From Nitrospiraceae bacterium (GTDB lineage Bacteria; Nitrospirota; Thermodesulfovibrionia; UBA6902), in NCBI GenBank assembly GCA_020356065.1, contig CP070632.1:964122-1026322 (forward strand): a stretch of 62,201 bases of DNA. Reading direction: 5' to 3'. The notes under the pieces are model-generated. The model was not told the origin of the DNA and did no database searches. It saw only the letters and a program-made list of their open reading frames with translations. Positions 1-62,201 of the stretch are shown here, piece by piece (position 1 is the stretch's first letter; each line of letters starts with the position of its first letter). Position numbers and translations under genes: made by a program.

Positions 1-175
1 TTCCTGAGTGTCTTGTATATCATCAAAAGATGTTGTATAAGAATATATAGAAGTAATATAGTTACGTTATGATTCATATCATGGCTTTTATAACAGAACG
101 GGTATATTTTTTAATATGGTTAAATTAATTATTTAGTGAAAGTTGGATAGATATTTTTAATGTAGAGGAGGAATT

Positions 176-427
176 ATGGGGTATTCAAATGTTGCTTTAA
201 AAGACAAAATAATCGAATTACACCCTGAGATTGTTGAGAATGGTGTCGCAGTCAATCTCGTATTTAATGAGGAATTAAAAACCTACGACGTTAACATGAA
301 AAAAGATGAGCATGAACTGAAAACCCACCTTGAAACTAAAGATGCTGATGAATGCATGGATGGAAAAAAATGTATACATCTTGGGGTCCAGCTTAAGGAG
401 TTTATTGATAATTTCAAGCAATCATAA
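176..427 (+). CDS. Small conserved-looking protein of unknown function (83 aa)
   Basis: I do not recognise a family. The ATG follows a strong GAGGAGGA ribosome site (about 164-171), so the gene looks real despite its size. The product is soluble, charged and slightly acidic, with no signal peptide or membrane segment. It has two cysteines in a C-x(5)-C arrangement (near residues 60-66), followed by a short helix-like tail. It is the first gene in the window and lies about 60 bp upstream of the PfpI-family gene on the same strand, so the two may be co-transcribed. The 175 bp before it are AT-rich and non-coding and probably hold the promoter, but I cannot name the boxes with confidence. Confidence 0.6.
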   Translation: MGYSNVALKDKIIELHPEIVENGVAVNLVFNEELKTYDVNMKKDEHELKTHLETKDADECMDGKKCIHLGVQLKEFIDNFKQS

Positions 428-488
428 AACGTCAGTATGGGGAAGTGGATCTTGTCTATAAAGAGCATAAGGGCCTGGAGAAATTGTT

Positions 489-992
489 ATGAAAGTACTT
501 ATTATCAGCGCTGACAATTTTGAGGATTCTGAACTCCTGTATCCCTATTACAGATTGCAGGAGGAAAAGATTGATGTTGATATTGCCTCTATTGCAACGG
601 ATAAGATTAAAGGCAAAAAGGGGTATGAGGTTAATGTTGACAAAAGAATTGATGATGTTGATCCTGAATCCTATGATCTTCTCATTCTGCCCGGAGGAAA
701 AGCACCTGCGGTGCTGAGAAAAGTGAACAAAGTAATTGAAATTGCATCACATTTTATCAAAAACAATAAGCCAATCGCAGCGATATGTCATGGACCGCAG
801 ATATTAATATCAACCGGTTTGCTGTCAGGCAGACATGCTACCTGCTATATGTCAGTGGCCCCTGAATTGAAAGATGTAGGGACAAACTATGATGATAGAG
901 AAGTGGTTGTTGATGGCAATATTGTCACATCCAGGAAACCGGGAGATCTTCCTGCCTTTATGAGGGAAACATTAAAGCTTTTAAATAGTTAA
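489..992 (+). CDS. DJ-1/PfpI family protein (protease/glyoxalase/deglycase-like)
   Basis: This 167-residue protein is a typical single-domain DJ-1/PfpI member in length and layout. The nucleophile elbow AAICHGPQIL places Cys100 next to His101, and the conserved acidic residue lies near Glu12 or Glu15 in the first strand-loop (DNFEDSEL). The LILPGG strand before the nucleophile is also typical. Family members include PfpI peptidase, the YhbO/YajL deglycases and glyoxalase III-type enzymes, and sequence alone does not choose among these. It is cytoplasmic, with no signal peptide. It sits just downstream of a small orphan gene and may share its transcript. A role in stress or carbonyl repair is inference from the family. 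Confidence 0.9.
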   Translation: MKVLIISADNFEDSELLYPYYRLQEEKIDVDIASIATDKIKGKKGYEVNVDKRIDDVDPESYDLLILPGGKAPAVLRKVNKVIEIASHFIKNNKPIAAICHGPQILISTGLLSGRHATCYMSVAPELKDVGTNYDDREVVVDGNIVTSRKPGDLPAFMRETLKLLNS

Positions 993-1362
993 GCCAATTT
1001 GTTAAAATAAAACTATATATTTATCACAACTTTTCGAATCCCTCGGTCATATTATCACTACTCAATAAAGTTAAGTCTGAATTCTTAAGATATAATCTGA
1101 TAATACCGATATTATGTAACATATGATGACTGATATGCTTTATTATCACGTTAAACAGGAACCGGTTGAGATGCAGAATGGCAAGGTACATACGTCTGGG
1201 TTCATACATAGTTCATAATTATTATATATATTTATAGACATAGGTTTCATTGTGTTTTTTTATATTATTTGATAACTTATTCAAAACATAAGAATGTTGA
1301 TATTAAGTTGTGAATAATTCTGAAACAAGAATATTCAAGCTGAATCTCAATATAAGGAAGAA
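993..1362. other. AT-rich intergenic region before the type II secretion operon
   Basis: These 370 bp hold no gene I can support. A 61-codon minus-strand frame (1024-1209) has no ribosome site or recognisable domain and is treated as chance. The last 150 bp are very AT-rich and are the natural place for the gspD operon promoter. Confidence 0.5.
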
Positions 1363-3579
1363 ATGTCAGTAATAATAAGAATTTCGTCAATCGTCATATG
1401 TTTGATTCTTACAACAGGGTACGGTTATGCTGAAAATCACAGTAATGGTGCTGTTGATCAGGGAGCATTACCAGCAGAAGCTGCCCCGATAGAGAAATCA
1501 GTTACAAATCCGGCACCCAGGAGATCTGCTCCTTCACCGGCCCAGGGAACAGACGGCAGGAGACCTCAGAGAAAGAGTCCTCCCAGAATAACACGTACGA
1601 ATCCGGCTGTGCCTGTAGCCCCTGCGCCTGTAACCCCTAAAGATGTAAAAGATTTTTTCTCAAAACCAAAAGAGGAAAACTTTATCATATTGAATTTTGA
1701 TAATGCTGAATTAAAAGATGTTATCAATACGGTCAGTTCAATTACAAACGAAAATTTCATACTCACACCCGGGGTTGATGCACGTATCACAATTCACTCT
1801 GCAAAAAAGATCCCCATAAGTGAGGTTATGAATGTTTTTGAGTCTGTTCTTGATGTCAATGGTATAGCCCTTGTAAAATCAGGAAAATTCTTCAAGGTAG
1901 TGCAGGGAGCAACCGCAAAACAGAAGCCTACCGAAGTAAAACGGGTCGATAATGTTGATGATATCCCTGATATAGACAGACCGGTGACACAGATCATTCC
2001 GGTTAAATATGTCCCGGTTGCCGAGGTGGTGACAGTGCTAACACCATTACTCTCACCTGTAGGCAGCATGACGCCGAATGCCAGGAACAATCTTCTTATT
2101 GTGAATGATCTTTCATCAAGTATAATCAGGGTCATGCATATTTTAAAGGAAATTGACGTAGACGCCTTCAGCAACACCAGACTTCATCTGTTCAAGCCCA
2201 AATACTCTGATGTTCTCACACTGACTACTGAATTGACCGAAGTGCTCAATGCGCTAAATCTTACCAAAGAAGGAATCGCCCTTGTTCCGATTGAAAGGAT
2301 CAACAGTCTCGTGGTCTTTTCAGGCAGTCCCACTCTCCTGCAAACGGTCATAGGCTGGATAAAGAAACTTGATGAAGAGGTCATGTCAGGACAGAATATA
2401 TTTGTTCACCCCATACAGAATGTGAAAGCTGCAGAGATCGCAGACATTCTGGGGTCGTTGTATGAAACGGATGTCACTTCTACAAGAAGCGCGACAACCC
2501 AGAAATCACAGGTAGCAACGACAACTCAGAAAGCAAAAGCCAAACGTCCGACTCCGAGCCGCAGGTCAACACAGAGTACAGAAAGCAGCAGAGTTGAAAT
2601 CATAACGTTTGAACCTACGAACTCTTTGATAATTCTCGCGCCTCCGGGAGTATACAGAGATATGACCGAACTCATTAAAAAAATAGATGTCTACCCAAGA
2701 GAAGTGCTCATTGAGGCTATTATTGCAGAGGTTGATATTTCAACCAGTGATGAATATGGAATTCAGTGGTCAGTCCTGCATGATGTAAACAGTGATTATA
2801 CGGGTCTGGTGCAGAACAATGCTCTGGCCGGTACCCCTCCGGTCAGTTTGCCCTCGGCAGAACCTACACTGGATACAGCCCGAAGCGGGCTATCATATTT
2901 TCTTTTTAAACCTGACAAGCTTACGGCATTGGTCAGGGCGATTTCAACGAATTCCAAGGTAAACATCCTGCAGAGTCCCAGACTGCTTGTCAGGGACCAG
3001 GAAGAAGCATCTATCGAAGTCGGCTCTGATATTCCAACGGCCACGAGCACGACCACATCAGCTTCTATCAATGACGCACTGACCCAGAATATCGAGTATA
3101 AAACCGTTGGTAAAAAGCTGAAAATCAAACCCTCAATAAACGATGAAAAAACAGTTGTACTTGATATAGAGCAGGAAGTCTCCGATGTACTTGCTGATGC
3201 GCGTGCGGTTGGTGGATTTTCATACCCTGAATTCTCTACAAGAAAAACCAAGACATCAGTGGTTGTTCCTCATAAACAGGGCATTGTCATAGGGGGTATC
3301 ATCGAAGAAAAATCAACAAAAACCTATGAGGGCATCCCCATATTGAGCCGGATACCTCTATTAGGAAATCTGTTCCGTCACACAAGACTGAATGTGACAA
3401 AAACAGAGCTTATTGTTATCATTGTGCCCCATGTAATAACAAACAGGTCCGAAGGAGACGTGGTTACTGCTGAATACCTTGGGAAGCTGAAAGATATAAA
3501 AAGTTTCCTGAGCCAGAAGGAAGACCAGGCAAACGTACCTTTTCCTGAGGTTTTAAACCAGAATAATTCCGATGAGTGA
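1363..3579 (+). CDS. gspD: Type II secretion system secretin GspD
   Basis: This is the outer-membrane secretin that forms the exit channel of the type II secretion system. Residues 1-23 are a signal peptide ending in GYGYA. A proline-rich linker follows to about residue 100. An N0 domain starts near residue 107 (FIILNFDNAELKDV), followed by N1-N3 repeats. The N3 domain carries a long Thr/Ser/Lys-rich insert near residues 370-410. The C-terminal secretin core runs from about 445 (VLIEAIIAEVDIS) to about 690 (TELIVIIVPHVI). At 738 residues it is a little longer than many GspD proteins because of the linkers. The ATG has AAGGAAG upstream. It is the first gene of an eleven-gene operon and overlaps gspE by 8 bp. 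Confidence 0.95.
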   Translation: MSVIIRISSIVICLILTTGYGYAENHSNGAVDQGALPAEAAPIEKSVTNPAPRRSAPSPAQGTDGRRPQRKSPPRITRTNPAVPVAPAPVTPKDVKDFFSKPKEENFIILNFDNAELKDVINTVSSITNENFILTPGVDARITIHSAKKIPISEVMNVFESVLDVNGIALVKSGKFFKVVQGATAKQKPTEVKRVDNVDDIPDIDRPVTQIIPVKYVPVAEVVTVLTPLLSPVGSMTPNARNNLLIVNDLSSSIIRVMHILKEIDVDAFSNTRLHLFKPKYSDVLTLTTELTEVLNALNLTKEGIALVPIERINSLVVFSGSPTLLQTVIGWIKKLDEEVMSGQNIFVHPIQNVKAAEIADILGSLYETDVTSTRSATTQKSQVATTTQKAKAKRPTPSRRSTQSTESSRVEIITFEPTNSLIILAPPGVYRDMTELIKKIDVYPREVLIEAIIAEVDISTSDEYGIQWSVLHDVNSDYTGLVQNNALAGTPPVSLPSAEPTLDTARSGLSYFLFKPDKLTALVRAISTNSKVNILQSPRLLVRDQEEASIEVGSDIPTATSTTTSASINDALTQNIEYKTVGKKLKIKPSINDEKTVVLDIEQEVSDVLADARAVGGFSYPEFSTRKTKTSVVVPHKQGIVIGGIIEEKSTKTYEGIPILSRIPLLGNLFRHTRLNVTKTELIVIIVPHVITNRSEGDVVTAEYLGKLKDIKSFLSQKEDQANVPFPEVLNQNNSDE

Positions 3580-5284
3580 TGAAGTAACAGGAGTAGAAAA
3601 CGCAGGACTGTTAGGCAGGACGTTACTCAACCTGAACCTTATTACGCATGAAAAACTTGAGATTGCCCTAAAAGAACAGACTGTGCGCAAGGGGCGTCTG
3701 GGCGACACCCTTGTAAAACTGGGCTTCATATCAGAAGATGATATGCTTCTGGCGCTGAGCACCCAGCTTAACTTAAAATACCTCAGGTTCAGTGAGTTCC
3801 CCAAAACCATCCCGAGTGAATCATATCCTACAGTCAAATTTATGAAGCAGTATAAATTTGTTCCGATCGGAATGGACAATGGTGTCATGAAGATAGCGAC
3901 TGCTGATCCAATGAATGAATATGTAATTGATACACTGCAGATATTTTCCGGTAAGGCGCCTGAAATATATCTCAGCAGCGAAAAGGACATAATGGAGGCC
4001 ATTGAACAGTACTTTGGCGGCAGTGTACAGATGACCAATATAATGGAGGGGATGCGGGAAGAAGAATCGGAATCCGAGGGCATTGAACTTCAGGAAGACG
4101 TTCATCACCTGAGGGACATGGCCTTTGAGGCACCGATTGTGAAACTTGTTAACATGCTCATCACACGTGCTGTAGAAGGAAGAACAAGCGATATTCACAT
4201 TGAACCTTTTGAGAATAATGTTAAGGTCAGGTACAGGATTGACGGTGCTCTGACAGAAGTTGAGTCGTTGCCGAAACGTATCCAGCCCGCGGTCATATCA
4301 AGAGTGAAGATAATGTCCAGGCTGAATATAGCTGAACGAAGGCTTCCACAGGACGGAAGGATCAAACTGAGAGTTTCAGGCAGAGATATTGATCTCCGTG
4401 TATCAACTGTTCCCACGATATATGGTGAGAGTATTGTCATGAGGATCCTTGATCGCGGAAGTGTACTGATTGTGCTTGACCATCTGGGGTTTCCGGACAG
4501 TACGAGAGAAAAGTATGAGAAGCTGATAACGACTCCCTATGGTATGTTACTGGTTACAGGACCTACAGGAAGCGGCAAAACCACAACGCTTTATGCCTCG
4601 TTAAATAAAATAAATTCAGATGATAAAAAAATTATAACTGTTGAAGATCCTATTGAGTATCAGATAGACGGAATAAACCAGATACAGGTCAAACCTCAGA
4701 TAGGGCTGAGCTTTGCCAGTGGACTGAGACATATCGTAAGACAGGATCCTGATGTAATCATGGTCGGTGAGATACGTGATGTTGAAACTGCGGAGATTGC
4801 TATCCATTCCGCTCTTACGGGACATCTGGTTTTCAGCACACTGCATACTAATGACGCACCGGGTGCAGTTACGAGGCTGCTTGATATGGGGATTGAAGGT
4901 TTTCTGGTTTCCTCATCCCTTATAGGTGTTCTGGCCCAGAGACTGGTAAGAGTAATATGTCAGTCATGCAAGGAACCATATACCCCTCAGCAGGAAGTTA
5001 TTGATAAGACGGAATTCAATGTTTCCAATATGTCTACCTATCACGGAGCAGGGTGCGACGAATGCAGGAATACCGGATATCGCGGCAGAACCGGAATTTT
5101 TGAATTCATGATTGTGGATGGCGAGATGAGAAGGCTCATTCTTGACAAGTCGAGTTCTGATATTATCAGGCAGAGAGCTGTAGAAAAGGGTATGCAGGTA
5201 TTACGGGACAATGGCTGGGAAAAAGTTAAAGCGGGCATAACAACCATCGAGGAAGTTCTCAGAGTATCTCAAGAGGGTATCTGA
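3572..5284 (+). CDS. gspE: Type II secretion system assembly ATPase GspE
   Basis: This is the cytoplasmic hexameric ATPase that powers pseudopilus assembly. An MshEN-like N-terminal domain covers about residues 1-150, and the secretion ATPase core follows. The Walker A motif GPTGSGKTTT lies near residue 330. An Asp box and a Walker B-like segment (DPDVIMVGEIRD) follow. A zinc-binding tetracysteine module is complete: CQSC near 463-466 and CDEC near 495-498. The length of 570 is normal for GspE/PilB. It overlaps gspD by 8 bp and gspF by 1 bp, so translation is probably coupled. It could be called PilB, but the neighbours are type II secretion genes. Confidence 0.95.
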   Translation: MSDEVTGVENAGLLGRTLLNLNLITHEKLEIALKEQTVRKGRLGDTLVKLGFISEDDMLLALSTQLNLKYLRFSEFPKTIPSESYPTVKFMKQYKFVPIGMDNGVMKIATADPMNEYVIDTLQIFSGKAPEIYLSSEKDIMEAIEQYFGGSVQMTNIMEGMREEESESEGIELQEDVHHLRDMAFEAPIVKLVNMLITRAVEGRTSDIHIEPFENNVKVRYRIDGALTEVESLPKRIQPAVISRVKIMSRLNIAERRLPQDGRIKLRVSGRDIDLRVSTVPTIYGESIVMRILDRGSVLIVLDHLGFPDSTREKYEKLITTPYGMLLVTGPTGSGKTTTLYASLNKINSDDKKIITVEDPIEYQIDGINQIQVKPQIGLSFASGLRHIVRQDPDVIMVGEIRDVETAEIAIHSALTGHLVFSTLHTNDAPGAVTRLLDMGIEGFLVSSSLIGVLAQRLVRVICQSCKEPYTPQQEVIDKTEFNVSNMSTYHGAGCDECRNTGYRGRTGIFEFMIVDGEMRRLILDKSSSDIIRQRAVEKGMQVLRDNGWEKVKAGITTIEEVLRVSQEGI

Positions 5285-6501
5285 TGGATACATTCAACTA
5301 TGAAGCAACAACACGAGACGGTAATATTGTGACCGGTACCATCAATGTGATGGATGAGCGTTCTGCCATAGATCGCATCCAGGAAATGGGATATTACCCC
5401 CTTAAAATAAATAAGGCTGTTGAAAGGGAGGGGTTGCTATCCCGTATTATGTCATCAGTGAAGGGCAGGGTCAGTGAAAAGGACATTATGTCATTTACTT
5501 ACCAGCTCGGCGTGCTTCTGGATGCAGGATTTACCCTTGACCGTTCTCTTTCGATACTGTCTGATCTTACCGAGAAAAAAAAGCTTAAGGAATTGTTAAA
5601 AGAGCTCCTGTCTCAGGTAAGAGGCGGAAAATCATTTTCCGAAGCTCTATTGAAATTCCCTTCTGTATTCCCTCTTTTTTATGTAAATATGATCAAGGCG
5701 GGTGAGGCAGGTGGATTTATTGAGGATACCATATCGAGGATGGCTGTGTACCTTGAAAATTCTCAGGCACTTAAGGATGATGTCAGGTCAGCGCTGATTT
5801 ATCCTGTGCTGCTGAGTTGTGTGGGAGGAGCGGCAGTAATCATATTACTCACCTTTGTAGTACCTCAGTTCTCAAAGATATTTACGGACATGGGAGAAAC
5901 CCTCCCACTTCCTACATTGATCCTGCTGGGAGTAAGTAATGCCCTGATCAAGACATGGTGGATCCTGTTGTTATTGATAGCCGGAGGTTACTTCATGATA
6001 AGACGTTACATACGTACAGACAGGGGAAGGACCTTCTGGGATAAATTGAAATTCAGGCTTCCGGTCTTCGGAAAACTTTTCAAAGAAGCTGCTGTCTCAA
6101 GATTTGCAAGGACTTTCGGCACACTGCTAGGAAGCGGCGTCCCGATCTTGAATGCTCTGCAGATAGTCAAGGGGACACTGGGAAGCGAAAAGATCGCAGA
6201 AATAATCTCTTCGGTCAGAGAGGCAACGAGAAAAGGGAGAGGCATTGCTGAACCTCTTAGAAATAGTGAAATCTTTCCGCCCATTGCAGTTCACATGGTA
6301 ACTGTAGGTGAAGAGACCGGAAGACTGGACGAGATGCTCGTGAAGATAGCGGACCGCTTTGACACAGAGGTTCGGATAACGGTCAAACGTCTGCTTTCAC
6401 TTCTTGAGCCCGTGTTGATTTTGATTATGGGGATAATGGTAGGGTTTATCGTAATAGCAATGCTTACGGCAATATTCAGCATAAATGAGTTGCCGTTTTA
6501 A
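5284..6501 (+). CDS. gspF: Type II secretion system inner-membrane platform protein GspF
   Basis: This is the polytopic platform protein contacted by GspE. Its 405 residues contain two GspF repeats (about 65-190 and 270-395). Each is followed by hydrophobic segments; membrane helices are visible near residues 165-190, 220-240 and 375-400. The N-terminal FNYEATTRDGNIVTG segment is typical of GspF. The start overlaps the stop of gspE by one base (TGATG). A 115-bp spacer with an inverted-repeat element separates it from gspG. Confidence 0.95.
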   Translation: MDTFNYEATTRDGNIVTGTINVMDERSAIDRIQEMGYYPLKINKAVEREGLLSRIMSSVKGRVSEKDIMSFTYQLGVLLDAGFTLDRSLSILSDLTEKKKLKELLKELLSQVRGGKSFSEALLKFPSVFPLFYVNMIKAGEAGGFIEDTISRMAVYLENSQALKDDVRSALIYPVLLSCVGGAAVIILLTFVVPQFSKIFTDMGETLPLPTLILLGVSNALIKTWWILLLLIAGGYFMIRRYIRTDRGRTFWDKLKFRLPVFGKLFKEAAVSRFARTFGTLLGSGVPILNALQIVKGTLGSEKIAEIISSVREATRKGRGIAEPLRNSEIFPPIAVHMVTVGEETGRLDEMLVKIADRFDTEVRITVKRLLSLLEPVLILIMGIMVGFIVIAMLTAIFSINELPF

Positions 6502-6510
6502 AAATGATAT

Positions 6511-6598
6511 GGGTAGTGAGTAGTTAGAAGCTAGTAGTTGAGGGATCAAATACTCAAGTCGAAAAACCCATAACTACTATTTACTATCTACTATCTAC
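6511..6598. repeat. Intergenic hairpin made of degenerate short tandem words (GTAGTTAG-like)
   Basis: The left half repeats words like GTAGTGA, GTAGTTAG and CTAGTAGTTG. The right half (about 6570-6598) repeats ACTATTT, ACTATCT, ACTATCT, which approximates the reverse complement of the left half. RNA from this spacer could fold into an imperfect long hairpin between gspF and gspG. The same style of element, with different words, recurs in the CODH/ACS operon. Confidence 0.6.
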
Positions 6599-6616
6599 AA
6601 AGCTACGGAGGTTTTT

Positions 6617-7066
6617 ATGCGCAATAGTAAAAGAAACGTATCAGCAGCATGTCAGCGTGGTTTTACGCTGATAGAGTTGATGGTGGTAATGATTATCCTG
6701 GGCCTGCTGGCCGCACTGGTTGTGCCTAAGATGTTCGGCAAACTGGAGACCGCTAAAACAAATGCTGCGTATGCGCAGATAGAGCTATTTGGGACTGCCT
6801 TGGATTCATATCGTCTGGATGTCGGTAAGTATCCGTCAAGCAGCGAGGGTCTGGAAAGTTTGATATCCCCTGTTTCCGGTGCTGAGGAATGGAACGGCCC
6901 CTATCTGAGAAAAAACGAGATACCTCTTGATCCATGGGGAAACCCGTATATCTATGAGTCGCCAGGCACTCATGGAGATTATGACCTGTACTCTTTAGGT
7001 GCTGATAATTCCGAAGGGGGTGAAGGCGAAGACAGGGATGTTGTGAGCTGGAAAGGGCTCAAATAA
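6617..7066 (+). CDS. gspG: Type II secretion system major pseudopilin GspG
   Basis: This is the main subunit of the periplasmic pseudopilus. A prepilin peptidase site lies after Gly15 (QRG|FTLIEL), with the conserved Glu at position 5 of the mature protein (Glu20). The hydrophobic N-terminal helix continues to about residue 40. The C-terminal part has the GspG signature (PLDPWGNPYIY, SLGADN, GEDRDVVSW), including acidic residues that bind calcium in this family. Length 149 is normal. The ribosome site ACGGAGG is well placed. It needs a prepilin peptidase (GspO/PilD), which is not in this window. Confidence 0.96.
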   Translation: MRNSKRNVSAACQRGFTLIELMVVMIILGLLAALVVPKMFGKLETAKTNAAYAQIELFGTALDSYRLDVGKYPSSSEGLESLISPVSGAEEWNGPYLRKNEIPLDPWGNPYIYESPGTHGDYDLYSLGADNSEGGEGEDRDVVSWKGLK

Positions 7067-7080
7067 GCGACTATGCAAAG

Positions 7081-7629
7081 ATGCAACATGTGGCACAGAA
7101 ACGTATTAAGACATACCGCGTGAAATACGCCGGTCAGGCCGGGAGAGGCGGATTTACTTTAATAGAATTAATAATCGTACTGGTGATCATAGGCATTGCT
7201 TCCGGTCTTGTCGGGATCATGATTGGAAGGGGATCGTCTGGACTTGAGATCAAGACATTTACAAAAGAGGTTTCGTCAATCCTCAGGTATGCCAGGAATC
7301 ACGCTGTTTCTGAAAAAAGGAATTACTGCTTTGTTATACATAAAGAGGACGGTGAAATAAGGTTATATGCAGATCCTGCTGAAAAAAATGACAGTGAAGA
7401 AAATGATGAAGACAAGGAAGAGGGGGCTCACCCTCTGATGAGCAGACCGCTGCCTGATGACATTCTGGTATCGATCAATGAGAGCAATGAGGATGTCCAG
7501 GACATGGAATTTTTCCCGTATGGGAATTCTTCCGGAGGATCAATAAAGATAGAGAATGAGAAGGGCACTGCATTTTATATACATGTAAACAGGATTACCG
7601 GTAAGATTGAAGTGGAGAAGGACGAATGA
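7081..7629 (+). CDS. gspH: Type II secretion system minor pseudopilin GspH
   Basis: A type IV prepilin cleavage motif follows a 24-residue basic leader (GRGG|FTLIEL), with Glu29 as the conserved Glu5 of the mature form. A hydrophobic helix and a GspH/FimT-like beta domain follow. Residues around 95-110 form a strongly acidic, Asp/Glu-rich loop. The 182-residue length and the place between gspG and gspI support the GspH call. The stop overlaps the gspI start by 4 bp. Confidence 0.88.
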   Translation: MQHVAQKRIKTYRVKYAGQAGRGGFTLIELIIVLVIIGIASGLVGIMIGRGSSGLEIKTFTKEVSSILRYARNHAVSEKRNYCFVIHKEDGEIRLYADPAEKNDSEENDEDKEEGAHPLMSRPLPDDILVSINESNEDVQDMEFFPYGNSSGGSIKIENEKGTAFYIHVNRITGKIEVEKDE

Positions 7630-8000
7630 TGAGAAAGAGAGCGGGATTTACGCTTATTGAGGTTATTGTTGCTATAACGATTATAGGTATCAGTCTTGTA
7701 ATGATCATGCAGCTGTTTTCCGGCGGGTTAAGGGCAAGCAGGGCGTCATGTGACTACACGAGGGCCGTGGTACATGCGAAAAACAAAATGGAGGAATTGT
7801 CCCTGAATCCTGTGCCAGCAAGCGGAACATTTGAAGATGGTTTCAGCTGGGAAACCGATGTGGAACCGTATGAAGAATCTGAAGAAAACAGATTCGCCCT
7901 GCTGAAACTGAAAGTGGTTGTTTCCTGGGGAGATGCATTACTAAAACCACGCTCACTTAATGTGGTCAGTCTGAAAGCCGTATCGGTCGAGGATGGCTAA
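7626..8000 (+). CDS. gspI: Type II secretion system minor pseudopilin GspI
   Basis: This 124-residue protein has a very short leader (cut after Gly7) and the class III signal FTLIEVIVAITIIGIS with Glu12 as the mature Glu5. The rest fits the small GspI fold (KNKMEELSLNP, then a W-rich beta region). GspI usually forms the tip complex with GspJ and GspK. It overlaps gspH (ATGATGA junction) and ends right before gspJ, showing tight translational coupling. Confidence 0.9.
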   Translation: MMRKRAGFTLIEVIVAITIIGISLVMIMQLFSGGLRASRASCDYTRAVVHAKNKMEELSLNPVPASGTFEDGFSWETDVEPYEESEENRFALLKLKVVVSWGDALLKPRSLNVVSLKAVSVEDG

Positions 8001-8711
8001 ATGTATATGATGCAGTCTCAAGCTAAACCTGTACCATCTGGGGAAGAACCCGGTTCTTTTACGTATGTTGCGGGGAACAGGCATGTATGTACACAGAGAA
8101 AGGTATGGACGGTAAGGGCATCAGAAGCCGGTTTCACTATTCTTGAACTTATTGTGTCTCTCGTTCTTATGACGTTCGTGGCCCTGATAATTGGACAGGG
8201 ATTTAGAATCGGAGTGAATTCGTGGGACAAAGGTGAAGAGGAGACCTTGGAAACCCAGAAACTAAGGATTCTCTCGGGGATGCTGAGTCAGCAGCTTAAG
8301 TCATTTTATTTATATAAGACAATGCTGGATGATGATCGAAGCAACGTGGTTTTATTTAAGGGAGAAGATGACTCAATACTATTTGTAACTTCATTAACAG
8401 ATGTTTCAGCGGGAGGTCTCAAATGGGTAAGGTATTCATATAAGGATGGCGTCCTCTATTATAAAGAGGGTCTGCTGCCGGACAAGGGAGTTATGGATAA
8501 TTTGGAAGGAGATGAAGAAATCCTTGATGCAGACATAGGAGAAGTATTATTTGAGTATTACGGACGTCATGAAGACGAATGGAATGACTCGTGGGATACT
8601 GAAGATTCAATCCCGGATGCGGTGAGAGTAAAGTTGTCATATTTTCAACCGTTTCAGGTAAATTTTCTCCAGGGCAATTCAGTGAAAAAACAGGAAGAGG
8701 GAGAAATTTAG
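8001..8711 (+). CDS. gspJ: Type II secretion system minor pseudopilin GspJ
   Basis: The prepilin motif SEAG|FTILELIVSLVL is present, but the leader before it is unusually long (44 residues). No later in-frame ATG/GTG/TTG lies between the first few codons and the cleavage site, so the long leader is probably real. The body (EEETLETQKLRILSGMLSQQ, then a beta-rich domain) fits GspJ. Start at 8001 directly follows the gspI stop, with GAGGATGG upstream as a ribosome site. It is a tip-complex pseudopilin with GspI and GspK. Confidence 0.88.
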   Translation: MYMMQSQAKPVPSGEEPGSFTYVAGNRHVCTQRKVWTVRASEAGFTILELIVSLVLMTFVALIIGQGFRIGVNSWDKGEEETLETQKLRILSGMLSQQLKSFYLYKTMLDDDRSNVVLFKGEDDSILFVTSLTDVSAGGLKWVRYSYKDGVLYYKEGLLPDKGVMDNLEGDEEILDADIGEVLFEYYGRHEDEWNDSWDTEDSIPDAVRVKLSYFQPFQVNFLQGNSVKKQEEGEI

Positions 8712-9680
8712 GTGCATCATTCAAACAATGCAGGAAGAATATCGTTTGCCGGGTCATTCAACAATGAATCCGGAGGAGTGGCGCTGGTTCTTGTTGTGTG
8801 GGTCATCGTGGTCCTTACTGCCATTGTCGGAGAATTTGCATATACGATGCGGACAGAAATAAATATTGCCCGGAACTTTAAGGAAGAAGAGGAGGCCTAT
8901 CAGCTGGCCCTTGCCGGTGTGGAGAAGGCCAAAATGGAGCTACTCTCTGCCAAAATGACTGAAGTTATGTACCTTGATGAAAACGGCGCGCTGAGTTTTG
9001 GTGAAGAGGAAATAAAACCTGAAAGAAAAGGTGAACTGGGTAACGGTACGTATGAGTATAAAATCCTTGATGAAGATGGCAAGCTGAATATTAATACTGC
9101 GACAGAGCAACAGTTAAGCAAACTGTTTAACGATTCCGGGGTAGATGTTACGGATGTGGATGTCATCGTAGCTTCCATATTTGACTGGCGGGATGACAAT
9201 GATCTTCACAGAACGAACGGCGCGGAAGAAGACTATTACAGATCGCTGGATAATCCGTATAGTTGTAAGGACGGACAGTTTGACACTGTTGAAGAGCTGA
9301 TAATGGTTAAAGGTATGAGTGAGGAAATTCTGTATGGCTCTAAAGAGAAAAAGGATGATGATGATGAGGCTTATACCGGTGTTGCAAATCATCTCACGGT
9401 GTATGGTTCAAACCTGTTAAATATCAACACCGCCTCTGAAAATGTGCTTAATGCTTCTTTAGATCAGGTAAACGCACAACAGATTATAATAATGCGTGAA
9501 ACCGGGCCGATTTATAATAACAGGAATTTTAAAATGACCAAAATATCGTCTGAATATTTTACCATTCTTTCAACAGGAAAGAATAAAGAAGGATCAGTGA
9601 AACGGACGGTAAAGTCAGTAGTCAGACTGAAAGAATCAGACTTGGAGACATTATACTGGAATGACAATTTTATCGGATAA
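8712..9680 (+). CDS. gspK: Type II secretion system minor pseudopilin GspK
   Basis: The start is a GTG placed directly after the gspJ stop, with GGAAGAGGGAGAA upstream. A leader ending near Gly22 precedes the hydrophobic helix VALVLVVWVIVVLTAIVGE. As in other GspK proteins, the usual Glu5 is not obvious. The large C-terminal part has the LNINTA/helix-hairpin-helix (SAM-like) repeats typical of GspK (KLNINTATEQQL near residue 120 and LLNINTASENVL near 235). At 322 residues it has the normal length. It caps the pseudopilus tip. It overlaps the next gene by 20 bp. Confidence 0.92.
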   Translation: MHHSNNAGRISFAGSFNNESGGVALVLVVWVIVVLTAIVGEFAYTMRTEINIARNFKEEEEAYQLALAGVEKAKMELLSAKMTEVMYLDENGALSFGEEEIKPERKGELGNGTYEYKILDEDGKLNINTATEQQLSKLFNDSGVDVTDVDVIVASIFDWRDDNDLHRTNGAEEDYYRSLDNPYSCKDGQFDTVEELIMVKGMSEEILYGSKEKKDDDDEAYTGVANHLTVYGSNLLNINTASENVLNASLDQVNAQQIIIMRETGPIYNNRNFKMTKISSEYFTILSTGKNKEGSVKRTVKSVVRLKESDLETLYWNDNFIG

Positions 9681-11172
9681 GCTTTTTGGGACATTTATAT
9701 GCATGGAGTTCAGAGAAGACTCTATTGCCGTGGCATATCTTAAAAACAACCTTGCCGGGATATCTCTTCTTACGTCGTCAATTATACCTTTGAGAGACGA
9801 CAGGGAAGTGCCTGATGAACTCGGGGATTTTATAAACCGGAACGGTATTGATGTTAACAAGGTATTTGTAAGCATTCCAGACAGATGGTCTATAACAAAA
9901 TTCATTAATATCCCTTCCATGAAAGGTAAGGGGAGCAGTACAATTGCCAATCTGATGAGATTTGAGGTTGAGCGTCATATCCCTTTTGAAATTGAGGAAG
10001 TGGCGTATGATTTTCTTGTTATGGATGAAAAGGATTCAATGTATTCCATGGTTTTTGTGGCTGTTCAGAAGGGGAAAATTGAATTTATAAAAGGGTTTCT
10101 GGAAAAACTTTCACTTAAGCCTGATTCCATAACAACATCTTCCCTTGCCGTACTGAATACCATAGAGCTTGATGGAGTGACTGCCGGCGGATGGCAGGAC
10201 ATAATGGGAATTGTACGGAAATCCGATATGCTGGGTAAAAAGGGAGAAACAAATATAGCTCTGTTTTTTGAAAGGGGCAGTGTCAGTGTGGCGATTACAA
10301 GAGATGGCATGTGTACAAACCTTAAACCATTTATTATGGACTCAATCGGAACCAGGGAAGATGCTCTTGAAGAAATTAAATCCTATGTAAGGGAAATGCA
10401 GGCAACGGTTGCTTCAGGTCATTTCAACAGGATGATTGTTGCGGGTGATCTTTCTGCTGTGGCCGCCGAATCATTCGAGGAACTCAGGACCAGCCTCGGG
10501 CTTGATGTTGATCATGTAAATGGTTTAAAGGCGAAGCTGGATGAGGCTGACATATCCGATATTCTGCCCACAGTGGGAGTATGCTTTTCCGGACTGGGAC
10601 TGGGAACATATACAACAAACCTTCTGCCTCATAAAGCTCAGTACAATATAAGCAGAATTGCGCCGTTAACATCAAAAATAGCGCTTATCCTGATATGTGT
10701 CCTGGTCATAGGAATTGTTGTCACTGATGCGGTAAAACAGAAAAAATATGTTGACAAGATTGAGGCCGCATTTCAGGCAAATGAACCAGTGGTAAAGGAA
10801 CTGGAAAACAGGCTTATGGAAATCGAAAAACAGAAAGAACGTATAACGTTTCTTGAGGATATCAGAGATACTGACTTTGCTCTTGAGGTTCTTTCAGAAC
10901 TTGCGATTGTGATTCCGGTTGATTCATGGATTACTAATCTCGACTATAAAAGCATTGAACTTAAGGACAGTAAAAAACAGGGTGGTGAACTGATTTTAAA
11001 TGGCTTTGCCGATTCTTCGTCAGCATTAATTTCACTGCTCGAGGATTCTCCTTATTTTGAAAAAGTTGAATTTGTCGGCCCAATTAAAAAAACCAAGGAG
11101 AAAGAACAGTTTAAACTGAGTGCACGAATTGTAAGGCCTGACAGTAACCCTGATGCTACAGGGGACAAATAA
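9661..11172 (+). CDS. gspL: GspL/PilM-PilN-like type II secretion inner-membrane protein
   Basis: The N-terminal 320 residues form a PilM/actin-like ATPase-fold domain (VFVSIPDRWSITKFINIPS; FEVERHIPFEIEEVAYDF). One membrane helix follows near residues 338-358, then a coiled coil (about 365-395), then a PilN/fimbrial-assembly domain to the end. This equals GspL, or a fused PilM-PilN. It recruits GspE to the membrane and partners the next gene product (GspM). The 503-residue length is typical. It overlaps gspK by 20 bp and abuts gspM. Confidence 0.85.
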   Translation: MTILSDKLFGTFICMEFREDSIAVAYLKNNLAGISLLTSSIIPLRDDREVPDELGDFINRNGIDVNKVFVSIPDRWSITKFINIPSMKGKGSSTIANLMRFEVERHIPFEIEEVAYDFLVMDEKDSMYSMVFVAVQKGKIEFIKGFLEKLSLKPDSITTSSLAVLNTIELDGVTAGGWQDIMGIVRKSDMLGKKGETNIALFFERGSVSVAITRDGMCTNLKPFIMDSIGTREDALEEIKSYVREMQATVASGHFNRMIVAGDLSAVAAESFEELRTSLGLDVDHVNGLKAKLDEADISDILPTVGVCFSGLGLGTYTTNLLPHKAQYNISRIAPLTSKIALILICVLVIGIVVTDAVKQKKYVDKIEAAFQANEPVVKELENRLMEIEKQKERITFLEDIRDTDFALEVLSELAIVIPVDSWITNLDYKSIELKDSKKQGGELILNGFADSSSALISLLEDSPYFEKVEFVGPIKKTKEKEQFKLSARIVRPDSNPDATGDK

Positions 11173-11781
11173 ATGAAACTGAACATTCCCATTAAAGTAA
11201 ATGAGAGAGAAAAAAAGTTTCTTGTCATTGGCGGAATAGCCGTCATCCTTATAGTCATTTTTCAGCTTTTTAACTGGTACAGCGTAACAAAAGAAAGATT
11301 GAAAGATTACTCAGGTGATAAATATTATATACTGCAAAAACAACTGGATAAAATTTCTGAAAAAGACAGTATAGAAAATCAGGAAAAAATGATCATAGCT
11401 GAAATTGAAAGACTTGAGACATCACTGCTGACAGGAAATACGCCCCCGGTTGCTGCAGCAGCACTTCAGAAATTTCTTAAAGATACGGCCTCTTCAGCCA
11501 ATATCGATGTAAAACTAGAAAGGACCTTAAATCCGGTGGTGCTCGATAATTATCTGGGTATTCCGGTGGAAATCGGTTTTTCAACAAAAACAAGGAATTT
11601 GGAGAATGTCCTTGTCCGGTTAAGAAAATCACCGTTCTTACTAAGCGTATCCGAGATTAAAATCAGGGTAACCAACATATCTAAGCCTGAGGAAATATAT
11701 ACGACGCTCGTTGTGACTGGGTTCATAAAAAAAGTTACCTCAGAGGACAAGAACAACAAAGAGGTAAGGAATGCTGCGTAA
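11173..11781 (+). CDS. gspM: Type II secretion system protein M (GspMb/PilO-like)
   Basis: This 202-residue bitopic membrane protein has a short cytoplasmic N-terminus, one membrane helix (about 17-36) and a periplasmic coiled coil. A ferredoxin-like domain follows (AAALQKFLKDTASSANIDVKL, then NVLVRLRKSPFLLSVSEI). This matches the GspMb/PilO type. It forms the inner-membrane assembly platform with GspL and GspC. The ATG is directly after the gspL stop and its 3' end overlaps the gspC-like gene by 11 bp. Confidence 0.85.
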   Translation: MKLNIPIKVNEREKKFLVIGGIAVILIVIFQLFNWYSVTKERLKDYSGDKYYILQKQLDKISEKDSIENQEKMIIAEIERLETSLLTGNTPPVAAAALQKFLKDTASSANIDVKLERTLNPVVLDNYLGIPVEIGFSTKTRNLENVLVRLRKSPFLLSVSEIKIRVTNISKPEEIYTTLVVTGFIKKVTSEDKNNKEVRNAA

Positions 11782-12382
11782 CTTCTTTCTGATAAACCTG
11801 ATTTTATTTATTATTATGGGATTTCTGGGTTTTAAACTTTATGAATCTCTTATATATCGTGGAGGAATGCCTTCTTCTTCAAAAGTTGAAAAGGTAAAGG
11901 AAAAGAATATATCCCGCAGAATAAGGCCGGTCATAAATGAGGCCTCATATTCAGTCATTACGCAGAAAGACCTCTTCAGACCTTCCCGGTCTGCTTCGGA
12001 CATTGAAGTTGAAACAAAAGAAGAAGACTCACCTCCGAAAAATCCACCCAAGCTGTTTGGTACAATCATTCTTGACAATGAAAAAACTGCCATACTTCAG
12101 GACAGTGAATCAAAAACAACAAAGACCTATAAACTCAATGATCAGATAGCCGGTTACACCATTACTGCCATTCAGGAAGATAAGGTTGAACTTTTAAGGG
12201 GTGAGGAAAGATTCGAGGTGAAGTTGAGAGAGGACAAAGGTATTACGCCCACACGACCTGCTGCGGTGCAGCCTAAGAGGTCTGTGAAGGAGCGTCAGGA
12301 ACGTCAAGTTCAACCAAGACAGAGAAGACCGCGCCGCGTCAGAAGGAATGTTCCACCACCACCAGCGGCAGCTCCGCAATAA
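11771..12382 (+). CDS. gspC: GspC-like type II secretion protein (HR domain, no PDZ)
   Basis: A membrane helix (about 5-22) is followed by a linker and a GspC homology region at about 55-150 (YSVITQKDLFRPSR; LFGTIILDNEKTAILQD; YKLNDQIAGYTITAI). This region normally links the inner-membrane platform to the N0 domain of GspD. The C-terminal PDZ or coiled-coil part of classic GspC is absent. Instead there is a 45-residue Arg/Gln/Pro-rich basic tail. The gene is last in the operon, while in Proteobacteria gspC is usually first. It overlaps gspM by 11 bp. Confidence 0.8.
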   Translation: MLRNFFLINLILFIIMGFLGFKLYESLIYRGGMPSSSKVEKVKEKNISRRIRPVINEASYSVITQKDLFRPSRSASDIEVETKEEDSPPKNPPKLFGTIILDNEKTAILQDSESKTTKTYKLNDQIAGYTITAIQEDKVELLRGEERFEVKLREDKGITPTRPAAVQPKRSVKERQERQVQPRQRRPRRVRRNVPPPPAAAPQ

Positions 12383-12567
12383 TAAAATATTATCGACTTG
12401 CAATACAAAGGAGCAATTTGAGACCGAGACCGCAGTTCACTGCAATATGCAATTATGAAGGTACGGGTTACAATAATTATTTGATCGTATCATTCACAAG
12501 GTCTTTTCATCAGGTATCCAGTCTCACGGTAGATGGATACAGGATTAACAGATCTCGGGCGTGACGA

Positions 12568-12595
12568 TCTGAACATACTATACTTGTAGTTCAGA
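12568..12595. terminator. Candidate hairpin between convergent gspC and ntrX
   Basis: A 7-bp perfect inverted repeat, TCTGAAC (12568-12574) with GTTCAGA (12589-12595), lies between two convergent transcription units. A second weak stem CACCA/TGGTG is closer to ntrX. There is no clear T tract, so termination is only suggested by position. Confidence 0.35.
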
Positions 12596-12606
12596 ACACC
12601 AGACCC

Positions 12607-13959
12607 TTATGGTGTTTCTATCCCAAGAGACTTGATTTTTCTGTGGAGGTTGCTTCTCTCGATTTCGAGTTCTTCGGCGGTCTTTGATATATTCCAGTTA
12701 TTGTCCTGAAGTTTGTTCATGATGAAATCCTTTTCAAAATGCTCACGAGCATCTCTCAGGGTCTTGATTGTGGAATAATCAGGCTTCATTCCCTTTGCAG
12801 TATGGACTTCCTTTATATCAATTGTTTCAGCGGGATTCATTATTACATAGCGCTCTATCGCGTTTTTCAGCTCCCTCACATTACCCGGCCATTCATATTC
12901 CATCAAAGCCTTTAACGCGTTCTTGCTCAGGTTTTTTTTCTTTTGACCGTACTGGATCGCAAAATTAGTTAAAAAATGATCAGCAAGGAGAGGGATGTCA
13001 CTTCTTCTCTCCCGTAAAGGGGGGACATAAATTGGAATGACATTCAGTCTGAAGTACAGGTCTTCTCTGAAATTCCCGTTTCTTATCTCTTCTTCAAGAT
13101 CTTTATTCGTAGCTGCAATTATTCGTACATCTACCTTGATTTTTCTGCTTCCACCGACTTTCTGGAACTCCTGTGTCTCTATAACCCGCAAAACCTTGGC
13201 CTGAGTGACAAGAGACATGTCGCCAATCTCGTCAAGAAATAATGTTCCGTCATCCGCGAGCTCGAACTTCCCCTTCTTGGACTCAAATGCCCCGGTAAAT
13301 GAACCTTTCTCATGGCCGAACAGCTCGCTCTCGATGAGTTCATGAGGAATGGCAGCACAGTTTACCTCTATAAAACTGTTCCTGCTTCTGTCGCTTCCTT
13401 CGTGAAGGGCCCTTGCAACAAGCTCTTTACCGGATCCGCTCTCTCCCAAAATAAGGACCCGTCCCTGTGATACAGCTGCCCTTGATATGGTATCCCTGAG
13501 TTCAACAACTCTGCTGTTATCTCCAATCAATTGCCACTGAGATGAAATACTGTTTTTTAACTCAATGTTCTCCTTTTCCAGAGACTGCTTCTCAAGTGCC
13601 CTTTTGACCAGAATCAGTACCTTGTTGAGGGAGAGGGGCTTTTCAAGAAAATCATACGCACCCAGTTTTATCGCATGAACTGCGGTATCAATGTTACTGT
13701 GGCCGGATATCATTATTGCACAGATATTATTATCGATTTTTTTCAGGGCCTTTAACGTTTCAATTCCGTCAATACCAGGCATCCATACATCCATCAGGAC
13801 AATGTCGGGCGATACATCCGGAAAACGTGCAATTGCTTCTTCTCCGGATGAAGCTGTCACCACATTGTAATGTTCATCTTCGAGTATACCGCTCAGGGTA
13901 TCCAGTATGCTTTCTTCGTCATCTACAACAAGAATGTTCGCTTTTGATGATTTTGCCAT
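12607..13959 (-). CDS. ntrX: Sigma-54-dependent response regulator, NtrX-like
   Basis: The protein has the full NtrC-class layout. A receiver domain (1-125) has acidic pair Asp13/Asp14 and phosphoacceptor Asp57 (MDVWMPG). The AAA+ domain has Walker A GESGSGKE and the sigma-54 contact loop GSFTGA (a common variant of GAFTGA). A Fis-type helix-turn-helix covers the last 45 residues ([23 protein letters not shown]). At 450 residues it matches NtrX length. The adjoining membrane kinase is NtrY-like, so they form a two-component pair that activates sigma-54 promoters. Targets are unknown; nitrogen, redox or envelope roles are known for relatives. Confidence 0.92.
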
Positions 13960-14052
13960 GTAAGGTTCATGCTCCGTGCTTATCGATGTAACAGGTGAAA
14001 TAAGGATACATTATACAGTATATATCTGCAACCTGTTAAAAATAATAAATAT

Positions 14053-16110
14053 TTATTGATGACCCACAGGAAGTTCGATAATGAACTGGGTTCCTTTTGG
14101 TTCATTGTCCTGGACCCTGATGTACCCCCGGTGCTTGGAGATAATACTGTTTACTATTGCCAGTCCAAGGCCCGTACCTTCTTTTTTTGTCGAAAAGTAT
14201 GGGAAAAAGAGTTTGTCCCTGTCATCTTCCATGATACCTGTTCCGTCATCTCCTACCTCAATTTTTATGAGATCCAGTGACGAATCATAATGCAGAGTTA
14301 ATCGTATTTTTTCTGCTTCAGCCTGGATAGCATTATCAACAAGGTTTATTAATGCCATTTTGATCTGCTGCCTGTCTATTTCTACTTCCGGCAAATTTGC
14401 ATTCAATGAAGAAATTATTTCTATTCCTTTTACATTACTGTACAGATCAATGACTTCTTCAATGACAGACCTCATGTTTGTTGGCTCCAGATTAATTTTA
14501 GGCATTTTCCCAAATCGTGAAAACTCATCGACCAGGGACCTGAGACTGTTTACTTCCTGGACAATTGTTCTCGTGGCCCTTCCAAGAACTTCATCAAAAT
14601 CCGGAGATTTGTCAGACCATTTTTTCATAAGCCTCTCAGCTGACAGCTTGATGGGTGTAAGGGGGTTTTTTATCTCATGAGCGATCCGCTTTGCTACTTC
14701 CTGCCATGCAAGGGCTCTCTGTGCCATAATGACTTCGGTTAAATTGTCAAATACAACAAGAGTTCCAATAAATTTGTCCTCAGCGTCTTTTAAAATGGTC
14801 ATGTACACACTAAGGTCCACGGGTCTGCCGTTAATATAAATATGAATTTCTCTCTTGATTGCCCCGAATCCTTTTTCGCTCAGATGTTTCACCATATCGC
14901 TCAATTCATTGGACTTGAGCATCGCGAGGAGATTCTTGTGAATTTTACCTTCAATATGCGATCGTTTTATATTCAGCATTGAGCAGGCAGCATCATTTAT
15001 GGTCATAATCCTGCCAGCTCTATCAAAAAAAATAACACCAGTATTAATATTCTGCAGTATTGATTCCATGCTTAAACGTCTGCGGTCTGATTCTTTATAT
15101 GAGAGTTCCAGTGACTGTTTCCCCTTCTTTAAGTCATCAAGCATTTTGTTGAAGGAATTGATTAGGAGGCCTATTTCATCATCTCTCTTCAGGCCTATTC
15201 TGAAATCAAGATCACCGTGAGCAACAGTCCTGGTTGCTTCTGCCAGTGACTGAATGGGGACTGTTATCCCCTTGGCAATACGTAATGATGCCCAGAGTGC
15301 AAGAAAAATAATGAGCAGGGTGGCTATGGTCAGCATAAAAAAATATACAAATCGAACCGGTTGCTGCTGTGCCTGTATCTGGGCGAAATCATTAAATGAA
15401 TTCTGTATGGACTCCATCTTGTTTACCACTTCTCTGGCAATAACTGTTTCAACAACGACAACGCCCCTTATTTTATTATTTCTCCGGACAGGTGATGCTG
15501 CCTTAATCAGGTCTCCATCGGGACCCGTGATAACGGTACTTAATGTGTTTCCGTCAAAAGCGCTGTCAATGAATGAAGTGCCGTCTCTTTTTTCAACGAG
15601 GTATCCCCTGAAATTCCTTTTGCCAGTATCGAGTGTAAGGCTGTTATTCAGGAAATCATCATTTGACGCAAGGAGTGCAGCATAGTTTTTTACATGCTCT
15701 TTTTCCTTGAGGTAAAGGGCCCTTGCAACGTCCATGGAATCATAAATCGGTTTCTGGATTTCGAGAGAGAACCAGGTATCAATGGAGTTATCTATCAGCT
15801 GGTTTGAAAGAATAAACAGCAATACTGACGGGACAAAAACAAGTCCGAGAAAGGAAAGCACCAGAGTCGTCCTGAATTTTGATCCAATAGCTTTCTTCTT
15901 TTTTTCTATATATACATTAAAAAGGTTCTGAAATACGGATGATATAAGGATAAGCAGGTACAGAATGATATTAACAACAATAAATATCAGACCTACTTTT
16001 ATCAAAAGGGAGCCGTGTTCAATACCGAAGTAATTGAGGACGATCCCTGTAACCACCACAGCAACTATGCTGAAGAGAAGAAAACCGAGAATTACTTTCA
16101 GGTTCTTCAC
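14053..16110 (-). CDS. ntrY: NtrY-like membrane sensor histidine kinase
   Basis: The N-terminus has three membrane helices within about 1-110. A periplasmic sensor region and a fourth helix near 270-290 follow, then HAMP, PAS and HisKA domains. The phosphoacceptor is His478 in AHEIKNPLTPIKLSAERL, the signature of NtrY kinases. The HATPase domain closes the protein (DNAIQA, DDGTGI, GTGLGLAI). The start is GTG at 16110 and overlaps the stop of the DUF4390 gene by 4 bp (GTGA). It should phosphorylate the NtrX-like regulator encoded downstream. Confidence 0.92.
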   Translation of the reverse strand: MKNLKVILGFLLFSIVAVVVTGIVLNYFGIEHGSLLIKVGLIFIVVNIILYLLILISSVFQNLFNVYIEKKKKAIGSKFRTTLVLSFLGLVFVPSVLLFILSNQLIDNSIDTWFSLEIQKPIYDSMDVARALYLKEKEHVKNYAALLASNDDFLNNSLTLDTGKRNFRGYLVEKRDGTSFIDSAFDGNTLSTVITGPDGDLIKAASPVRRNNKIRGVVVVETVIAREVVNKMESIQNSFNDFAQIQAQQQPVRFVYFFMLTIATLLIIFLALWASLRIAKGITVPIQSLAEATRTVAHGDLDFRIGLKRDDEIGLLINSFNKMLDDLKKGKQSLELSYKESDRRRLSMESILQNINTGVIFFDRAGRIMTINDAACSMLNIKRSHIEGKIHKNLLAMLKSNELSDMVKHLSEKGFGAIKREIHIYINGRPVDLSVYMTILKDAEDKFIGTLVVFDNLTEVIMAQRALAWQEVAKRIAHEIKNPLTPIKLSAERLMKKWSDKSPDFDEVLGRATRTIVQEVNSLRSLVDEFSRFGKMPKINLEPTNMRSVIEEVIDLYSNVKGIEIISSLNANLPEVEIDRQQIKMALINLVDNAIQAEAEKIRLTLHYDSSLDLIKIEVGDDGTGIMEDDRDKLFFPYFSTKKEGTGLGLAIVNSIISKHRGYIRVQDNEPKGTQFIIELPVGHQ

Positions 16111-16673
16111 TGGTCATCTCCGATATGAAAATCAGTAGATTCCTTGACTATTGTCATATCTATTTCTGGCACCAAGTGCATTAACATGCCTATTACAGGG
16201 AGTTGTTTGAGACTTTTGGATTCTACAATGACCCTTACGTAATAGTCATCCTGCTCAAGTTCTCTCACGTTTGCCAGTCGTATTCCTTCCTCAGTAAAAA
16301 TCCAGTTTCTCAACGCATAGTAGTTATTGAACTGCTTCTCTGTTCTGTTCAGTCCGTCGTAGGCAGATGCCTCGTACTGATCGCGGAGATAGTCATATTT
16401 GATGATTTTCCTGATTTTTTTTGCAGCTACAAATTCATCAGGCCAGAATTCCCATACCCGTATCAGTTCAACTGTGAATATTATTTCTTTTCCAACCCCG
16501 GAGTTAATTACTGCCTCCAGGTCTGAGATATTCTGAAGAGACAGGTTAACAATGATATTTTTATCTATTATTCTTATATGAGGGCCAAAAATATGAGGTC
16601 TAATCGCTGTTGCTGTTGCAGACAGTATAAGGAATATGCAGGGAAGAAGAAGGGTGATCAGCTTTTTATTCAT
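16107..16673 (-). CDS. DUF4390 family exported protein
   Basis: A signal peptide (MNKKLITLLLPCIFLILSA...) is followed by a single beta-rich domain resembling DUF4390. The domain shows NLSLQNISDLEAVINSGVGK near residue 50, a YDGL segment, and a C-terminal LVPEIDMTIVKES segment. Genes of this family are commonly found just upstream of ntrYX-type genes, as here (4-bp overlap with ntrY). A periplasmic signal-input role is plausible but unproven. Confidence 0.75.
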   Translation of the reverse strand: MNKKLITLLLPCIFLILSATATAIRPHIFGPHIRIIDKNIIVNLSLQNISDLEAVINSGVGKEIIFTVELIRVWEFWPDEFVAAKKIRKIIKYDYLRDQYEASAYDGLNRTEKQFNNYYALRNWIFTEEGIRLANVRELEQDDYYVRVIVESKSLKQLPVIGMLMHLVPEIDMTIVKESTDFHIGDDQ

Positions 16674-16840
16674 AAATATTTGACAGTTATTAAATCCATA
16701 TTTAATTTTTGATTATAACATAGTGCTCATGAGTTTAGAGACAGGAAACGAAAACATATTATCTGTAAATCATGTGATTAAAATAGTTATTTGGGCCATG
16801 TTTATTATAAAATATGACGACTCATTAAGGAGGGTGATAC

Positions 16841-17161
16841 ATGATACCAGAGCTTAAGTATAATGAGCAGGGTCTGATCCCGGCAATTATACAGGATGAA
16901 AAAAGCGGTGAAGTGCTGATGATGGCATATATGAATAAATCATCTCTGGAAAAAACAATCGAAGGGGGTAAGACCTGTTTCTGGAGCAGATCCAGGCAAC
17001 AGTTCTGGACAAAGGGCGACACGTCCGGAAATGTTCAGCTTGTGAAAGAAATACTGTATGACTGTGATGAAGACACACTGCTGATAAAGGTTGACCAGAC
17101 CGGTACAGGAGCATGCCACACCGGAAACCGGACCTGTTTTTTTAGAAAAATAGAATCCTGA
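16841..17161 (+). CDS. hisI: Phosphoribosyl-AMP cyclohydrolase HisI
   Basis: This enzyme opens the purine ring of phosphoribosyl-AMP, the third step of histidine synthesis. At 106 residues it is the stand-alone cyclohydrolase without the HisE pyrophosphohydrolase domain. The key features are visible: [17 protein letters not shown], the acidic metal site around D74-C75-D76-E77-D78, and zinc ligands Cys75, Cys92 and Cys99 (ACHTGNRTC). AAGGAGGGTGAT is a strong ribosome site before the ATG. No other his gene is nearby, so it is separated from its pathway. Confidence 0.95.
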
Positions 17162-17176
17162 CAAGTTGGCTGTCCA

Positions 17177-17219
17177 ACTGCTCATACGGTAAACTATACC
17201 ATACGAGCAGTCCGTATGA
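17177..17219. repeat. Hairpin with two overlapping pairings after hisI
   Basis: Arms 17177-17191 and 17197-17211 form a 15-bp stem with two mismatches. A second, exclusive pairing joins TCATACGG (17182-17189) with CCGTATGA (17212-17219). No T tract follows. It could act as a weak terminator or mRNA 3' end for hisI. Confidence 0.4.
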
Positions 17220-17265
17220 CTTCTAAATTCATATTTTATTAACTTCAGACTTGTAAAAGGGGGAC

Positions 17266-17613
17266 ATGGTGAAACTTGGTCACAGGGGAGAAGATCTTGC
17301 GGTTAAATTTCTTGAGCAAACAGGGTATGTAATAATTCAGCGAAACTTTAAAACTGCCATCGGCGAGATAGACATTATAGCCCGTGATAATGAGTCCCTT
17401 GTATTTATCGAAGTCAAGACCAGGGAAAGCCTTGACTTTGGATATCCGTATGAGTCGGTGACACGGGCTAAAAGAAAGAAAATCGCGAATGTTGCGTCCC
17501 TTTTCTTAAAAAAACTCAGAGAGCTTCCTCAATGCCGGTTTGACATTGTCAGTATATGTCACAAAAAGGGAAAACCTGAGTTCGAACTGATCAAGGATGC
17601 ATTTGAAATTTGA
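17266..17613 (+). CDS. yraN: YraN/UPF0102 family endonuclease-fold protein
   Basis: The 115-residue protein has the restriction-endonuclease-like fold core of UPF0102. An early [17 protein letters not shown] helix is followed by the catalytic-type motif E34-I-D36 and E49-V-K51 ([17 protein letters not shown]). YraN-family proteins are linked with Holliday-junction or DNA processing, but their role is poorly defined. The ATG follows AAGGGGGAC. It lies between hisI and two tRNA genes on the same strand. Confidence 0.9.
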
Positions 17614-17681
17614 GATTTATATGCATCGGCTTAAGAATAAGGATCAAGAAATGTGGTATTATGTATAGCTTGATATATTGA

Positions 17682-17759
<78 letters not shown>

Positions 17760-17863
17760 TATTTTGCTATGAAAAATGGAGAATTAAAGATTTAGTGTCT
17801 AGAGTAAAATAATTATACATGATACTTTTGTCAGCTTCACCTCATAACTCATAACTCAGGGTT

Positions 17864-17940
17864 GCCCCCGTAGCTCAGCAGGATAGAGCGGCAGATTCCT
17901 AATCTGTAGGCCACGTGTTCGAATCGCGTCGGGGGCGCCA
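17864..17940 (+). tRNA. tRNA-Arg (anticodon CCT)
   Basis: The acceptor arms GCCCCCG/CGGGGGC pair fully, with discriminator G and an encoded CCA ending at 17940. The anticodon stem GCAGA/TCTGT holds loop TTCCTAA, giving anticodon CCT for codon AGG. The T loop is GTTCGAATC. A run of eight T residues follows (17943-17950 region), which can end transcription of the tRNA pair. Confidence 0.97.
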
Positions 17941-18290
17941 TTTTTTTTATCTCCATTCAGTACGATATGAACAAAACAAATTCAGGTATTGAATATACTA
18001 TTATTGAAGGTTTGCACGAAGGGGCCCGGGATCTAAGTGGTCAAGGATTCAAGTGAAAGGAATATTGATAAAGAGTAATAATTAAAGCTGCGGCATTAAA
18101 AAAAATCCCACATTTTTTATCTGTTACCTCAATCCGTTGACCCCTGGAATCCTCTCCCTTTCTAAGATCAAGTCAACCGATACCATGAATATACTCGGTA
18201 ATCGAAAATATAAACTTGTCTTTTTAATTTTAAATAAAAAAACCACTGGACACCATGAGGCATCAGCGGCTTTTAAAATCTTAAAGTAAA
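17941..18290. other. Intergenic region between tRNA-Arg and ctpA
   Basis: Apart from the T run after the tRNA and a terminator for ctpA (18235-18269), I see no gene. A 67-codon minus-strand frame overlapping the ctpA end lacks support. I looked for a duplicated tRNA 3' end that would mark an integration site and saw none. Confidence 0.5.
18235..18269 (-). terminator. Candidate rho-independent terminator of the ftsEX-envC-ctpA operon
   Basis: Read on the minus strand, CCGCTG (18269-18264) pairs with CAGTGG (18248-18243), with an inner GCC/GGT stem. A T7 run follows immediately. It lies about 20 bp past the ctpA stop. Confidence 0.55.
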
Positions 18291-19613
18291 TCAGGCTGCT
18301 CCGGGAAGTTTCTTGAATACGCGCCATGTCTTTAAAAGATCAATAGCGCGATCCAACTGTGCATCATTGTCTTCGCTGATTTTGCTGGGTACCTGTTCAA
18401 CCACTTCCTGAGTATTCTCTTCTGTATCTTCGCTGTCCTTGTTTATATCATTATCCAGATGTTTATCCAGGTCTTTTTCCCTGAATACAGGGTGTGTCTG
18501 TGCACCTGCTTTGGCCTCTAGCTTAACAACTATATCAGGTGTTATTCCGGTTGTCTGAATGGACCGTCCCTTGGGAGTGTAATATCTTGCAGTCGTAAGT
18601 CTTACGGCTGATCCGTCGCTTAAAGGCATAACAGTCTGCACAGAGCCTTTTCCAAAAGTCTGCGTTCCCAGGATTACAGCCTTTTCCCAGTCCTGCATGG
18701 CACCTGCAACGATCTCTGATGCACTTGCGCTTCCTCCATTGACCAGCACGATCATGGGAAAATCAAAAAAATTATTACCGTTATTGGTTTTAAACTCGGT
18801 CCGATCACCGCTTCTGCCCTCGATGTATACAACAAGCTTACCGGCAGGGAGAAATTGACTCGTAACATCAACAGCACCCTTCAAGAGGCCGCCAGGGTTG
18901 TTCCTGAGATCCAGGATCATTGAGGTAATATCTTTTCCGGAAAGATCCTTTAAAGCTTTCTTTAAATCGGAAGCTGTCTGTTCCTGAAATTGAGTGAGTT
19001 TTATATAACCGATCTGTTCATCGATTACCCGGGACTTCACACTCTTGAGTTTAATAATGTCCCTGACTATGGTAATGTCTTTGGGTTCGTCAAGACCTTC
19101 CCGTAAGATGGTTATCGTAACCGATGTGCCTTTTGGTCCCCTTAATTTTGCTACTGCGTCATGCAGACTTATATCCTTGGTTGATTCCTCATCGATTTTT
19201 ATTATTTTATCTCCTGCTTCAATACCTGCCTGGTGAGCAGGTGTGTCTTCGATGGGAGCAATAATGGTAAGTACCCTGTCTTTAATCCCTATCTGTATTC
19301 CCAGACCTCCAAACTCTCCTTTGGTATCGATCTGCATTTCTGTAAATAATTCCGGAGGCATGAAGGAAGAATGAGGATCAAGTGAATTGAGCATTCCTTT
19401 TATGGCCCCGTAAACAAGGTCTTTCTCGTCTACCTCTTCAACATAATTCTTCTTAACCAGAGAGAGGGTCTCTGCAAACGATTTAATTCTTTTATAATTC
19501 TGACCTTCCTCTGCATTCACACTATTGAGAAAATCTGATTTGATCAGCAGGGATACCGAGAATAATACCGTGCTGAACAATATCAATATAAAAGTAGTTT
19601 TGTTCCTGAACAT
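18291..19613 (-). CDS. ctpA: Carboxyl-terminal processing protease CtpA (S41 family)
   Basis: This envelope serine protease has an N-terminal membrane anchor or signal (residues 8-27), a PDZ domain (about 90-180; LTIIAPIEDTPAHQAGIEAGD) and the S41 catalytic domain. The Ser/Lys dyad is visible: Ser297 as the middle serine of GGSASASE, and Lys322 in FGKGSVQ, 25 residues later as in characterised CtpB/D1 proteases. A charged Asp/Glu-rich C-terminal tail (about 375-415) is less conserved. It is the last gene of the ftsE-ftsX-envC-ctpA operon. Cleavage of envelope or cell-wall-remodelling proteins is the family role. Confidence 0.95.
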   Translation of the reverse strand: MFRNKTTFILILFSTVLFSVSLLIKSDFLNSVNAEEGQNYKRIKSFAETLSLVKKNYVEEVDEKDLVYGAIKGMLNSLDPHSSFMPPELFTEMQIDTKGEFGGLGIQIGIKDRVLTIIAPIEDTPAHQAGIEAGDKIIKIDEESTKDISLHDAVAKLRGPKGTSVTITILREGLDEPKDITIVRDIIKLKSVKSRVIDEQIGYIKLTQFQEQTASDLKKALKDLSGKDITSMILDLRNNPGGLLKGAVDVTSQFLPAGKLVVYIEGRSGDRTEFKTNNGNNFFDFPMIVLVNGGSASASEIVAGAMQDWEKAVILGTQTFGKGSVQTVMPLSDGSAVRLTTARYYTPKGRSIQTTGITPDIVVKLEAKAGAQTHPVFREKDLDKHLDNDINKDSEDTEENTQEVVEQVPSKISEDNDAQLDRAIDLLKTWRVFKKLPGAA

Positions 19614-19654
19614 TATTCCTCCATCATTTGATACTAGTATCGTTTATTTTCTTA

Positions 19655-20857
19655 TCAGTTTTTCTTTGCTCTGCTTCTTCGTTTTAACCATTTCATTGGA
19701 TTGACCGGCTGTCCTTTATGCCTGATCTCAAAATACAGGGTGGGAACATTAAGAAGTCCCGATCTGCCGGTTACCCCTAGAACTGTCCCTTTATTTATTA
19801 TATCACCCGTCTTATGAAATGTCTCTGACAGATTTCCATATAAACTATGATAGCCGTTGCCATGGTTTATAATCAATAACAGACCGTACCCCTTAAACCA
19901 GTCAGAATATACAACACGCCCTCCGGCCACAGCTTTCGGCTTTTCACGGTTTTCTGCCTTAATCTCAATCCCGTTCTTAAAAACAGTGATATTGAACTTC
20001 GGATCTTTATATTTACCGTAGGGTATCAAAACCTTTCCATCTACAGGCCAGGGCAGATGTCCTCTTGAAGCAATAAAACCCTTGCCCGTGACAGACTCGG
20101 GGATTTGCTGCTCCTCCAGCCTTTTCATCATTTCCCTGAGCTTCTTGGATGATTCTTCCAGCTCCTTAATGGTTCTTTCATACAGGTTCCGTTTACTTCG
20201 AACAGTTGCCAGCAATTTGTCCTTTTTTATCCTGTCTGTCTCCAGCTCACTTTTCTTATCCCGTGCAATCTTCTTGTTCAACTCGAGCTTATTCTGAAGG
20301 ACTTCCATGCTCTGTTTTTTAAAATTAATTTCATTAATGTCTTTACGATATTTTTTTATTATTTTGCTGTCATGATAGGCAAGAAGACTGAGATATTTAC
20401 TTTTTGTTATCAAATCCTGATAGTCATCTGCTGTAATCAGGATGAGAGCATTATCAACATACCGCTGGGTATAAATGTCCCTGGCACGATCAGCCAGATA
20501 TTTTTTGCTGAGATCCATCTTGTCCGTAAGCAATGTAATATCCTTTGACAGATTCATGATTCTTGACTGTGTATCCGAGATCTGTCTGTCATATTTTTTT
20601 AGTTCCTTTTCGGCTGTTTTAATGTTTTTATTGATCCTCTCCAACCGTGAGAGGATGGATTTTTCTTTCTTTATTGCTTCCTTTACCCGTCTCTTTTTTT
20701 TCTTTAGTTTCTTTTCAATTACAGACAACTTCTTTTTTGGGCTGGCAGAGTGAACAGGTGAGAAATAAGAACTGAAAAGTGAGAAGTAAAAAACTGTGAT
20801 CAGGATGGTGACAACTGAAAGAATTTGGTGTAATGTCTTTGATTTCTTTATATCCAC
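19655..20857 (-). CDS. envC: EnvC-like murein hydrolase activator (degenerate M23/LytM)
   Basis: A signal peptide is followed by a long lysine-rich coiled coil (about 45-270) and a C-terminal LytM/M23 domain (about 290-395). The zinc site looks degraded. The HxH motif reads YHSLYGNL (second His replaced by Asn), and the usual LHFEIR reads LYFEIR (His to Tyr). The first His/Asp pair is also missing. This is the pattern of EnvC, which activates amidases rather than cutting peptidoglycan. The position right after ftsEX supports an FtsEX-controlled divisome role. Confidence 0.9.
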   Translation of the reverse strand: MDIKKSKTLHQILSVVTILITVFYFSLFSSYFSPVHSASPKKKLSVIEKKLKKKKRRVKEAIKKEKSILSRLERINKNIKTAEKELKKYDRQISDTQSRIMNLSKDITLLTDKMDLSKKYLADRARDIYTQRYVDNALILITADDYQDLITKSKYLSLLAYHDSKIIKKYRKDINEINFKKQSMEVLQNKLELNKKIARDKKSELETDRIKKDKLLATVRSKRNLYERTIKELEESSKKLREMMKRLEEQQIPESVTGKGFIASRGHLPWPVDGKVLIPYGKYKDPKFNITVFKNGIEIKAENREKPKAVAGGRVVYSDWFKGYGLLLIINHGNGYHSLYGNLSETFHKTGDIINKGTVLGVTGRSGLLNVPTLYFEIRHKGQPVNPMKWLKRRSRAKKN

Positions 20858-20942
20858 AAAAACCTTTATACGTCACATCTCTTACTTCTGAATTATTAGA
20901 TTTTTTTAATACCCTTTTCCTAATTTTTACTTATTACTTCTA

Positions 20943-21827
20943 CTAATACCTGATTTTGCCCACGGCAATAAAACTGCCGATAAAACTCATTAAAGCGCCC
21001 GCAACAGGAACGGAAAGAAAAATTTCATCAGGGATGGAGACAATTATTGCCCTGACGGAAGGTATGAAATCAAGGCCTTTGGCAACTAATACCGAATGGA
21101 TTCCAAAAAGGGCAAGCGATCCTATCGTGCCGCCAACTATACCGATAATCAGGCCCTCGAGCAGGAAAGGGAGCCTGATAAATGATTTTGTGGCGCCAAG
21201 GAGCTTCAGGGTCTCTATTTCTTCTTTTCTTCTGTAAAAAAAGATCTTGATTGTATTATACGTAATAAATATGATCGCTATTAATATCGCACCTCCGAGA
21301 AAGATCGAACTGGCCTTCATTATTCTGGTGACTGTATTTAACGATGCAAGCCATTTTTCACCGTACTGGACCTGTGAAATACCTGACATCTCTTCTATCT
21401 CTTCTGCCTTCTTTTTTACATATGAAGGTATGAGAAGGTCTCTTTTCAGTTTCAGTTCAAAAGAAGAGGGAAGGGGATTTCGCTCCAGGTCATCAAGTAT
21501 GGAGGCTTCAGATCCAAGGATTAAACGGAGTTCTCTTAAGGCCTCGTCCTCGCTTATATAATTAACTTCCAGTACATCAGCATCCTGTTTGAACAGTTCC
21601 CTGACCGTGTCTGTTGCTTCAGCTGAAATATCGTCATCGAGATACACAACAATACCAAAACTCCTTGCCCATCTCTTGAGCACTGAATCCATGTTAAACG
21701 TCACCGTGATAAAAGTACTGAGTATGAGCAGCCCGATCCCGACTGAAAAGGCAGTGAGGAGGTTTATCCACTTTTCCGCCCAGAGGTTTTTTAGAGCAGA
21801 CTGAATAGAATAAAACAGAACTCTCAT
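20943..21827 (-). CDS. ftsX: Cell division protein FtsX
   Basis: This permease-like partner of FtsE has four membrane helices (near 20-45, 170-195, 220-245 and 265-290 of 294) and a large extracytoplasmic loop (about 50-165) that contacts the EnvC-type activator. The FtsX signature LKLLGATKSFIRLPFLLEG is present. Its start overlaps the ftsE stop by 4 bp (ATGA), and envC follows 85 bp downstream. Confidence 0.95.
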   Translation of the reverse strand: MRVLFYSIQSALKNLWAEKWINLLTAFSVGIGLLILSTFITVTFNMDSVLKRWARSFGIVVYLDDDISAEATDTVRELFKQDADVLEVNYISEDEALRELRLILGSEASILDDLERNPLPSSFELKLKRDLLIPSYVKKKAEEIEEMSGISQVQYGEKWLASLNTVTRIMKASSIFLGGAILIAIIFITYNTIKIFFYRRKEEIETLKLLGATKSFIRLPFLLEGLIIGIVGGTIGSLALFGIHSVLVAKGLDFIPSVRAIIVSIPDEIFLSVPVAGALMSFIGSFIAVGKIRY

Positions 21828-22483
21828 CCAGATACCTCCCTTTCAATTGCGGTGTCTTTCAGGTATATGACACGTCTGCCCGTATGATGAAACAGCGATT
21901 CATTATGGGTCGCTATCAGGACGGTTGTGCCCCTTGCGTTAATTTCTTTAAAGAGGTTCATGACTATCTCGGAATTGGCCGAATCAAGATTGCCGGTAGG
22001 TTCATCAGCCAGTAAAACAGTCGGTCTGCTCACCATGGCCCTGGCAATTACGACTCTCTGCTGCTCACCGCCTGAGAGGTGCTGGGGAAAGGCATTCGTC
22101 TTATGTTTGAGCTTTACATCTTTCAAGACTTCATTGACATCCTCTTTGATTTCCTTTGGATGCATATTGTGTATTCTGAGAGCAAGGGCTACATTATCAA
22201 ATACGGTTTTGTTGTGAAGGAGCCGAAAATCCTGAAAGACCACTCCTACATGACGTCTTAAATAGGGGATAGTGCGCTGCTTAAGATCTCTGATTTCCCA
22301 GCCCGCAACCGTTATGTTCCCTTCATCAGGGATTGTCTCAGCATAAATCAGCTTAAGCAGGGTCGTTTTGCCTACACCGCTTGGCCCGGTAATAAAGGCA
22401 AGTTCCCCTTTGTTAATGCTGAAAGATATATCTTTCAGTACTACATCTTCATAAAATTTTGAGACATCTATAAACTGAATCAT
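21824..22483 (-). CDS. ftsE: Cell division ATP-binding protein FtsE
   Basis: This 219-residue ABC ATPase has Walker A GPSGVGKTT, Q-loop VFQDFRLL, signature LSGGEQQRV and Walker B VLLADEPTGNLD. The FLL/RLLHNKTVFDNVA stretch is typical of FtsE. With FtsX it controls periplasmic murein hydrolase activators during division. It is the first gene of the four-gene operon. Confidence 0.95.
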   Translation of the reverse strand: MIQFIDVSKFYEDVVLKDISFSINKGELAFITGPSGVGKTTLLKLIYAETIPDEGNITVAGWEIRDLKQRTIPYLRRHVGVVFQDFRLLHNKTVFDNVALALRIHNMHPKEIKEDVNEVLKDVKLKHKTNAFPQHLSGGEQQRVVIARAMVSRPTVLLADEPTGNLDSANSEIVMNLFKEINARGTTVLIATHNESLFHHTGRRVIYLKDTAIEREVSG

Positions 22484-22752
22484 ACTCTTCTTAATAAATA
22501 CGTTTCATCTGATTACCAGCCGTAAATACAGTTGTAAATTATAAAATTTGAAGACATATATAAGCAAGGATTTGAGATTGATGAACAGAAACGTAGTAAC
22601 GAGAGGTCAAACACCGAACCAGCAGTTGCCTTTTTAAAAGGGTAAACAGTCTTTTCCCAATCACTCAACAGGTATTTAGTCTGCCTCCCCTGAAATGGGA
22701 ATAATAAAGAAATGACAGGAATTACGTGAATTAACTGCATTCCATATATTTC

Positions 22753-23508
22753 TTAAAGAAATCCGAACATCCTGAGTTTGTAAGGCAGGTCGATTATGGT
22801 CATGTCATTTATTTCTTTCTCTAACAGTTTAAATCCGGCCTCAATAATACCTCTCTGGGTTTCTTTATCACCGGGATTGCCGAGAGGTTTACCTGCGGAA
22901 GATTTCACGGACAGCACCCTTGGCGGTCTTGTGAGACCAGTGATGTCCTTACGAAACGTTGTGCATACGGTACTGACACCTGCTTTTTCAACCTGCCTTG
23001 CTATCAGTCCGACCGACTGGTTACAGATTACTCATGTAGGTGTCAGAAATGCAATGTCTACGCCACGTTCTTTAAGACATTCCCCTACTTTTGCTGAATT
23101 ATCCAGAAGAGGCCCGGTAACATAGATGTGGCCCATGAAACTGTAATGTTCTTCAGAGAGAGACTTGATCTTTCCTTCCTTTACATATTCCCTCATTCTG
23201 TCAACCGGGAATACACAGTTAATGTCCTCGTTAATGAACGTGTGGTCATATGAGTCGTGTGTTACCATTATATCGGTATGTTTCATGTTACCGGGAAGTA
23301 TTCTGTATGAACAGTCTCCCTCCTTATGTTTTGTATCAAAGGGGATGTCTGTTTTTAAATGAAGACCGCCTGTAGTGAGCAACGCAACTTTGCAATCATG
23401 CAACGGCTTTGATAACGGAGTGACAGGGGTATCATTGAAAACTGTATATGCAAACGAAGGATATTTTTTCTGTATAATTTTTTTTGTAACTAAAAGTGAT
23501 TTAAGCAT
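22753..23508 (-). CDS. GrdB-family selenoprotein, Sec at an in-frame TGA (251 aa)
   Basis: The frame reads through a TGA at 23034-23032 (residue 159) and ends at TAA 22755-22753. The residues before the TGA (DIAFLTPT) and after it (VICNQSVGLIARQVEKAG) are contiguous parts of the glycine/sarcosine/betaine reductase selenoprotein B family. The result is a redox-type motif Sec159-x-x-Cys162. The tail (RPPRVLSV, GKPLGNPGDK) also fits the family. A SECIS-like hairpin starts 12 nt after the TGA. AAGGA is placed well before the ATG. It is the last gene of a sulfur operon, so a reductase or sulfur-transfer role is possible; true glycine reductase activity is unlikely because grdA/C/D/E are absent. 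Standard annotation would stop at residue 158. Confidence 0.88.
23005..23034 (-). promoter_or_regulatory. Bacterial SECIS-like hairpin of the GrdB-family gene
   Basis: After the UGA (23034-23032), CAGUC (23019-23015) and GACUG (23009-23005) form a 5-bp stem with loop GGUCG. The apical loop begins 17 nt after the UGA and starts with G. This fits the bacterial SECIS rule of a small loop with G in its first two positions, 16-37 nt from the UGA. Confidence 0.7.
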
Positions 23509-23583
23509 GGCAGTCCTTAATACTCATCAGTGATTAATCATAACAGTTCCTTTAAATAAGCAAATGATAGATATATTACATGT

Positions 23584-24102
23584 TTAAACAGAAAGGGGAA
23601 AAAACAAATGCTTCACTTTAAAAAATACGAGACGTACAATAACATAGCAAACAGCAAATGTTGCAACATATCCAACGGTAAATTCCGTGTCCGATAATGA
23701 CAGAAGCATATTGAACCGAACATCTGCAAACCTGTATTGCATCCAGCCCAGCGCAAGGAGTAAGGGCCACAGGGACGCTGCAGCAAGTGTAATCTGCATA
23801 AAAAAAGATTTTCCATAATTGTCATTGGCGAGGTAATTACAGGCTTTATATGCCTTTTTACTTCCTGCTTTTAATGCGTAGAATGATAAGTCCTGAAAAC
23901 GTTGTATATCGAGATTGATCTGGTTAATTTTTAACGTATTAAACTGAAACGCAATAAATAATGATAATTCTCCAGCAACGATACACAGCAATGAAAGAAC
24001 TGCAGACCCGAAAAAATAGCCTGCTACGGGATTGTCGGGGAATCTGAAAAATGAAATTAAGAAAGCATCTATAACATTATTTAAATAAAAAATATTAATC
24101 AT
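23584..24102 (-). CDS. Membrane protein of unknown function (172 aa)
   Basis: About four hydrophobic helices are visible (near 5-18, 28-55, 100-120 and 140-160). An amphipathic charged segment lies between the second and third (QINLDIQRFQDLSFYALKAG). The layout loosely resembles small insertase-like or DUF106-type membrane proteins, but I would not assign it. It lies between tauE and the GrdB-like selenoprotein with spacers of 46 and 75 bp on the same strand, so it probably belongs to the sulfur operon. Confidence 0.65.
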   Translation of the reverse strand: MINIFYLNNVIDAFLISFFRFPDNPVAGYFFGSAVLSLLCIVAGELSLFIAFQFNTLKINQINLDIQRFQDLSFYALKAGSKKAYKACNYLANDNYGKSFFMQITLAAASLWPLLLALGWMQYRFADVRFNMLLSLSDTEFTVGYVATFAVCYVIVRLVFFKVKHLFFPLSV

Positions 24103-24148
24103 TTATATCAATGTCCGTGTTCACTTATTTCCATCACAATAATATTAG

Positions 24149-25324
24149 TTAAAAGGGAGGTACAACGCTATATCCGAGAAAGCCTTTTGTTGTATATCTG
24201 ATACCAACATATATGGCCAGGATAACAAAAATCCTTTTCAGCCAGATGTCAGGAATATATTTTGATGTTCGTGGCCCTATCATTGACCCGATAAAGATTC
24301 CGAGCAATTCAACACCGATAAGTGACCAGTACACTACAACTCCCTTTAAAAACATATATGAGAAAATGCTTACCATCATTCCAACTAATACCGTAAGAGC
24401 TGATGTTCCGGCAACCAGAAACATGGGCAAACCTGCAATGCTTGTGAGGAATGGAACGAATAAAAAGCCACCGCCTATTCCGAGAAATGATGCAAGCGCA
24501 GCTATGAAAAACCCGCCGGTAACAGGAATCACCGGGTTAAAACTGAACTCGACTCCGTAAAACGTAAATACCACTTCTGACAGGCTCCATTTCACTATCC
24601 TTACGCCATGTTGCGATCCATCAACGGCATCGTTACCTTTTAACCTCATGTGGGCCTCTTCAAAAGCCTTTGATGCGGCCTGTGCTTTTTTCTTTTTTAC
24701 CTGTCCCCGCCCTGTTGTTTCATAAAACAGGAATCCTCCGATTACGAATACACACAAACCGAAATAACCGATATATGAGCTCAGATTGATTTTACCGGCA
24801 GTAATAACAGGAACGAGAATACTTCCAGTTACAGAGCCAAGGGCGAGGGCGATACCCAGGGGCAGAACAAGTCTGCCCAATTTGTAATAGTTAATTGACG
24901 AAATAAATGCACTCAAACTTACCATCCACTGGTTCGAGACTCTTATGCTGTCTGTCATAAGCGTATTCAGTACAGGGCTGGTGTTTTTAAAACTCTTGGC
25001 ATAATCACCAAGTCCGAAAATTGTAATATGACCCACACCTGCCATGATACCGCCAAAGGCGCCGACTGTGGAAAATATCCATCCTACCCATACAGCCCAG
25101 AGAAACGCCCACAGGAGATTTACATCAGGAGCCCCGGGAATTCCAAGAAATCCTGTCTGCGCATCTGGATTGATCATACCTTCTTCAATACCGCGGGGAG
25201 TTTTTGCTATAGCCTCTTCAAGGGTTTCAGCTGTTAATGATGACGGCAGTATTAAAGACAATAAATAAACTGCAGAGACTGAGATTAAAATTAAATGAAG
25301 AATCCCCCTTTTTTGGATGGCCAT
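24149..25324 (-). CDS. TauE/SafE family sulfite/sulfonate exporter-like permease
   Basis: The 391-residue protein has about eight membrane helices in two related halves, as in TauE/SafE (DUF81). Family features include the Gly-rich second-half segment FLGIGGGFLFVPFLTSIAGLP and the late GSMIGPRTSKYIPD. It carries a longer N-terminal signal-like region (to about 60) and a cytoplasmic Lys/Ala-rich loop near 215-235. The family exports or imports small sulfur anions such as sulfite or sulfoacetate. It starts 5 bp after the sqr stop, so export of a sulfide-oxidation product is a reasonable inference. Confidence 0.88.
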   Translation of the reverse strand: MAIQKRGILHLILISVSAVYLLSLILPSSLTAETLEEAIAKTPRGIEEGMINPDAQTGFLGIPGAPDVNLLWAFLWAVWVGWIFSTVGAFGGIMAGVGHITIFGLGDYAKSFKNTSPVLNTLMTDSIRVSNQWMVSLSAFISSINYYKLGRLVLPLGIALALGSVTGSILVPVITAGKINLSSYIGYFGLCVFVIGGFLFYETTGRGQVKKKKAQAASKAFEEAHMRLKGNDAVDGSQHGVRIVKWSLSEVVFTFYGVEFSFNPVIPVTGGFFIAALASFLGIGGGFLFVPFLTSIAGLPMFLVAGTSALTVLVGMMVSIFSYMFLKGVVVYWSLIGVELLGIFIGSMIGPRTSKYIPDIWLKRIFVILAIYVGIRYTTKGFLGYSVVPPF

Positions 25325-25329
25325 ATAAA

Positions 25330-26538
25330 TCAGGACTTACCTCTTAAAATTCTGTTCCAGTATAACCACGGCATTGCATACTTAATCAGAAGCCACATGC
25401 TGTAACGTTCTTTTGTAGGATCAAGCGGAAACGTAGGCATAAGTGTATTATTATGGTCAAACTCAGCCAGTAACAGGCTGCCATATCCGGTTGTTATGGG
25501 ACAGGCCGTATACCCGTCATATTTTGTTACAGCTGACGAGGTTTTATTCTTTAATACGGCGAGCAGATTACTGACGAGGACAGGGGCCTGCTTATGAACA
25601 GCAGCTCCGGTTTTTGTATCGCCTGTGCTTGCAACGTCGCCAAGGCTGAAAATATTGCTGAATTGATTATGCTGGAGTGTCTCCCCGTCTATGTCAACCC
25701 AGCCCTGGGGATCATCTTTTAAGGCAAGAGGGCTGTCTTTAATAAAGTCCGGAGCTGACATGGGAGGAGCAACATGAATCATATCGTATGGTACTGTTTT
25801 CTGTTCCGTGCTTTCATCTTTTGTAATTGCGAAAACTGCCTCTTTTGATTCGCCTCTGATCTCGACAAGTTCAGACCGGAAGCTGAGGTGAATTCCGTAA
25901 CGTCCGGCTATATCCAGGAGTGCCCTGTTTATCTCAGGAACACGCAGCAGTCCGGGTTTGCCTGTATAAAATGTGATTTCAGAGTCCCTGAGCAACCCTC
26001 TTTTCCGTAAATTGTCTGCTGCAAGATACATTATCTTTTGTGGAGCGGCACCGCATTTAATAAGTGACGAGGGCTGAGTAAACAGTGCCTTTCCTCCCTT
26101 GAAATTTCTTAAACATTCATAGGTATATGAAGCAGTGTCGAATGAATAATTGGAACAGACTCCGTTCCTGCCAAGTGTCTCAGGCAGGCCTTTTATTAAA
26201 GACCAGTCAAGCTGAATTCCGGCACACACAACCATGAAATCATATAAGATTTCCTTTCCTGAACCAGTAATAACCATGTTGTTGTCAGGCTTAAATCCTG
26301 CAGCGCTGTCCTGAATCCATTCTGCCTGATCAGGAATGAAATCAGCCTCAGCCCTGACTGTATTGTTTATATCAAACGTCCCCCCTCCTACAAGTGTCCA
26401 ACCCGGTTGATAATAGTGCCTGTCTGAAGGTTCCAGGATTGCGATGTCAAGAGAAGGGTTTCTATTCAGAAGCTGGCCTGCTACTGAAAGACCGGCATTA
26501 CCTCCGCCGACAATGAGGATTTGATAATGTGATTTCAT
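25330..26538 (-). CDS. sqr: Sulfide:quinone oxidoreductase, type II (eukaryote-like)
   Basis: This FAD enzyme oxidises sulfide to persulfide or polysulfide and passes electrons to quinone. The Rossmann motif VGGGNAG opens the protein. The redox cysteine pair is present: Cys162 in IKCGAAPQKIMYL and Cys346 in YTACPITTGYG. These match the two active-site cysteines of human SQOR. Further likeness to human SQOR includes WVDIDGETLQH and KERYSMWLL. Cys128 is an extra cysteine. Length 402 fits. It is flanked by DsrH-like and TauE genes in one operon, so the persulfide made here may be handed to the DsrE/F/H-type carriers. Confidence 0.93.
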   Translation of the reverse strand: MKSHYQILIVGGGNAGLSVAGQLLNRNPSLDIAILEPSDRHYYQPGWTLVGGGTFDINNTVRAEADFIPDQAEWIQDSAAGFKPDNNMVITGSGKEILYDFMVVCAGIQLDWSLIKGLPETLGRNGVCSNYSFDTASYTYECLRNFKGGKALFTQPSSLIKCGAAPQKIMYLAADNLRKRGLLRDSEITFYTGKPGLLRVPEINRALLDIAGRYGIHLSFRSELVEIRGESKEAVFAITKDESTEQKTVPYDMIHVAPPMSAPDFIKDSPLALKDDPQGWVDIDGETLQHNQFSNIFSLGDVASTGDTKTGAAVHKQAPVLVSNLLAVLKNKTSSAVTKYDGYTACPITTGYGSLLLAEFDHNNTLMPTFPLDPTKERYSMWLLIKYAMPWLYWNRILRGKS

Positions 26539-26578
26539 TTAAGCCTCCATGCGAAGACATTAACATCTGTTAATGCCA

Positions 26579-26842
26579 TTAAAAAAATCCAACCACTTTG
26601 TCTGTTTTAGTCATGAGATCTACAAGCTGACTGTAATCAATGGCTTTTGCCCTAATATTATCTTTGTCTATTCCCCGGAGATCAAGATCATCACGAAGAG
26701 CATAATGTCCCGGATTATCTGAACTGGTAGCAGCATACACAGCATTTTGAAGCAGACAGATTTCAGCGTTCATATCCTCGGCCATTTTATAAGCAGTTTG
26801 AAACTCTTTTGTATCTGGTGCGCTCGAAATAAGAAACAACAT
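26579..26842 (-). CDS. DsrH/TusB-like sulfur carrier protein
   Basis: The 87-residue protein has the DsrH/TusB fold features: a short MLFLISSAP first strand and the ICLLQNAVYAA strand-helix junction. It ends with the typical short DKVVGFF strand. Only one cysteine (Cys29) is present, and it is not at the usual DsrH cysteine position (about 20). It could act as a structural partner of the DsrE-like selenoprotein and the DsrF-like protein. The gene lies 32 bp after the dsrF-like gene and 40 bp before sqr. Confidence 0.8.
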   Translation of the reverse strand: MLFLISSAPDTKEFQTAYKMAEDMNAEICLLQNAVYAATSSDNPGHYALRDDLDLRGIDKDNIRAKAIDYSQLVDLMTKTDKVVGFF

Positions 26843-26874
26843 AATTGACCTCTGTTTAATTTGCGATCATTATA

Positions 26875-27225
26875 TTAATAAATCATTACAGTCTGTGCTT
26901 CTCTTAAGGAATTGTTTAACACCTGACCGTCATCGATCTTTACTCCTTCAACAAGATCTTCTGACGTGAGTCCATATTCTTCAAGTGAGGATCTGCTTGC
27001 ATATATATCCATTTCATCTGAAAGAAGCTCAAGGGTGTCTCCAACGCCTGTATAACCTGTATCTCCGGCGTCCTGGTTTTTCTTTGCACTTAGTACGCCG
27101 CTATCAATTAAATACAGAGTAGAGGTATAATCAAATGCTGAAGCGCCTCCTGCATGCCTCACGGCTTCTGCGGCATTTACAAGTCCGTATGGCGGTTTCC
27201 TAAGGATTACAAGTAAATTGTCCAA
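26875..27225 (-). CDS. DsrF/TusC-like sulfur relay protein
   Basis: The ILRKPPYGLVNAAEAVRHAGGA opening is characteristic of the DsrF/TusC branch of the DsrE family. The protein is 116 residues and has no cysteine, as is common in this non-catalytic subunit. It most likely forms a hexamer-type complex with the DsrE-like and DsrH-like products. The gene is 58 bp downstream of the Sec-containing dsrE-like gene. Confidence 0.85.
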   Translation of the reverse strand: MDNLLVILRKPPYGLVNAAEAVRHAGGASAFDYTSTLYLIDSGVLSAKKNQDAGDTGYTGVGDTLELLSDEMDIYASRSSLEEYGLTSEDLVEGVKIDDGQVLNNSLREAQTVMIY

Positions 27226-27283
27226 AATTACCTCTTACCTGTTTATTGACAGTGACACATCTCTTATGGGATGTGTCACCTAC

Positions 27284-27640
27284 TTACATTCCTAAATTAA
27301 TAAAAATATCTGACCGCTTCATAAGCGAAAAAAGACCCTTTAACGCACTTTTTTCAGTTCCCTCCATATAACTTTCTCCCGCGCTACAGCGGAAGTTCAC
27401 GCATCCTCCTCAGAGGTCTACTTTCAGGCCTTTATCCATCAGCTCTTTGAATCTGTCAGCAGCGTGAGGAAGTCCGCTGCCTTTCTGTCCTTTTAAGAAA
27501 TTATAGACTCCGTCAGCAGAAGCAACAAGGTGCGTTTCAATATCTCTGTCAAGTGCCGCTTCAGCGATCTTCATGGCTGTATAAGAGTTTTCATAGTTAT
27601 AGGGGGATGTGTTGAGAAAAAGAGTTAACGTTTTATTCAT
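27284..27640 (-). CDS. DsrE/TusD-family selenoprotein, Sec at the catalytic position (118 aa)
   Basis: The frame reads through TGA 27412-27410 to TAA 27286-27284. Without read-through the product would be 76 residues, too short for DsrE/TusD. With it, the length (118) and ending (KGLFSLMKRSDIFINLG) are normal. Sec77 falls in KVDL-Sec-GGC, giving Sec77-x-x-Cys80. It aligns with Cys78 of E. coli TusD, the sulfur-relay cysteine. The start ATG overlaps the arsR stop by one base and has GGAG upstream. A SECIS-like hairpin lies 12 nt after the TGA. The product probably carries sulfur or selenium as a persulfide or selenosulfide, using SQR-derived sulfane sulfur. The function is inference; the frame and motif are seen. 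Confidence 0.9.
27370..27412 (-). promoter_or_regulatory. Bacterial SECIS-like hairpin of the dsrE-like gene
   Basis: After the UGA (27412-27410), AACUU (27397-27393) pairs with AAGUU (27374-27370) and CCGC (27392-27389) with GCGG (27382-27379). A GAGA bulge lies on the 3' side and the apical loop is UGUAGC. The loop starts 21 nt after the UGA and has G at its second position, matching the bacterial SECIS geometry. Confidence 0.72.
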
Positions 27641-27981
27641 CAGTGTCTCCTGGACCCGGGGTAGGTACCTTTTTTCGTAACAGGGCAGCATTCCGGTCCA
27701 GGAAGGTCCCCCTTATACTCTTTTTGCAGGACTTCCAGCAGATCGGGTACGAACGGACTTTTCAGAAAATAACACCTCAGCCTTCCATCTACAAAGAAAT
27801 CGATAAGTCCTGCATGTCTCAGTGCAGAAAGATGCTGCGATATGTTTGGCTGGCTTATTTCAAGAAATTGCTGGAAATCACTGACACACTTTACCCCTTT
27901 CGTCAGTTCTTCAAGTATCGCTATTCTTGCGGGGTGAGCAATGGTTTTCATTGTTTCTACCTTTGATGAGAGATCATTCAT
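27640..27981 (-). CDS. ArsR-family transcriptional regulator of the sulfur operon
   Basis: This winged-helix repressor has the recognition helix SQPNISQHLSALRHAGLI. Cysteines are Cys32 (KGVKCVSDF, the position of the first ArsR-type thiol), Cys70, and a Cys98-Cys99 pair near the C-terminus. These could bind a metal(loid) or sense persulfide, as in SqrR/BigR-type members; the sequence does not decide. I chose ATG 27981 over the TTG at 27987. Its stop overlaps the dsrE-like start (TGATG), so it heads the operon dsrE-F-H-sqr-tauE-grdB-like. It probably controls that operon and itself. Confidence 0.88.
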   Translation of the reverse strand: MNDLSSKVETMKTIAHPARIAILEELTKGVKCVSDFQQFLEISQPNISQHLSALRHAGLIDFFVDGRLRCYFLKSPFVPDLLEVLQKEYKGDLPGPECCPVTKKGTYPGSRRH

Positions 27982-28007
27982 ATGCAAATATTAGAATGCC
28001 TGCATAT
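27980..28007. promoter_or_regulatory. Inverted repeat at the arsR start, candidate operator
   Basis: ATATGCA (27980-27986) and TGCATAT (28001-28007) are perfect inverted arms 14 bp apart, with an AT-rich centre. They overlap the arsR start codon region. ArsR-family operators are often dyads of this kind near their own promoter. Confidence 0.4.
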
Positions 28008-28122
28008 ATTTGTCAAGAAACAGATTATGATCATACGACATACACATTTCTTAAGCAAAAAAATATGGTAAATGTTTACAATAGTGAAATTTTAATATAG
28101 ACATTGTGGGGATGTAATTCCT

Positions 28123-28362
28123 ATGGATGAATGGGTTGAGGTTCTGTTTACGTATGATGAAGTTGAGGCCGGGATTGTAAAAGACCTACTTGAGACAGAA
28201 GGCATTGAGGTTGTTGTCAAATCATTGAAGGTGACCCCTTATCCTGTGAGCATCGGCAGGATGGGAGAAATAAGGCTTTTAGTAAGAAAAAGTGATATTA
28301 AGTCTGCTGAGAACATGATAAAGGCAATGAAAAAAAATGGGGAAACGAGCGATGATAGCTGA
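28123..28362 (+). CDS. DUF2007 family protein
   Basis: The 79-residue protein has the DUF2007 core: WVEVLFTYDEVEAGIVKDLLE followed by EGIEVVVK and a basic IRLLVRKSDIKSAENMI helix. The family is called a putative signal-transducing protein, with no firm activity. Its 3' end overlaps the Crp/Fnr gene start, so the two are co-transcribed. Confidence 0.85.
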   Translation: MDEWVEVLFTYDEVEAGIVKDLLETEGIEVVVKSLKVTPYPVSIGRMGEIRLLVRKSDIKSAENMIKAMKKNGETSDDS

Positions 28363-29029
28363 AACTCTTAAGAAAAGTGAGATTTTTTCAGTTCTGAAAG
28401 ATGATGAAATAAAGAGCATTGCCGGGCTGTTTGAAGAACTCATGTTTAAGAACAATGATACTGTTTTTAACGAAGGCGATGCATCAGAAAAATTTTACAT
28501 ACTTGCTAAAGGCAATGTGAAGATACTTAAACATTCTGTTGTGGGAAAGGATATTATTCTTGAGATCATGTCACCGGGTGATGTATTTGGTGGCGTTGCT
28601 GTCCTGGATAACAAACCGTATCCTGCATCAGCTCAGGCGATGGAGCCTTCTGTAGTTATCAGGATCAGTCGTCATAACCTGTTTCAGATTATGGAAGAAT
28701 ATCCTATATTAAAACTGGAGATCGTTAAATATTTCAGCGACAAACTGAGAGACGCTCATGAGATGTTAAAGAACATAGCTACTGAGAGGGTTGAAAGAAG
28801 GATCGCTTCACTGCTGCTCAAGCTTTCTGAAAAAGCGGGAACTGACGAACAGGGTTTCAGAAAAATAAATTTTCCTCTGACAAGGCAGGAGATTTCCGAG
28901 ATGGTTGGAACCACGGTGGAGACCTGCATCAGGACAATCAGTAAATTCCAGAAACAGGGTTTCGTGAAGTCATCGGGCGGAAGGATAATGGTTAAAAATA
29001 AAGCACTGAAGGAGTATCTGGGTGATTAG
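28337..29029 (+). CDS. Crp/Fnr-family transcriptional regulator
   Basis: An N-terminal cyclic-nucleotide-binding-like beta roll (about 15-125; FNEGDASEKFYILAKGNVKI) is linked by a long dimer helix to a winged helix-turn-helix (about 170-225). The recognition region is LTRQEISEMVGTTVETCIRTI. There is no Fnr-type N-terminal cysteine cluster. The ATG at 28337 gives the longest form. A second ATG at 28352, with GGGGA at good spacing, is perhaps the better start. It overlaps the DUF2007 gene. The signal it senses is unknown. Confidence 0.9.
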   Translation: MGKRAMIAETLKKSEIFSVLKDDEIKSIAGLFEELMFKNNDTVFNEGDASEKFYILAKGNVKILKHSVVGKDIILEIMSPGDVFGGVAVLDNKPYPASAQAMEPSVVIRISRHNLFQIMEEYPILKLEIVKYFSDKLRDAHEMLKNIATERVERRIASLLLKLSEKAGTDEQGFRKINFPLTRQEISEMVGTTVETCIRTISKFQKQGFVKSSGGRIMVKNKALKEYLGD

Positions 29030-29163
29030 AGGCCCCCTATATGAGGATTTCACGAAACAAGAACACTTCAATAAAATTAATTATATATTAAACAGTTAAG
29101 TGCTAACTACTATAATCTGCTTTAAGTTAATCTTCATCAGGCAAACAACACAAAAGAGGTACG

Positions 29164-29463
29164 TTATATATTGATCAGGTCGCTCTCCTGAATCGGGTAC
29201 TCCAGTTCCACACCAATCCCGTTAACATCTCTGCCATTGATATGTATTCGTTTAATCCGGGCTGTGGCAAGCAGGACTCTGTCTTTTAATGGTATGCGCA
29301 CCTCGAATCGTTTTCTCTCGGTAGTGAACGTACAGGGAGTTTCCATCTTTATAAAGAGATCTTTTTTTGAGAAATCTAATATCGTGCCGGTATAGACAGC
29401 ATTTTTATATTGAAAGTTTATGGGCAGATGTGAAGTGATTTTCGTACGGGCTCGTTTTCTCAT
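29164..29463 (-). CDS. PilZ-domain protein (99 aa)
   Basis: A stand-alone PilZ domain opens with a basic RKRART segment, equivalent to the c-di-GMP-binding RxxxR. It continues with TGTILDFSKKDLFIKM in place of the D/NxSxxG motif; the Gly is replaced by Asp, so binding may be weak. The end has the usual GIGVEL strand. It probably modulates motility, secretion or exopolysaccharide in response to c-di-GMP. Confidence 0.8.
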   Translation of the reverse strand: MRKRARTKITSHLPINFQYKNAVYTGTILDFSKKDLFIKMETPCTFTTERKRFEVRIPLKDRVLLATARIKRIHINGRDVNGIGVELEYPIQESDLINI

Positions 29464-29781
29464 ATATATATTTTATTTAAGGATCACAGAATTACCAATA
29501 TCAAATTATATGCATGCTGTCAATTAAGTTAATTTTATCAATTTTTAAATCAGTTGTAATATATGTCCCAGAGCAGTATAAATATTATATAACAAATTGC
29601 CTGTCAATCATATGAAAATATTTACTACTATTGATTTATAAAATCATTTAAATATCTTGTGCCGGGCCTGTCAAATGTAAAACATAACGTGAGTAAGTTT
29701 CCGGCTCATAAAGAGGAAGGCAGCCATTGGGGGGACTGACTGCCCGAGGGGAGACGAAAGGCTTACTGCCTGCCTTTCATC
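29464..29781. other. Spacer between two PilZ genes with a GC-rich, structured-looking segment
   Basis: Most of the spacer is AT-rich, but 29692-29778 is GC-rich and can fold. AGTAAG (29692-29697) pairs with CTTACT (29762-29767), enclosing GGCAG (29719-29723) with CTGCC (29740-29744). An alternative stem GAAAGGC (29756-29762)/GCCTTTC (29772-29778) competes with the outer pairing. On the minus strand this stem lies just past the upstream PilZ stop and may end its transcript. I could not match it to a known riboswitch. Confidence 0.4.
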
Positions 29782-30096
29782 TTAGTTAGAGTTGATTGTG
29801 ATATTGAATTTGTCTAAAAATTTTTGACAGCGCTTTAAATCTTCAACAAAGTCAAGATATGTATGGGATGGATGTATGAGCTCAACAGCTATGAGATCAT
29901 AGTATTTTTTCCCCTTCACCAGTCTGTTTACCTTTACGTTAACTTTCACTTCATCTTTCTGCAGCGGAAATTCGATATTGTCAGAGGATATTAACATCCC
30001 GTTGCCGGAAATATTTAAAATGGTGCCGGAGAACGCCAAATCATGACAATAGAATTCGAGTGATACACTTATTCTTTCAGAGAACCTTTTACTCAT
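29782..30096 (-). CDS. PilZ-like domain protein (104 aa)
   Basis: I chose ATG 30096 (MSKRFSERISV), which has GAGGG upstream, over a longer frame reaching 30159. The sequence follows the PilZ pattern: a basic N-terminal segment KRFSERISVSLEF, then TILNISGNGMLIS (NxSxxG present) and a beta-rich remainder. The classical RxxxR is imperfect. It belongs to the same small group as the neighbouring PilZ protein encoded downstream. Confidence 0.75.
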   Translation of the reverse strand: MSKRFSERISVSLEFYCHDLAFSGTILNISGNGMLISSDNIEFPLQKDEVKVNVKVNRLVKGKKYYDLIAVELIHPSHTYLDFVEDLKRCQKFLDKFNITINSN

Positions 30097-30202
30097 ACTA
30101 AAACCCTCACACATAGATATTTTAATATGGGAGAATGTCCATGTATGTAACAAAGTCACATAACGTTATCCCCTGTCGTTCATGCATAGTCAGTAACAGG
30201 AA

Positions 30203-30256
30203 TGGGGTCAGACCTGCACATTTATAAAATTAGTAAAATGAGTGGGCCTGACCCCA
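30203..30256. repeat. REP-like palindromic element, copy 1
   Basis: The element begins TGGGGTCAGACCTGCACA and ends with the near reverse complement (GGGCCTGACCCCA), around an AAAATTAGTAAAATGAG centre. A second copy lies at 32885-32935. Such GGGGTCAG/CTGACCCC repeats are typical of extragenic palindromes mobilised by RAYT-type transposases; no such transposase is in the window. Confidence 0.75.
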
Positions 30257-30300
30257 AAGTGCTTATGGAAAGATGATAAATGAAAATAAGTGACTATCTA

Positions 30301-30924
30301 TTAGAATTTTTCTTGTGTGAGCTTGCTCTTCAGCTTGTCAATGTCCCGAAGTATGATCGTGCCTCTTTTCAGCTCAACTATATTCTCATATGCAAACTGT
30401 TCAAGAATTCTGCTGACAACCTCCCGTGAAGAGCCCAGTTCCAGAGCAATTTCCTGATGTTTGATCTTCAGATCTTTTCTTTTTTCCGAGGATAACTTCA
30501 GAAGAAGGTTTGCCACTCTTATATCCATTCGCCTGAATGCCACCTCTTCCAGTACAGCCATAATTGCTGAAAACTGCTCAGAGATTAAATTAAATATGTA
30601 ATTTCTCCAGACCTCATAATTGTTGACCCATTCCTGAAATATAAGTGATGGAATAACTGCAACTTCTACATCGTCTTCAGCAACTGCAATAGCAGGGAAA
30701 TGAGACTGTGAAAAAATACAGGATGCCGTTAAAATACAGCTGTCTCCGGCCTGAAGTCTGTAAAGCGTGATCTCTCTCCCGCTTTCTGCTGTTTTGTATA
30801 CCCTGACTATACCTGATAATATGAAAACCATCTGCCTGCACTCATCACCCTCATTGAAGATTATATCCCCCTTTGGAATGGCATCAACGGTTATATGATC
30901 CAGCATCTGATCCCTTCTTTCCAT
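30301..30924 (-). CDS. Crp/Fnr-family transcriptional regulator (second)
   Basis: The cyclic-nucleotide-binding-like roll (about 12-125) has FNEGDECRQMVFILSGIVRV and GREITLYRLQAGDSCILTAS. The C-terminal helix-turn-helix has HQEIALELGSSREVVSRILEQF. It resembles the redox or nitrosative-stress branches rather than CRP proper. It lacks an Fe-S cysteine cluster. ATG 30906, preceded by AAGGGATCAG, is an alternative and perhaps better start. The gene is divergent from msrA, so it could control that promoter; this is inference from position. Confidence 0.9.
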   Translation of the reverse strand: MERRDQMLDHITVDAIPKGDIIFNEGDECRQMVFILSGIVRVYKTAESGREITLYRLQAGDSCILTASCIFSQSHFPAIAVAEDDVEVAVIPSLIFQEWVNNYEVWRNYIFNLISEQFSAIMAVLEEVAFRRMDIRVANLLLKLSSEKRKDLKIKHQEIALELGSSREVVSRILEQFAYENIVELKRGTIILRDIDKLKSKLTQEKF

Positions 30925-31031
30925 TGGATTAATAATTTGATGCTATAATTATGAAGTAATATTGAACTGAATTGAATTGTACCTGAAATTTGCTGGGACC
31001 TGATCCCGGAGACATTGAAGAAAGGAGTGTT

Positions 31032-31646
31032 ATGAAAAACAAACTGGTATTTTTCCTTTTAACAGGCGCACTATTTTATGCATCTCATGTCTCTGCTGAT
31101 AAAACCATATTGGCTGGTGGATGTTTCTGGTGTATGGAGGCAGATTATGAAAAACTTGAGGGTGTAACCAATGTGGTCTCCGGGTTTACCGGCGGAACTT
31201 TAAAAGATCCGACCTACTATGGCAGTCACGAAGGTCACTATGAAGCCGTTGAAATAACGTATGATCCAGAGAAGATCAGTTACAAAGAGCTGCTGGATTA
31301 TTTCTGGGTCAACATCGATCCATTTGATGACACGGGACAGTTTTGTGATAAAGGCCCGAGTTATTTAACTGCTATTTTCGTAGCCAACGAAAGGGAAAGA
31401 AAAATTGCTGAACAGTCTAAACGCAAAGTTGTTGAGCAATTTCCTGACCAGAAAGTTGTTACGCCAATCTTAAATGCATCAACCTTCTATCCCATTAAAG
31501 GTGACGAAATCCATCATCAGGATTATTATAAAAAAAGCCCGGTTCGCTATAAGATATATCGCTGGAATTGTGGTCGTGATAAACGATTGAAAGAGATTTG
31601 GGGGGATCAGGCAATGAAACTTCCTGTTACATCCCGTAACCCATAA
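31032..31646 (+). CDS. msrA: Periplasmic peptide methionine sulfoxide reductase MsrA
   Basis: This enzyme reduces methionine-S-sulfoxide in proteins. A signal peptide (1-22, ending HVSA) precedes the catalytic motif GGCFWCMEADYE with nucleophile Cys31. The GSHEGHYEAVEITYDP and PIKGDEIHHQDYY segments are standard MsrA. A likely resolving cysteine is in the C-terminal WNCGRD. The ATG at 31032 has AAAGGAGTG upstream and gives a proper signal peptide; a longer frame from 30990 does not. The active site is Cys, not Sec. It protects envelope proteins from oxidation. Confidence 0.95.
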   Translation: MKNKLVFFLLTGALFYASHVSADKTILAGGCFWCMEADYEKLEGVTNVVSGFTGGTLKDPTYYGSHEGHYEAVEITYDPEKISYKELLDYFWVNIDPFDDTGQFCDKGPSYLTAIFVANERERKIAEQSKRKVVEQFPDQKVVTPILNASTFYPIKGDEIHHQDYYKKSPVRYKIYRWNCGRDKRLKEIWGDQAMKLPVTSRNP

Positions 31647-31672
31647 CTTGTCTTGTTCAACCTGTTCATATC

Positions 31673-31690
31673 ATTGGGAACGTTCCCAAT
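31673..31690. promoter_or_regulatory. Perfect 18-bp palindrome ATTGGGAACGTTCCCAAT
   Basis: The sequence is fully self-complementary with no loop, which suits a dimeric DNA-binding protein better than a terminator. It lies 27 bp after msrA and about 220 bp before the Rho-like gene. The binding protein, if any, is unknown. Confidence 0.4.
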
Positions 31691-31910
31691 AATCACCATG
31701 GATATTTCGGAATAGATGATGAGGGGGTAAATGAGATAACCCGGCGTTATTCTTGTTTGTTTCATGTTATAGTAATAAAAAAGATAATTTACCGTTGTTC
31801 CTTATCTTATTCCCTCAGGAGATTTTTAAAGATCTGGGGGTTTAAAAAAGCATTTTCACATCTCCAGAATGAAGCCCCGGCTATTAAACACTAAAATGTA
31901 AGGAGTATAA

Positions 31911-32873
31911 ATGAATTCGTTCCGATTGAACTCGCGGCGTGGAAAATCACGACAGCAGCAGCGTTCGCATGTGACAGCGCGCAGAGTTGTTTCATCTGAT
32001 GAGAAAAAGTTTCTTGCCGGTACTGCCGTAAATCCGCATCCGCGTATTATTCTTGAGAAGGGCAGTGATGATGTATCCGCCCGTGCGCTTGATCTTATTT
32101 GTCCGATAGGGATGGGGCAGCGTGCTCTTGTTGTATCATCGCCCGGGTCGGGTAAAACGACATTTTTAAAGAATATCTGCAACGCGGTAACGAACGGATA
32201 TCCCGACATGAGGGTATATTGCCTTCTTGTTGATGAACGACCCGAAGAGGTGACTGATTTTACGCGAAGTGTGAATGCAACGGTATATTCCTCGTCTATG
32301 GATCATGGTCATGAAAGTCATATCAGGATTGTCGATACGGTTGTCGCAGAGGCTTTTAAGGAAGCTGCAGCAGGGCATAATGTGATGATACTGCTTGATT
32401 CACTGACGCGTCTGGCACGGGTACATAACTCACAGCACCGGGGTCGAGGACGTACGATGTCCGGAGGAGTAGGTGCCGGTGCACTTGAAGTGCCACGCCG
32501 AATTTTTGGTACTGCCCGAAATGTAGAGGGTATGGGCTCCATAACTATCATTGCGACAATCCTGGTCGATACGGGCAGTGCCATGGATAATGTGATATTT
32601 GAGGAATTTAAGGGCACAGGCAATATGGAACTGGTGCTCTCAAAAAAACTGGCGGAGACCAGGGTGTTCCCGGCAATCGATGTGTTGAAGAGTGGTACAC
32701 GGCGTGCTGAGCTTTTGATTGAACCGGAAGAGTACAGACACCTTGAATTATTGTACCGTGGCCTGACAACAATGGATAATGTTACTGCTATGGAAAGGCT
32801 GATAGAGATGATTCAGAAATATCCCAGCAATAGCGATCTATTAGAATCATTTAAGGATGTTAAGGTTACTTAG
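31911..32873 (+). CDS. Rho-like ATPase lacking the N-terminal RNA-binding domain (320 aa)
   Basis: The core matches the ATPase/C-terminal domain of transcription terminator Rho: VDERPEEVTDF, MILLDSLTRLARVHN, SGGVGAGALEVPRRIFGTARN and NVIFEEFKGTGNMEL. The Walker A is SSPGSGKTTF rather than the usual APPKAGKT of Rho. The usual N-terminal helix bundle and cold-shock RNA-binding domain (about 130 residues) are missing; a short basic segment (RRGKSRQQQRSHVTARRV) stands in. The ATG has AAGGAG upstream and no frameshifted upstream part is visible, so the short form looks intended. It is probably a paralogue, not the housekeeping Rho. The first third looks more GC-rich than its surroundings. Confidence 0.85.
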   Translation: MNSFRLNSRRGKSRQQQRSHVTARRVVSSDEKKFLAGTAVNPHPRIILEKGSDDVSARALDLICPIGMGQRALVVSSPGSGKTTFLKNICNAVTNGYPDMRVYCLLVDERPEEVTDFTRSVNATVYSSSMDHGHESHIRIVDTVVAEAFKEAAAGHNVMILLDSLTRLARVHNSQHRGRGRTMSGGVGAGALEVPRRIFGTARNVEGMGSITIIATILVDTGSAMDNVIFEEFKGTGNMELVLSKKLAETRVFPAIDVLKSGTRRAELLIEPEEYRHLELLYRGLTTMDNVTAMERLIEMIQKYPSNSDLLESFKDVKVT

Positions 32874-32884
32874 GGATAGTGTAA

Positions 32885-32935
32885 TGGGGTCAGACCTGCA
32901 CATTACAAAATTAGTAAAATGAGCAGGTCTGACCC
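32885..32935. repeat. REP-like palindromic element, copy 2
   Basis: This shares TGGGGTCAGACCTGCACATT and the AAAATTAGTAAAATGAG centre with copy 1 at 30203-30256, and closes with GCAGGTCTGACCC. The 14-nt arms are almost perfect reverse complements, giving a strong hairpin just after the Rho-like gene. Confidence 0.78.
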
Positions 32936-32991
32936 GAGAGACATAACAGGTGATGCAGGCCTGAAGCCAGAGATCAGAGGACATTAAGATT

Positions 32992-33348
32992 ATGGAAAAC
33001 CACAAATTAGTTCTTCCGGGCAATTTAAATCATTATGGTTACCTGTTTGGTGGGGATTTGCTTAAATGGGTTGATGAATATGCGTGGATAGCTGCAACGT
33101 TGGAGTATCCGGATTGCAATTTTGTTACCCTTGCCATGGATAAGGTTGAATTCAGAAAGAGCGTAAGAGAAGGAACAATACTCAAGTTTATTATTGATAA
33201 AACAAAGGAGGGGAATACCTCTGTTCAGTATTTTGTTCGTGTATACAGAGGGAATAGCCTGACAAAAAATGATATCATCTTTTCCACCCATGTTATATTT
33301 GTGAGAGTTGACAGGAACGGAAAGAAAGTATTCTTACCTAAAAAATAA
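32992..33348 (+). CDS. Hotdog-fold acyl-CoA thioesterase (YciA-like)
   Basis: The 118-residue protein has the YciA/BFIT hotdog signature: N13-H14-x-G-Y-L-F-G-G-D22 with LLKWVDE, then VEFRKSVREGTILKF. The natural substrate is an acyl-CoA of unknown chain length. It is cytoplasmic. It lies between a REP-like element and selO on the same strand. Confidence 0.88.
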   Translation: MENHKLVLPGNLNHYGYLFGGDLLKWVDEYAWIAATLEYPDCNFVTLAMDKVEFRKSVREGTILKFIIDKTKEGNTSVQYFVRVYRGNSLTKNDIIFSTHVIFVRVDRNGKKVFLPKK

Positions 33349-33458
33349 ACTTCTTCAATCATCTGAGCTGTCTTTTTCAAAAAAGCGATGGACTTACTCC
33401 GGATACTCCTGACCAGAGACGGATAATGTCAATCATTTCAGGTTAGAATATACATACA

Positions 33459-35078
33459 ATGAAATCTCAAGACAACATAAATTTGGAGAATGCATTAAAT
33501 TTTGACAACAAATATACCCGGGAGCTTCCGGCAGACCCTGAAAGTACAAACGAAATACGTCAGGTAAGCAACGCATGTTATTCCAGAGTCCAGCCAGTAA
33601 GGGCGGGAGGACCTGAATTAGTAGCCTACTCCAGGGAGATGGCCGAAGAGGTCGGACTTTCCTCCGAGCTCTGTGAGTCTGAGGATTTTGTACAGGTTTT
33701 CTCAGGCAATAAGGTCTTATCCGGTATGGATACATATGCCACCTGCTATGGCGGGCACCAGTTTGGCAGCTGGGCCGGCCAGCTCGGAGATGGGCGTGTC
33801 ATTAACCTGGGAGAGATAGTAAATAAAGAGGGAAGAAGATGGGTGCTTCAGCTTAAGGGTGCCGGCCCGACTCCATACTCAAGAATGGGAGACGGTTTTG
33901 CGGTATTACGATCATCGATCCGTGAGTTTCTCTGCAGCGAGGCCATGTATCACCTCGGGATCCCTACTACGAGGGCATTAAGTCTTGTAACCACCGGAGA
34001 TCAAGTGATCAGGGATATGTTTTATGATGGGAACACTCAACCGGAGCCTGGAGCGATTGTCTGCCGGACAGCACCTTCATTCACACGATTCGGTAATTTC
34101 GAGATTCTTACCTGGAGAGGAGAGCTGGATCTCCTGCGCCGCTTCGCAGATTACACGATACGTACCGACTTTCCTCATCTGGGTGAGCCGTCAAAAGAAG
34201 TATACTGTGCATGGTTTGATGAAATCTGTAAATCAACAGCAGAGATGATCGTGCACTGGCAGCGTACAGGTTTTGTTCATGGAGTCATGAATACTGATAA
34301 TATGTCTATTCTGGGGCTCACAATCGATTACGGTCCCTATGGATGGCTCGATGATTATGATCCGGACTGGACTCCCAACATTACGGATGCACAGGGACGG
34401 AGATACCGGTTTGGCAATCAGGCAGAGATTGCGAGGTGGAATCTCATCCAGCTCGCAAACGCAATTCATCCCTTAATCGAGGAAGTTAAGCTTCTGGAGG
34501 ATGCAATCCATACCTATTCAAATCATCTGCGCGATACATGGCAAACAATGATGGCAGACAAATTAGGCCTTTCCGGTTTCATTAACGATAGTGACAATGA
34601 ACTTATCGGTGACATACTCGGTCTGCTGCAGCATGTCGAAACAGACATGACTATATTTTTTCGCAGACTGGCAGCATTTGATATACAGAGCCATGCTGCG
34701 TACGGATCATCGGTTCATGATCTTATAAAGCATTTCTCTGATGCATATTATGTATCAGATCAGATAGACGATGCATATAAGGTCAGGCTTGATAAATGGA
34801 TAGATCAATATAGAGTGCGTCTGAATCAGGACAAGATTCCCGATCATATGCGCAGGGAAAAAATGAATAGAGTTAACCCGAAATATATACTGAGAAACTA
34901 TATTGCGCAGCTTGCTATTGAAAAAGCAGAACATGGAGACAGCTCTATGATCAATGAACTGCTAGAGGTACTGAGGAAACCCTACGATGAACAGCCTTCC
35001 AATGATGAGCTTTCACAAAAACGTCCTGAATGGGCACGACATCTGGCAGGAAGTGCGATGCTGTCCTGAAGCTCATAA
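33459..35078 (+). CDS. selO: SelO/YdiU protein AMPylase, selenoprotein ending Ser-Sec-Ser-Ser (539 aa)
   Basis: SelO is a pseudokinase-fold enzyme that transfers AMP to proteins in redox stress. The fold signatures are clear: FGSWAGQLGDGR, LQLKGAGPTPYSR, RSSIREFL and HGVMNTDNMSILG with Asp280/Asn281, and Asp290 in IDYGPYGW. These correspond to E. coli Asp246, Asn247 and Asp256. The frame meets TGA at 35067-35069, followed by AGC TCA TAA. Reading TGA as Sec537 gives the C-terminus AMLS-Sec-SS, matching VSCSS in E. coli and the antepenultimate Sec of animal SelO. A perfect 9-bp SECIS-like hairpin follows. The activation-loop cysteine that pairs with this residue in E. coli is absent (DPDWTPNITD). 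Confidence 0.93.
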
Positions 35079-35099
35079 TTCTCTTATGGAATAAGAGAA
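35067..35099 (+). promoter_or_regulatory. Bacterial SECIS-like hairpin of selO, in the 3' UTR
   Basis: After the UGA (35067-35069), UUCUCUUAU (35079-35087) pairs perfectly with AUAAGAGAA (35091-35099) around loop GGA. The loop starts 18 nt after the UGA and begins with G, as in bacterial SECIS elements. It lies outside the coding part because only two codons follow the Sec. There is no T tract, so a terminator is less likely. Confidence 0.78.
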
Positions 35100-35100
35100 A

Positions 35101-35718
35101 ATGGGAAATGGGGACGTTGTTACCTGCTTTCGGGTGGATATCAGATCATCATATGTTATATGTTGTGATAATAGAGGCCTTATCCCCGAGATTAATATTA
35201 TGGAACTGATGCTTCTTACTGATGTAAGTGTGAATACTAAATCGAAAGTTGGATACGGGGCTTACCTTTCTGTGTCTGAGTCCGGACTATCTTTGGAAAT
35301 TTTAAAGGAGTGCGTGAAGGTGAAACGCTTTGAGCATACGTCTTCAACTAAACTGGAATTGCAGACGTTATTATGGGCGCTCAGGGACATACAGACGGTA
35401 AGGTGTAGGGTGACTGTATATACAGACTCTCAAAACATCATGGGCTTACAGGCAAGACATGATCGGTTTGAGCAGAATGAATATCAATCAAGGAAGATCA
35501 GACACCTTAACAATTACAAACTGTATCAGGAATTTTACAACATGACTGATCAAATGAATTTACAATTCATTAAAGTGCGTGGACATAAGATATCGAATCA
35601 GAAAGATTACATAGACATGCTTTTTACACTTGTGGACAGAGCGTCAAGGAATGCATTGAGAAGAGATTCAAATGACCAGCCTGCCGCGGGGAGATTATTC
35701 AGCAGACATATATCATAA
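35101..35718 (+). CDS. RNase H-like fold protein
   Basis: The domain shows an RNase H-type acidic set: Asp41 (LLTDVSVN), Glu86 (TKLELQTLLWAL), Asp109 (VYTDSQNI) and Asp179 (LVDRASR). The spacing fits RNase HI, and a basic HLNNYKLY handle-like region lies near 135-142. The first 33 residues are extra. An internal ATG at 35200 (MELMLLTD) would give the core fold only, and neither start has a strong ribosome site. RNA-DNA hybrid cleavage is inferred from the residues. It begins right after the selO SECIS-like hairpin. Confidence 0.75.
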   Translation: MGNGDVVTCFRVDIRSSYVICCDNRGLIPEINIMELMLLTDVSVNTKSKVGYGAYLSVSESGLSLEILKECVKVKRFEHTSSTKLELQTLLWALRDIQTVRCRVTVYTDSQNIMGLQARHDRFEQNEYQSRKIRHLNNYKLYQEFYNMTDQMNLQFIKVRGHKISNQKDYIDMLFTLVDRASRNALRRDSNDQPAAGRLFSRHIS

Positions 35719-36024
35719 TATTCACTCTAAGTATTCATAAATACTGATATATAAGGTTCATTAATGATACTGATAAGAATTATTAATTTGAATGATTATG
35801 TCAATAATATGTAGAGTCAAAGTAAGCCTATCCTGTACGTGATGGATAGCGAACTTGAACCATCATTGAACGATATCGGGAGTCAGCGCAAGAGAACAAG
35901 TATTTATTCATATCAAAATACCTGATTATCTTCAAGACGCCCACGTAATACTAAGGATTCAAGACAACTATCATTACGGCACGATGGGTTTTTATTTCGC
36001 AGATAAAAGGAGGTAAATAACCTC
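35719..36024. other. Intergenic region before the CBS-domain gene
   Basis: These 306 bp are AT-rich with no gene I can support. A modest stem CTATCC/GGATAG lies near 35828-35850. An AGGAGG ribosome site at 36008-36013 serves the next gene. Confidence 0.45.
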
Positions 36025-36483
36025 TTGTTAAAAGTCAGGGATGTCCTCGAAACAAAAAATAAGGATATATGGACAATAACTCCGCTGGAAACAGCATATA
36101 GTGCTCTGGAAATAATGGCGGACAAGGATATAGGTGCTCTAATGGTCCTTGAACATGATCACGTAGTCGGTATTTTTTCCGAAAGAGACTATGCCCGCAA
36201 AGTAATTCTGAAAGGAAAATCCTCAAAGGAAACAATTGTTGCCGAGTTAATGACCACCCCGGTTTATACTGTAGACCCGGAAACGAGTGTTGATAAATGT
36301 ATGGCACTCATGACGGTAACACGAAACCGGCATTTGCCTGTGATCGCAGAGCATAAGCTGGTCGGTGTTGTCAGCTTAGGTGATGTTGTTAATACAATCA
36401 TAACAATACAGAAGATTGAGATCGAAGAACTGAAGGGACTTGTTTCCAGTGGCGGATACAGCAGTGAATGGACAGCCTCGTAA
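36025..36483 (+). CDS. Tandem CBS-domain protein
   Basis: Two CBS motifs fill the 152 residues (about 5-65 and 75-135; IGALMVLEHDHVVGIFSERDYARK and RHLPVIAEHKLVGVVSLGDVV). Such small proteins often bind adenine nucleotides and act as energy or redox sensors. The start is a TTG at 36025, supported by AGGAGG eleven bases upstream and the family's usual MxVxDVL beginning. Partner proteins are not evident. Confidence 0.9.
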   Translation: MLKVRDVLETKNKDIWTITPLETAYSALEIMADKDIGALMVLEHDHVVGIFSERDYARKVILKGKSSKETIVAELMTTPVYTVDPETSVDKCMALMTVTRNRHLPVIAEHKLVGVVSLGDVVNTIITIQKIEIEELKGLVSSGGYSSEWTAS

Positions 36484-36579
36484 AGAAAATTTCGAATTAC
36501 ATATTACAGATTTAAAATTACCACTGCTTCAACGCATCGAGTATAGAGGTTGACAAGATCCCCATTACGCATTGCCGTT

Positions 36580-37068
36580 CTACAGTTTATTAAGTGCCTG
36601 TACCTTTTTCCTGTCTTTTTTAGAAAGCTTTCCTGAGCAGCCTTTACGGGAACAGGGCAGGGCGTGATCGTCTTCAAAATCAAGAATACCTTCTGCCCCG
36701 AGGGCAGAAAGCATCCTGTTTTCAAATTGCTGTGAGGTAACAGCGGGCATATTATTTCTCAATGCATGGCCTGATACTTCATGGTCAGAACTTACAACAA
36801 TCCATGGAGTCGTTGATTCCGAGATAATTCTTTTGATTACAGTGTCAGCGTTTTCTGCAAGTCGGGAGTAGATGACGGTTACGTCTCGGGACCTGGTCTT
36901 TGTCTCGTCTTTGCCGCCTTCCTTCCATCCGTCAAAGACAATAGTAACATCATGGCCTCTCACTTTACAGTATTCCTGAAGCTGTTTAATGATTTCGTTT
37001 CGCGCCTTTTCAAGATTGCCGTGAGCGATTCCGATCAAATTGTAGCCGTCGATTAGTATTTTGGGCAT
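36580..37068 (-). CDS. NYN-domain ribonuclease-like protein (YacP/Rae1 family)
   Basis: The 162-residue protein has the NYN/PIN-like acidic sites: ILIDGYNLIG at the N-terminus, VFDGWKEGG in the middle and VVSSDHEVSG later. This matches YacP-like proteins (Rae1 of Bacillus cleaves ribosome-associated mRNA). The C-terminus has a short C-x(4)-C pair (CSRKGC) and a lysine-rich tail. It is a single gene on the minus strand, convergent with the CBS gene. Confidence 0.85.
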   Translation of the reverse strand: MPKILIDGYNLIGIAHGNLEKARNEIIKQLQEYCKVRGHDVTIVFDGWKEGGKDETKTRSRDVTVIYSRLAENADTVIKRIISESTTPWIVVSSDHEVSGHALRNNMPAVTSQQFENRMLSALGAEGILDFEDDHALPCSRKGCSGKLSKKDRKKVQALNKL

Positions 37069-37181
37069 AAGAAAAGATAATGGAAAATAAGGGAAATGTC
37101 AAAACTGGATTAATATGACAGGGCAGGGGCATGCCCGGCCCCTACAAAAAACAGACACAAAATAAAATAGAATGAGTTAAT

Positions 37182-37937
37182 TTATGGATAAAGGACTTTA
37201 TGTAACTTTTTTGCACTTTCTGCATTAAGCTCTTGAAGAGTATTATATTGAGCATCTGCTTTTTTCATATCACCTGAATTTTTATAGGTAAGAGCAAGAT
37301 TGTAATGTGCGACTGCATAATCCGGTTTGATCCTGATAGCCTGTTTGTAGGCATTAATTGAATCCTCATGCTTTCCTAATTTTCCATATATATATCCAAG
37401 GTTATAATATGCTTTTGCATGGTCAGGTTGAAGATAAATAACCGTTTTATAGGAAGTGATTGCTTTTTGAAAATTACCGGTCGATCTTTGTAAATGGGCA
37501 AGACTGTAATAGGCCTTTGTAAACTCAGGATTGATCCGTACAGCTTTTATATAGGAATCAATTGCTTCCTGATTCTTGAATAAAGATCTATAAGTAAGCC
37601 CGAGCTCATAATGAGCCTCTGCATAGTCAGACTTAATCTTTATTGCCTGTTCCAGGGCTTCAACCGATTCCTGCATTTTACCTGCTGATCTGTAGGCAAT
37701 CCCAAGATTGTTATATGCGACCGCATCATCAGGATTTACCTTGATTGCCTGTTTATAGGTGTCAACTGCTTCCTCATATTTCCCTGAATCTAGATACTCC
37801 TGTGCAAGGTTAATAAAATAATCAGCATCTTTAATTGCATTGTTATCGTTATCTGCCAGTGCATGGGAAGGAATACTAATTAACATACAAGCAATAAACA
37901 GGAGAATAAAGTTATGTTTGAATGAATAGAATATCAT
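37182..37937 (-). CDS. Exported TPR-repeat protein
   Basis: A signal peptide (1-28, ending SHALA) is followed by six consecutive 34-residue TPR units (about 37-242), each with the A-Y-x-N-L-G and P-D-Y style positions. It is a periplasmic or outer-membrane-attached scaffold for protein contacts. It lies 87 bp past the nuoG-like gene, but a strong terminator separates them, so it is likely transcribed separately or by read-through. Confidence 0.88.
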   Translation of the reverse strand: MIFYSFKHNFILLFIACMLISIPSHALADNDNNAIKDADYFINLAQEYLDSGKYEEAVDTYKQAIKVNPDDAVAYNNLGIAYRSAGKMQESVEALEQAIKIKSDYAEAHYELGLTYRSLFKNQEAIDSYIKAVRINPEFTKAYYSLAHLQRSTGNFQKAITSYKTVIYLQPDHAKAYYNLGYIYGKLGKHEDSINAYKQAIRIKPDYAVAHYNLALTYKNSGDMKKADAQYNTLQELNAESAKKLHKVLYP

Positions 37938-37960
37938 AAGAACTCCCTGCTATTTGTTTA

Positions 37961-37997
37961 AAAAAGGAGGATTTAACGTACCGTTAAATCCTCCTTG
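37961..37997 (-). terminator. Strong rho-independent terminator of the CODH/ACS operon
   Basis: On the minus strand a perfect 15-bp stem (37997-37983 with 37979-37965, arms AAGGAGGATTTAACG and its complement) has a 3-nt loop and is followed by six T residues. It starts 28 bp after the nuoG-like stop. The stem embeds an AAGGAGG sequence. Confidence 0.85.
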
Positions 37998-38024
37998 GTA
38001 AATATCATTGTATTGGTTAAAGCA

Positions 38025-40034
38025 TTATGCAGGCTGTGCTTCTTTTAACCACAGAAGTCTTGAGTGGTTGATCACAGATGCATTTAACGTGTCCACAAGC
38101 TCTGCCGCGTTTGCATCAAGACCCTGTTTTTTCTCAAAGGCCGTAAACTTTGCCTTCTGGCTTACCTGAAATGCCTTTTTCATCTCAGCAGCCGACTCCT
38201 TGACAGGTTTGTTCATGGCTTTCGAAAGCTCCATGAAGATCGTCTTGTGCTGTTTTGAATCACCGGCAGGTGCCATGGCGCTTTTTAGGTCTTTTGCTTT
38301 GCCCAGATAGCTGATTATTGAGCCTGCTGATTCAACCGGAGCAGCTGCAGGAAGAATAACATCAGCCACTTTTGCAAGATCAGTCATGTATGAAGTCTGG
38401 GCAATGATAAAACCTGACTTAGGCTTTTTGCTGATGGGAAGTTCTCCGATTGCATAAAGAACATCAACACCACCTGAAGCCATTTCACTGAACGTCTTGC
38501 CCTTTGCAGTCAGACCCAGGGACATGACACCTTTTGCATTAGCCTCCAGGGGTACTGCGGTAACCTTGATGTCAGCGGCAAGAGAAAGGTTTCTCGCGGC
38601 GCTGAAAAGGGAAGGGGAACACAGTATTGCTGTGTTTTCCGCTTTTATTATCAACTCAGCAGCCTTTGCCATATCTTCAGACACTGTCTCCCCTGATACG
38701 GCATCAATAAGTTTTTTATCAGCTTTAGCACCAGCGTCTATGAGGGCTTTTGCGAGCTGGGAAAGAGATGTTGCCTCATTACCCTTTATATTAACTGTTG
38801 CTGCTGAACCTAACCTGGTGTCATCAGCATTAATGGTAATCAGCTTTGCCCCTCTAGCAACACTCTTTCTAACGCCTGCGTCAAGGGCCGGAAGTACTCT
38901 GTCCCACTGCGAGGGGTTGAGTCCCGCAACAACTATTGTATTAAGGGCATCGAGATGTATTTGGTCAGAGAGCTTCATGGAATCAACATCTGCGTAAAGA
39001 CTTGCTGTTGTATCTATATTTTTGGTCTTGATTACATCAGAGGCCAGCTTTGCAAGTACAAACGCGTCCTGGTTAAGGATTCCAGCGGTGCTGATGATGC
39101 CTGAATTTTTTGAATCTTTTAACTTTGCTGCTGCAAGAGAAAGCGCATCATCCCATGAAGCTTCCTCGAGTTTTCCATTTTTCCTGATCAAAGGGCTCGT
39201 GACCCGAGCATCTGAACCGACCGCATCAAATCCAAAACGTCCGATGGCACAGATATAATTCTCTACAGAACCATCTTCACCGCCAGCTTTGACCTTGACA
39301 ACAGCGCCTTCACTTGTGCTAACCGATATGTCACATCCGTTTCCGCAGGAAAGACATACAGATTTTGAAGTTTCATATTCCCACTCCCTGCCTTTTCTCC
39401 ACCTGTCTGCCTCCAGCAGGGCATTTACCGGGCAGGCATCTACACAGCTTCCGCAGAAGGTACATTCGGATTCCTGAAGAGGTTTGTCCATGGCAGTGGC
39501 CACTTTTGCACCAACGCCCCTACCCATGAAATCAAGTACGTTCGTTCCCTGCTCTTTGCAGACCCTTACGCATCTTGCACAGAGAACGCAGTAATCAGGA
39601 TCTCTTTTGATGAAAGGATTGGCTTCATCAACGGGGTATCCGAATTTCTTTCTCGTCAGGCTTGATTCCTTTACCTCAAAATCATATGCATACTGCTGAA
39701 GATTACATACTCCTGCCTTTGTGCATGTCATGCAGTCAAGGGGATGCATCGAGAGAATAAGATCAATAATGAATTTTCTCATCTCCTGGATTTCTTCCGT
39801 GGATGTGTTCACAACCATGCCTTCTTTGGCTTTCGTAATACACCCTACTACCGGACCTTTACCTCCTTCAACATCTATGAGGCAGAGTCTGCAGGCGCCT
39901 ATACCCCTCATACCCTTAAGGTAACAGAGATTCGGGATATGAATTCCAACGGAAGCTGCTGCTTCGATGAGGTTTGTCCCCTCCGGGACTTTGGCCTCTT
40001 TTCCGTCTATTGACAGAGTTATGTTTTTGGACAT
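38025..40034 (-). CDS. NuoG/formate-dehydrogenase-like iron-sulfur and molybdopterin-fold subunit
   Basis: The N-terminus is a [2Fe-2S] ferredoxin domain (GACRLCLIDVEG and later VVGC). A His-Cys [4Fe-4S] region follows (HPLDCMTCTKAGVC), then two more [4Fe-4S] motifs (CVLCARCVRVC, CTFCGSCVDAC). A CLSCGNGC cluster precedes a shortened molybdopterin-oxidoreductase fold. No Cys/Sec ligand for molybdenum is evident, so the last part is probably structural, as in NuoG. I chose ATG 40034 (GGAGGGGG upstream). It is the last gene of the operon and likely links the NuoF-type diaphorase to CODH/ACS or a ferredoxin. Confidence 0.85.
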   Translation of the reverse strand: MSKNITLSIDGKEAKVPEGTNLIEAAASVGIHIPNLCYLKGMRGIGACRLCLIDVEGGKGPVVGCITKAKEGMVVNTSTEEIQEMRKFIIDLILSMHPLDCMTCTKAGVCNLQQYAYDFEVKESSLTRKKFGYPVDEANPFIKRDPDYCVLCARCVRVCKEQGTNVLDFMGRGVGAKVATAMDKPLQESECTFCGSCVDACPVNALLEADRWRKGREWEYETSKSVCLSCGNGCDISVSTSEGAVVKVKAGGEDGSVENYICAIGRFGFDAVGSDARVTSPLIRKNGKLEEASWDDALSLAAAKLKDSKNSGIISTAGILNQDAFVLAKLASDVIKTKNIDTTASLYADVDSMKLSDQIHLDALNTIVVAGLNPSQWDRVLPALDAGVRKSVARGAKLITINADDTRLGSAATVNIKGNEATSLSQLAKALIDAGAKADKKLIDAVSGETVSEDMAKAAELIIKAENTAILCSPSLFSAARNLSLAADIKVTAVPLEANAKGVMSLGLTAKGKTFSEMASGGVDVLYAIGELPISKKPKSGFIIAQTSYMTDLAKVADVILPAAAPVESAGSIISYLGKAKDLKSAMAPAGDSKQHKTIFMELSKAMNKPVKESAAEMKKAFQVSQKAKFTAFEKKQGLDANAAELVDTLNASVINHSRLLWLKEAQPA

Positions 40035-40101
40035 GTAAACCCCCTCCATAATAATTTCAAATTATAAATTACAAAAACGTAATGCTTAACACGTCACGAA
40101 A

Positions 40102-40707
40102 TTATGCTTCTACTTTTTCAGATTCTGCCATTTCTTTTGCAGTAACAGTTTTGACCGCGTCAAACCGGCATACTTTCAAGCATTCACCGCACTTTGTGCA
40201 TCTCTTCTGGACTATTTCATAAGGAAGGTAGCCGGAATAATAGGGTTTTTTCTTTTCGCCAAGAATTGCATTGTCCTTACATGCTTCAAGACAATCCCCA
40301 CACATGGTGCAGTTTTCGGGAATGATCATATATCTGGTGAATTCCATACATTCATTTTTCTGACAGACACCGGTCACATGGTTAGCAAGATCATTGAGAT
40401 CAACGTCCTCCTGCAAATATTTCGCTGTGTCTTTGCCCTTTTTGCACATGGAAGCTTCACTCATAACATCTGCGATCTTTCTGACAGCAGCTATGTCCTC
40501 TTCAGTTGCGGAGCCATCAGTGAGTCTCTTAAGTCTGATCTGTGCTTCATACGACCCCATGGAACAGGGGAAGCATCTCCCGCACATGGGTTCAGCAAGG
40601 AATTCCTCAACAAATGTGAGCGCTTTCTGCACCGCACACTGTTTCTCATCGGCCTTTGCCTTGACATCTTCCATTTTAACTGCTTTCTTTTTGTTTTCTT
40701 CGCTCAT
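40102..40707 (-). CDS. Iron-sulfur protein with NuoF-type [4Fe-4S] region and two ferredoxin clusters
   Basis: Residues about 38-85 resemble the C-terminal iron-sulfur region of NuoF (EPMCGRCFPCSMGSYEAQIRL). The second half has two [4Fe-4S] motifs (CTMCGDCLEACKD, CTKCGECLKVCRFDA). It has no flavin domain. It may be an electron-wire subunit between the NuoF-like and NuoG-like proteins encoded on either side. The gene lies between them in the operon; a repeat hairpin fills the spacer upstream. Confidence 0.82.
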   Translation of the reverse strand: MSEENKKKAVKMEDVKAKADEKQCAVQKALTFVEEFLAEPMCGRCFPCSMGSYEAQIRLKRLTDGSATEEDIAAVRKIADVMSEASMCKKGKDTAKYLQEDVDLNDLANHVTGVCQKNECMEFTRYMIIPENCTMCGDCLEACKDNAILGEKKKPYYSGYLPYEIVQKRCTKCGECLKVCRFDAVKTVTAKEMAESEKVEA

Positions 40708-40740
40708 TGCCTTTTCCCTTATAGCTTATAAATTACTGCA

Positions 40741-40816
40741 TAATTAGTAGTTGGTAGCTAGTAGTTCGTAGTCATGTAAAAAAAGACTATGTCTTTGCCT
40801 CCTAACTTCTAACTCC
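40741..40816. repeat. Intergenic word-repeat hairpin (TAGTAGTT/AACTTCTA)
   Basis: The left side repeats TAGTAGTTGG, TAGCTAGTAGTTCG and TAG. The right side has CCTAACTTCTAACTCC, the approximate reverse complement, and runs into the end of the nuoF-like gene, overlapping its stop codon. It belongs to the same style of elements as at 6511 and 50511. Confidence 0.5.
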
Positions 40817-42688
40817 TTTCTTTTGTCTTCTGTGTTTTTCCACTTTCACCGCTTCAGTAGGACATACAGAATAGCAGGCTTTGCATTTTGTACAGTAGTC
40901 CTGATCAATAAAGAATCTATTCCTTGTTTCTCTGACTGCTCCAAAGGCACATGCCTGCTTGCAGAGTCCGCAGAGAATGCAGTTTTCACTGTCTATTCTG
41001 AATAATCCGAGACCGCTGCATGCCTTTGCGCGGCAATACTTATCATAAATATGCTCTTCATACTCTTCCCTGAAATACTTGATAGTGGTAAGTACAGGAT
41101 TAGGTGCACTGTTTCCAAGACCGCACAGAGAACCCTTGACGATTTTCTTTCCAAGTTCTTCGAGGCTTTCAAGATCACCATGTTCTCCATTGCCTGAAGT
41201 AATCTTCTCCAGTATCTGCAGCATCTGGTATGTACCTATCCTGCAGGGAGGGCATTTTCCGCAGGACTCGGACTGCGTAAAGGAAAGAAAGAATTTTGCA
41301 ACATCTACCATGCAGGTATCCTCATCCATCACAACCATACCGCCTGATCCCATCATTGATCCTACTTTCCAGAGAGAGTCAAAATCAACAGGAAGGTCAA
41401 GATGTTCAGCAGGGATACAGCCTCCTGATGGACCTCCTGTCTGTACCGCCTTGAATTCTTTGTCATTGAGAATACCACCGCCTATTTCATAGATGATTTC
41501 TCTTAATGTAATACCCATCGGTACCTCAACAAGTCCGGTGTTCTTGACTTTACCGGTCAGTGCAAACACCTTTGTCCCCGGGGAATTCTTTGTGCCGATC
41601 GAGAGGAAGTGATCGGATCCTTTATCAATAATAACAGGCACACAGGCGTATGTTTCAATATTATTAAGATTGCTCGGATACCCCCATGGTCCACCGCCGG
41701 GTTCAGAAAGTCTTGGAGGCCTTGGTCTCGGGAATCCCCGTTCACCCTCAATGGATGCTACAAGTGCTGTTGACTCACCGCAGACAAATGCCCCTGCACC
41801 TTCCCTGATATTCATGGTGAAACTGAAATCAGTACCAAGGATATTCTTGCCGAGAAGCCCTTTCTCCACTGCCTGGTCTATAGCTATCTGCAGGTTTTTG
41901 ACCGCAAGAGGGTACTCATGTCTGACATAAATGATTCCGTACTGACCGCCCATTGCGTAAGCACAGAGCGCCATTCCCTCGAGAAGAGAATGGGGATCAC
42001 CCTCCATGATAGACCTGTCCATAAATGCTCCGGGGTCACCTTCATCACCGTTTGCCACGACAAATTTTATATCTCCGGGAGCGCCTTTGACATGTTTCCA
42101 TTTTCTGCCAGCCGGAAATCCTGCACCACCCCTGCCTCTGAGGTTGGCTTTATCAACTTCTTCCATAACGTCATCAGGGGTCATGGACGAAAGTGCTTTT
42201 TCAAGACCTGCATATCCTCCCACAGCAATAAAATGATCGATATTATTTGGATCAACAACACCGTTATTTCTTAAAGCTATCCTGACCTGCTTTTTGTAAA
42301 ACGGTATATCAACCATCTCAGGAATGGGTTCAGTAAGAATATTGTCCCTGTACAGTCCCTGCCTGAATGGCATATTGCCCAGCATGGAATAACTCATGAT
42401 GGAAGAAACATTCTCGGGTTTTGTTCTCTGGTAAAAGATATTTATGGGTTCGACTTTTAGTACAGGACCTTTCTGACAGATACCCTGACAACCTGTTTTC
42501 ACTATCTCAACCTCAACGCCTGAGTTTGCTGCTTCTTTTTCAAATGAGTCAATGACTTTATATGCCCCTGTTGCCGTACATGCGGTGCCACAACAGACCC
42601 TTGCCCTTAAGGCATCAGGTTGAAACGTCTCCTTTTTGAGTTTTTCCCTTAACTCTTTAAGCTCATTAACACTGTTTAGTTTTGCCAT
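40802..42688 (-). CDS. NuoF/HndC-like NAD(P)H-binding flavin and iron-sulfur subunit
   Basis: A thioredoxin-like [2Fe-2S] domain opens the protein (CCGTACTATGAY and later TGCQGICQKGP). The NuoF FMN/NADH domain follows (LRGRGGAGFPAGRKW, GDEGDPGAFMDR). Then come the [4Fe-4S] SESCGKCPPCRIG site and two C-terminal ferredoxin clusters (CILCGLCKQAC, CTKCKACYSVC). This is the layout of HndC/HydB-type diaphorases in bifurcating hydrogenases and formate dehydrogenases. At 628 residues it is full length. It should exchange electrons between NAD(P)H and Fe-S partners. Encoded between the NuoE-like gene and the ferredoxin-like gene. Confidence 0.92.
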   Translation of the reverse strand: MAKLNSVNELKELREKLKKETFQPDALRARVCCGTACTATGAYKVIDSFEKEAANSGVEVEIVKTGCQGICQKGPVLKVEPINIFYQRTKPENVSSIMSYSMLGNMPFRQGLYRDNILTEPIPEMVDIPFYKKQVRIALRNNGVVDPNNIDHFIAVGGYAGLEKALSSMTPDDVMEEVDKANLRGRGGAGFPAGRKWKHVKGAPGDIKFVVANGDEGDPGAFMDRSIMEGDPHSLLEGMALCAYAMGGQYGIIYVRHEYPLAVKNLQIAIDQAVEKGLLGKNILGTDFSFTMNIREGAGAFVCGESTALVASIEGERGFPRPRPPRLSEPGGGPWGYPSNLNNIETYACVPVIIDKGSDHFLSIGTKNSPGTKVFALTGKVKNTGLVEVPMGITLREIIYEIGGGILNDKEFKAVQTGGPSGGCIPAEHLDLPVDFDSLWKVGSMMGSGGMVVMDEDTCMVDVAKFFLSFTQSESCGKCPPCRIGTYQMLQILEKITSGNGEHGDLESLEELGKKIVKGSLCGLGNSAPNPVLTTIKYFREEYEEHIYDKYCRAKACSGLGLFRIDSENCILCGLCKQACAFGAVRETRNRFFIDQDYCTKCKACYSVCPTEAVKVEKHRRQKKGVRS

Positions 42689-42707
42689 ATCTCCACCTTG
42701 TTAAATA

Positions 42708-42801
42708 TTGTTCAAAGTTGTTTAAGATTGTTTAACATTGTTCAAAATTGTTTTTCTAAAACGTATAACTATTTTGAACTCTATTGAACAATGTTTAACT
42801 T
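42708..42801. repeat. Tandem decamer GTTYAANATT followed by its reverse complement
   Basis: Four to five adjoining decamers (GTTCAAAGTT, GTTTAAGATT, GTTTAACATT, GTTCAAAATT) are followed by three in the opposite sense (ATTTTGAAC, CTATTGAAC, AATGTTTAAC). RNA across the nuoE-nuoF spacer would form one long AT-rich hairpin. Confidence 0.8.
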
Positions 42802-42815
42802 ACTTATAAATTAAA

Positions 42816-43322
42816 CTATTCATCATCCGCTGCCGTTTTAACTGTATCGTCTTCCCTGATATTCTCGATCATAACAGACAGGGATGTATCGTCGATTTCG
42901 CCTACAATATTTTCATTAACAGTAGCAACAGGTGCCAGACCGCAGCATCCGATACAGCCGACTGTCTCGAGCGTCATGGCAAGATCTTCTGTTGTTTCAC
43001 CCTCTTTAATTTTAAATTCGTCTTTCAACCTGCTCATCACCTCACCTGCGCCACGAACATGACATGCTGTTCCGGTGCAGACCCTGACGATTTTTCTGCC
43101 GCGGGGTGTAAAGTAAAACTGTTTGTAAAATGTTGCGGTACTGTAAACATCAGACATGGCGATGCCGAGGTTTTTTGAGAGCTTCATCAGTTCTTCTTGT
43201 GGAAGATAGTTATGCTCTTCCTGAATCTGCTGGAAGGCATGAATCAGGATACCTCTCTTCTTCTCTGTCTCCGTTAAAACCTCAGCTACGTGGCCAAGTA
43301 CTTCATTAGCGTTCAGCGTCAT
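42816..43322 (-). CDS. NuoE/HndA-like thioredoxin-fold [2Fe-2S] subunit
   Basis: The 168-residue protein has the NuoE pattern: an N-terminal helical part (GILIHAFQQIQEEHNYLPQ) and a [2Fe-2S] thioredoxin fold with CTGTACHVRG and later CIGCCGLAP ligands. It is the small partner of the NuoF-like protein. The start has GGAGG upstream and overlaps the cooS end by 17 bp, which ties the diaphorase module to CO dehydrogenase in one transcript. Confidence 0.92.
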   Translation of the reverse strand: MTLNANEVLGHVAEVLTETEKKRGILIHAFQQIQEEHNYLPQEELMKLSKNLGIAMSDVYSTATFYKQFYFTPRGRKIVRVCTGTACHVRGAGEVMSRLKDEFKIKEGETTEDLAMTLETVGCIGCCGLAPVATVNENIVGEIDDTSLSVMIENIREDDTVKTAADDE

Positions 43323-45309
43323 TTATACCTCCTACACCTGCATGCGGTGTAATTACTCTTCTGGCAGCCATATCCATGAGCACCCTCTCTGCACCGAATT
43401 TTCCGGGTTCGTATTTCCTGAGCTTGAGAGCTTCTCTTGCCTTGTCTATATAGTCGAGCGCCATGGCAAGCATTTTCTCCGGATCAGGCTCAAAATGCAT
43501 GGCTCCCATGTATCTTTCCATCCAGACCTCGGTCATGATTCTTGTAACTTCTTTACTGGCGCCCACCGGGGATTCTCCGCCGAAGATGACCGGAACTCCG
43601 GAAGCCGCGAAATAGACTCCAATTGCTATTGCCTTTTCAGACATCCATTCAGGAGCAATACCTACCGCAGGCATACCGCCGATCTCATCGGAGAGTCCGC
43701 CTTCCTTGGCCATATTAGTTGCAATGGTAAGAATTCTTGAATTATCAACACATGCTCCAAGGTGAAGAATAGGCGGAATTCCTATAGCTTCACAGACCTC
43801 TCTGAGACCGGGACCGGCATTCTCCAATGCCATTTCCGGAGTGAGATATCCGGCGGATCCGCAGGCAGCTGACCCGCAGCCTGTTGAAACAATAAGCACG
43901 TCGTTTTTGATTAACTCTCTTGCGATGTATTTATGAATACCTGTTGACGCAACCCGCGGATTGTCACAACCGGCCAGTCCAACGACTCCGCGCACTCTGC
44001 CGGCTGCAATTGCATCATTTAACGGTCTGTAGGATCCACGCCATTTTCCGCCCTGCATATACTCGATATATTCGTCTGAGAAGCCGCCGATAAGAGGAAA
44101 CTTTTCAGATATATGACTTCCCTCTTTTGTCCTGTTTGGAAAATTGTCACAGGCGAGCTTTAAGATCTCCCTTGCTGTCTTGTTAGGATGATGTTCGTCA
44201 TGCTCTATGTGGATGGCGTCCTGGATCATTGCCTTCGGACTCGTCGTGATGATCTTCGTATGAAACTTTTTGGACAGCTGAGTAATCGCCGGCATAATGC
44301 ACTGTACATCTACTGAAAGAGCATCAATCAGACCGGTCATGATGCCAAGTTCCTGGTTTGTGAATCCACCGGCAGTGGGGATCCCGTGTCTCATCAGCAC
44401 CTCATTTGCAGTACAGCACATTCCGCCGATATTAATTCCTTTCGCCCCTTTCGATTTTGCGTAATCGATCATTTCCTGTGATGAGCCGACCTCAACTATG
44501 GCTTCTGCAAGGGTAGGTTCATGGCCATGGACCACCATGTTGACTTCATCTTCCTTGAATATGCCGAAACTTGCTTCAGCCTTAATAGGCATGGGTGTTC
44601 CAAAGAGTATGTCTGTTATGTCAGTGGAGATCATGCATCCGCCCCACCCATCGGCAAGAGCTGTTCTCAAGCCCTGTGTCAGAAGGTGGTCAGGATCATG
44701 GTCAACACCGACAGCGGTACGGTGCATTGTTTCTACAACCTCTCTGTCTATACCGCGGGGGGTTATGCCGTATTTCTTCCATCTCTCCTGTGTTTTTTCC
44801 GGAGCCCTCTTGCAATAGTTGAGCTCACCATTCTGACGGCCGAAGTCCTGGAGAAATGTTTCCGCTACATCTTTTGCAACCTCGTTGACTTCCCTTCCTT
44901 CAAATTCAATATCGAGGATGCCTGCAACCTTATAGAGCTTTCTTACATCCTTGATTTTGAAGTCAGTTGTTTCACCGGTTGCAACTGCCAGGAGCGTATT
45001 GGCCATGTCCCGGGAATGGTCTGAATGGGCGGAGGTGCCGGCAGCGATCATACGCAAAAAATTTCTGGCTGCAACGGTTGCAAGTGTAGCTCCGCACACG
45101 CCCCTTGCTTCTTCTTCTGCGTTCTTACCAACGAGTCTGCATGGTCCCATGTGACATACCCTGCAGCAGGCGCCTGTCTCACCGATAGGGCAGGGCTTGA
45201 GCCTGTCTGCACGGTCAAAGCATGTTTCCATTTCATGGGACTCACCCCATTCAATTATTTCTTCAGCTGAAGATCCTGCACTCTTAACTGGTTTGTTATG
45301 GTTGCTCAT
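43306..45309 (-). CDS. cooS: Anaerobic carbon monoxide dehydrogenase catalytic subunit (CooS/AcsA)
   Basis: This Ni-Fe enzyme interconverts CO and CO2. The N-terminal Cys set for the B and D clusters is visible (CPIGETGACCRVCHMGPCRLVG). C-cluster ligands lie in the later segments GGMCCTANE, GLAGCDNPR, STGCGSAACG and HLGACVDNSR. Length 667 is typical. GGAGGTAAT precedes the ATG. It sits directly after acsB and should form the bifunctional CODH/ACS complex, reducing CO2 to CO for acetyl-CoA synthesis, or the reverse. Nickel loading is likely helped by CooC encoded at the head of the operon. Confidence 0.96.
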   Translation of the reverse strand: MSNHNKPVKSAGSSAEEIIEWGESHEMETCFDRADRLKPCPIGETGACCRVCHMGPCRLVGKNAEEEARGVCGATLATVAARNFLRMIAAGTSAHSDHSRDMANTLLAVATGETTDFKIKDVRKLYKVAGILDIEFEGREVNEVAKDVAETFLQDFGRQNGELNYCKRAPEKTQERWKKYGITPRGIDREVVETMHRTAVGVDHDPDHLLTQGLRTALADGWGGCMISTDITDILFGTPMPIKAEASFGIFKEDEVNMVVHGHEPTLAEAIVEVGSSQEMIDYAKSKGAKGINIGGMCCTANEVLMRHGIPTAGGFTNQELGIMTGLIDALSVDVQCIMPAITQLSKKFHTKIITTSPKAMIQDAIHIEHDEHHPNKTAREILKLACDNFPNRTKEGSHISEKFPLIGGFSDEYIEYMQGGKWRGSYRPLNDAIAAGRVRGVVGLAGCDNPRVASTGIHKYIARELIKNDVLIVSTGCGSAACGSAGYLTPEMALENAGPGLREVCEAIGIPPILHLGACVDNSRILTIATNMAKEGGLSDEIGGMPAVGIAPEWMSEKAIAIGVYFAASGVPVIFGGESPVGASKEVTRIMTEVWMERYMGAMHFEPDPEKMLAMALDYIDKAREALKLRKYEPGKFGAERVLMDMAARRVITPHAGVGGINDAER

Positions 45310-45325
45310 ATTACCTCCATAATAT

Positions 45326-45384
45326 CATGATGAGTAATGTGTGATGAGTAACGGGAATATTTTTTTCTCTACTCGTTACTATCT
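45326..45384. repeat. Intergenic word-repeat hairpin (GATGAGTAA)
   Basis: TGATGAGTAATG and GTGATGAGTAACG are tandem words. CTACTCGTTACTATC on the other side is the approximate reverse complement, around a T-rich centre. It occupies the acsB-cooS spacer. Confidence 0.5.
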
Positions 45385-47598
45385 TTAGAACATCGGATCC
45401 ATTTCAAGGGCCGGATGTCCGACATTCGCCAAATGTTCCATTAATTTTTCCGAGTCTTCAGCAATGGTTTCATCTGCTATCTTGTCCATCAGATCAGGTA
45501 CGCCTTCCTCTTCACATCTCTGTTTGAAGTCCTCGGCAATTCTCTCTTTAAGATTCTTTGTCATCCAGACGATTCTCTTGATGCCCCCATCGGCATAGAG
45601 AAATTTCCTGCTCGTTATAAAGTTCACCCCAATTCCCATAAATCCGGGATTCTGCGTTCCTCCGCCAACCGTACCGGCAAGGGTAGAGAACTTCATGCCG
45701 ACAGGTGTCTCACCGGTATGACCTCTCTGTACGAGCATGATACCGTTGGCCTCCGGGATAATGGCGACAATGCACTCAAAGCAGCCGCATGATGTCATGG
45801 GATTGTCCATGATTGTGTATAGGTTGAGAGACTCAACTGCGCCTGCTGAATTGCTCTGGAGATATTTGTCTACCCCTTCCCAACGGCCCTGTTTTTCATC
45901 CAGCACCGTGCTCTTTTCTATCGGCTGGTTACCACCGGTAGGATCAATTTCATATGCAGCCTTGCAGTCAAGCCAGTTATAAGCGCCGCAAAGACCAAGA
46001 CGCTCCGGACTGATGACGCAGACATGTGAAGGGGCAAAAGACTGACAGAGAAGACATGAATAGTACGTTTCAACTGACTCATCTGTAAGACCTGCAAGCC
46101 TGTGGTCTCTCTCCTTGTAATTTGCCCGCGCCTGCTCCTGAAGTTCGAGCACGTCTTTCTCATCGAAATAAAGTGTGACTTGTACTTTATCAACAATAGA
46201 CTTGAACCTGTTATGCGTCATCGTATTATGGATAGTGCCGATATGCTCCAGTGTGATCCCATCCTTGTATGCCTGATTGCTGATTCTCATCCAGACGATG
46301 TCACGCTGTCCCATGTGCCACAGACCCTGTGCTTCATTAATATTATGGTGGAGCTTCCTTTCTATGATCGCTTCAAAGTCACTCTGCATTTTTCTGCCGG
46401 CAACGTCAATTACAATGCCCAGAGGCATTCTGCCGCCAGCTTTATATCTCTCTTCTATATCAGTGCCTACCAGGACGACTTTTCCATCTTCAATTTCTTC
46501 AAGCTCTTTTGTTCTTACCCATTCAAATGCCGGAGTACGCTGACCGCCGAACTCAATAAACATGTCCTCTTTCCTGATCCGCTCACCTTCGAAAGCAGGA
46601 CCGTAAGAAACAGGAATCGGTGGCTTCTCAACCGTAACTTTAAGACCTCTGACTTCAAATGCACGTTGAACAATTTTGTCATGGTCAAGTTCAACTTCAA
46701 CATGCTCGTATGTACATACACCCGTAGGATGGATAACAGGCACCTCGGTATCACATATTGCAGGATATCCAAAATTGATCGCACCTGCTCCCGTCGACCA
46801 TTTAACATCATCAAGCTCGCCGAGTACGAGGGCGAACGCAAACACCCTGTCCTTTGTGTATTTGAGGTTTGCCTTATAATCACCCGGCTTGTTGCCGCCG
46901 AATATCATGGAGGCCCGTATGGACCAGTCAAGGGCATAAAGCGTATGCTCAGTATCAGGACCAAGAGGGACGATATATGTGTCCCACCCGAGTTCAACTC
47001 CCTTTCTCAAAAGCTGCTGGGTCACGTTTGTAACATTCCCGTTTTTGTCTTTAGCCGTACCAGACAAAAAGGTAAGAATGTTCTTTTCCTGAAGCTCTCT
47101 CACTATTTTTGCCGCCGTATCATCATCAGGAGCAGCACCGATTATCGCGGCAAATCCCGGCATTCTGCCGTCAACAAGCTGTATGCCGAGATTTCTCTGG
47201 ATCGTGTCTGTAATGAACCCGTTATATACGTAGCCTGTTTCAGGATCAGTGGCCGGTTCCTGGCCGTTAAGATATCTCATTGCAAGGATGATTTCCTCAC
47301 AGAAGAGGGTGGCCATTCCTGAGTCAAGGGCTTCGCCAAGGTAAGGTTTCCATAGGGTATCTTCAGGTGCGTCGTGAAGCATCTCCCTGGCCATTTCAAG
47401 GGCAACTTTCATATCAGCAAGGGTCTTGACAGGAAATGCGGTCATCGCATATATCTGCGGAAGATAAAATGCGGTATCAGGAAATTCAAAAACAAAGTCC
47501 TTGCCTTTTTCAGCGATCGCCTTATCAAGCATCTCCTCTGCTGTTTTAAAAAGACCGTGTGCAGCGTTAATAGCAGCAGTGGCTATCAGTTTTGACAT
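45385..47598 (-). CDS. acsB: CO-methylating acetyl-CoA synthase (AcsB)
   Basis: This is the A-cluster subunit that joins CO, a methyl group and CoA. The A-cluster cysteines are in CLLCQSFAPSHVC, GLCGAYNWLDC and SCGCFECI. The N-terminal domains that dock to CODH are present, so it is the full bacterial form (737 residues). AGGAGGTAACG is an excellent ribosome site. It lies between the fur-like gene and cooS in the operon. With AcsC/AcsD/AcsE it completes the carbonyl branch of the Wood-Ljungdahl pathway. Confidence 0.97.
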   Translation of the reverse strand: MSKLIATAAINAAHGLFKTAEEMLDKAIAEKGKDFVFEFPDTAFYLPQIYAMTAFPVKTLADMKVALEMAREMLHDAPEDTLWKPYLGEALDSGMATLFCEEIILAMRYLNGQEPATDPETGYVYNGFITDTIQRNLGIQLVDGRMPGFAAIIGAAPDDDTAAKIVRELQEKNILTFLSGTAKDKNGNVTNVTQQLLRKGVELGWDTYIVPLGPDTEHTLYALDWSIRASMIFGGNKPGDYKANLKYTKDRVFAFALVLGELDDVKWSTGAGAINFGYPAICDTEVPVIHPTGVCTYEHVEVELDHDKIVQRAFEVRGLKVTVEKPPIPVSYGPAFEGERIRKEDMFIEFGGQRTPAFEWVRTKELEEIEDGKVVLVGTDIEERYKAGGRMPLGIVIDVAGRKMQSDFEAIIERKLHHNINEAQGLWHMGQRDIVWMRISNQAYKDGITLEHIGTIHNTMTHNRFKSIVDKVQVTLYFDEKDVLELQEQARANYKERDHRLAGLTDESVETYYSCLLCQSFAPSHVCVISPERLGLCGAYNWLDCKAAYEIDPTGGNQPIEKSTVLDEKQGRWEGVDKYLQSNSAGAVESLNLYTIMDNPMTSCGCFECIVAIIPEANGIMLVQRGHTGETPVGMKFSTLAGTVGGGTQNPGFMGIGVNFITSRKFLYADGGIKRIVWMTKNLKERIAEDFKQRCEEEGVPDLMDKIADETIAEDSEKLMEHLANVGHPALEMDPMF

Positions 47599-47680
47599 CG
47601 TTACCTCCTGGTGAATGTTAAGTTCGGTTTACTGAGTACAAGCGTTATGAAAATTGAGGATTACAGGTAATTAATTGCAG

Positions 47681-48079
47681 TTATCTGCATGTGCTGCATT
47701 TACCGAAAAACTCAATATGACTGCCCGTTACATCAAATCCATCCGTCAGATCCTCTGAAAGATCAAGATTAAAGTTTTTGTATATGTCAACAATACTTCT
47801 GCAGCCTGTGCATATTAAATGATGATGAGGTGTTGTGTCCGGATCATATCTTTTCTTGGATGGATCTATTTTCAGCTCAAGAATCTGTTCCTTGTTTTTT
47901 AGTGCTTCGAGGGTGTTATAGACGGTGGCAAAAGACATAGTCGGAAATTCCCTGGATACTGATTTATAGATATCCTCTGCTGATGGATGGCTCTTATTAC
48001 CATCAAGATAACCCAGTATTGCAATGCGTTGCGGTGTTAACTTAATGTTTAGATGCCTGTATCTTTCCATTGTTGTCAT
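47681..48079 (-). CDS. Fur/PerR-family metalloregulator inside the CODH/ACS operon
   Basis: The winged helix (LTPQRIAILGYLDG; SAEDIYKSV; SFATVYNTLEALKNK) is followed by the metal-binding dimer domain. It has a CTGC and CSTC pair for structural zinc and the HHHLIC segment typical of Fur/PerR. I chose ATG 48079, with GGAGGGGTGATT upstream. The HHH-rich sensing site suits PerR-like oxidant or metal sensing. Its place between acsC and acsB suggests that it tunes this oxygen-sensitive, iron- and nickel-rich operon. Confidence 0.9.
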   Translation of the reverse strand: MTTMERYRHLNIKLTPQRIAILGYLDGNKSHPSAEDIYKSVSREFPTMSFATVYNTLEALKNKEQILELKIDPSKKRYDPDTTPHHHLICTGCRSIVDIYKNFNLDLSEDLTDGFDVTGSHIEFFGKCSTCR

Positions 48080-48111
48080 AATCACCCCTCCCAATTATAA
48101 AAATTATCACA

Positions 48112-48126
48112 TTAGAATAATTCTTG
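48112..48126. promoter_or_regulatory. Candidate PerR/Fur box upstream of the fur-like gene
   Basis: TTAGAATAATTCTTG contains the palindrome AGAATAATTCT and matches the PerR consensus TTATAATNATTATAA at 11 of 14 defined positions. It lies about 35 bp before the fur-like start and after acsC, where an internal autoregulated promoter could sit. Confidence 0.5.
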
Positions 48127-48161
48127 TCAAATCCTACGCTACACCTCTTAAATATAAAAAA

Positions 48162-49505
48162 TCAAGCTTCCCTGCTCTTAAGATAAGTCGGGAGTGCATT
48201 AGCTTCCCTGGGACCTACAGTGATTTTCCATCCTTCAAGCTTGTCCTCCAGTGCACCGCTGAGAATTGCCACCTGACCCGGAAGAATAAGCTCTTTGTTG
48301 CTCACCTGATCACCTACACCGCTTTCAATAATAAACTGCGCTATCTTAGCTGCTGTAAACTTACCGGCCGCCCACGCAGTCAGAACGGACAGACCCTCAC
48401 AATCCATAACCGCAAGTCTGCTTGGCACCTTACTGTTTTCAACTTCACCCGACACGATAAAGTACGTAAGGGAGAAATTGGTGGTGATCATCAGCGGTGA
48501 ATCAGCAGTCGGCTCACTGATCTCATATATTTTCTGCTCAACCTGCATCGGTACCTGCGGGTCAGTGTAAATGTTCTGTCTGACGGTGAACAGTGCAAGG
48601 TTTTTCCACTTTTCAACACTGCTGAGAACAACGATGGAAGCATACTTTGCTATCGCAACAGATGCAATTGCTGTTTCAAGGGTGGAATCGTCTCTGATTA
48701 CATAATTAATAATCGGGTAGCCCAGAGGTTTGAAGTTCTTCTTCAGCGCAGACCTTCTGATCTGTGTATTATGTTCGATTATTTCCTTCGCCGTTTTTGC
48801 ACCTGAATCGAGGACCATGTCCTCGACACCAAGTCCCTTGATCTTTTCAGTGAGAAGACTCAGTGCTTCAGGGCCTTCTGCGCAGGCGGCTAGGGGGACA
48901 CTGTTCGTCTTTGCAATATTTGCCATTGCCTCGGCGGTTTCATCAGTCGCACAGTATAAAAGCGGTTTTCTGTTGGCAACAGCCTTGACAGCAGCCTCTG
49001 CGGCTCCCGCATCTTTACAGTTTAGGATAAGTGCGACATCTGGAGCCTTGTCAGCAACAAGCTTGACAGCTGCCTCATATTTTGCGGCATCACCGGAAGC
49101 GTATTCAATGGAAATAGCATCGATCCTGAGTTTCTGACCTACACGTTCAAGTTCTGATGCGGCAACTTCTTCAGCTTTTCCAGCCAGTTCATCATCACTC
49201 AGCGTATCAGCTATATTAACTGCCAGAACACAGGGGTTTATAAATTTCTTGTCATGTCTGAACAGGACGTTCTCACCGCCCATCTTGACTGACTTTTCTC
49301 CGCTTCCCAGGCTGAACGATCTGATGGGTGGCGCTGAAGCCTCTCCCAGTGTTTTTTTAGCTTCTTCAGAGACATCCGGACATGCTGAAAGATCTACGCC
49401 TCCCTGTGCAAGCTTCATAGCAAAGGCAAGGCATGTGGGAAAACCGCACTTCTTGCAGTTGGTCTTTGGAAGAAGTTTAAATATCTGGACTCCGGTTAAT
49501 GCCAT
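48162..49505 (-). CDS. acsC: Corrinoid iron-sulfur protein large subunit (AcsC)
   Basis: The N-terminal [4Fe-4S] domain has the conserved cysteines in NCKKCGFPTCLAFAMKL and later Cys in LSACPDVS. A TIM-barrel middle and a C-terminal B12-binding domain follow. The protein carries the methyl-cobamide that donates the methyl group to acetyl-CoA synthase. Length 447 is normal. GGAGGATACAC precedes the ATG. It lies between acsD and the fur-like gene. Confidence 0.95.
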   Translation of the reverse strand: MALTGVQIFKLLPKTNCKKCGFPTCLAFAMKLAQGGVDLSACPDVSEEAKKTLGEASAPPIRSFSLGSGEKSVKMGGENVLFRHDKKFINPCVLAVNIADTLSDDELAGKAEEVAASELERVGQKLRIDAISIEYASGDAAKYEAAVKLVADKAPDVALILNCKDAGAAEAAVKAVANRKPLLYCATDETAEAMANIAKTNSVPLAACAEGPEALSLLTEKIKGLGVEDMVLDSGAKTAKEIIEHNTQIRRSALKKNFKPLGYPIINYVIRDDSTLETAIASVAIAKYASIVVLSSVEKWKNLALFTVRQNIYTDPQVPMQVEQKIYEISEPTADSPLMITTNFSLTYFIVSGEVENSKVPSRLAVMDCEGLSVLTAWAAGKFTAAKIAQFIIESGVGDQVSNKELILPGQVAILSGALEDKLEGWKITVGPREANALPTYLKSREA

Positions 49506-49552
49506 GTGTATCCTCCGTTATATGTCAAAATGTATACAGTAATTATCAATAA

Positions 49553-50494
49553 TTACGTAAGTTCTTCTATTGTTTTCTCAACAGTTTCTATTGCTTTTGG
49601 ATGTCTCATGATGAGCAGGTTCGTGCCTGACGTAATCATTGAGGTTGCAGTCACCGCTTCCCATGCAATACCTCTCTCTTCCAAAGCTCCCCACTCGGGC
49701 AGATCTGCTTCAGGAGCAACAACCTCTTTTACTTTCCATACATAGATCCCCACGTCTCCGAGAATAGGGGGCTGCATGGTCTGGTCGTTCTGTGCAAGTC
49801 CGGCAAGTCGTATCCTCTCCATAACAGAATAGGTGTACTCAAGTCCGTATCCAAGGGCTGAACACATGGGATCTGTCAGGAGCTTTGACTTGTCGAAGCC
49901 CATCTGGGTAATCAGGATGTTCAGCTGTTTTGCAAGGTTGATATCAAGCTCTGACATTGCGATTAATTTATGATTATGTGCCAGGGCGGCAGCAACGATC
50001 GTTTTATAGTTGCCTTCCTGTGCCTTTCCAATGATGCAGTTGTTTCCGCTGGCCGCCTCTGCAGCCGCCACCAGCACAGCTGAGTCTTTTTCGATATGGT
50101 TAGAGCCGAGAATTATGAGGGGAACATTTATAGCAGCCAGTACATCCTTTATTGTCTTAGCAGCATCCTCAGCAGAACGGTTATCCCTGTCAGGGTGGGT
50201 GCTTACCAGTCTTAACGCGATTGCCTTTGCATTTAGATTGTCCTGGCAATGCTTTGCCCAGGTCACCGGATCACCGCTTACATCTTTATAAACGTCTTTG
50301 ACAGTGTCCGGCCAGTCATCCGGCGGACAGTCCTGGATTTCGTACGCTATCACAGGCCTGTTTGGAAGATCGCCTTCAAATGATAAAAACGGAAGACAGT
50401 TTTCTCCACCAACCGAAATTGCCTTATCGTCTTTGCCAAAATCGACACTGAGCACCTTACCGTTAAAAGACTCTTTTGGAACTACATAAGACAT
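49553..50494 (-). CDS. acsD: Corrinoid iron-sulfur protein small subunit (AcsD)
   Basis: This 313-residue TIM-barrel protein pairs with AcsC to form the corrinoid iron-sulfur protein. Typical segments are VIAYEIQDCPPDDWPD, CSALGYGLEYTYSVMERIRL and WEAVTATSMITSGTNLLIMRHP. It has no cluster of its own. AAGGAGGAATAAA lies before the ATG. It follows acsE after a 102-bp spacer with a word-repeat hairpin. Confidence 0.95.
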   Translation of the reverse strand: MSYVVPKESFNGKVLSVDFGKDDKAISVGGENCLPFLSFEGDLPNRPVIAYEIQDCPPDDWPDTVKDVYKDVSGDPVTWAKHCQDNLNAKAIALRLVSTHPDRDNRSAEDAAKTIKDVLAAINVPLIILGSNHIEKDSAVLVAAAEAASGNNCIIGKAQEGNYKTIVAAALAHNHKLIAMSELDINLAKQLNILITQMGFDKSKLLTDPMCSALGYGLEYTYSVMERIRLAGLAQNDQTMQPPILGDVGIYVWKVKEVVAPEADLPEWGALEERGIAWEAVTATSMITSGTNLLIMRHPKAIETVEKTIEELT

Positions 50495-50510
50495 TTTATT
50501 CCTCCTTAAA

Positions 50511-50592
50511 TAAGGTAGATGGTAGATAGTAGGTAAGGGAAAAATATTTAGGTTTAATCCTGACGGCTAACTCCCTGCTACTAACTACTATT
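50511..50592. repeat. Intergenic word-repeat hairpin (GTAGATAGTAGG)
   Basis: GGTAGATGGTAGATAGTAGG and GTAAGGGA on one side face TCCCTGCTACTAACTACTA on the other. The halves are approximate reverse complements and fill the acsE-acsD spacer. Confidence 0.55.
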
Positions 50593-50596
50593 TTAT

Positions 50597-51385
50597 TTAC
50601 ATTTCCAGATATGAATGTGCATACAGTGTTTTATTCATAAATACATCTGTAGTCTTGACCACATCCATGAGATCTTTATCCAGTGGATTCGCGATAGCTG
50701 CTGTTAATCCTTCGTACATTAATAATGTAAGATATACCCTGTCTATCAGGCTTCTCATTTCCTTGGGAACACCGTTTGATATGTTGCTCAACCCTACTAC
50801 CGTTTTCATGGGAGGATCATTAAGTTCCTGAAACATCTGGATCGCTTTTATTGAATGCATTGCCTGGTCCTGAGTTGTGCAGACCTGCAGAATCAAAGGA
50901 TCAAGATAAATATCTTCAAGAGGGACTCCAAATTCCGCGGCCCGTGCCATGATTTCGGCTGCTATTCCGCATCGCTCCTCTGCATCTGCAGGCAGACCTC
51001 CCTTACCTACGGTCAGAGCTATAATCTCGGCATTGTATTTGGCAGCAAGCTCCAGCATGCCAAATCTTTCCGGGTCATTTGAAGTGGAATTGATAAGGGG
51101 TTTGCCCCATTCATTGTTATGGACAGTTAAACCGGCCTCCAGAGCTGAAGCATTCGTGGTATCAAGGCAGAGCGGGGCCTTAACAGTCTGTTGTATGCTT
51201 TCAACCATCCATTTCATCAGGTCTTCGCCCTTGTCCTCGGCAGGGCCGATGTTTACATCGATAAAATGTGCTCCTGCTTTCCACTGTTTATCGGCCAGTT
51301 CCTGAATGGGCTTTGGATCGCGACTATCCATAGCCTCTCTGACTTGTTTCGCAATGACACTGATCTTTTCACCGATAATTATCAT
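50597..51385 (-). CDS. acsE: Methyltetrahydrofolate:corrinoid iron-sulfur protein methyltransferase (AcsE)
   Basis: This enzyme moves the methyl group from methyl-tetrahydrofolate to the corrinoid protein AcsCD. The 262 residues form a pterin-binding (DHPS-like) barrel with ADKQWKAGAHFIDVNIGP, PLCLDTTNASALEAGL, PLINSTSNDPERF and KTVVGLSNISNGVP. These carry the conserved Asp and Asn residues for folate binding. GGAGATAGATTTA precedes the ATG. It joins the methyl branch to the carbonyl branch; the methyl-branch enzymes themselves are not in the window. Confidence 0.96.
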   Translation of the reverse strand: MIIIGEKISVIAKQVREAMDSRDPKPIQELADKQWKAGAHFIDVNIGPAEDKGEDLMKWMVESIQQTVKAPLCLDTTNASALEAGLTVHNNEWGKPLINSTSNDPERFGMLELAAKYNAEIIALTVGKGGLPADAEERCGIAAEIMARAAEFGVPLEDIYLDPLILQVCTTQDQAMHSIKAIQMFQELNDPPMKTVVGLSNISNGVPKEMRSLIDRVYLTLLMYEGLTAAIANPLDKDLMDVVKTTDVFMNKTLYAHSYLEM

Positions 51386-51595
51386 TAAATCTATCTCCTT
51401 TTAGGTTTTTTATCTGGATGAGTTGCATAAACCTCGAGAAAAGTCTTGGATTATAACATAAAAAATTAAAAAATATACAGCGTTATTTAATAATAAGAAT
51501 TTTAAATATTTTAGAAGGGGACAGACATGCATTCTGATGTTTATCAGCACAAATCAAAGTATAACTGCTTGAAATTTAATTATAAATATTAAATA

Positions 51596-52747
51596 TTACA
51601 TCCCCCTGAAAATTGTAAACCCCTTTCCCCATGAGAAGTACATTTGTTCTGTATGAACAAATGTCCCATCAACAAGCTGGGCTACACCACTTATTTCAAA
51701 TTTCAGTCCGGCCGCCAGTTCAAATAAGAAGTTGGAACCTATCTGGATATATTCTTCGGCAGAATAAAGCGGGTCACCGGCCCGTGCAACAAGATTATCA
51801 CCATAAAAATATGAGCCGAAGATGTGAAGATTTAAATTTTTTGCCGGTCTTGTTCTGAACATTAGCGATCCTTCAATACCATTACCGTCTGAAGCAGGCA
51901 GACCGGATTGATCGTCGGGATCCTCACTGCTTCCAATGAAATACGCACCAATCCGCATTTCCTCCACAACATTCAGAACAGGGACCGTAACCCCTTCGAA
52001 AAAGCCGTAAGATCCCCCAACGAGATATGCTGTATTGAACTCAAGCATGTCTTCAGTATTTTGCTGCCCCCCTGTATGGCGAAGCAGCAGCTGGCCATCA
52101 AACCGGAAATCTCCAATTCTAATCTGAGTTGTCGAGGCGGAATCAAACCGTTCAGATACGTTATCTTCCTCCCTGACCCTCCAGTTTATCCATAAGTCCT
52201 GTTTGATATGCTTCAGATCGGCCCTTAACTGAAAACCCTGTTCGTTATTTTCCATAAATGCAGCTGTGTCATTATAAATGGCATCGTGGATAGAATGGGT
52301 CCTTATAATTGTTCCTGCGACTACAAAGATATGTTCCCTCGGCTGGTATACAAGTCTTAATATGGGTTCGACTTCGTCAAAGTCACTGCCGTCCCCGAAA
52401 TCATACGCAAGCAGGACTCCGCCTTCAAGAGTAAACTGGCTGTGAGGTCTGTATCTCAATCTCAAAGGGGTAATAGAGCCGATAAATGTTTCTCCATCTA
52501 TATCCTCACCATTTATATCCACGGAGACGAGTTCCAGGTTCTTGGCATATACAGTTGTCTCCATAATGAGGTCCAGGTTGCCCGTTTCTGTCAAACCATT
52601 TGTGGTTGTTCCCTGGGGGTATCCAGTGTTTCTCCCTATGACACTGCTGTGATCAGATATCGAAAACTCTCCTGCATATGAAAGGAAAGGAATGCTCACA
52701 ACGAGCAGGCAAAGGCTCAGGACATTAAGACCGTATTTGATATGCAT
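51596..52747 (-). CDS. Outer-membrane beta-barrel (porin-like) protein
   Basis: A signal peptide (1-25, ending LSYA) is followed by alternating amphipathic strands throughout the 383 residues, with Asp/Gly-rich turns. This is typical of an outer-membrane barrel. The family is not recognised. It is encoded within the CODH/ACS operon, between cooC and acsE on the same strand, with GGGAGG before the ATG. A passive uptake role for small substrates is possible but is only inference. Confidence 0.7.
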   Translation of the reverse strand: MHIKYGLNVLSLCLLVVSIPFLSYAGEFSISDHSSVIGRNTGYPQGTTTNGLTETGNLDLIMETTVYAKNLELVSVDINGEDIDGETFIGSITPLRLRYRPHSQFTLEGGVLLAYDFGDGSDFDEVEPILRLVYQPREHIFVVAGTIIRTHSIHDAIYNDTAAFMENNEQGFQLRADLKHIKQDLWINWRVREEDNVSERFDSASTTQIRIGDFRFDGQLLLRHTGGQQNTEDMLEFNTAYLVGGSYGFFEGVTVPVLNVVEEMRIGAYFIGSSEDPDDQSGLPASDGNGIEGSLMFRTRPAKNLNLHIFGSYFYGDNLVARAGDPLYSAEEYIQIGSNFLFELAAGLKFEISGVAQLVDGTFVHTEQMYFSWGKGFTIFRGM

Positions 52748-52842
52748 TAAGCCTCCCGATAATTAATGCTGAGTATGAAAAACCGAAGTCTGTTCATACA
52801 CATGAAATAAAACGCATATATTATAGCGGAAAAGGGAAGACA

Positions 52843-52980
52843 ATAGTTCAACAGTAGCTCAGATATGGTTCAACGGTAGTTCAATAATGGTTCAAAGCTA
52901 GATTAAAGTTGTTCAGGAAGGTTGAATATACATTTTAGACTTATTTGAACAAGGTTGAACAGGTTAAACAATTTTAAACT
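52843..52980. repeat. Tandem 11-mer TAGTTCAANNN followed by its reverse complement
   Basis: About seven 11-nt units (TAGTTCAACAG, TAGCTCAGATA, TGGTTCAACGG, TAGTTCAATAA and others) run from 52843. From about 52940 the inverted units appear (TTTGAACAAG, GTTGAACAGG, TTAAAC). The element lies between cooC and the porin gene and shares the GTTCAA core with the one at 42708. Confidence 0.75.
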
Positions 52981-53044
52981 GACTTATTGAGGCATGTCAG
53001 AAACGATGTAATGAAAGAAATGCGTTTGAATAATGGGGGAAAAA

Positions 53045-53812
53045 TTAAGGTATATTGCAGCTGTCAAGAATTTCATAAAATGTTGTTACGGCAACAGAGT
53101 CTTGCGGCAGATCAAAAACCGGTTTGCCTTCCATATCAAGATGAAAAATATTTTCATCATTGGGAATATGGTACAGCTTGTCTTCAGGCAGGACAGCACT
53201 GCTTTTTTTCAGCTTACTGAAATTTTCATCCGATACCCTGTTAATAATGAACCTGCGTTCTTTCACATCGAGTTCGAGTTCATCTACGAGGCCGTTTATT
53301 CTATAAGCGGTCTGAACACCTTTCTGAGTAGGGTCACTGATTATCAGTAACAGGTCTACACTGTGAGTTGTCCGTCTGCTGAGGTGTTCCATGCCTGCTT
53401 CATTGTCAATTACTACATAAGGGTACTTATCAGACAGAATATCGGTATATTTGCGAATAATGTTATTGGCTGCACAATAACAGCCAGGTCCTTCAGGCCT
53501 GCCCATGACCATAAGATCAAAACCTTTAGACTCGATCACTGATTGCTGTACCTGATAATCAAAAAGCTGCTCCATGCTCATACCACCCGGACGTTCGGCA
53601 CCGCTCCGGACAGTAGCCAGAGATTCTTCCCGCAGCCTGCCTATCGTGGCGTATATCTCGACGCCAAGTGCTTCATTGAGACATGAGTTGCTGTCTGCAT
53701 CAACAGCAAGTACGGCTTTTTTCTTCTTTTCCATCAGGTATCGAACGGTAAGTGCTGAGATCGTTGTTTTACCTGTGCCGCCTTTTCCTGCAAAACCGAT
53801 TACAAACGCCAT
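53045..53812 (-). CDS. cooC: CODH nickel-insertion ATPase CooC
   Basis: This MinD/SIMIBI-class ATPase opens with the deviant P-loop GKGGTGKTT. The metal-binding CxC pair is in GPGCYCAANN near residue 113. The switch region VVIDNEAGMEHLSRRT is typical of CooC. Length 255 is normal. It loads nickel into the C-cluster of CODH. It is the promoter-proximal gene of the operon, and a long word-repeat element separates it from the porin gene. Confidence 0.95.
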   Translation of the reverse strand: MAFVIGFAGKGGTGKTTISALTVRYLMEKKKKAVLAVDADSNSCLNEALGVEIYATIGRLREESLATVRSGAERPGGMSMEQLFDYQVQQSVIESKGFDLMVMGRPEGPGCYCAANNIIRKYTDILSDKYPYVVIDNEAGMEHLSRRTTHSVDLLLIISDPTQKGVQTAYRINGLVDELELDVKERRFIINRVSDENFSKLKKSSAVLPEDKLYHIPNDENIFHLDMEGKPVFDLPQDSVAVTTFYEILDSCNIP

Positions 53813-54267
53813 TAATACCTGTTCTCCTTTTTACATGGATTTCCGACCCGGATTAATCATCATGAACTCTGTTCCAATGGTATAAGTTATTTACTGTTAC
53901 GGAAAGCAAAAATTCTAATATCTGTTATTCTGATCTTGTTTCAGAATCTTGAGTTGCAACGAGTTGCAAGACCCTTAAATAAATTCAGGGTGACAAATGA
54001 CAGCTTCTGCAACAGTCACTAACTAGAACCTGTCTCATAATTGAAACAGCATTGAACGTTATGCCCGAAGTCAGTAATCGGGAATCCAGAAGCTCTTGAA
54101 AAAACTGGATTCTCAATCAAGAGAACTCGGGAATGACAAGATACATTCAACATTGAGCTGACATATTTCTATTTTAAGACAGGTTCTGATTATATCGTAC
54201 GATCAAATTTTTAATGATATACATATAGCTTAACGTCTGTCAAATGTTAAATCAATGCTGCAGATTA
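53813..54267. other. Intergenic region upstream of cooC, with a MITE-like element
   Basis: No gene is supported in these 455 bp. The cooC promoter should be within the first 150 bp. The rest holds a 163-bp inverted-repeat element (54025-54187), listed separately. Confidence 0.5.
54025..54187. mobile_element. Candidate MITE with 11-bp perfect terminal inverted repeats
   Basis: AGAACCTGTCT starts the element and AGACAGGTTCT ends it. The similarity of the ends continues to about 24 bp with five mismatches. There is no open reading frame inside, and no clear target duplication at the flanks. The termini look like those of some IS5/IS1182-type elements, so it may be a non-autonomous derivative. 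Confidence 0.5.
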
Positions 54268-54648
54268 TCACGTGAGAGTAAAGGCGGTTCTGTTCTGATG
54301 AATCATTTTGTACGTGTTGACCAGATCACGGTATTCCTGTGAAGTGTGGAGTAATCTTACCCCAAGTCCATCATAATGATCACTGGATTTAGACATCCTT
54401 CTCACCTCCACAGTGACTTTGAAAATCTTGTTCTTCAGATGAAGAATGATCTCAAGAGTGGAATCAAAGGGAAAACTCATTTTCCCTGTTTTGATAAACA
54501 TGCCGTCTTCGGATATATTGGTGACTGTCCCTTTATAGTCCGTATGCAAGCAGGTAAACCTTACCTTGAAATTAGAAGGCACACGTTTGTATTTTCTCTT
54601 TTCCCTGTTTTCCGTCAGCATAGTTTTGCTTTCCTTACGTGCTTTCAT
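54268..54648 (-). CDS. PilZ-domain protein (126 aa)
   Basis: The c-di-GMP-binding pattern is present: RKYKRV near residue 18, then GTVTNISEDGMFIKTG (NxSxxG). The last part has the GLGVRLLH strand. The start at 54648 overlaps the stop of the upstream PilZ gene (ATGA), which favours it. ATG 54621, with AAGGA upstream, is an alternative. It forms a two-gene PilZ unit with its neighbour. Confidence 0.82.
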   Translation of the reverse strand: MKARKESKTMLTENREKRKYKRVPSNFKVRFTCLHTDYKGTVTNISEDGMFIKTGKMSFPFDSTLEIILHLKNKIFKVTVEVRRMSKSSDHYDGLGVRLLHTSQEYRDLVNTYKMIHQNRTAFTLT

Positions 54649-55097
54649 AGTACGGCCATGTCTACAGTTTTTCTGTTACGCACGATATTCAGCCACATGT
54701 CATATGCATAATCCAGAACTTCACTTTTTGCTTCACTATCCATACTGACTATTTTTACACCGGTCAGGCATCTGTTATCTACCTGCTGTTTCCACATAAC
54801 ATCTGCCAAAAGCGGATATGATTCACTGTCAGGAATTTCAATCGCTAACTCGATTCTGTCATTTGGCATGAGATCATTACTGTCGGTCTCAAAACAAAGT
54901 CCATTTCGGGAAAGATTCTTTGTAGTACCTGTAAGGCTTTGTCCCCCATTCTGCAAGTTATCCAGTGTTACTCTTAATGGTACGTCAAATCTAAAATAAC
55001 TTCTTCTGTTGGGCAGCATCTCTACCTCCAATTTGATCACCTGCTTATTATCAGGCAGTTTAATATGAAATCTCTCTCCTTCCTGTATCAAAAGCAA
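54645..55097 (-). CDS. PilZ-domain protein (150 aa)
   Basis: The N-terminal 30 residues form a YcgR-like extension fragment. The PilZ domain follows with RRSYFRFDVPLRV and TTKNLSRNGLCFE (NxSxxG present). GVKIVSMD closes the barrel and a helical tail follows. It overlaps the downstream PilZ gene by 4 bp. The pair likely reads c-di-GMP together; no cyclase or phosphodiesterase gene is in the window. Confidence 0.8.
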   Translation of the reverse strand: MLLIQEGERFHIKLPDNKQVIKLEVEMLPNRRSYFRFDVPLRVTLDNLQNGGQSLTGTTKNLSRNGLCFETDSNDLMPNDRIELAIEIPDSESYPLLADVMWKQQVDNRCLTGVKIVSMDSEAKSEVLDYAYDMWLNIVRNRKTVDMAVL

Positions 55098-55476
55098 AAT
55101 CAGTGCCCGAACAAAACACTTTGATTTTAAACGATAATAAAATTGATACGCTATTAAAACCGTTTGGTTTCTGACGGCTAAGTTTAATTTATGACGACCT
55201 GAAACTGAATGCTGCCTTTGAAAATGCCGGGACTGGTTTGCAGCTTAGAGGGTTTTCTGATGATACTTTTGTCATGACCGAAGTCAATTATCGGACATCC
55301 AAAATCTCATGGAATGACGGGATTCTCGATGCGAGTCTGCCCGAGTGTCTCTGCGACCGGGGAGAGTACTGCCGGAATGACGGCAAAACATGGATTAAAT
55401 TACGTTAACTTTGAGGGGTCGCAGATTGCACCCCCTTTTGATCTTACGGAGTTGCTTCATACATACATCTCAATGG
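55098..55476. other. Intergenic region with a diverged repeat
   Basis: No gene is supported in these 379 bp. The segment about 55273-55312 (ATGACCGAAGTCAATTATCG and following) is similar to 54061-54100 inside the MITE-like element (ATGCCCGAAGTCAGTAATCG), so both belong to one dispersed repeat family. Further downstream the segment has the GGAATGACGG style of such repeats. Confidence 0.45.
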
Positions 55477-56829
55477 TTACAGTACAGGAAGTTTTGAAAG
55501 CGCTTCCCTGATTTTTTCTTCAGGATATTCATAATCACTTAGTTTGCCTTCCATATAATCTGAATAGGCCTGAAGGTCCAGATATCCGTGACCGCTCAGA
55601 TTAAACAGAATTGTCTTTTCTTTGCCTTCTTCTTTACATTTCAGCGCTTCATCAATAGCACCTCTGATTGCATGGGCGGTTTCCGGGGCAGGAATAATTG
55701 CCTCGGTGCGTGCAAACTGCATGGCAGCTTCAAATACCGACATCTGGTGATATGCCTGAGCTTCTATCAGGCCGTCTTTATACAGCTGACATACAAGCGG
55801 TGCATCTGCATGATACCGCAAGCCTCCTGCATGTATGCCAGGAGGAATGAAGTCATGTCCAAGCGTGTACATCATGAGGAAAGGGGTAAGTCCGGCAACA
55901 TCTCCAAAATCATATCTGAACTCGCCTTTTGTAAGGGTAGGGCAGGACGCGGGCTCTGCAGCTATTACTCTCAAATCCTTTCCATTTATTTTGTCCTGCA
56001 GAAATGGGAAACTCACACCGGCCAGATTACTGCCTCCGCCGCAACAGCCTATAATAATGTCCGGGTAATCACCGGCAATTTCAAACTGTTTCTTTGCTTC
56101 AAGACCGATAACGGTCTGATGGTGACATACATGATTTAAAACCGAACCAAGTGAGTAATTTGTATCGTCATGAGTAGCGGCGTCTTCAACTGCCTCTGAT
56201 ATTGCAAGGCCTAGACTCCCGGGATTGTCAGGGTCTGCTTCGAGGGCTTTAGTCCCGGTCTGGGTCACTTTTGACGGACTTGGGTGAACTGTGGCACCCC
56301 ATGTCTCCATGGTAATTCTTCTGTACGGTTTCTGATCATAACTCACCCTGACCATATAAACGGTGACATCCATACCGAAGAGGTTACCCGCGAGGGCCAT
56401 GGACGAACCCCACTGTCCGGCACCTGTTTCGGTCGCGATTCTTTTGATGCCAGCCTTTTTATTATAGAAGGCCTGTGGAATGGATGTGTTGGGTTTGTGG
56501 CTTCCTGCCGGGCTTACGCCTTCATATTTATAATAAATCCTTGCTGGTGTCCCAAGGGCCTTTTCCAGCCTGTGAGCCCTGTACAGGGGAGACGGTCTCC
56601 ACAGTGAATATATTTCCAGAACATCCTCAGGGATATCGATCCAGCGTTGCTGGCTAACTTCCTGCTCAATAAGCGCCATGGGAAAAATGGCTGAAAGGTC
56701 ATCAGGTCCGACTGGCTGCCTGGTCCCGGGATGTAAAGGCGGTTTAGGCATGTTGGGCATATCAGCCGTAATGTTATACCACTGTTTTGGCATCTCCTTT
56801 TCAGAAAGAATGATTTTTGTTTCTTTCAT
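55477..56829 (-). CDS. trpB2: TrpB2-type tryptophan synthase beta-like PLP enzyme
   Basis: The PLP lysine is Lys112 in [11 protein letters not shown], and the phosphate-binding loop is [10 protein letters not shown]. The long N-terminus and the ETGAGQWG segment mark the TrpB2 subgroup, which is active without the usual TrpA contacts. It joins indole (or phosphoserine in some members) to serine-derived intermediates. Length 450 is typical of TrpB2. No trpA or other trp gene is nearby, so it may serve indole salvage. Confidence 0.92.
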
Positions 56830-57150
56830 GGTTCCTCCGTTTATGATGTTAAATATTTAATAACCATACGGGATAATTCGTGAATATTCTGACAAGGTAT
56901 CAGATAATAATATCATATTCGCTTCCATATGTGATTATGTTCGAGTAAAGTTCATGAATATTTGATATGAATACATGTCTGAAATTTGACAAAATCCAGT
57001 AATCAGTTAAATATTTCCAGGCACTGATAGATCAGAACCATTATTTATCAAGAACTTTTAATTTGGCATTTTATTTGCTTTCGTTACAGTAATGTTCTGT
57101 AATGCGGATCGTCATAACACGGGAAATGACCTGAAAGGTGATAAAACGAT
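56830..57150. other. Divergent promoter region between trpB2 and the M15-like gene
   Basis: These 321 bp are AT-rich and non-coding. They should hold both divergent promoters. I see no riboswitch, T-box or convincing operator. Confidence 0.45.
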
Positions 57151-57726
57151 ATGTTAGATACGCACATGGACCGCAGAAACATTATCAGATTGGGTCTGAT
57201 AGGGATTGCTTCTGTAATATGTTCTGGAAATGCACATGCAATGCAAAAGTTTATGCGTCTGGGAGCTTATTCAGCCGAAACAAGAATAATCTGTATTCAT
57301 AATCTTCATACAAAAGAAACAATGCAAACAGTTTACTGGAAAAACGGACAATATATAGATAGTGCGTTAAAGGAGCTCGATTATATTTTCAGGGACCATT
57401 ACAACGGCGCTGTAAAAAGAATAGATAAACGTCTTCTGGACTTTTTATTTGCAATTCAGCAAAAGGTGGGGACCGGGGAACCCTTTCACCTTATTTCAGG
57501 GTACAGATCCAGGAAAACTAACGAACGCCTCAGAAAAAACAATAAAGCTGTTGCAAAAAGAAGCATGCATATTTTTGGCAAAGCAGCTGATATTCGTTTG
57601 CCGGCAGTGGATTTAAGAAAGTTAAGACGTGCCGCATATGAGTTACAGGCCGGAGGTGTAGGATATTATCCCAAATCCGAATTTGTGCACATTGATGCAG
57701 GAAACGTCAGGTTCTGGAGAGGATAA
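57151..57726 (+). CDS. DUF882/M15-like exported peptidase
   Basis: A twin-arginine-like signal (MDRRNIIRLGLIGIASV) leads to a DUF882/YcbK-type domain. The zinc-site pattern is visible: LISGYRSRKTNERL, then HIFGKAADIRL (HxxxxxxD) and FVHIDAGNVRFW. These peptidases trim peptidoglycan peptides in the periplasm. AAAGGTGA precedes the ATG at 57151; the internal ATG at 57166 would leave the twin Arg near the start and is also possible. Confidence 0.88.
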   Translation: MLDTHMDRRNIIRLGLIGIASVICSGNAHAMQKFMRLGAYSAETRIICIHNLHTKETMQTVYWKNGQYIDSALKELDYIFRDHYNGAVKRIDKRLLDFLFAIQQKVGTGEPFHLISGYRSRKTNERLRKNNKAVAKRSMHIFGKAADIRLPAVDLRKLRRAAYELQAGGVGYYPKSEFVHIDAGNVRFWRG

Positions 57727-57730
57727 TTTT

Positions 57731-58039
57731 TCAACTGTTTTTTGAAAATGATTTGCCGGCTGACAATACAATAGTGCCGCAGCCGATACATGCCAGTATC
57801 ACACCTGTTGAAAAAAGATACCTGTAGGGAATTGCCATGATCCCAGTTACATCACTTACCGGGCTGCTGACATGGTCCTGTCCCAGGACAACTACCATAT
57901 TTCCCATGTTCTGAAAGAAGTTAGATGTAAGACATAACTCAGGTACTGGCTTAAACTCGGATATGAACGGTAATGTCGCTGTCGGCAGACATATTCCGAT
58001 GAGCAACAGAATTATTCCAATCTTCTTCGATAATGACAT
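57731..58039 (-). CDS. Small membrane protein of unknown function (102 aa)
   Basis: Two hydrophobic helices (about 6-27 and 74-93) flank a soluble loop of about 45 residues. The ends are basic, and the second helix contains two cysteines. The family is not recognised. It lies 19 bp after the PAPS-reductase-like gene on the same strand and may be co-transcribed with it. Confidence 0.5.
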   Translation of the reverse strand: MSLSKKIGIILLLIGICLPTATLPFISEFKPVPELCLTSNFFQNMGNMVVVLGQDHVSSPVSDVTGIMAIPYRYLFSTGVILACIGCGTIVLSAGKSFSKNS

Positions 58040-58058
58040 AACGATATAAAGTAAAGTC

Positions 58059-58883
58059 CTACATGTACCCCAAGTCCCTGAGTTTACTCATGATCTCTTC
58101 TTTCCCCTGTCCTCGGCCGGCCCGTTCATAGGTGTTTTCTAGGTCCTGCTCCCAGGCGGGAATGTCTGACATCTTGGTCGTTGATCCTTTGGCACCCAGA
58201 GAACGGTAGCCCTGTTTATATAACTCGCAAAAGGGCACTTTATACTTAAACATGAAATCCCAGATATCTCTTTCCTTAAAGTGAAGGATCGGCTGAATAC
58301 GCATATGCGGAGGGACCCGTCTCTCACTGAAATAATCTTCCTCAATTCTTGCTTCCTGCTCGTCCCATCGTATGGCTGTTGCAAGGGCCTTTACATTATT
58401 ATCTTCAAGAAATACATTCATGGCTACGGTTTTCATCAGGTGATTTCCTACAAATGATTCCGGTTCAAAGGGGAATTCTTCTTCGGTAAATTCAAGCACT
58501 TCAATTTCCTGCCTGTTGCGCTCATTGAGTGTGCTGACCTTGATCATATCACCGACCTTTTCTGCTTTATCACTCACATCTGTGTTTTTGGCGATCCTTG
58601 CATCAAGATTCCAGTCATCTTTAAGTTTGTTGAACATGTCCCATATTTCCTCAAACACGTAACCTTCATCAATGAACATGCATTTCGGCATGGGTTTCCC
58701 CAGCTCTTTACAGGCCTCCCTGAAATGCCAGACCATTGTTGTACTGTCCTTTCCGCCTGTCCAGGCAATGGCCATATTGTCAGAACCATATTCTTCTATT
58801 GCTTTTTTAATAATTTTTTTTGAATATTCAATTTTTTCCTCAAGTCCCATCGACATTAATTTTTCCATTTCATTCTGATCCAA
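58059..58883 (-). CDS. PAPS-reductase/CysD family adenylyl-sulfur protein
   Basis: An adenine-nucleotide alpha hydrolase PP-loop, WTGGKDSTT (41-49), replaces the SGGKDS form. The later RWDEQEARIEEDYF, PILHFKERDIWDFM and YRSLGAKGST segments resemble the CysD small subunit of ATP sulfurylase and PAPS reductase. No CysN partner is adjacent and the CysH catalytic cysteine motif is not seen, so the substrate is open. It probably acts on sulfur nucleotides or in RNA thiolation-like chemistry. Confidence 0.8.
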   Translation of the reverse strand: MDQNEMEKLMSMGLEEKIEYSKKIIKKAIEEYGSDNMAIAWTGGKDSTTMVWHFREACKELGKPMPKCMFIDEGYVFEEIWDMFNKLKDDWNLDARIAKNTDVSDKAEKVGDMIKVSTLNERNRQEIEVLEFTEEEFPFEPESFVGNHLMKTVAMNVFLEDNNVKALATAIRWDEQEARIEEDYFSERRVPPHMRIQPILHFKERDIWDFMFKYKVPFCELYKQGYRSLGAKGSTTKMSDIPAWEQDLENTYERAGRGQGKEEIMSKLRDLGYM

Positions 58884-59119
58884 TATGAGCCTCCTTACTA
58901 TTAAGGTTTTTTTTATGAATATATTATAAATAATGGATCTCTACTTTTACCAACATAAATATTGATGGATAAGTAATCAATAGTTTCAATGTTCTGAAAC
59001 TGGGCAGAGAGACTTATAAAATAACTAATCTATGTAATCCGGTGGGTGATTCTGAGAAGTCTGTTAAGAATCGCATTTGGATCTGCGGCTAACGGAAATG
59101 CTAACAGGGGAGATACACA

Positions 59120-59668
59120 TCATGGAATATTAATTATTACTTCAAATGCCCGTGCGGCCGTAAAAATAAACGAATGTGACGGAGTGGAACGCATGTCAAT
59201 ATGCCGTCCCGTAATGTCATCAATAAGTGTCATGGAGTAATTCTGCGGTACTTTTGAAATGTTCCAGGAAATCCTGAACTCAGAATTTAACAGCGAAGAG
59301 TCCGGATCAATATCAACGGTAAAAGGCCAGGTCTTTGTCGTGCCGGAATCATTTGATTTGATATCTCTCCAGAATTCATTATGGGCCCTGTTCCAGTCAT
59401 CATGAGGGAAATAAGCCCTGATACTGCCACCAAACAATGCCGGAGTCTCCCACAGGTTATCGAATCCATCAGTTGCGGTATGGTCTACTCCAAGGGTCAG
59501 AATATTATGTGCATCACCTGACTCAATTTTGACTTGAACATGCCAGTCAGGCTGGGCAAGCAGCGTTGAAGGAATAAAGAGAGCGATTATCAATGTGAAG
59601 AAAATCGCATATCTTAATAGAGAATTGTTTTTAAATGAAATATTCATTTTCATTATATTCTGTTTCAT
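59120..59668 (-). CDS. Exported protein of unknown function (182 aa)
   Basis: A signal peptide ends near residue 38 (STLLAQ). The mature part is beta-rich with repeated Trp/Asp positions (DWHVQVKIESGDAHNILTLG). No known domain is recognised. It lies 15 bp after the large Ig-like surface gene on the same strand and is probably co-expressed with it. Confidence 0.6.
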   Translation of the reverse strand: MKQNIMKMNISFKNNSLLRYAIFFTLIIALFIPSTLLAQPDWHVQVKIESGDAHNILTLGVDHTATDGFDNLWETPALFGGSIRAYFPHDDWNRAHNEFWRDIKSNDSGTTKTWPFTVDIDPDSSLLNSEFRISWNISKVPQNYSMTLIDDITGRHIDMRSTPSHSFIFTAARAFEVIINIP

Positions 59669-59683
59669 GTCATTTTCCCCATT

Positions 59684-62201
59684 CTATTGTGCATATATCC
59701 TTAATGTCGTAGCGACGGTATCGGTTATATAAATATAATACCCCATCCATGGATCAAGTGTTGCCTCAGGTATACCGTTAAATGCCTTAAATGCATAACC
59801 TGGTCCATTACCTTCATATTCATAAATTGCATTGCTTACCCATCCGTTTGCAACTGCCTGACTGTATGTATACTCTGTGCCGCCCCTGACAATAATTACA
59901 TCCTTAAGCTTAATAAACTCACTATAGGGATTACTGATTATTGACCATCCTCCATTTACAGGTATATCGACACTCGCTCTCACGTCATTCCCCATACCTG
60001 CCGGTTCGTCAAGTTTTCGTGGTCCACCATCTGAATAAATGAAATATCCCCTCCCGCCTGATAAGTTTCTATATGTTGAGTCAGACCATTCACCCTGTAT
60101 TCCATTAACCGGGTGATCAGGGCCAAGTGAGTTCCAAGATATACAATACTGATAACCTGAGTCATCCCCCAGAAGCGACAGATATGTCATATTGGACAGG
60201 CTCAGATCCTTGGGCACTCCCACGATATTGTATCCTGGCAAGAGATATACGTCAGGGCCGGACTTATAGCCCGGTGATACAGTGGGCAGGTTTACAGTAG
60301 ATGTATCTCCGGTAGCTGCCTGTGCCTCAAAGAAATATCTTATATCCTCCGCAGGTCCAAACCCGGTCGTATAGGTGTATACTTTACCATCAGAGTAGAC
60401 CGTGTCAAGCGGATCGTCTTCAATCATCGGGTATCCGTAATAACTGTCATTATCTCCAATAAATATCATCGGATAATTGACAGCCGGTGGATCGTCCTGA
60501 TTGTCGATATATATAACTTTAAAGGTGAACTCTGTGGTTGTATTACCGGTATCAGGGTCTAAACCATTGTCATATGGAAAGCTCATAAATGACAGGGAGG
60601 GAAGATCCACCGATGATGTTTCAAATGAGAAACCCATAGGTGATATCATCGGGTTTCCGGCTAAATCCCTAACTCCTGCAGTTACCGTTACAAGGTATGT
60701 TGTTTCGAATGTCTGTCCGCTTGAATTGAATATTGCCTGATTCGCACTGCAGCTTGATAATGCCAGTGAGCCCGAATCTATGTAAATATTTGTTGTATTA
60801 ACAGTGGAACAATCAACATCCTCGCTCCATATAATTGTGATCGGACTGTTCGGATTGACATTCGTTGACAGGTCATTAGGAACAGTGTTGAGGATAGTTA
60901 AAGCCGATCTTTCAATGGTAACCGTATTCCCGGCCACTGGCACCTCAGTATTATTCAGACTGTCAGTAGCCCTGCTCATAACAACATATGTTCCATCTAT
61001 GGGCAGCGGCCAACTGAATGTCCAGTTTACATTTGATCCCGGGCAATTTGAACAGAGAGCAGGTCCCCAGTTATTTCCACCGTCTGTTGAGACCTCAACT
61101 GCAGTGACCGTGATATTATCAGTTGCGGTTCCTGATATCGTGTATGGATCAGGAGTCGAGTTGTTAAAAGACGCTCCATCAGAAGGATCGCTTACTGATG
61201 AGGATGGCCCTGCGTTATCGATATTTATAAATCGATCAGCGCTTATTGCATTATTGCCGGCTAAATCTATAACACGTAGATTTAGATTGTGTTGTCCGTC
61301 GAGAAAACCCGAACCGGTATTAATAGTCAATACTCCTGAGCAGATTTGAGTTCCGGTAGAATATGATATAAGTCCGGTAAAACCTGATCCTGAACCGTCA
61401 ATCGTTGCGTTACAATTTGCTCCATCTGCTATGCCAACTCCGGTTTCAGTGATGAAAGCACTTACATTAATTGAAGCACCGTCCGCATAGAAGGAATTGG
61501 CAGGAGGTGCCGTCCACAAATGGACTGGAGCGGTTCTGTCAATTATCACCTGGTTTCCAGGCACGGGCGTTTCAATGTTACTCGAAGCATCTGTTGCCCT
61601 GCTCATGATTGTATACGTTCCATCTGCCGGCAGCGCCCATGAATATGTCCACGTAACGTTTGTGCCCGGACATCCCGCACATGCAGCCGGAAACCAGTTA
61701 GCCCCACCGTTTGTTGACACCTCAATACCCGAAACAGCAAGATTGTCACTTGCTGTACCACTTATGATATATGGATCCGATGTAGTACTGTTAAATACAG
61801 ATCCATCAGATGGAGTATTTACTGCCGACACAGGCTGTATAAGGTCTGAATTTGCAGTCGTGTACGAGAATGAGAACACTGCACTCATGGGATTACCGGC
61901 AGTATCAGTAATTGTTGTGTCTGCATTTACCGTATACCCGGTCGCTCCAGTTTGTCCGTCCGGAGTAAATACAGCCTGACTTCCACTACATAATGTCAAT
62001 GCCAGTGCAGCTGGTGGACTGATGGTGACCGATGTTGTATTAACTGTCGAACAGTTTATATTTTCACTCCAGTTGATCGTTATAGCGCTGTTTAAAATAA
62101 CATCTGTGGTTCCGTCTGTCGGTACAGTTGACAAGACTGTAGGCGCTGATGCATCAACCGCAACAGTCGGGGGGGTACCGAATGCAGATGATACGTTTCC
62201 T
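59684..62201 (-). CDS. Large secreted multi-domain Ig-like protein, N-terminus beyond the window
   Basis: The frame stays open to the edge at 62201, so the true start is outside. Visible are two SbsA-type Ig-like domains (PTDGTTDVILNSAITINWSE and PNDLSTNVNPNSPITIIWSE). Two more Ig-like repeats have GTASDNLAVSGIEVS and GTATDNITVTAVEVS with paired cysteines (CAGCPG, CSNCPG). The C-terminal 250 residues form a different beta-rich domain without an obvious anchor or sorting signal. At least 839 residues are encoded here. It is probably a surface adhesin or extracellular structural protein. Confidence 0.85.
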   Translation of the reverse strand, partial: GNVSSAFGTPPTVAVDASAPTVLSTVPTDGTTDVILNSAITINWSENINCSTVNTTSVTISPPAALALTLCSGSQAVFTPDGQTGATGYTVNADTTITDTAGNPMSAVFSFSYTTANSDLIQPVSAVNTPSDGSVFNSTTSDPYIISGTASDNLAVSGIEVSTNGGANWFPAACAGCPGTNVTWTYSWALPADGTYTIMSRATDASSNIETPVPGNQVIIDRTAPVHLWTAPPANSFYADGASINVSAFITETGVGIADGANCNATIDGSGSGFTGLISYSTGTQICSGVLTINTGSGFLDGQHNLNLRVIDLAGNNAISADRFINIDNAGPSSSVSDPSDGASFNNSTPDPYTISGTATDNITVTAVEVSTDGGNNWGPALCSNCPGSNVNWTFSWPLPIDGTYVVMSRATDSLNNTEVPVAGNTVTIERSALTILNTVPNDLSTNVNPNSPITIIWSEDVDCSTVNTTNIYIDSGSLALSSCSANQAIFNSSGQTFETTYLVTVTAGVRDLAGNPMISPMGFSFETSSVDLPSLSFMSFPYDNGLDPDTGNTTTEFTFKVIYIDNQDDPPAVNYPMIFIGDNDSYYGYPMIEDDPLDTVYSDGKVYTYTTGFGPAEDIRYFFEAQAATGDTSTVNLPTVSPGYKSGPDVYLLPGYNIVGVPKDLSLSNMTYLSLLGDDSGYQYCISWNSLGPDHPVNGIQGEWSDSTYRNLSGGRGYFIYSDGGPRKLDEPAGMGNDVRASVDIPVNGGWSIISNPYSEFIKLKDVIIVRGGTEYTYSQAVANGWVSNAIYEYEGNGPGYAFKAFNGIPEATLDPWMGYYIYITDTVATTLRIYAQ

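Follow-up and report, generated by a model that had tools for sequence, protein, structure and literature searches.

The selO locus and its product

The window, the whole 62,201-nt stretch of DNA analysed here, carries a selO gene on the forward strand whose frame ends ...MLS-TGA-Ser-Ser-TAA. Read through the TGA, the coding sequence occupies 33459-35078 (+) and comprises 536 residues, a selenocysteine (Sec) at position 537, two serines (AGC TCA), and TAA. The original prediction had given this Ser-TGA-Ser-Ser-TAA ending exactly, but its end coordinate of 35099 holds for the downstream hairpin and not for the frame, which closes at 35078. The features of the locus are as follows.

33459, plus strand: start ATG
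35067-35069, plus strand: TGA, predicted Sec codon, aligned with TGC/TGT (Cys) of 174 other SelO tails
35072-35105, plus strand: bacterial SECIS with a 9-bp upper stem, a GGA loop, and a 5-bp lower stem
35076-35078, plus strand: true stop TAA, overlapping the SECIS lower stem

The protein matched Pfam family PF02696 with an E value of 1.3e-127 (426.9 bits versus a cut-off of 22.8) and also scored above the cut-off of the NCBIfam YdiU family. Its predicted fold (model pLDDT of 91, with low values of about 61-68 in the tail and activation loop) resembled those of Escherichia coli YdiU and Pseudomonas syringae SelO (Foldseek E value of about 1e-42). All of the top nine PDB matches were SelO/YdiU proteins; the best was YdiU with NAD, and YdiU-NAD complexes were among the best structural matches. 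As read from its sequence, the gene product is a SelO-family nucleotidyl transferase with a pseudokinase fold and a predicted selenocysteine third from last.

Conservation at and beyond the TGA

In total, 184 SelO C termini were read, drawn from 80 loci of a genome-contig search, from relatives in the same family and phylum, and from the order around a Desulfocapsa genome. The tail search pattern accepted Ser, Ala, and Gly as well at the Sec/Cys column. The column was Cys in 174 tails and TGA in 10, with no third residue in any of the 184, and C-S-S was invariant in the 174 Cys tails. The alignment of homologous C termini proposed in the original prediction thus returned only Cys (TGC/TGT) or TGA, with the Ser-Ser tail kept. 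Every full SelO gene recovered from the window's family, six in all, has the TGA, which is therefore not a mutated stop; the genomes are G000 (the window's own), G001, G002, G005, G011, and G014 and span four genera, three of them belonging to one genus and three to other genera. A second TGA set came from four large genomes of another order (G545-G548). The TGA lies one base away from the Cys codons and might be taken for a sequencing or assembly error for TGC or TGT, but six genomes that were assembled separately share it, which refutes this reading and leaves it a negligible probability.

SelO proteins within the window's family are 78-87% identical. Across family pairs, identity is 73-100% over the 30 nt past the TGA and 11-63% over the 54 nt that follow, where most pairs are below 30%, compared with 48-72% at fourfold-degenerate sites. 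If the TGA were an ordinary stop, the protein would end at Ser536, the C-S-S tail would be lost, and Ser-Ser-TAA would be a relic. However, an ordinary stop followed by free sequence would not yield such conservation. The invariance of C-S-S in the other 174 tails and the retention of TGA-Ser-Ser-stop together with the hairpin in six genomes, at a level above that of synonymous sites, also argue against an ordinary stop. The gene shows both marks of a bacterial selenoprotein, an in-frame TGA aligned with the Cys of homologues and conservation beyond it.

The SECIS element

The upper stem is formed by TTCTCTTAT (35079-35087) pairing with ATAAGAGAA (35091-35099) in nine perfect pairs around a GGA loop (35088-35090). 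The hairpin begins 9 nt past the TGA and its loop lies 18 nt from it, exactly as had been predicted (9 bp, 3-nt GGA loop). A 5-bp lower stem pairs 35072-35076 with 35101-35105. The minimum free energy (MFE) of the RNA at 35067-35110 is -11.7 kcal/mol (z = -4.2), and 1 of 200 shuffles was as low. Published criteria for a bacterial SECIS (PMC13188914) call for a 3- to 9-nt loop that has a G in its first two positions and lies 16-37 nt from the UGA, together with an MFE no higher than -7.5. Checked against these criteria, the whole element lies within all of them (GGA, 18 nt, -11.7 kcal/mol), whereas the A/U-rich upper stem alone reaches only -6.8 kcal/mol.

The stem is kept across the window's family, with one compensatory change from U-A to C-G in G005. 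Covariation is weak, being limited to this one pair, and 96 of 500 shuffles were as good for these six sequences, which are too similar to each other. The four TGA genes of the second order have hairpins of unrelated sequence, which are placed at 18-22 nt. Among the 174 Cys genes, a comparable hairpin at -7.5 or better was found in 7%, the median being none.

The location of the hairpin just past the end of the gene would also suit a transcription terminator, in which case the TGA would be a stop. However, the sequence after its 3' arm is AAATGGG and not a run of T, its stem is A/U-rich, and its position 9 nt from the TGA is kept across the family, so that a terminator is extremely unlikely. 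In the SECIS reading, SelB together with Sec-tRNA would bind the hairpin and the ribosome would place Sec at the UGA, then add two serines and terminate at the TAA. An RNase H-like gene lies at 35101-35718 (+) of the window (Pfam RNase_H, E value of 7.5e-13), and its ATG falls on the 3' arm of the lower stem of the SECIS.

Selenocysteine machinery and other TGA genes

A genome with a selenoprotein is expected to contain selA, selB, and selD, and all three were found (539 bits, 353 bits and over the cut-off, and 329 bits, respectively). The selD gene has its own active site read through an in-frame TGA (GG-U-AAKLGP). An IS4-type transposase-like gene, recognized by eye, lies between selA and selB (G000:C1:3057474-3058691).

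The remaining gene named in the original prediction, selC, was recovered in part. A BLAST search with the tRNA-Sec of a relative located the first 52-53 positions, including the UCA anticodon, at G000:C1:2032116, and this 5' fragment ends at an assembly gap of exactly 100 N (fragment and gap together, G000:C1:2032116-2032268). No complete tRNA-Sec turned up in the window's genome: an Rfam search gave only other tRNAs, below the cut-off, the single match to the pattern CTTCAR..GGTTCRA was spurious, and the surroundings of selA/selB and of selD yielded no tRNA. A divergent or intron-split tRNA-Sec was considered and dropped once the 100-N gap was seen. Compared with the intact tRNA-Sec of relatives, the fragment has changes in the D-stem with pairing still possible (G-C replaced by U-G, by eye). 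An intact tRNA-Sec is present in G011, itself a genome with the TGA form of SelO. In addition, truncated tRNA-Sec pieces occur in G002, G004, G009, G011, and G021 (5' pieces of 27-51 nt and 3' pieces of 24-27 nt), and in G009 and G011 they accompany a full or nearly full tRNA-Sec gene. The copy in the window's genome could therefore be a pseudogene, given that truncated and intact copies occur together in relatives. In this family, tRNA-Sec looks like a site of repeated integration or recombination, which may explain its absence from assemblies. The genome G005, the assembly of which is 91% complete, has the TGA form of SelO and gave no SelA match.

Two further genes in the window have an in-frame TGA.

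22753-23508, minus strand: PrdB/GrdB-like reductase, likely selenoprotein, with TGA at 23034-23032 (TPT-U-VICNQSVG)
27284-27691, minus strand: DsrE-like protein, likely selenoprotein, with TGA at 27412-27410 (VDL-U-GGCVNFRC)

The PrdB/GrdB-like gene matched NCBIfam PrdB (TIGR04483) with an E value of 6e-49 and 166 bits, which is below the curated cut-off of 300, and Pfam GRDB with an E value of 4.5e-15. Its ordinary frame would be truncated at 158 amino acids, and a hairpin with the loop GGTCG is found at 17 nt. The DsrE-like gene (Pfam DsrE, E value of 1.9e-16) also has a hairpin downstream of its TGA. A hairpin thus follows the TGA in selD, the PrdB/GrdB-like gene, and the DsrE-like gene, with loops 17-21 nt downstream. 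Elsewhere in the window, a short Rho-like factor (31911-32873, +; 320 amino acids) matches only positions 128-412 of Rho, and either its N-terminal domain is missing or its start is misplaced. Translations read by eye at 38025-51385 (-) form a run resembling CO dehydrogenase/acetyl-CoA synthase and NADH-dehydrogenase-like subunits.

An ordinary stop would agree with the failure to find a complete tRNA-Sec, but the presence of the Sec machinery and of other TGA genes in the genome speaks against it, and we regard it as very unlikely. The alignment of the TGA with Cys, the conservation past it, the SECIS, the selA, selB, and selD genes, and the further TGA genes indicate that the window SelO is almost certainly a genuine selenoprotein with Sec inserted at the TGA, and the original proposal of a true selenoprotein is strongly supported. 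Ordinary annotation would lose the last three residues of such genes, including one that is likely catalytic.

Origins of bacterial Sec-SelO

The evolution of the Sec forms was analysed with trees of 122 and 41 rows, both confined to bacterial SelO. The 122-row tree grouped the six Sec genes from the window's family in one clade (support of 100), adjacent to Cys genes from within its own phylum, and placed the other four Sec genes in a separate clade (support of 100), an arrangement that needs two changes, on the branches starred in the tree. The more careful 41-row tree agreed; constraining the Sec genes to one clade cost 13.4 log-likelihood units, with an approximately unbiased (AU) test P value of 0.185. 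Two origins of Sec are therefore favoured but not proven, since the trees separate the clades, yet the AU test does not reject a single one. Going by these sequences, Sec-SelO in the window's lineage probably arose by its own Cys-to-Sec change. We incline to the view that bacteria gained Sec-SelO on at least two independent occasions, in addition to its gain in eukaryotes, with Sec in the same place in the tail each time and in selenium users with relatives that keep Cys. If so, the recurrent change from Cys to Sec would suggest that the tail acts in catalysis and benefits from a selenolate, which would be ionised at a lower pH than the thiol, and paired Sec and Cys enzymes would allow a test of this role. 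The earlier idea that a bacterial Sec form would link the bacterial and animal proteins is not supported by these trees, in which the two Sec clades are nested among Cys forms. A direct link to animals is disfavoured because the closest relatives are Cys forms and the local motif is different (CxxU versus [C/S]-x4-U).

Function of the tail and the activation loop

The activation loop, DPDWTPNITD, spans residues 301-310, with Pro306 in the column where E. coli YdiU (GFICNHSD) has the Cys that we take to be the partner of the tail Cys in the E. coli redox switch. The window SelO lacks this Cys, as originally noted, and with it the activation-loop partner of an E. coli-type switch. However, the absence is not tied to Sec: the position is Pro in the whole subfamily (153 of 153 aligned long-class SelO proteins, of which 143 are Cys forms) and is therefore no mark of the Sec form.

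According to a commentary of 2026 (PMC13391479) on the work of Jia et al., human SelO requires its Sec-Ser-Ser tail for NAD+ hydrolysis, and residue 667, which adjoins the scissile bond, is dispensable for AMPylation. By analogy, the U-S-S tail of the window SelO would reach the active site and help to cleave NAD+ as in human SelO. A catalytic role of the tail in NAD+ cleavage, extrapolated from the human and E. coli proteins, is the reading we consider the more likely; it fits the strict C/U-S-S conservation and the lack of any fixed partner Cys. Alternatively, and as regards function only, Sec may serve as a redox switch that forms a selenenylsulfide with another Cys and not as the NAD+-cleaving residue. 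Such a switch would suit the reversible oxidation of human SelO, which engages in a mixed complex via its CxxU motif (PMC3994087), and the near invariance of Cys159 (99%) and Cys202 (96%) in the long-class subfamily. However, the nearest Cys, at position -5, is present in 97% of the Cys forms and is Ser in three of the six family Sec forms, the window SelO among them, which weakens this role, and the E. coli activation-loop position is Pro in all 153 proteins. The redox switch is hence possible but somewhat doubtful.

Comparison with known SelO proteins

A 2012 survey of the SelO family named Sec in eukaryotes only (PMC3281104). The statement in the original prediction that SelO proteins of bacteria carry Cys has been overtaken, since the 2025 deep-Sep report describes Sec-SelO in bacteria such as Desulfosediminicola ganghwensis IMCC35004 and TGA homologues in other Sec-using bacteria (PMC12013277). 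The D. ganghwensis protein (WP_136798779.1) is also listed in a 2026 review (PMC13188914). In view of the deep-Sep report, the window gene adds to the known bacterial Sec-SelO proteins and is not the first; it is probably an additional one, of a separate lineage, and this lineage may already be among the supplementary cases of that report. The recently reported class of predicted bacterial Sec-SelO proteins thereby gains a second lineage, for which six genomes, a conserved SECIS, and closely related Cys enzymes are available for comparison. Such natural Sec/Cys pairs offer a direct way to ask whether the U/C-S-S tail serves NAD+ cleavage, redox sensing, or both.

Like the window SelO, the D. 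ganghwensis SelO has Cys homologues, a predicted Sec, and a hairpin resembling a bacterial SECIS. The Sec genes of G545-G548 are taken to be of the Desulfosediminicola lineage, and if this holds, the two differ in order, in their Sec clades in the trees, and in hairpin sequence. The Methylobacter SelO, a long-class protein with the tail GCSMLSCSS, belongs to the same subfamily and is 64% identical, with Cys at the Sec position and Cys at -5, where the window SelO has Ser. E. coli YdiU and P. syringae SelO (PDB 6k20, 9l29, and 6eac) share the fold (TM scores of 0.81-0.84 by query and 0.94-0.95 by target) at about 39-40% identity but have Cys and not Sec, and E. coli YdiU, with its V-S-C-S-S tail (as given in the original prediction), has an activation-loop Cys where the window SelO has Pro. 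Animal SELENOO shares with the window SelO a Sec third from the C terminus, the U-S-S tail, and the SelO pseudokinase domain, whereas the CxxU motif (PMC3994087), a eukaryotic SECIS in the 3'-UTR, and mitochondrial targeting are found in the animal protein only, the motif here being [C/S]-x4-U.
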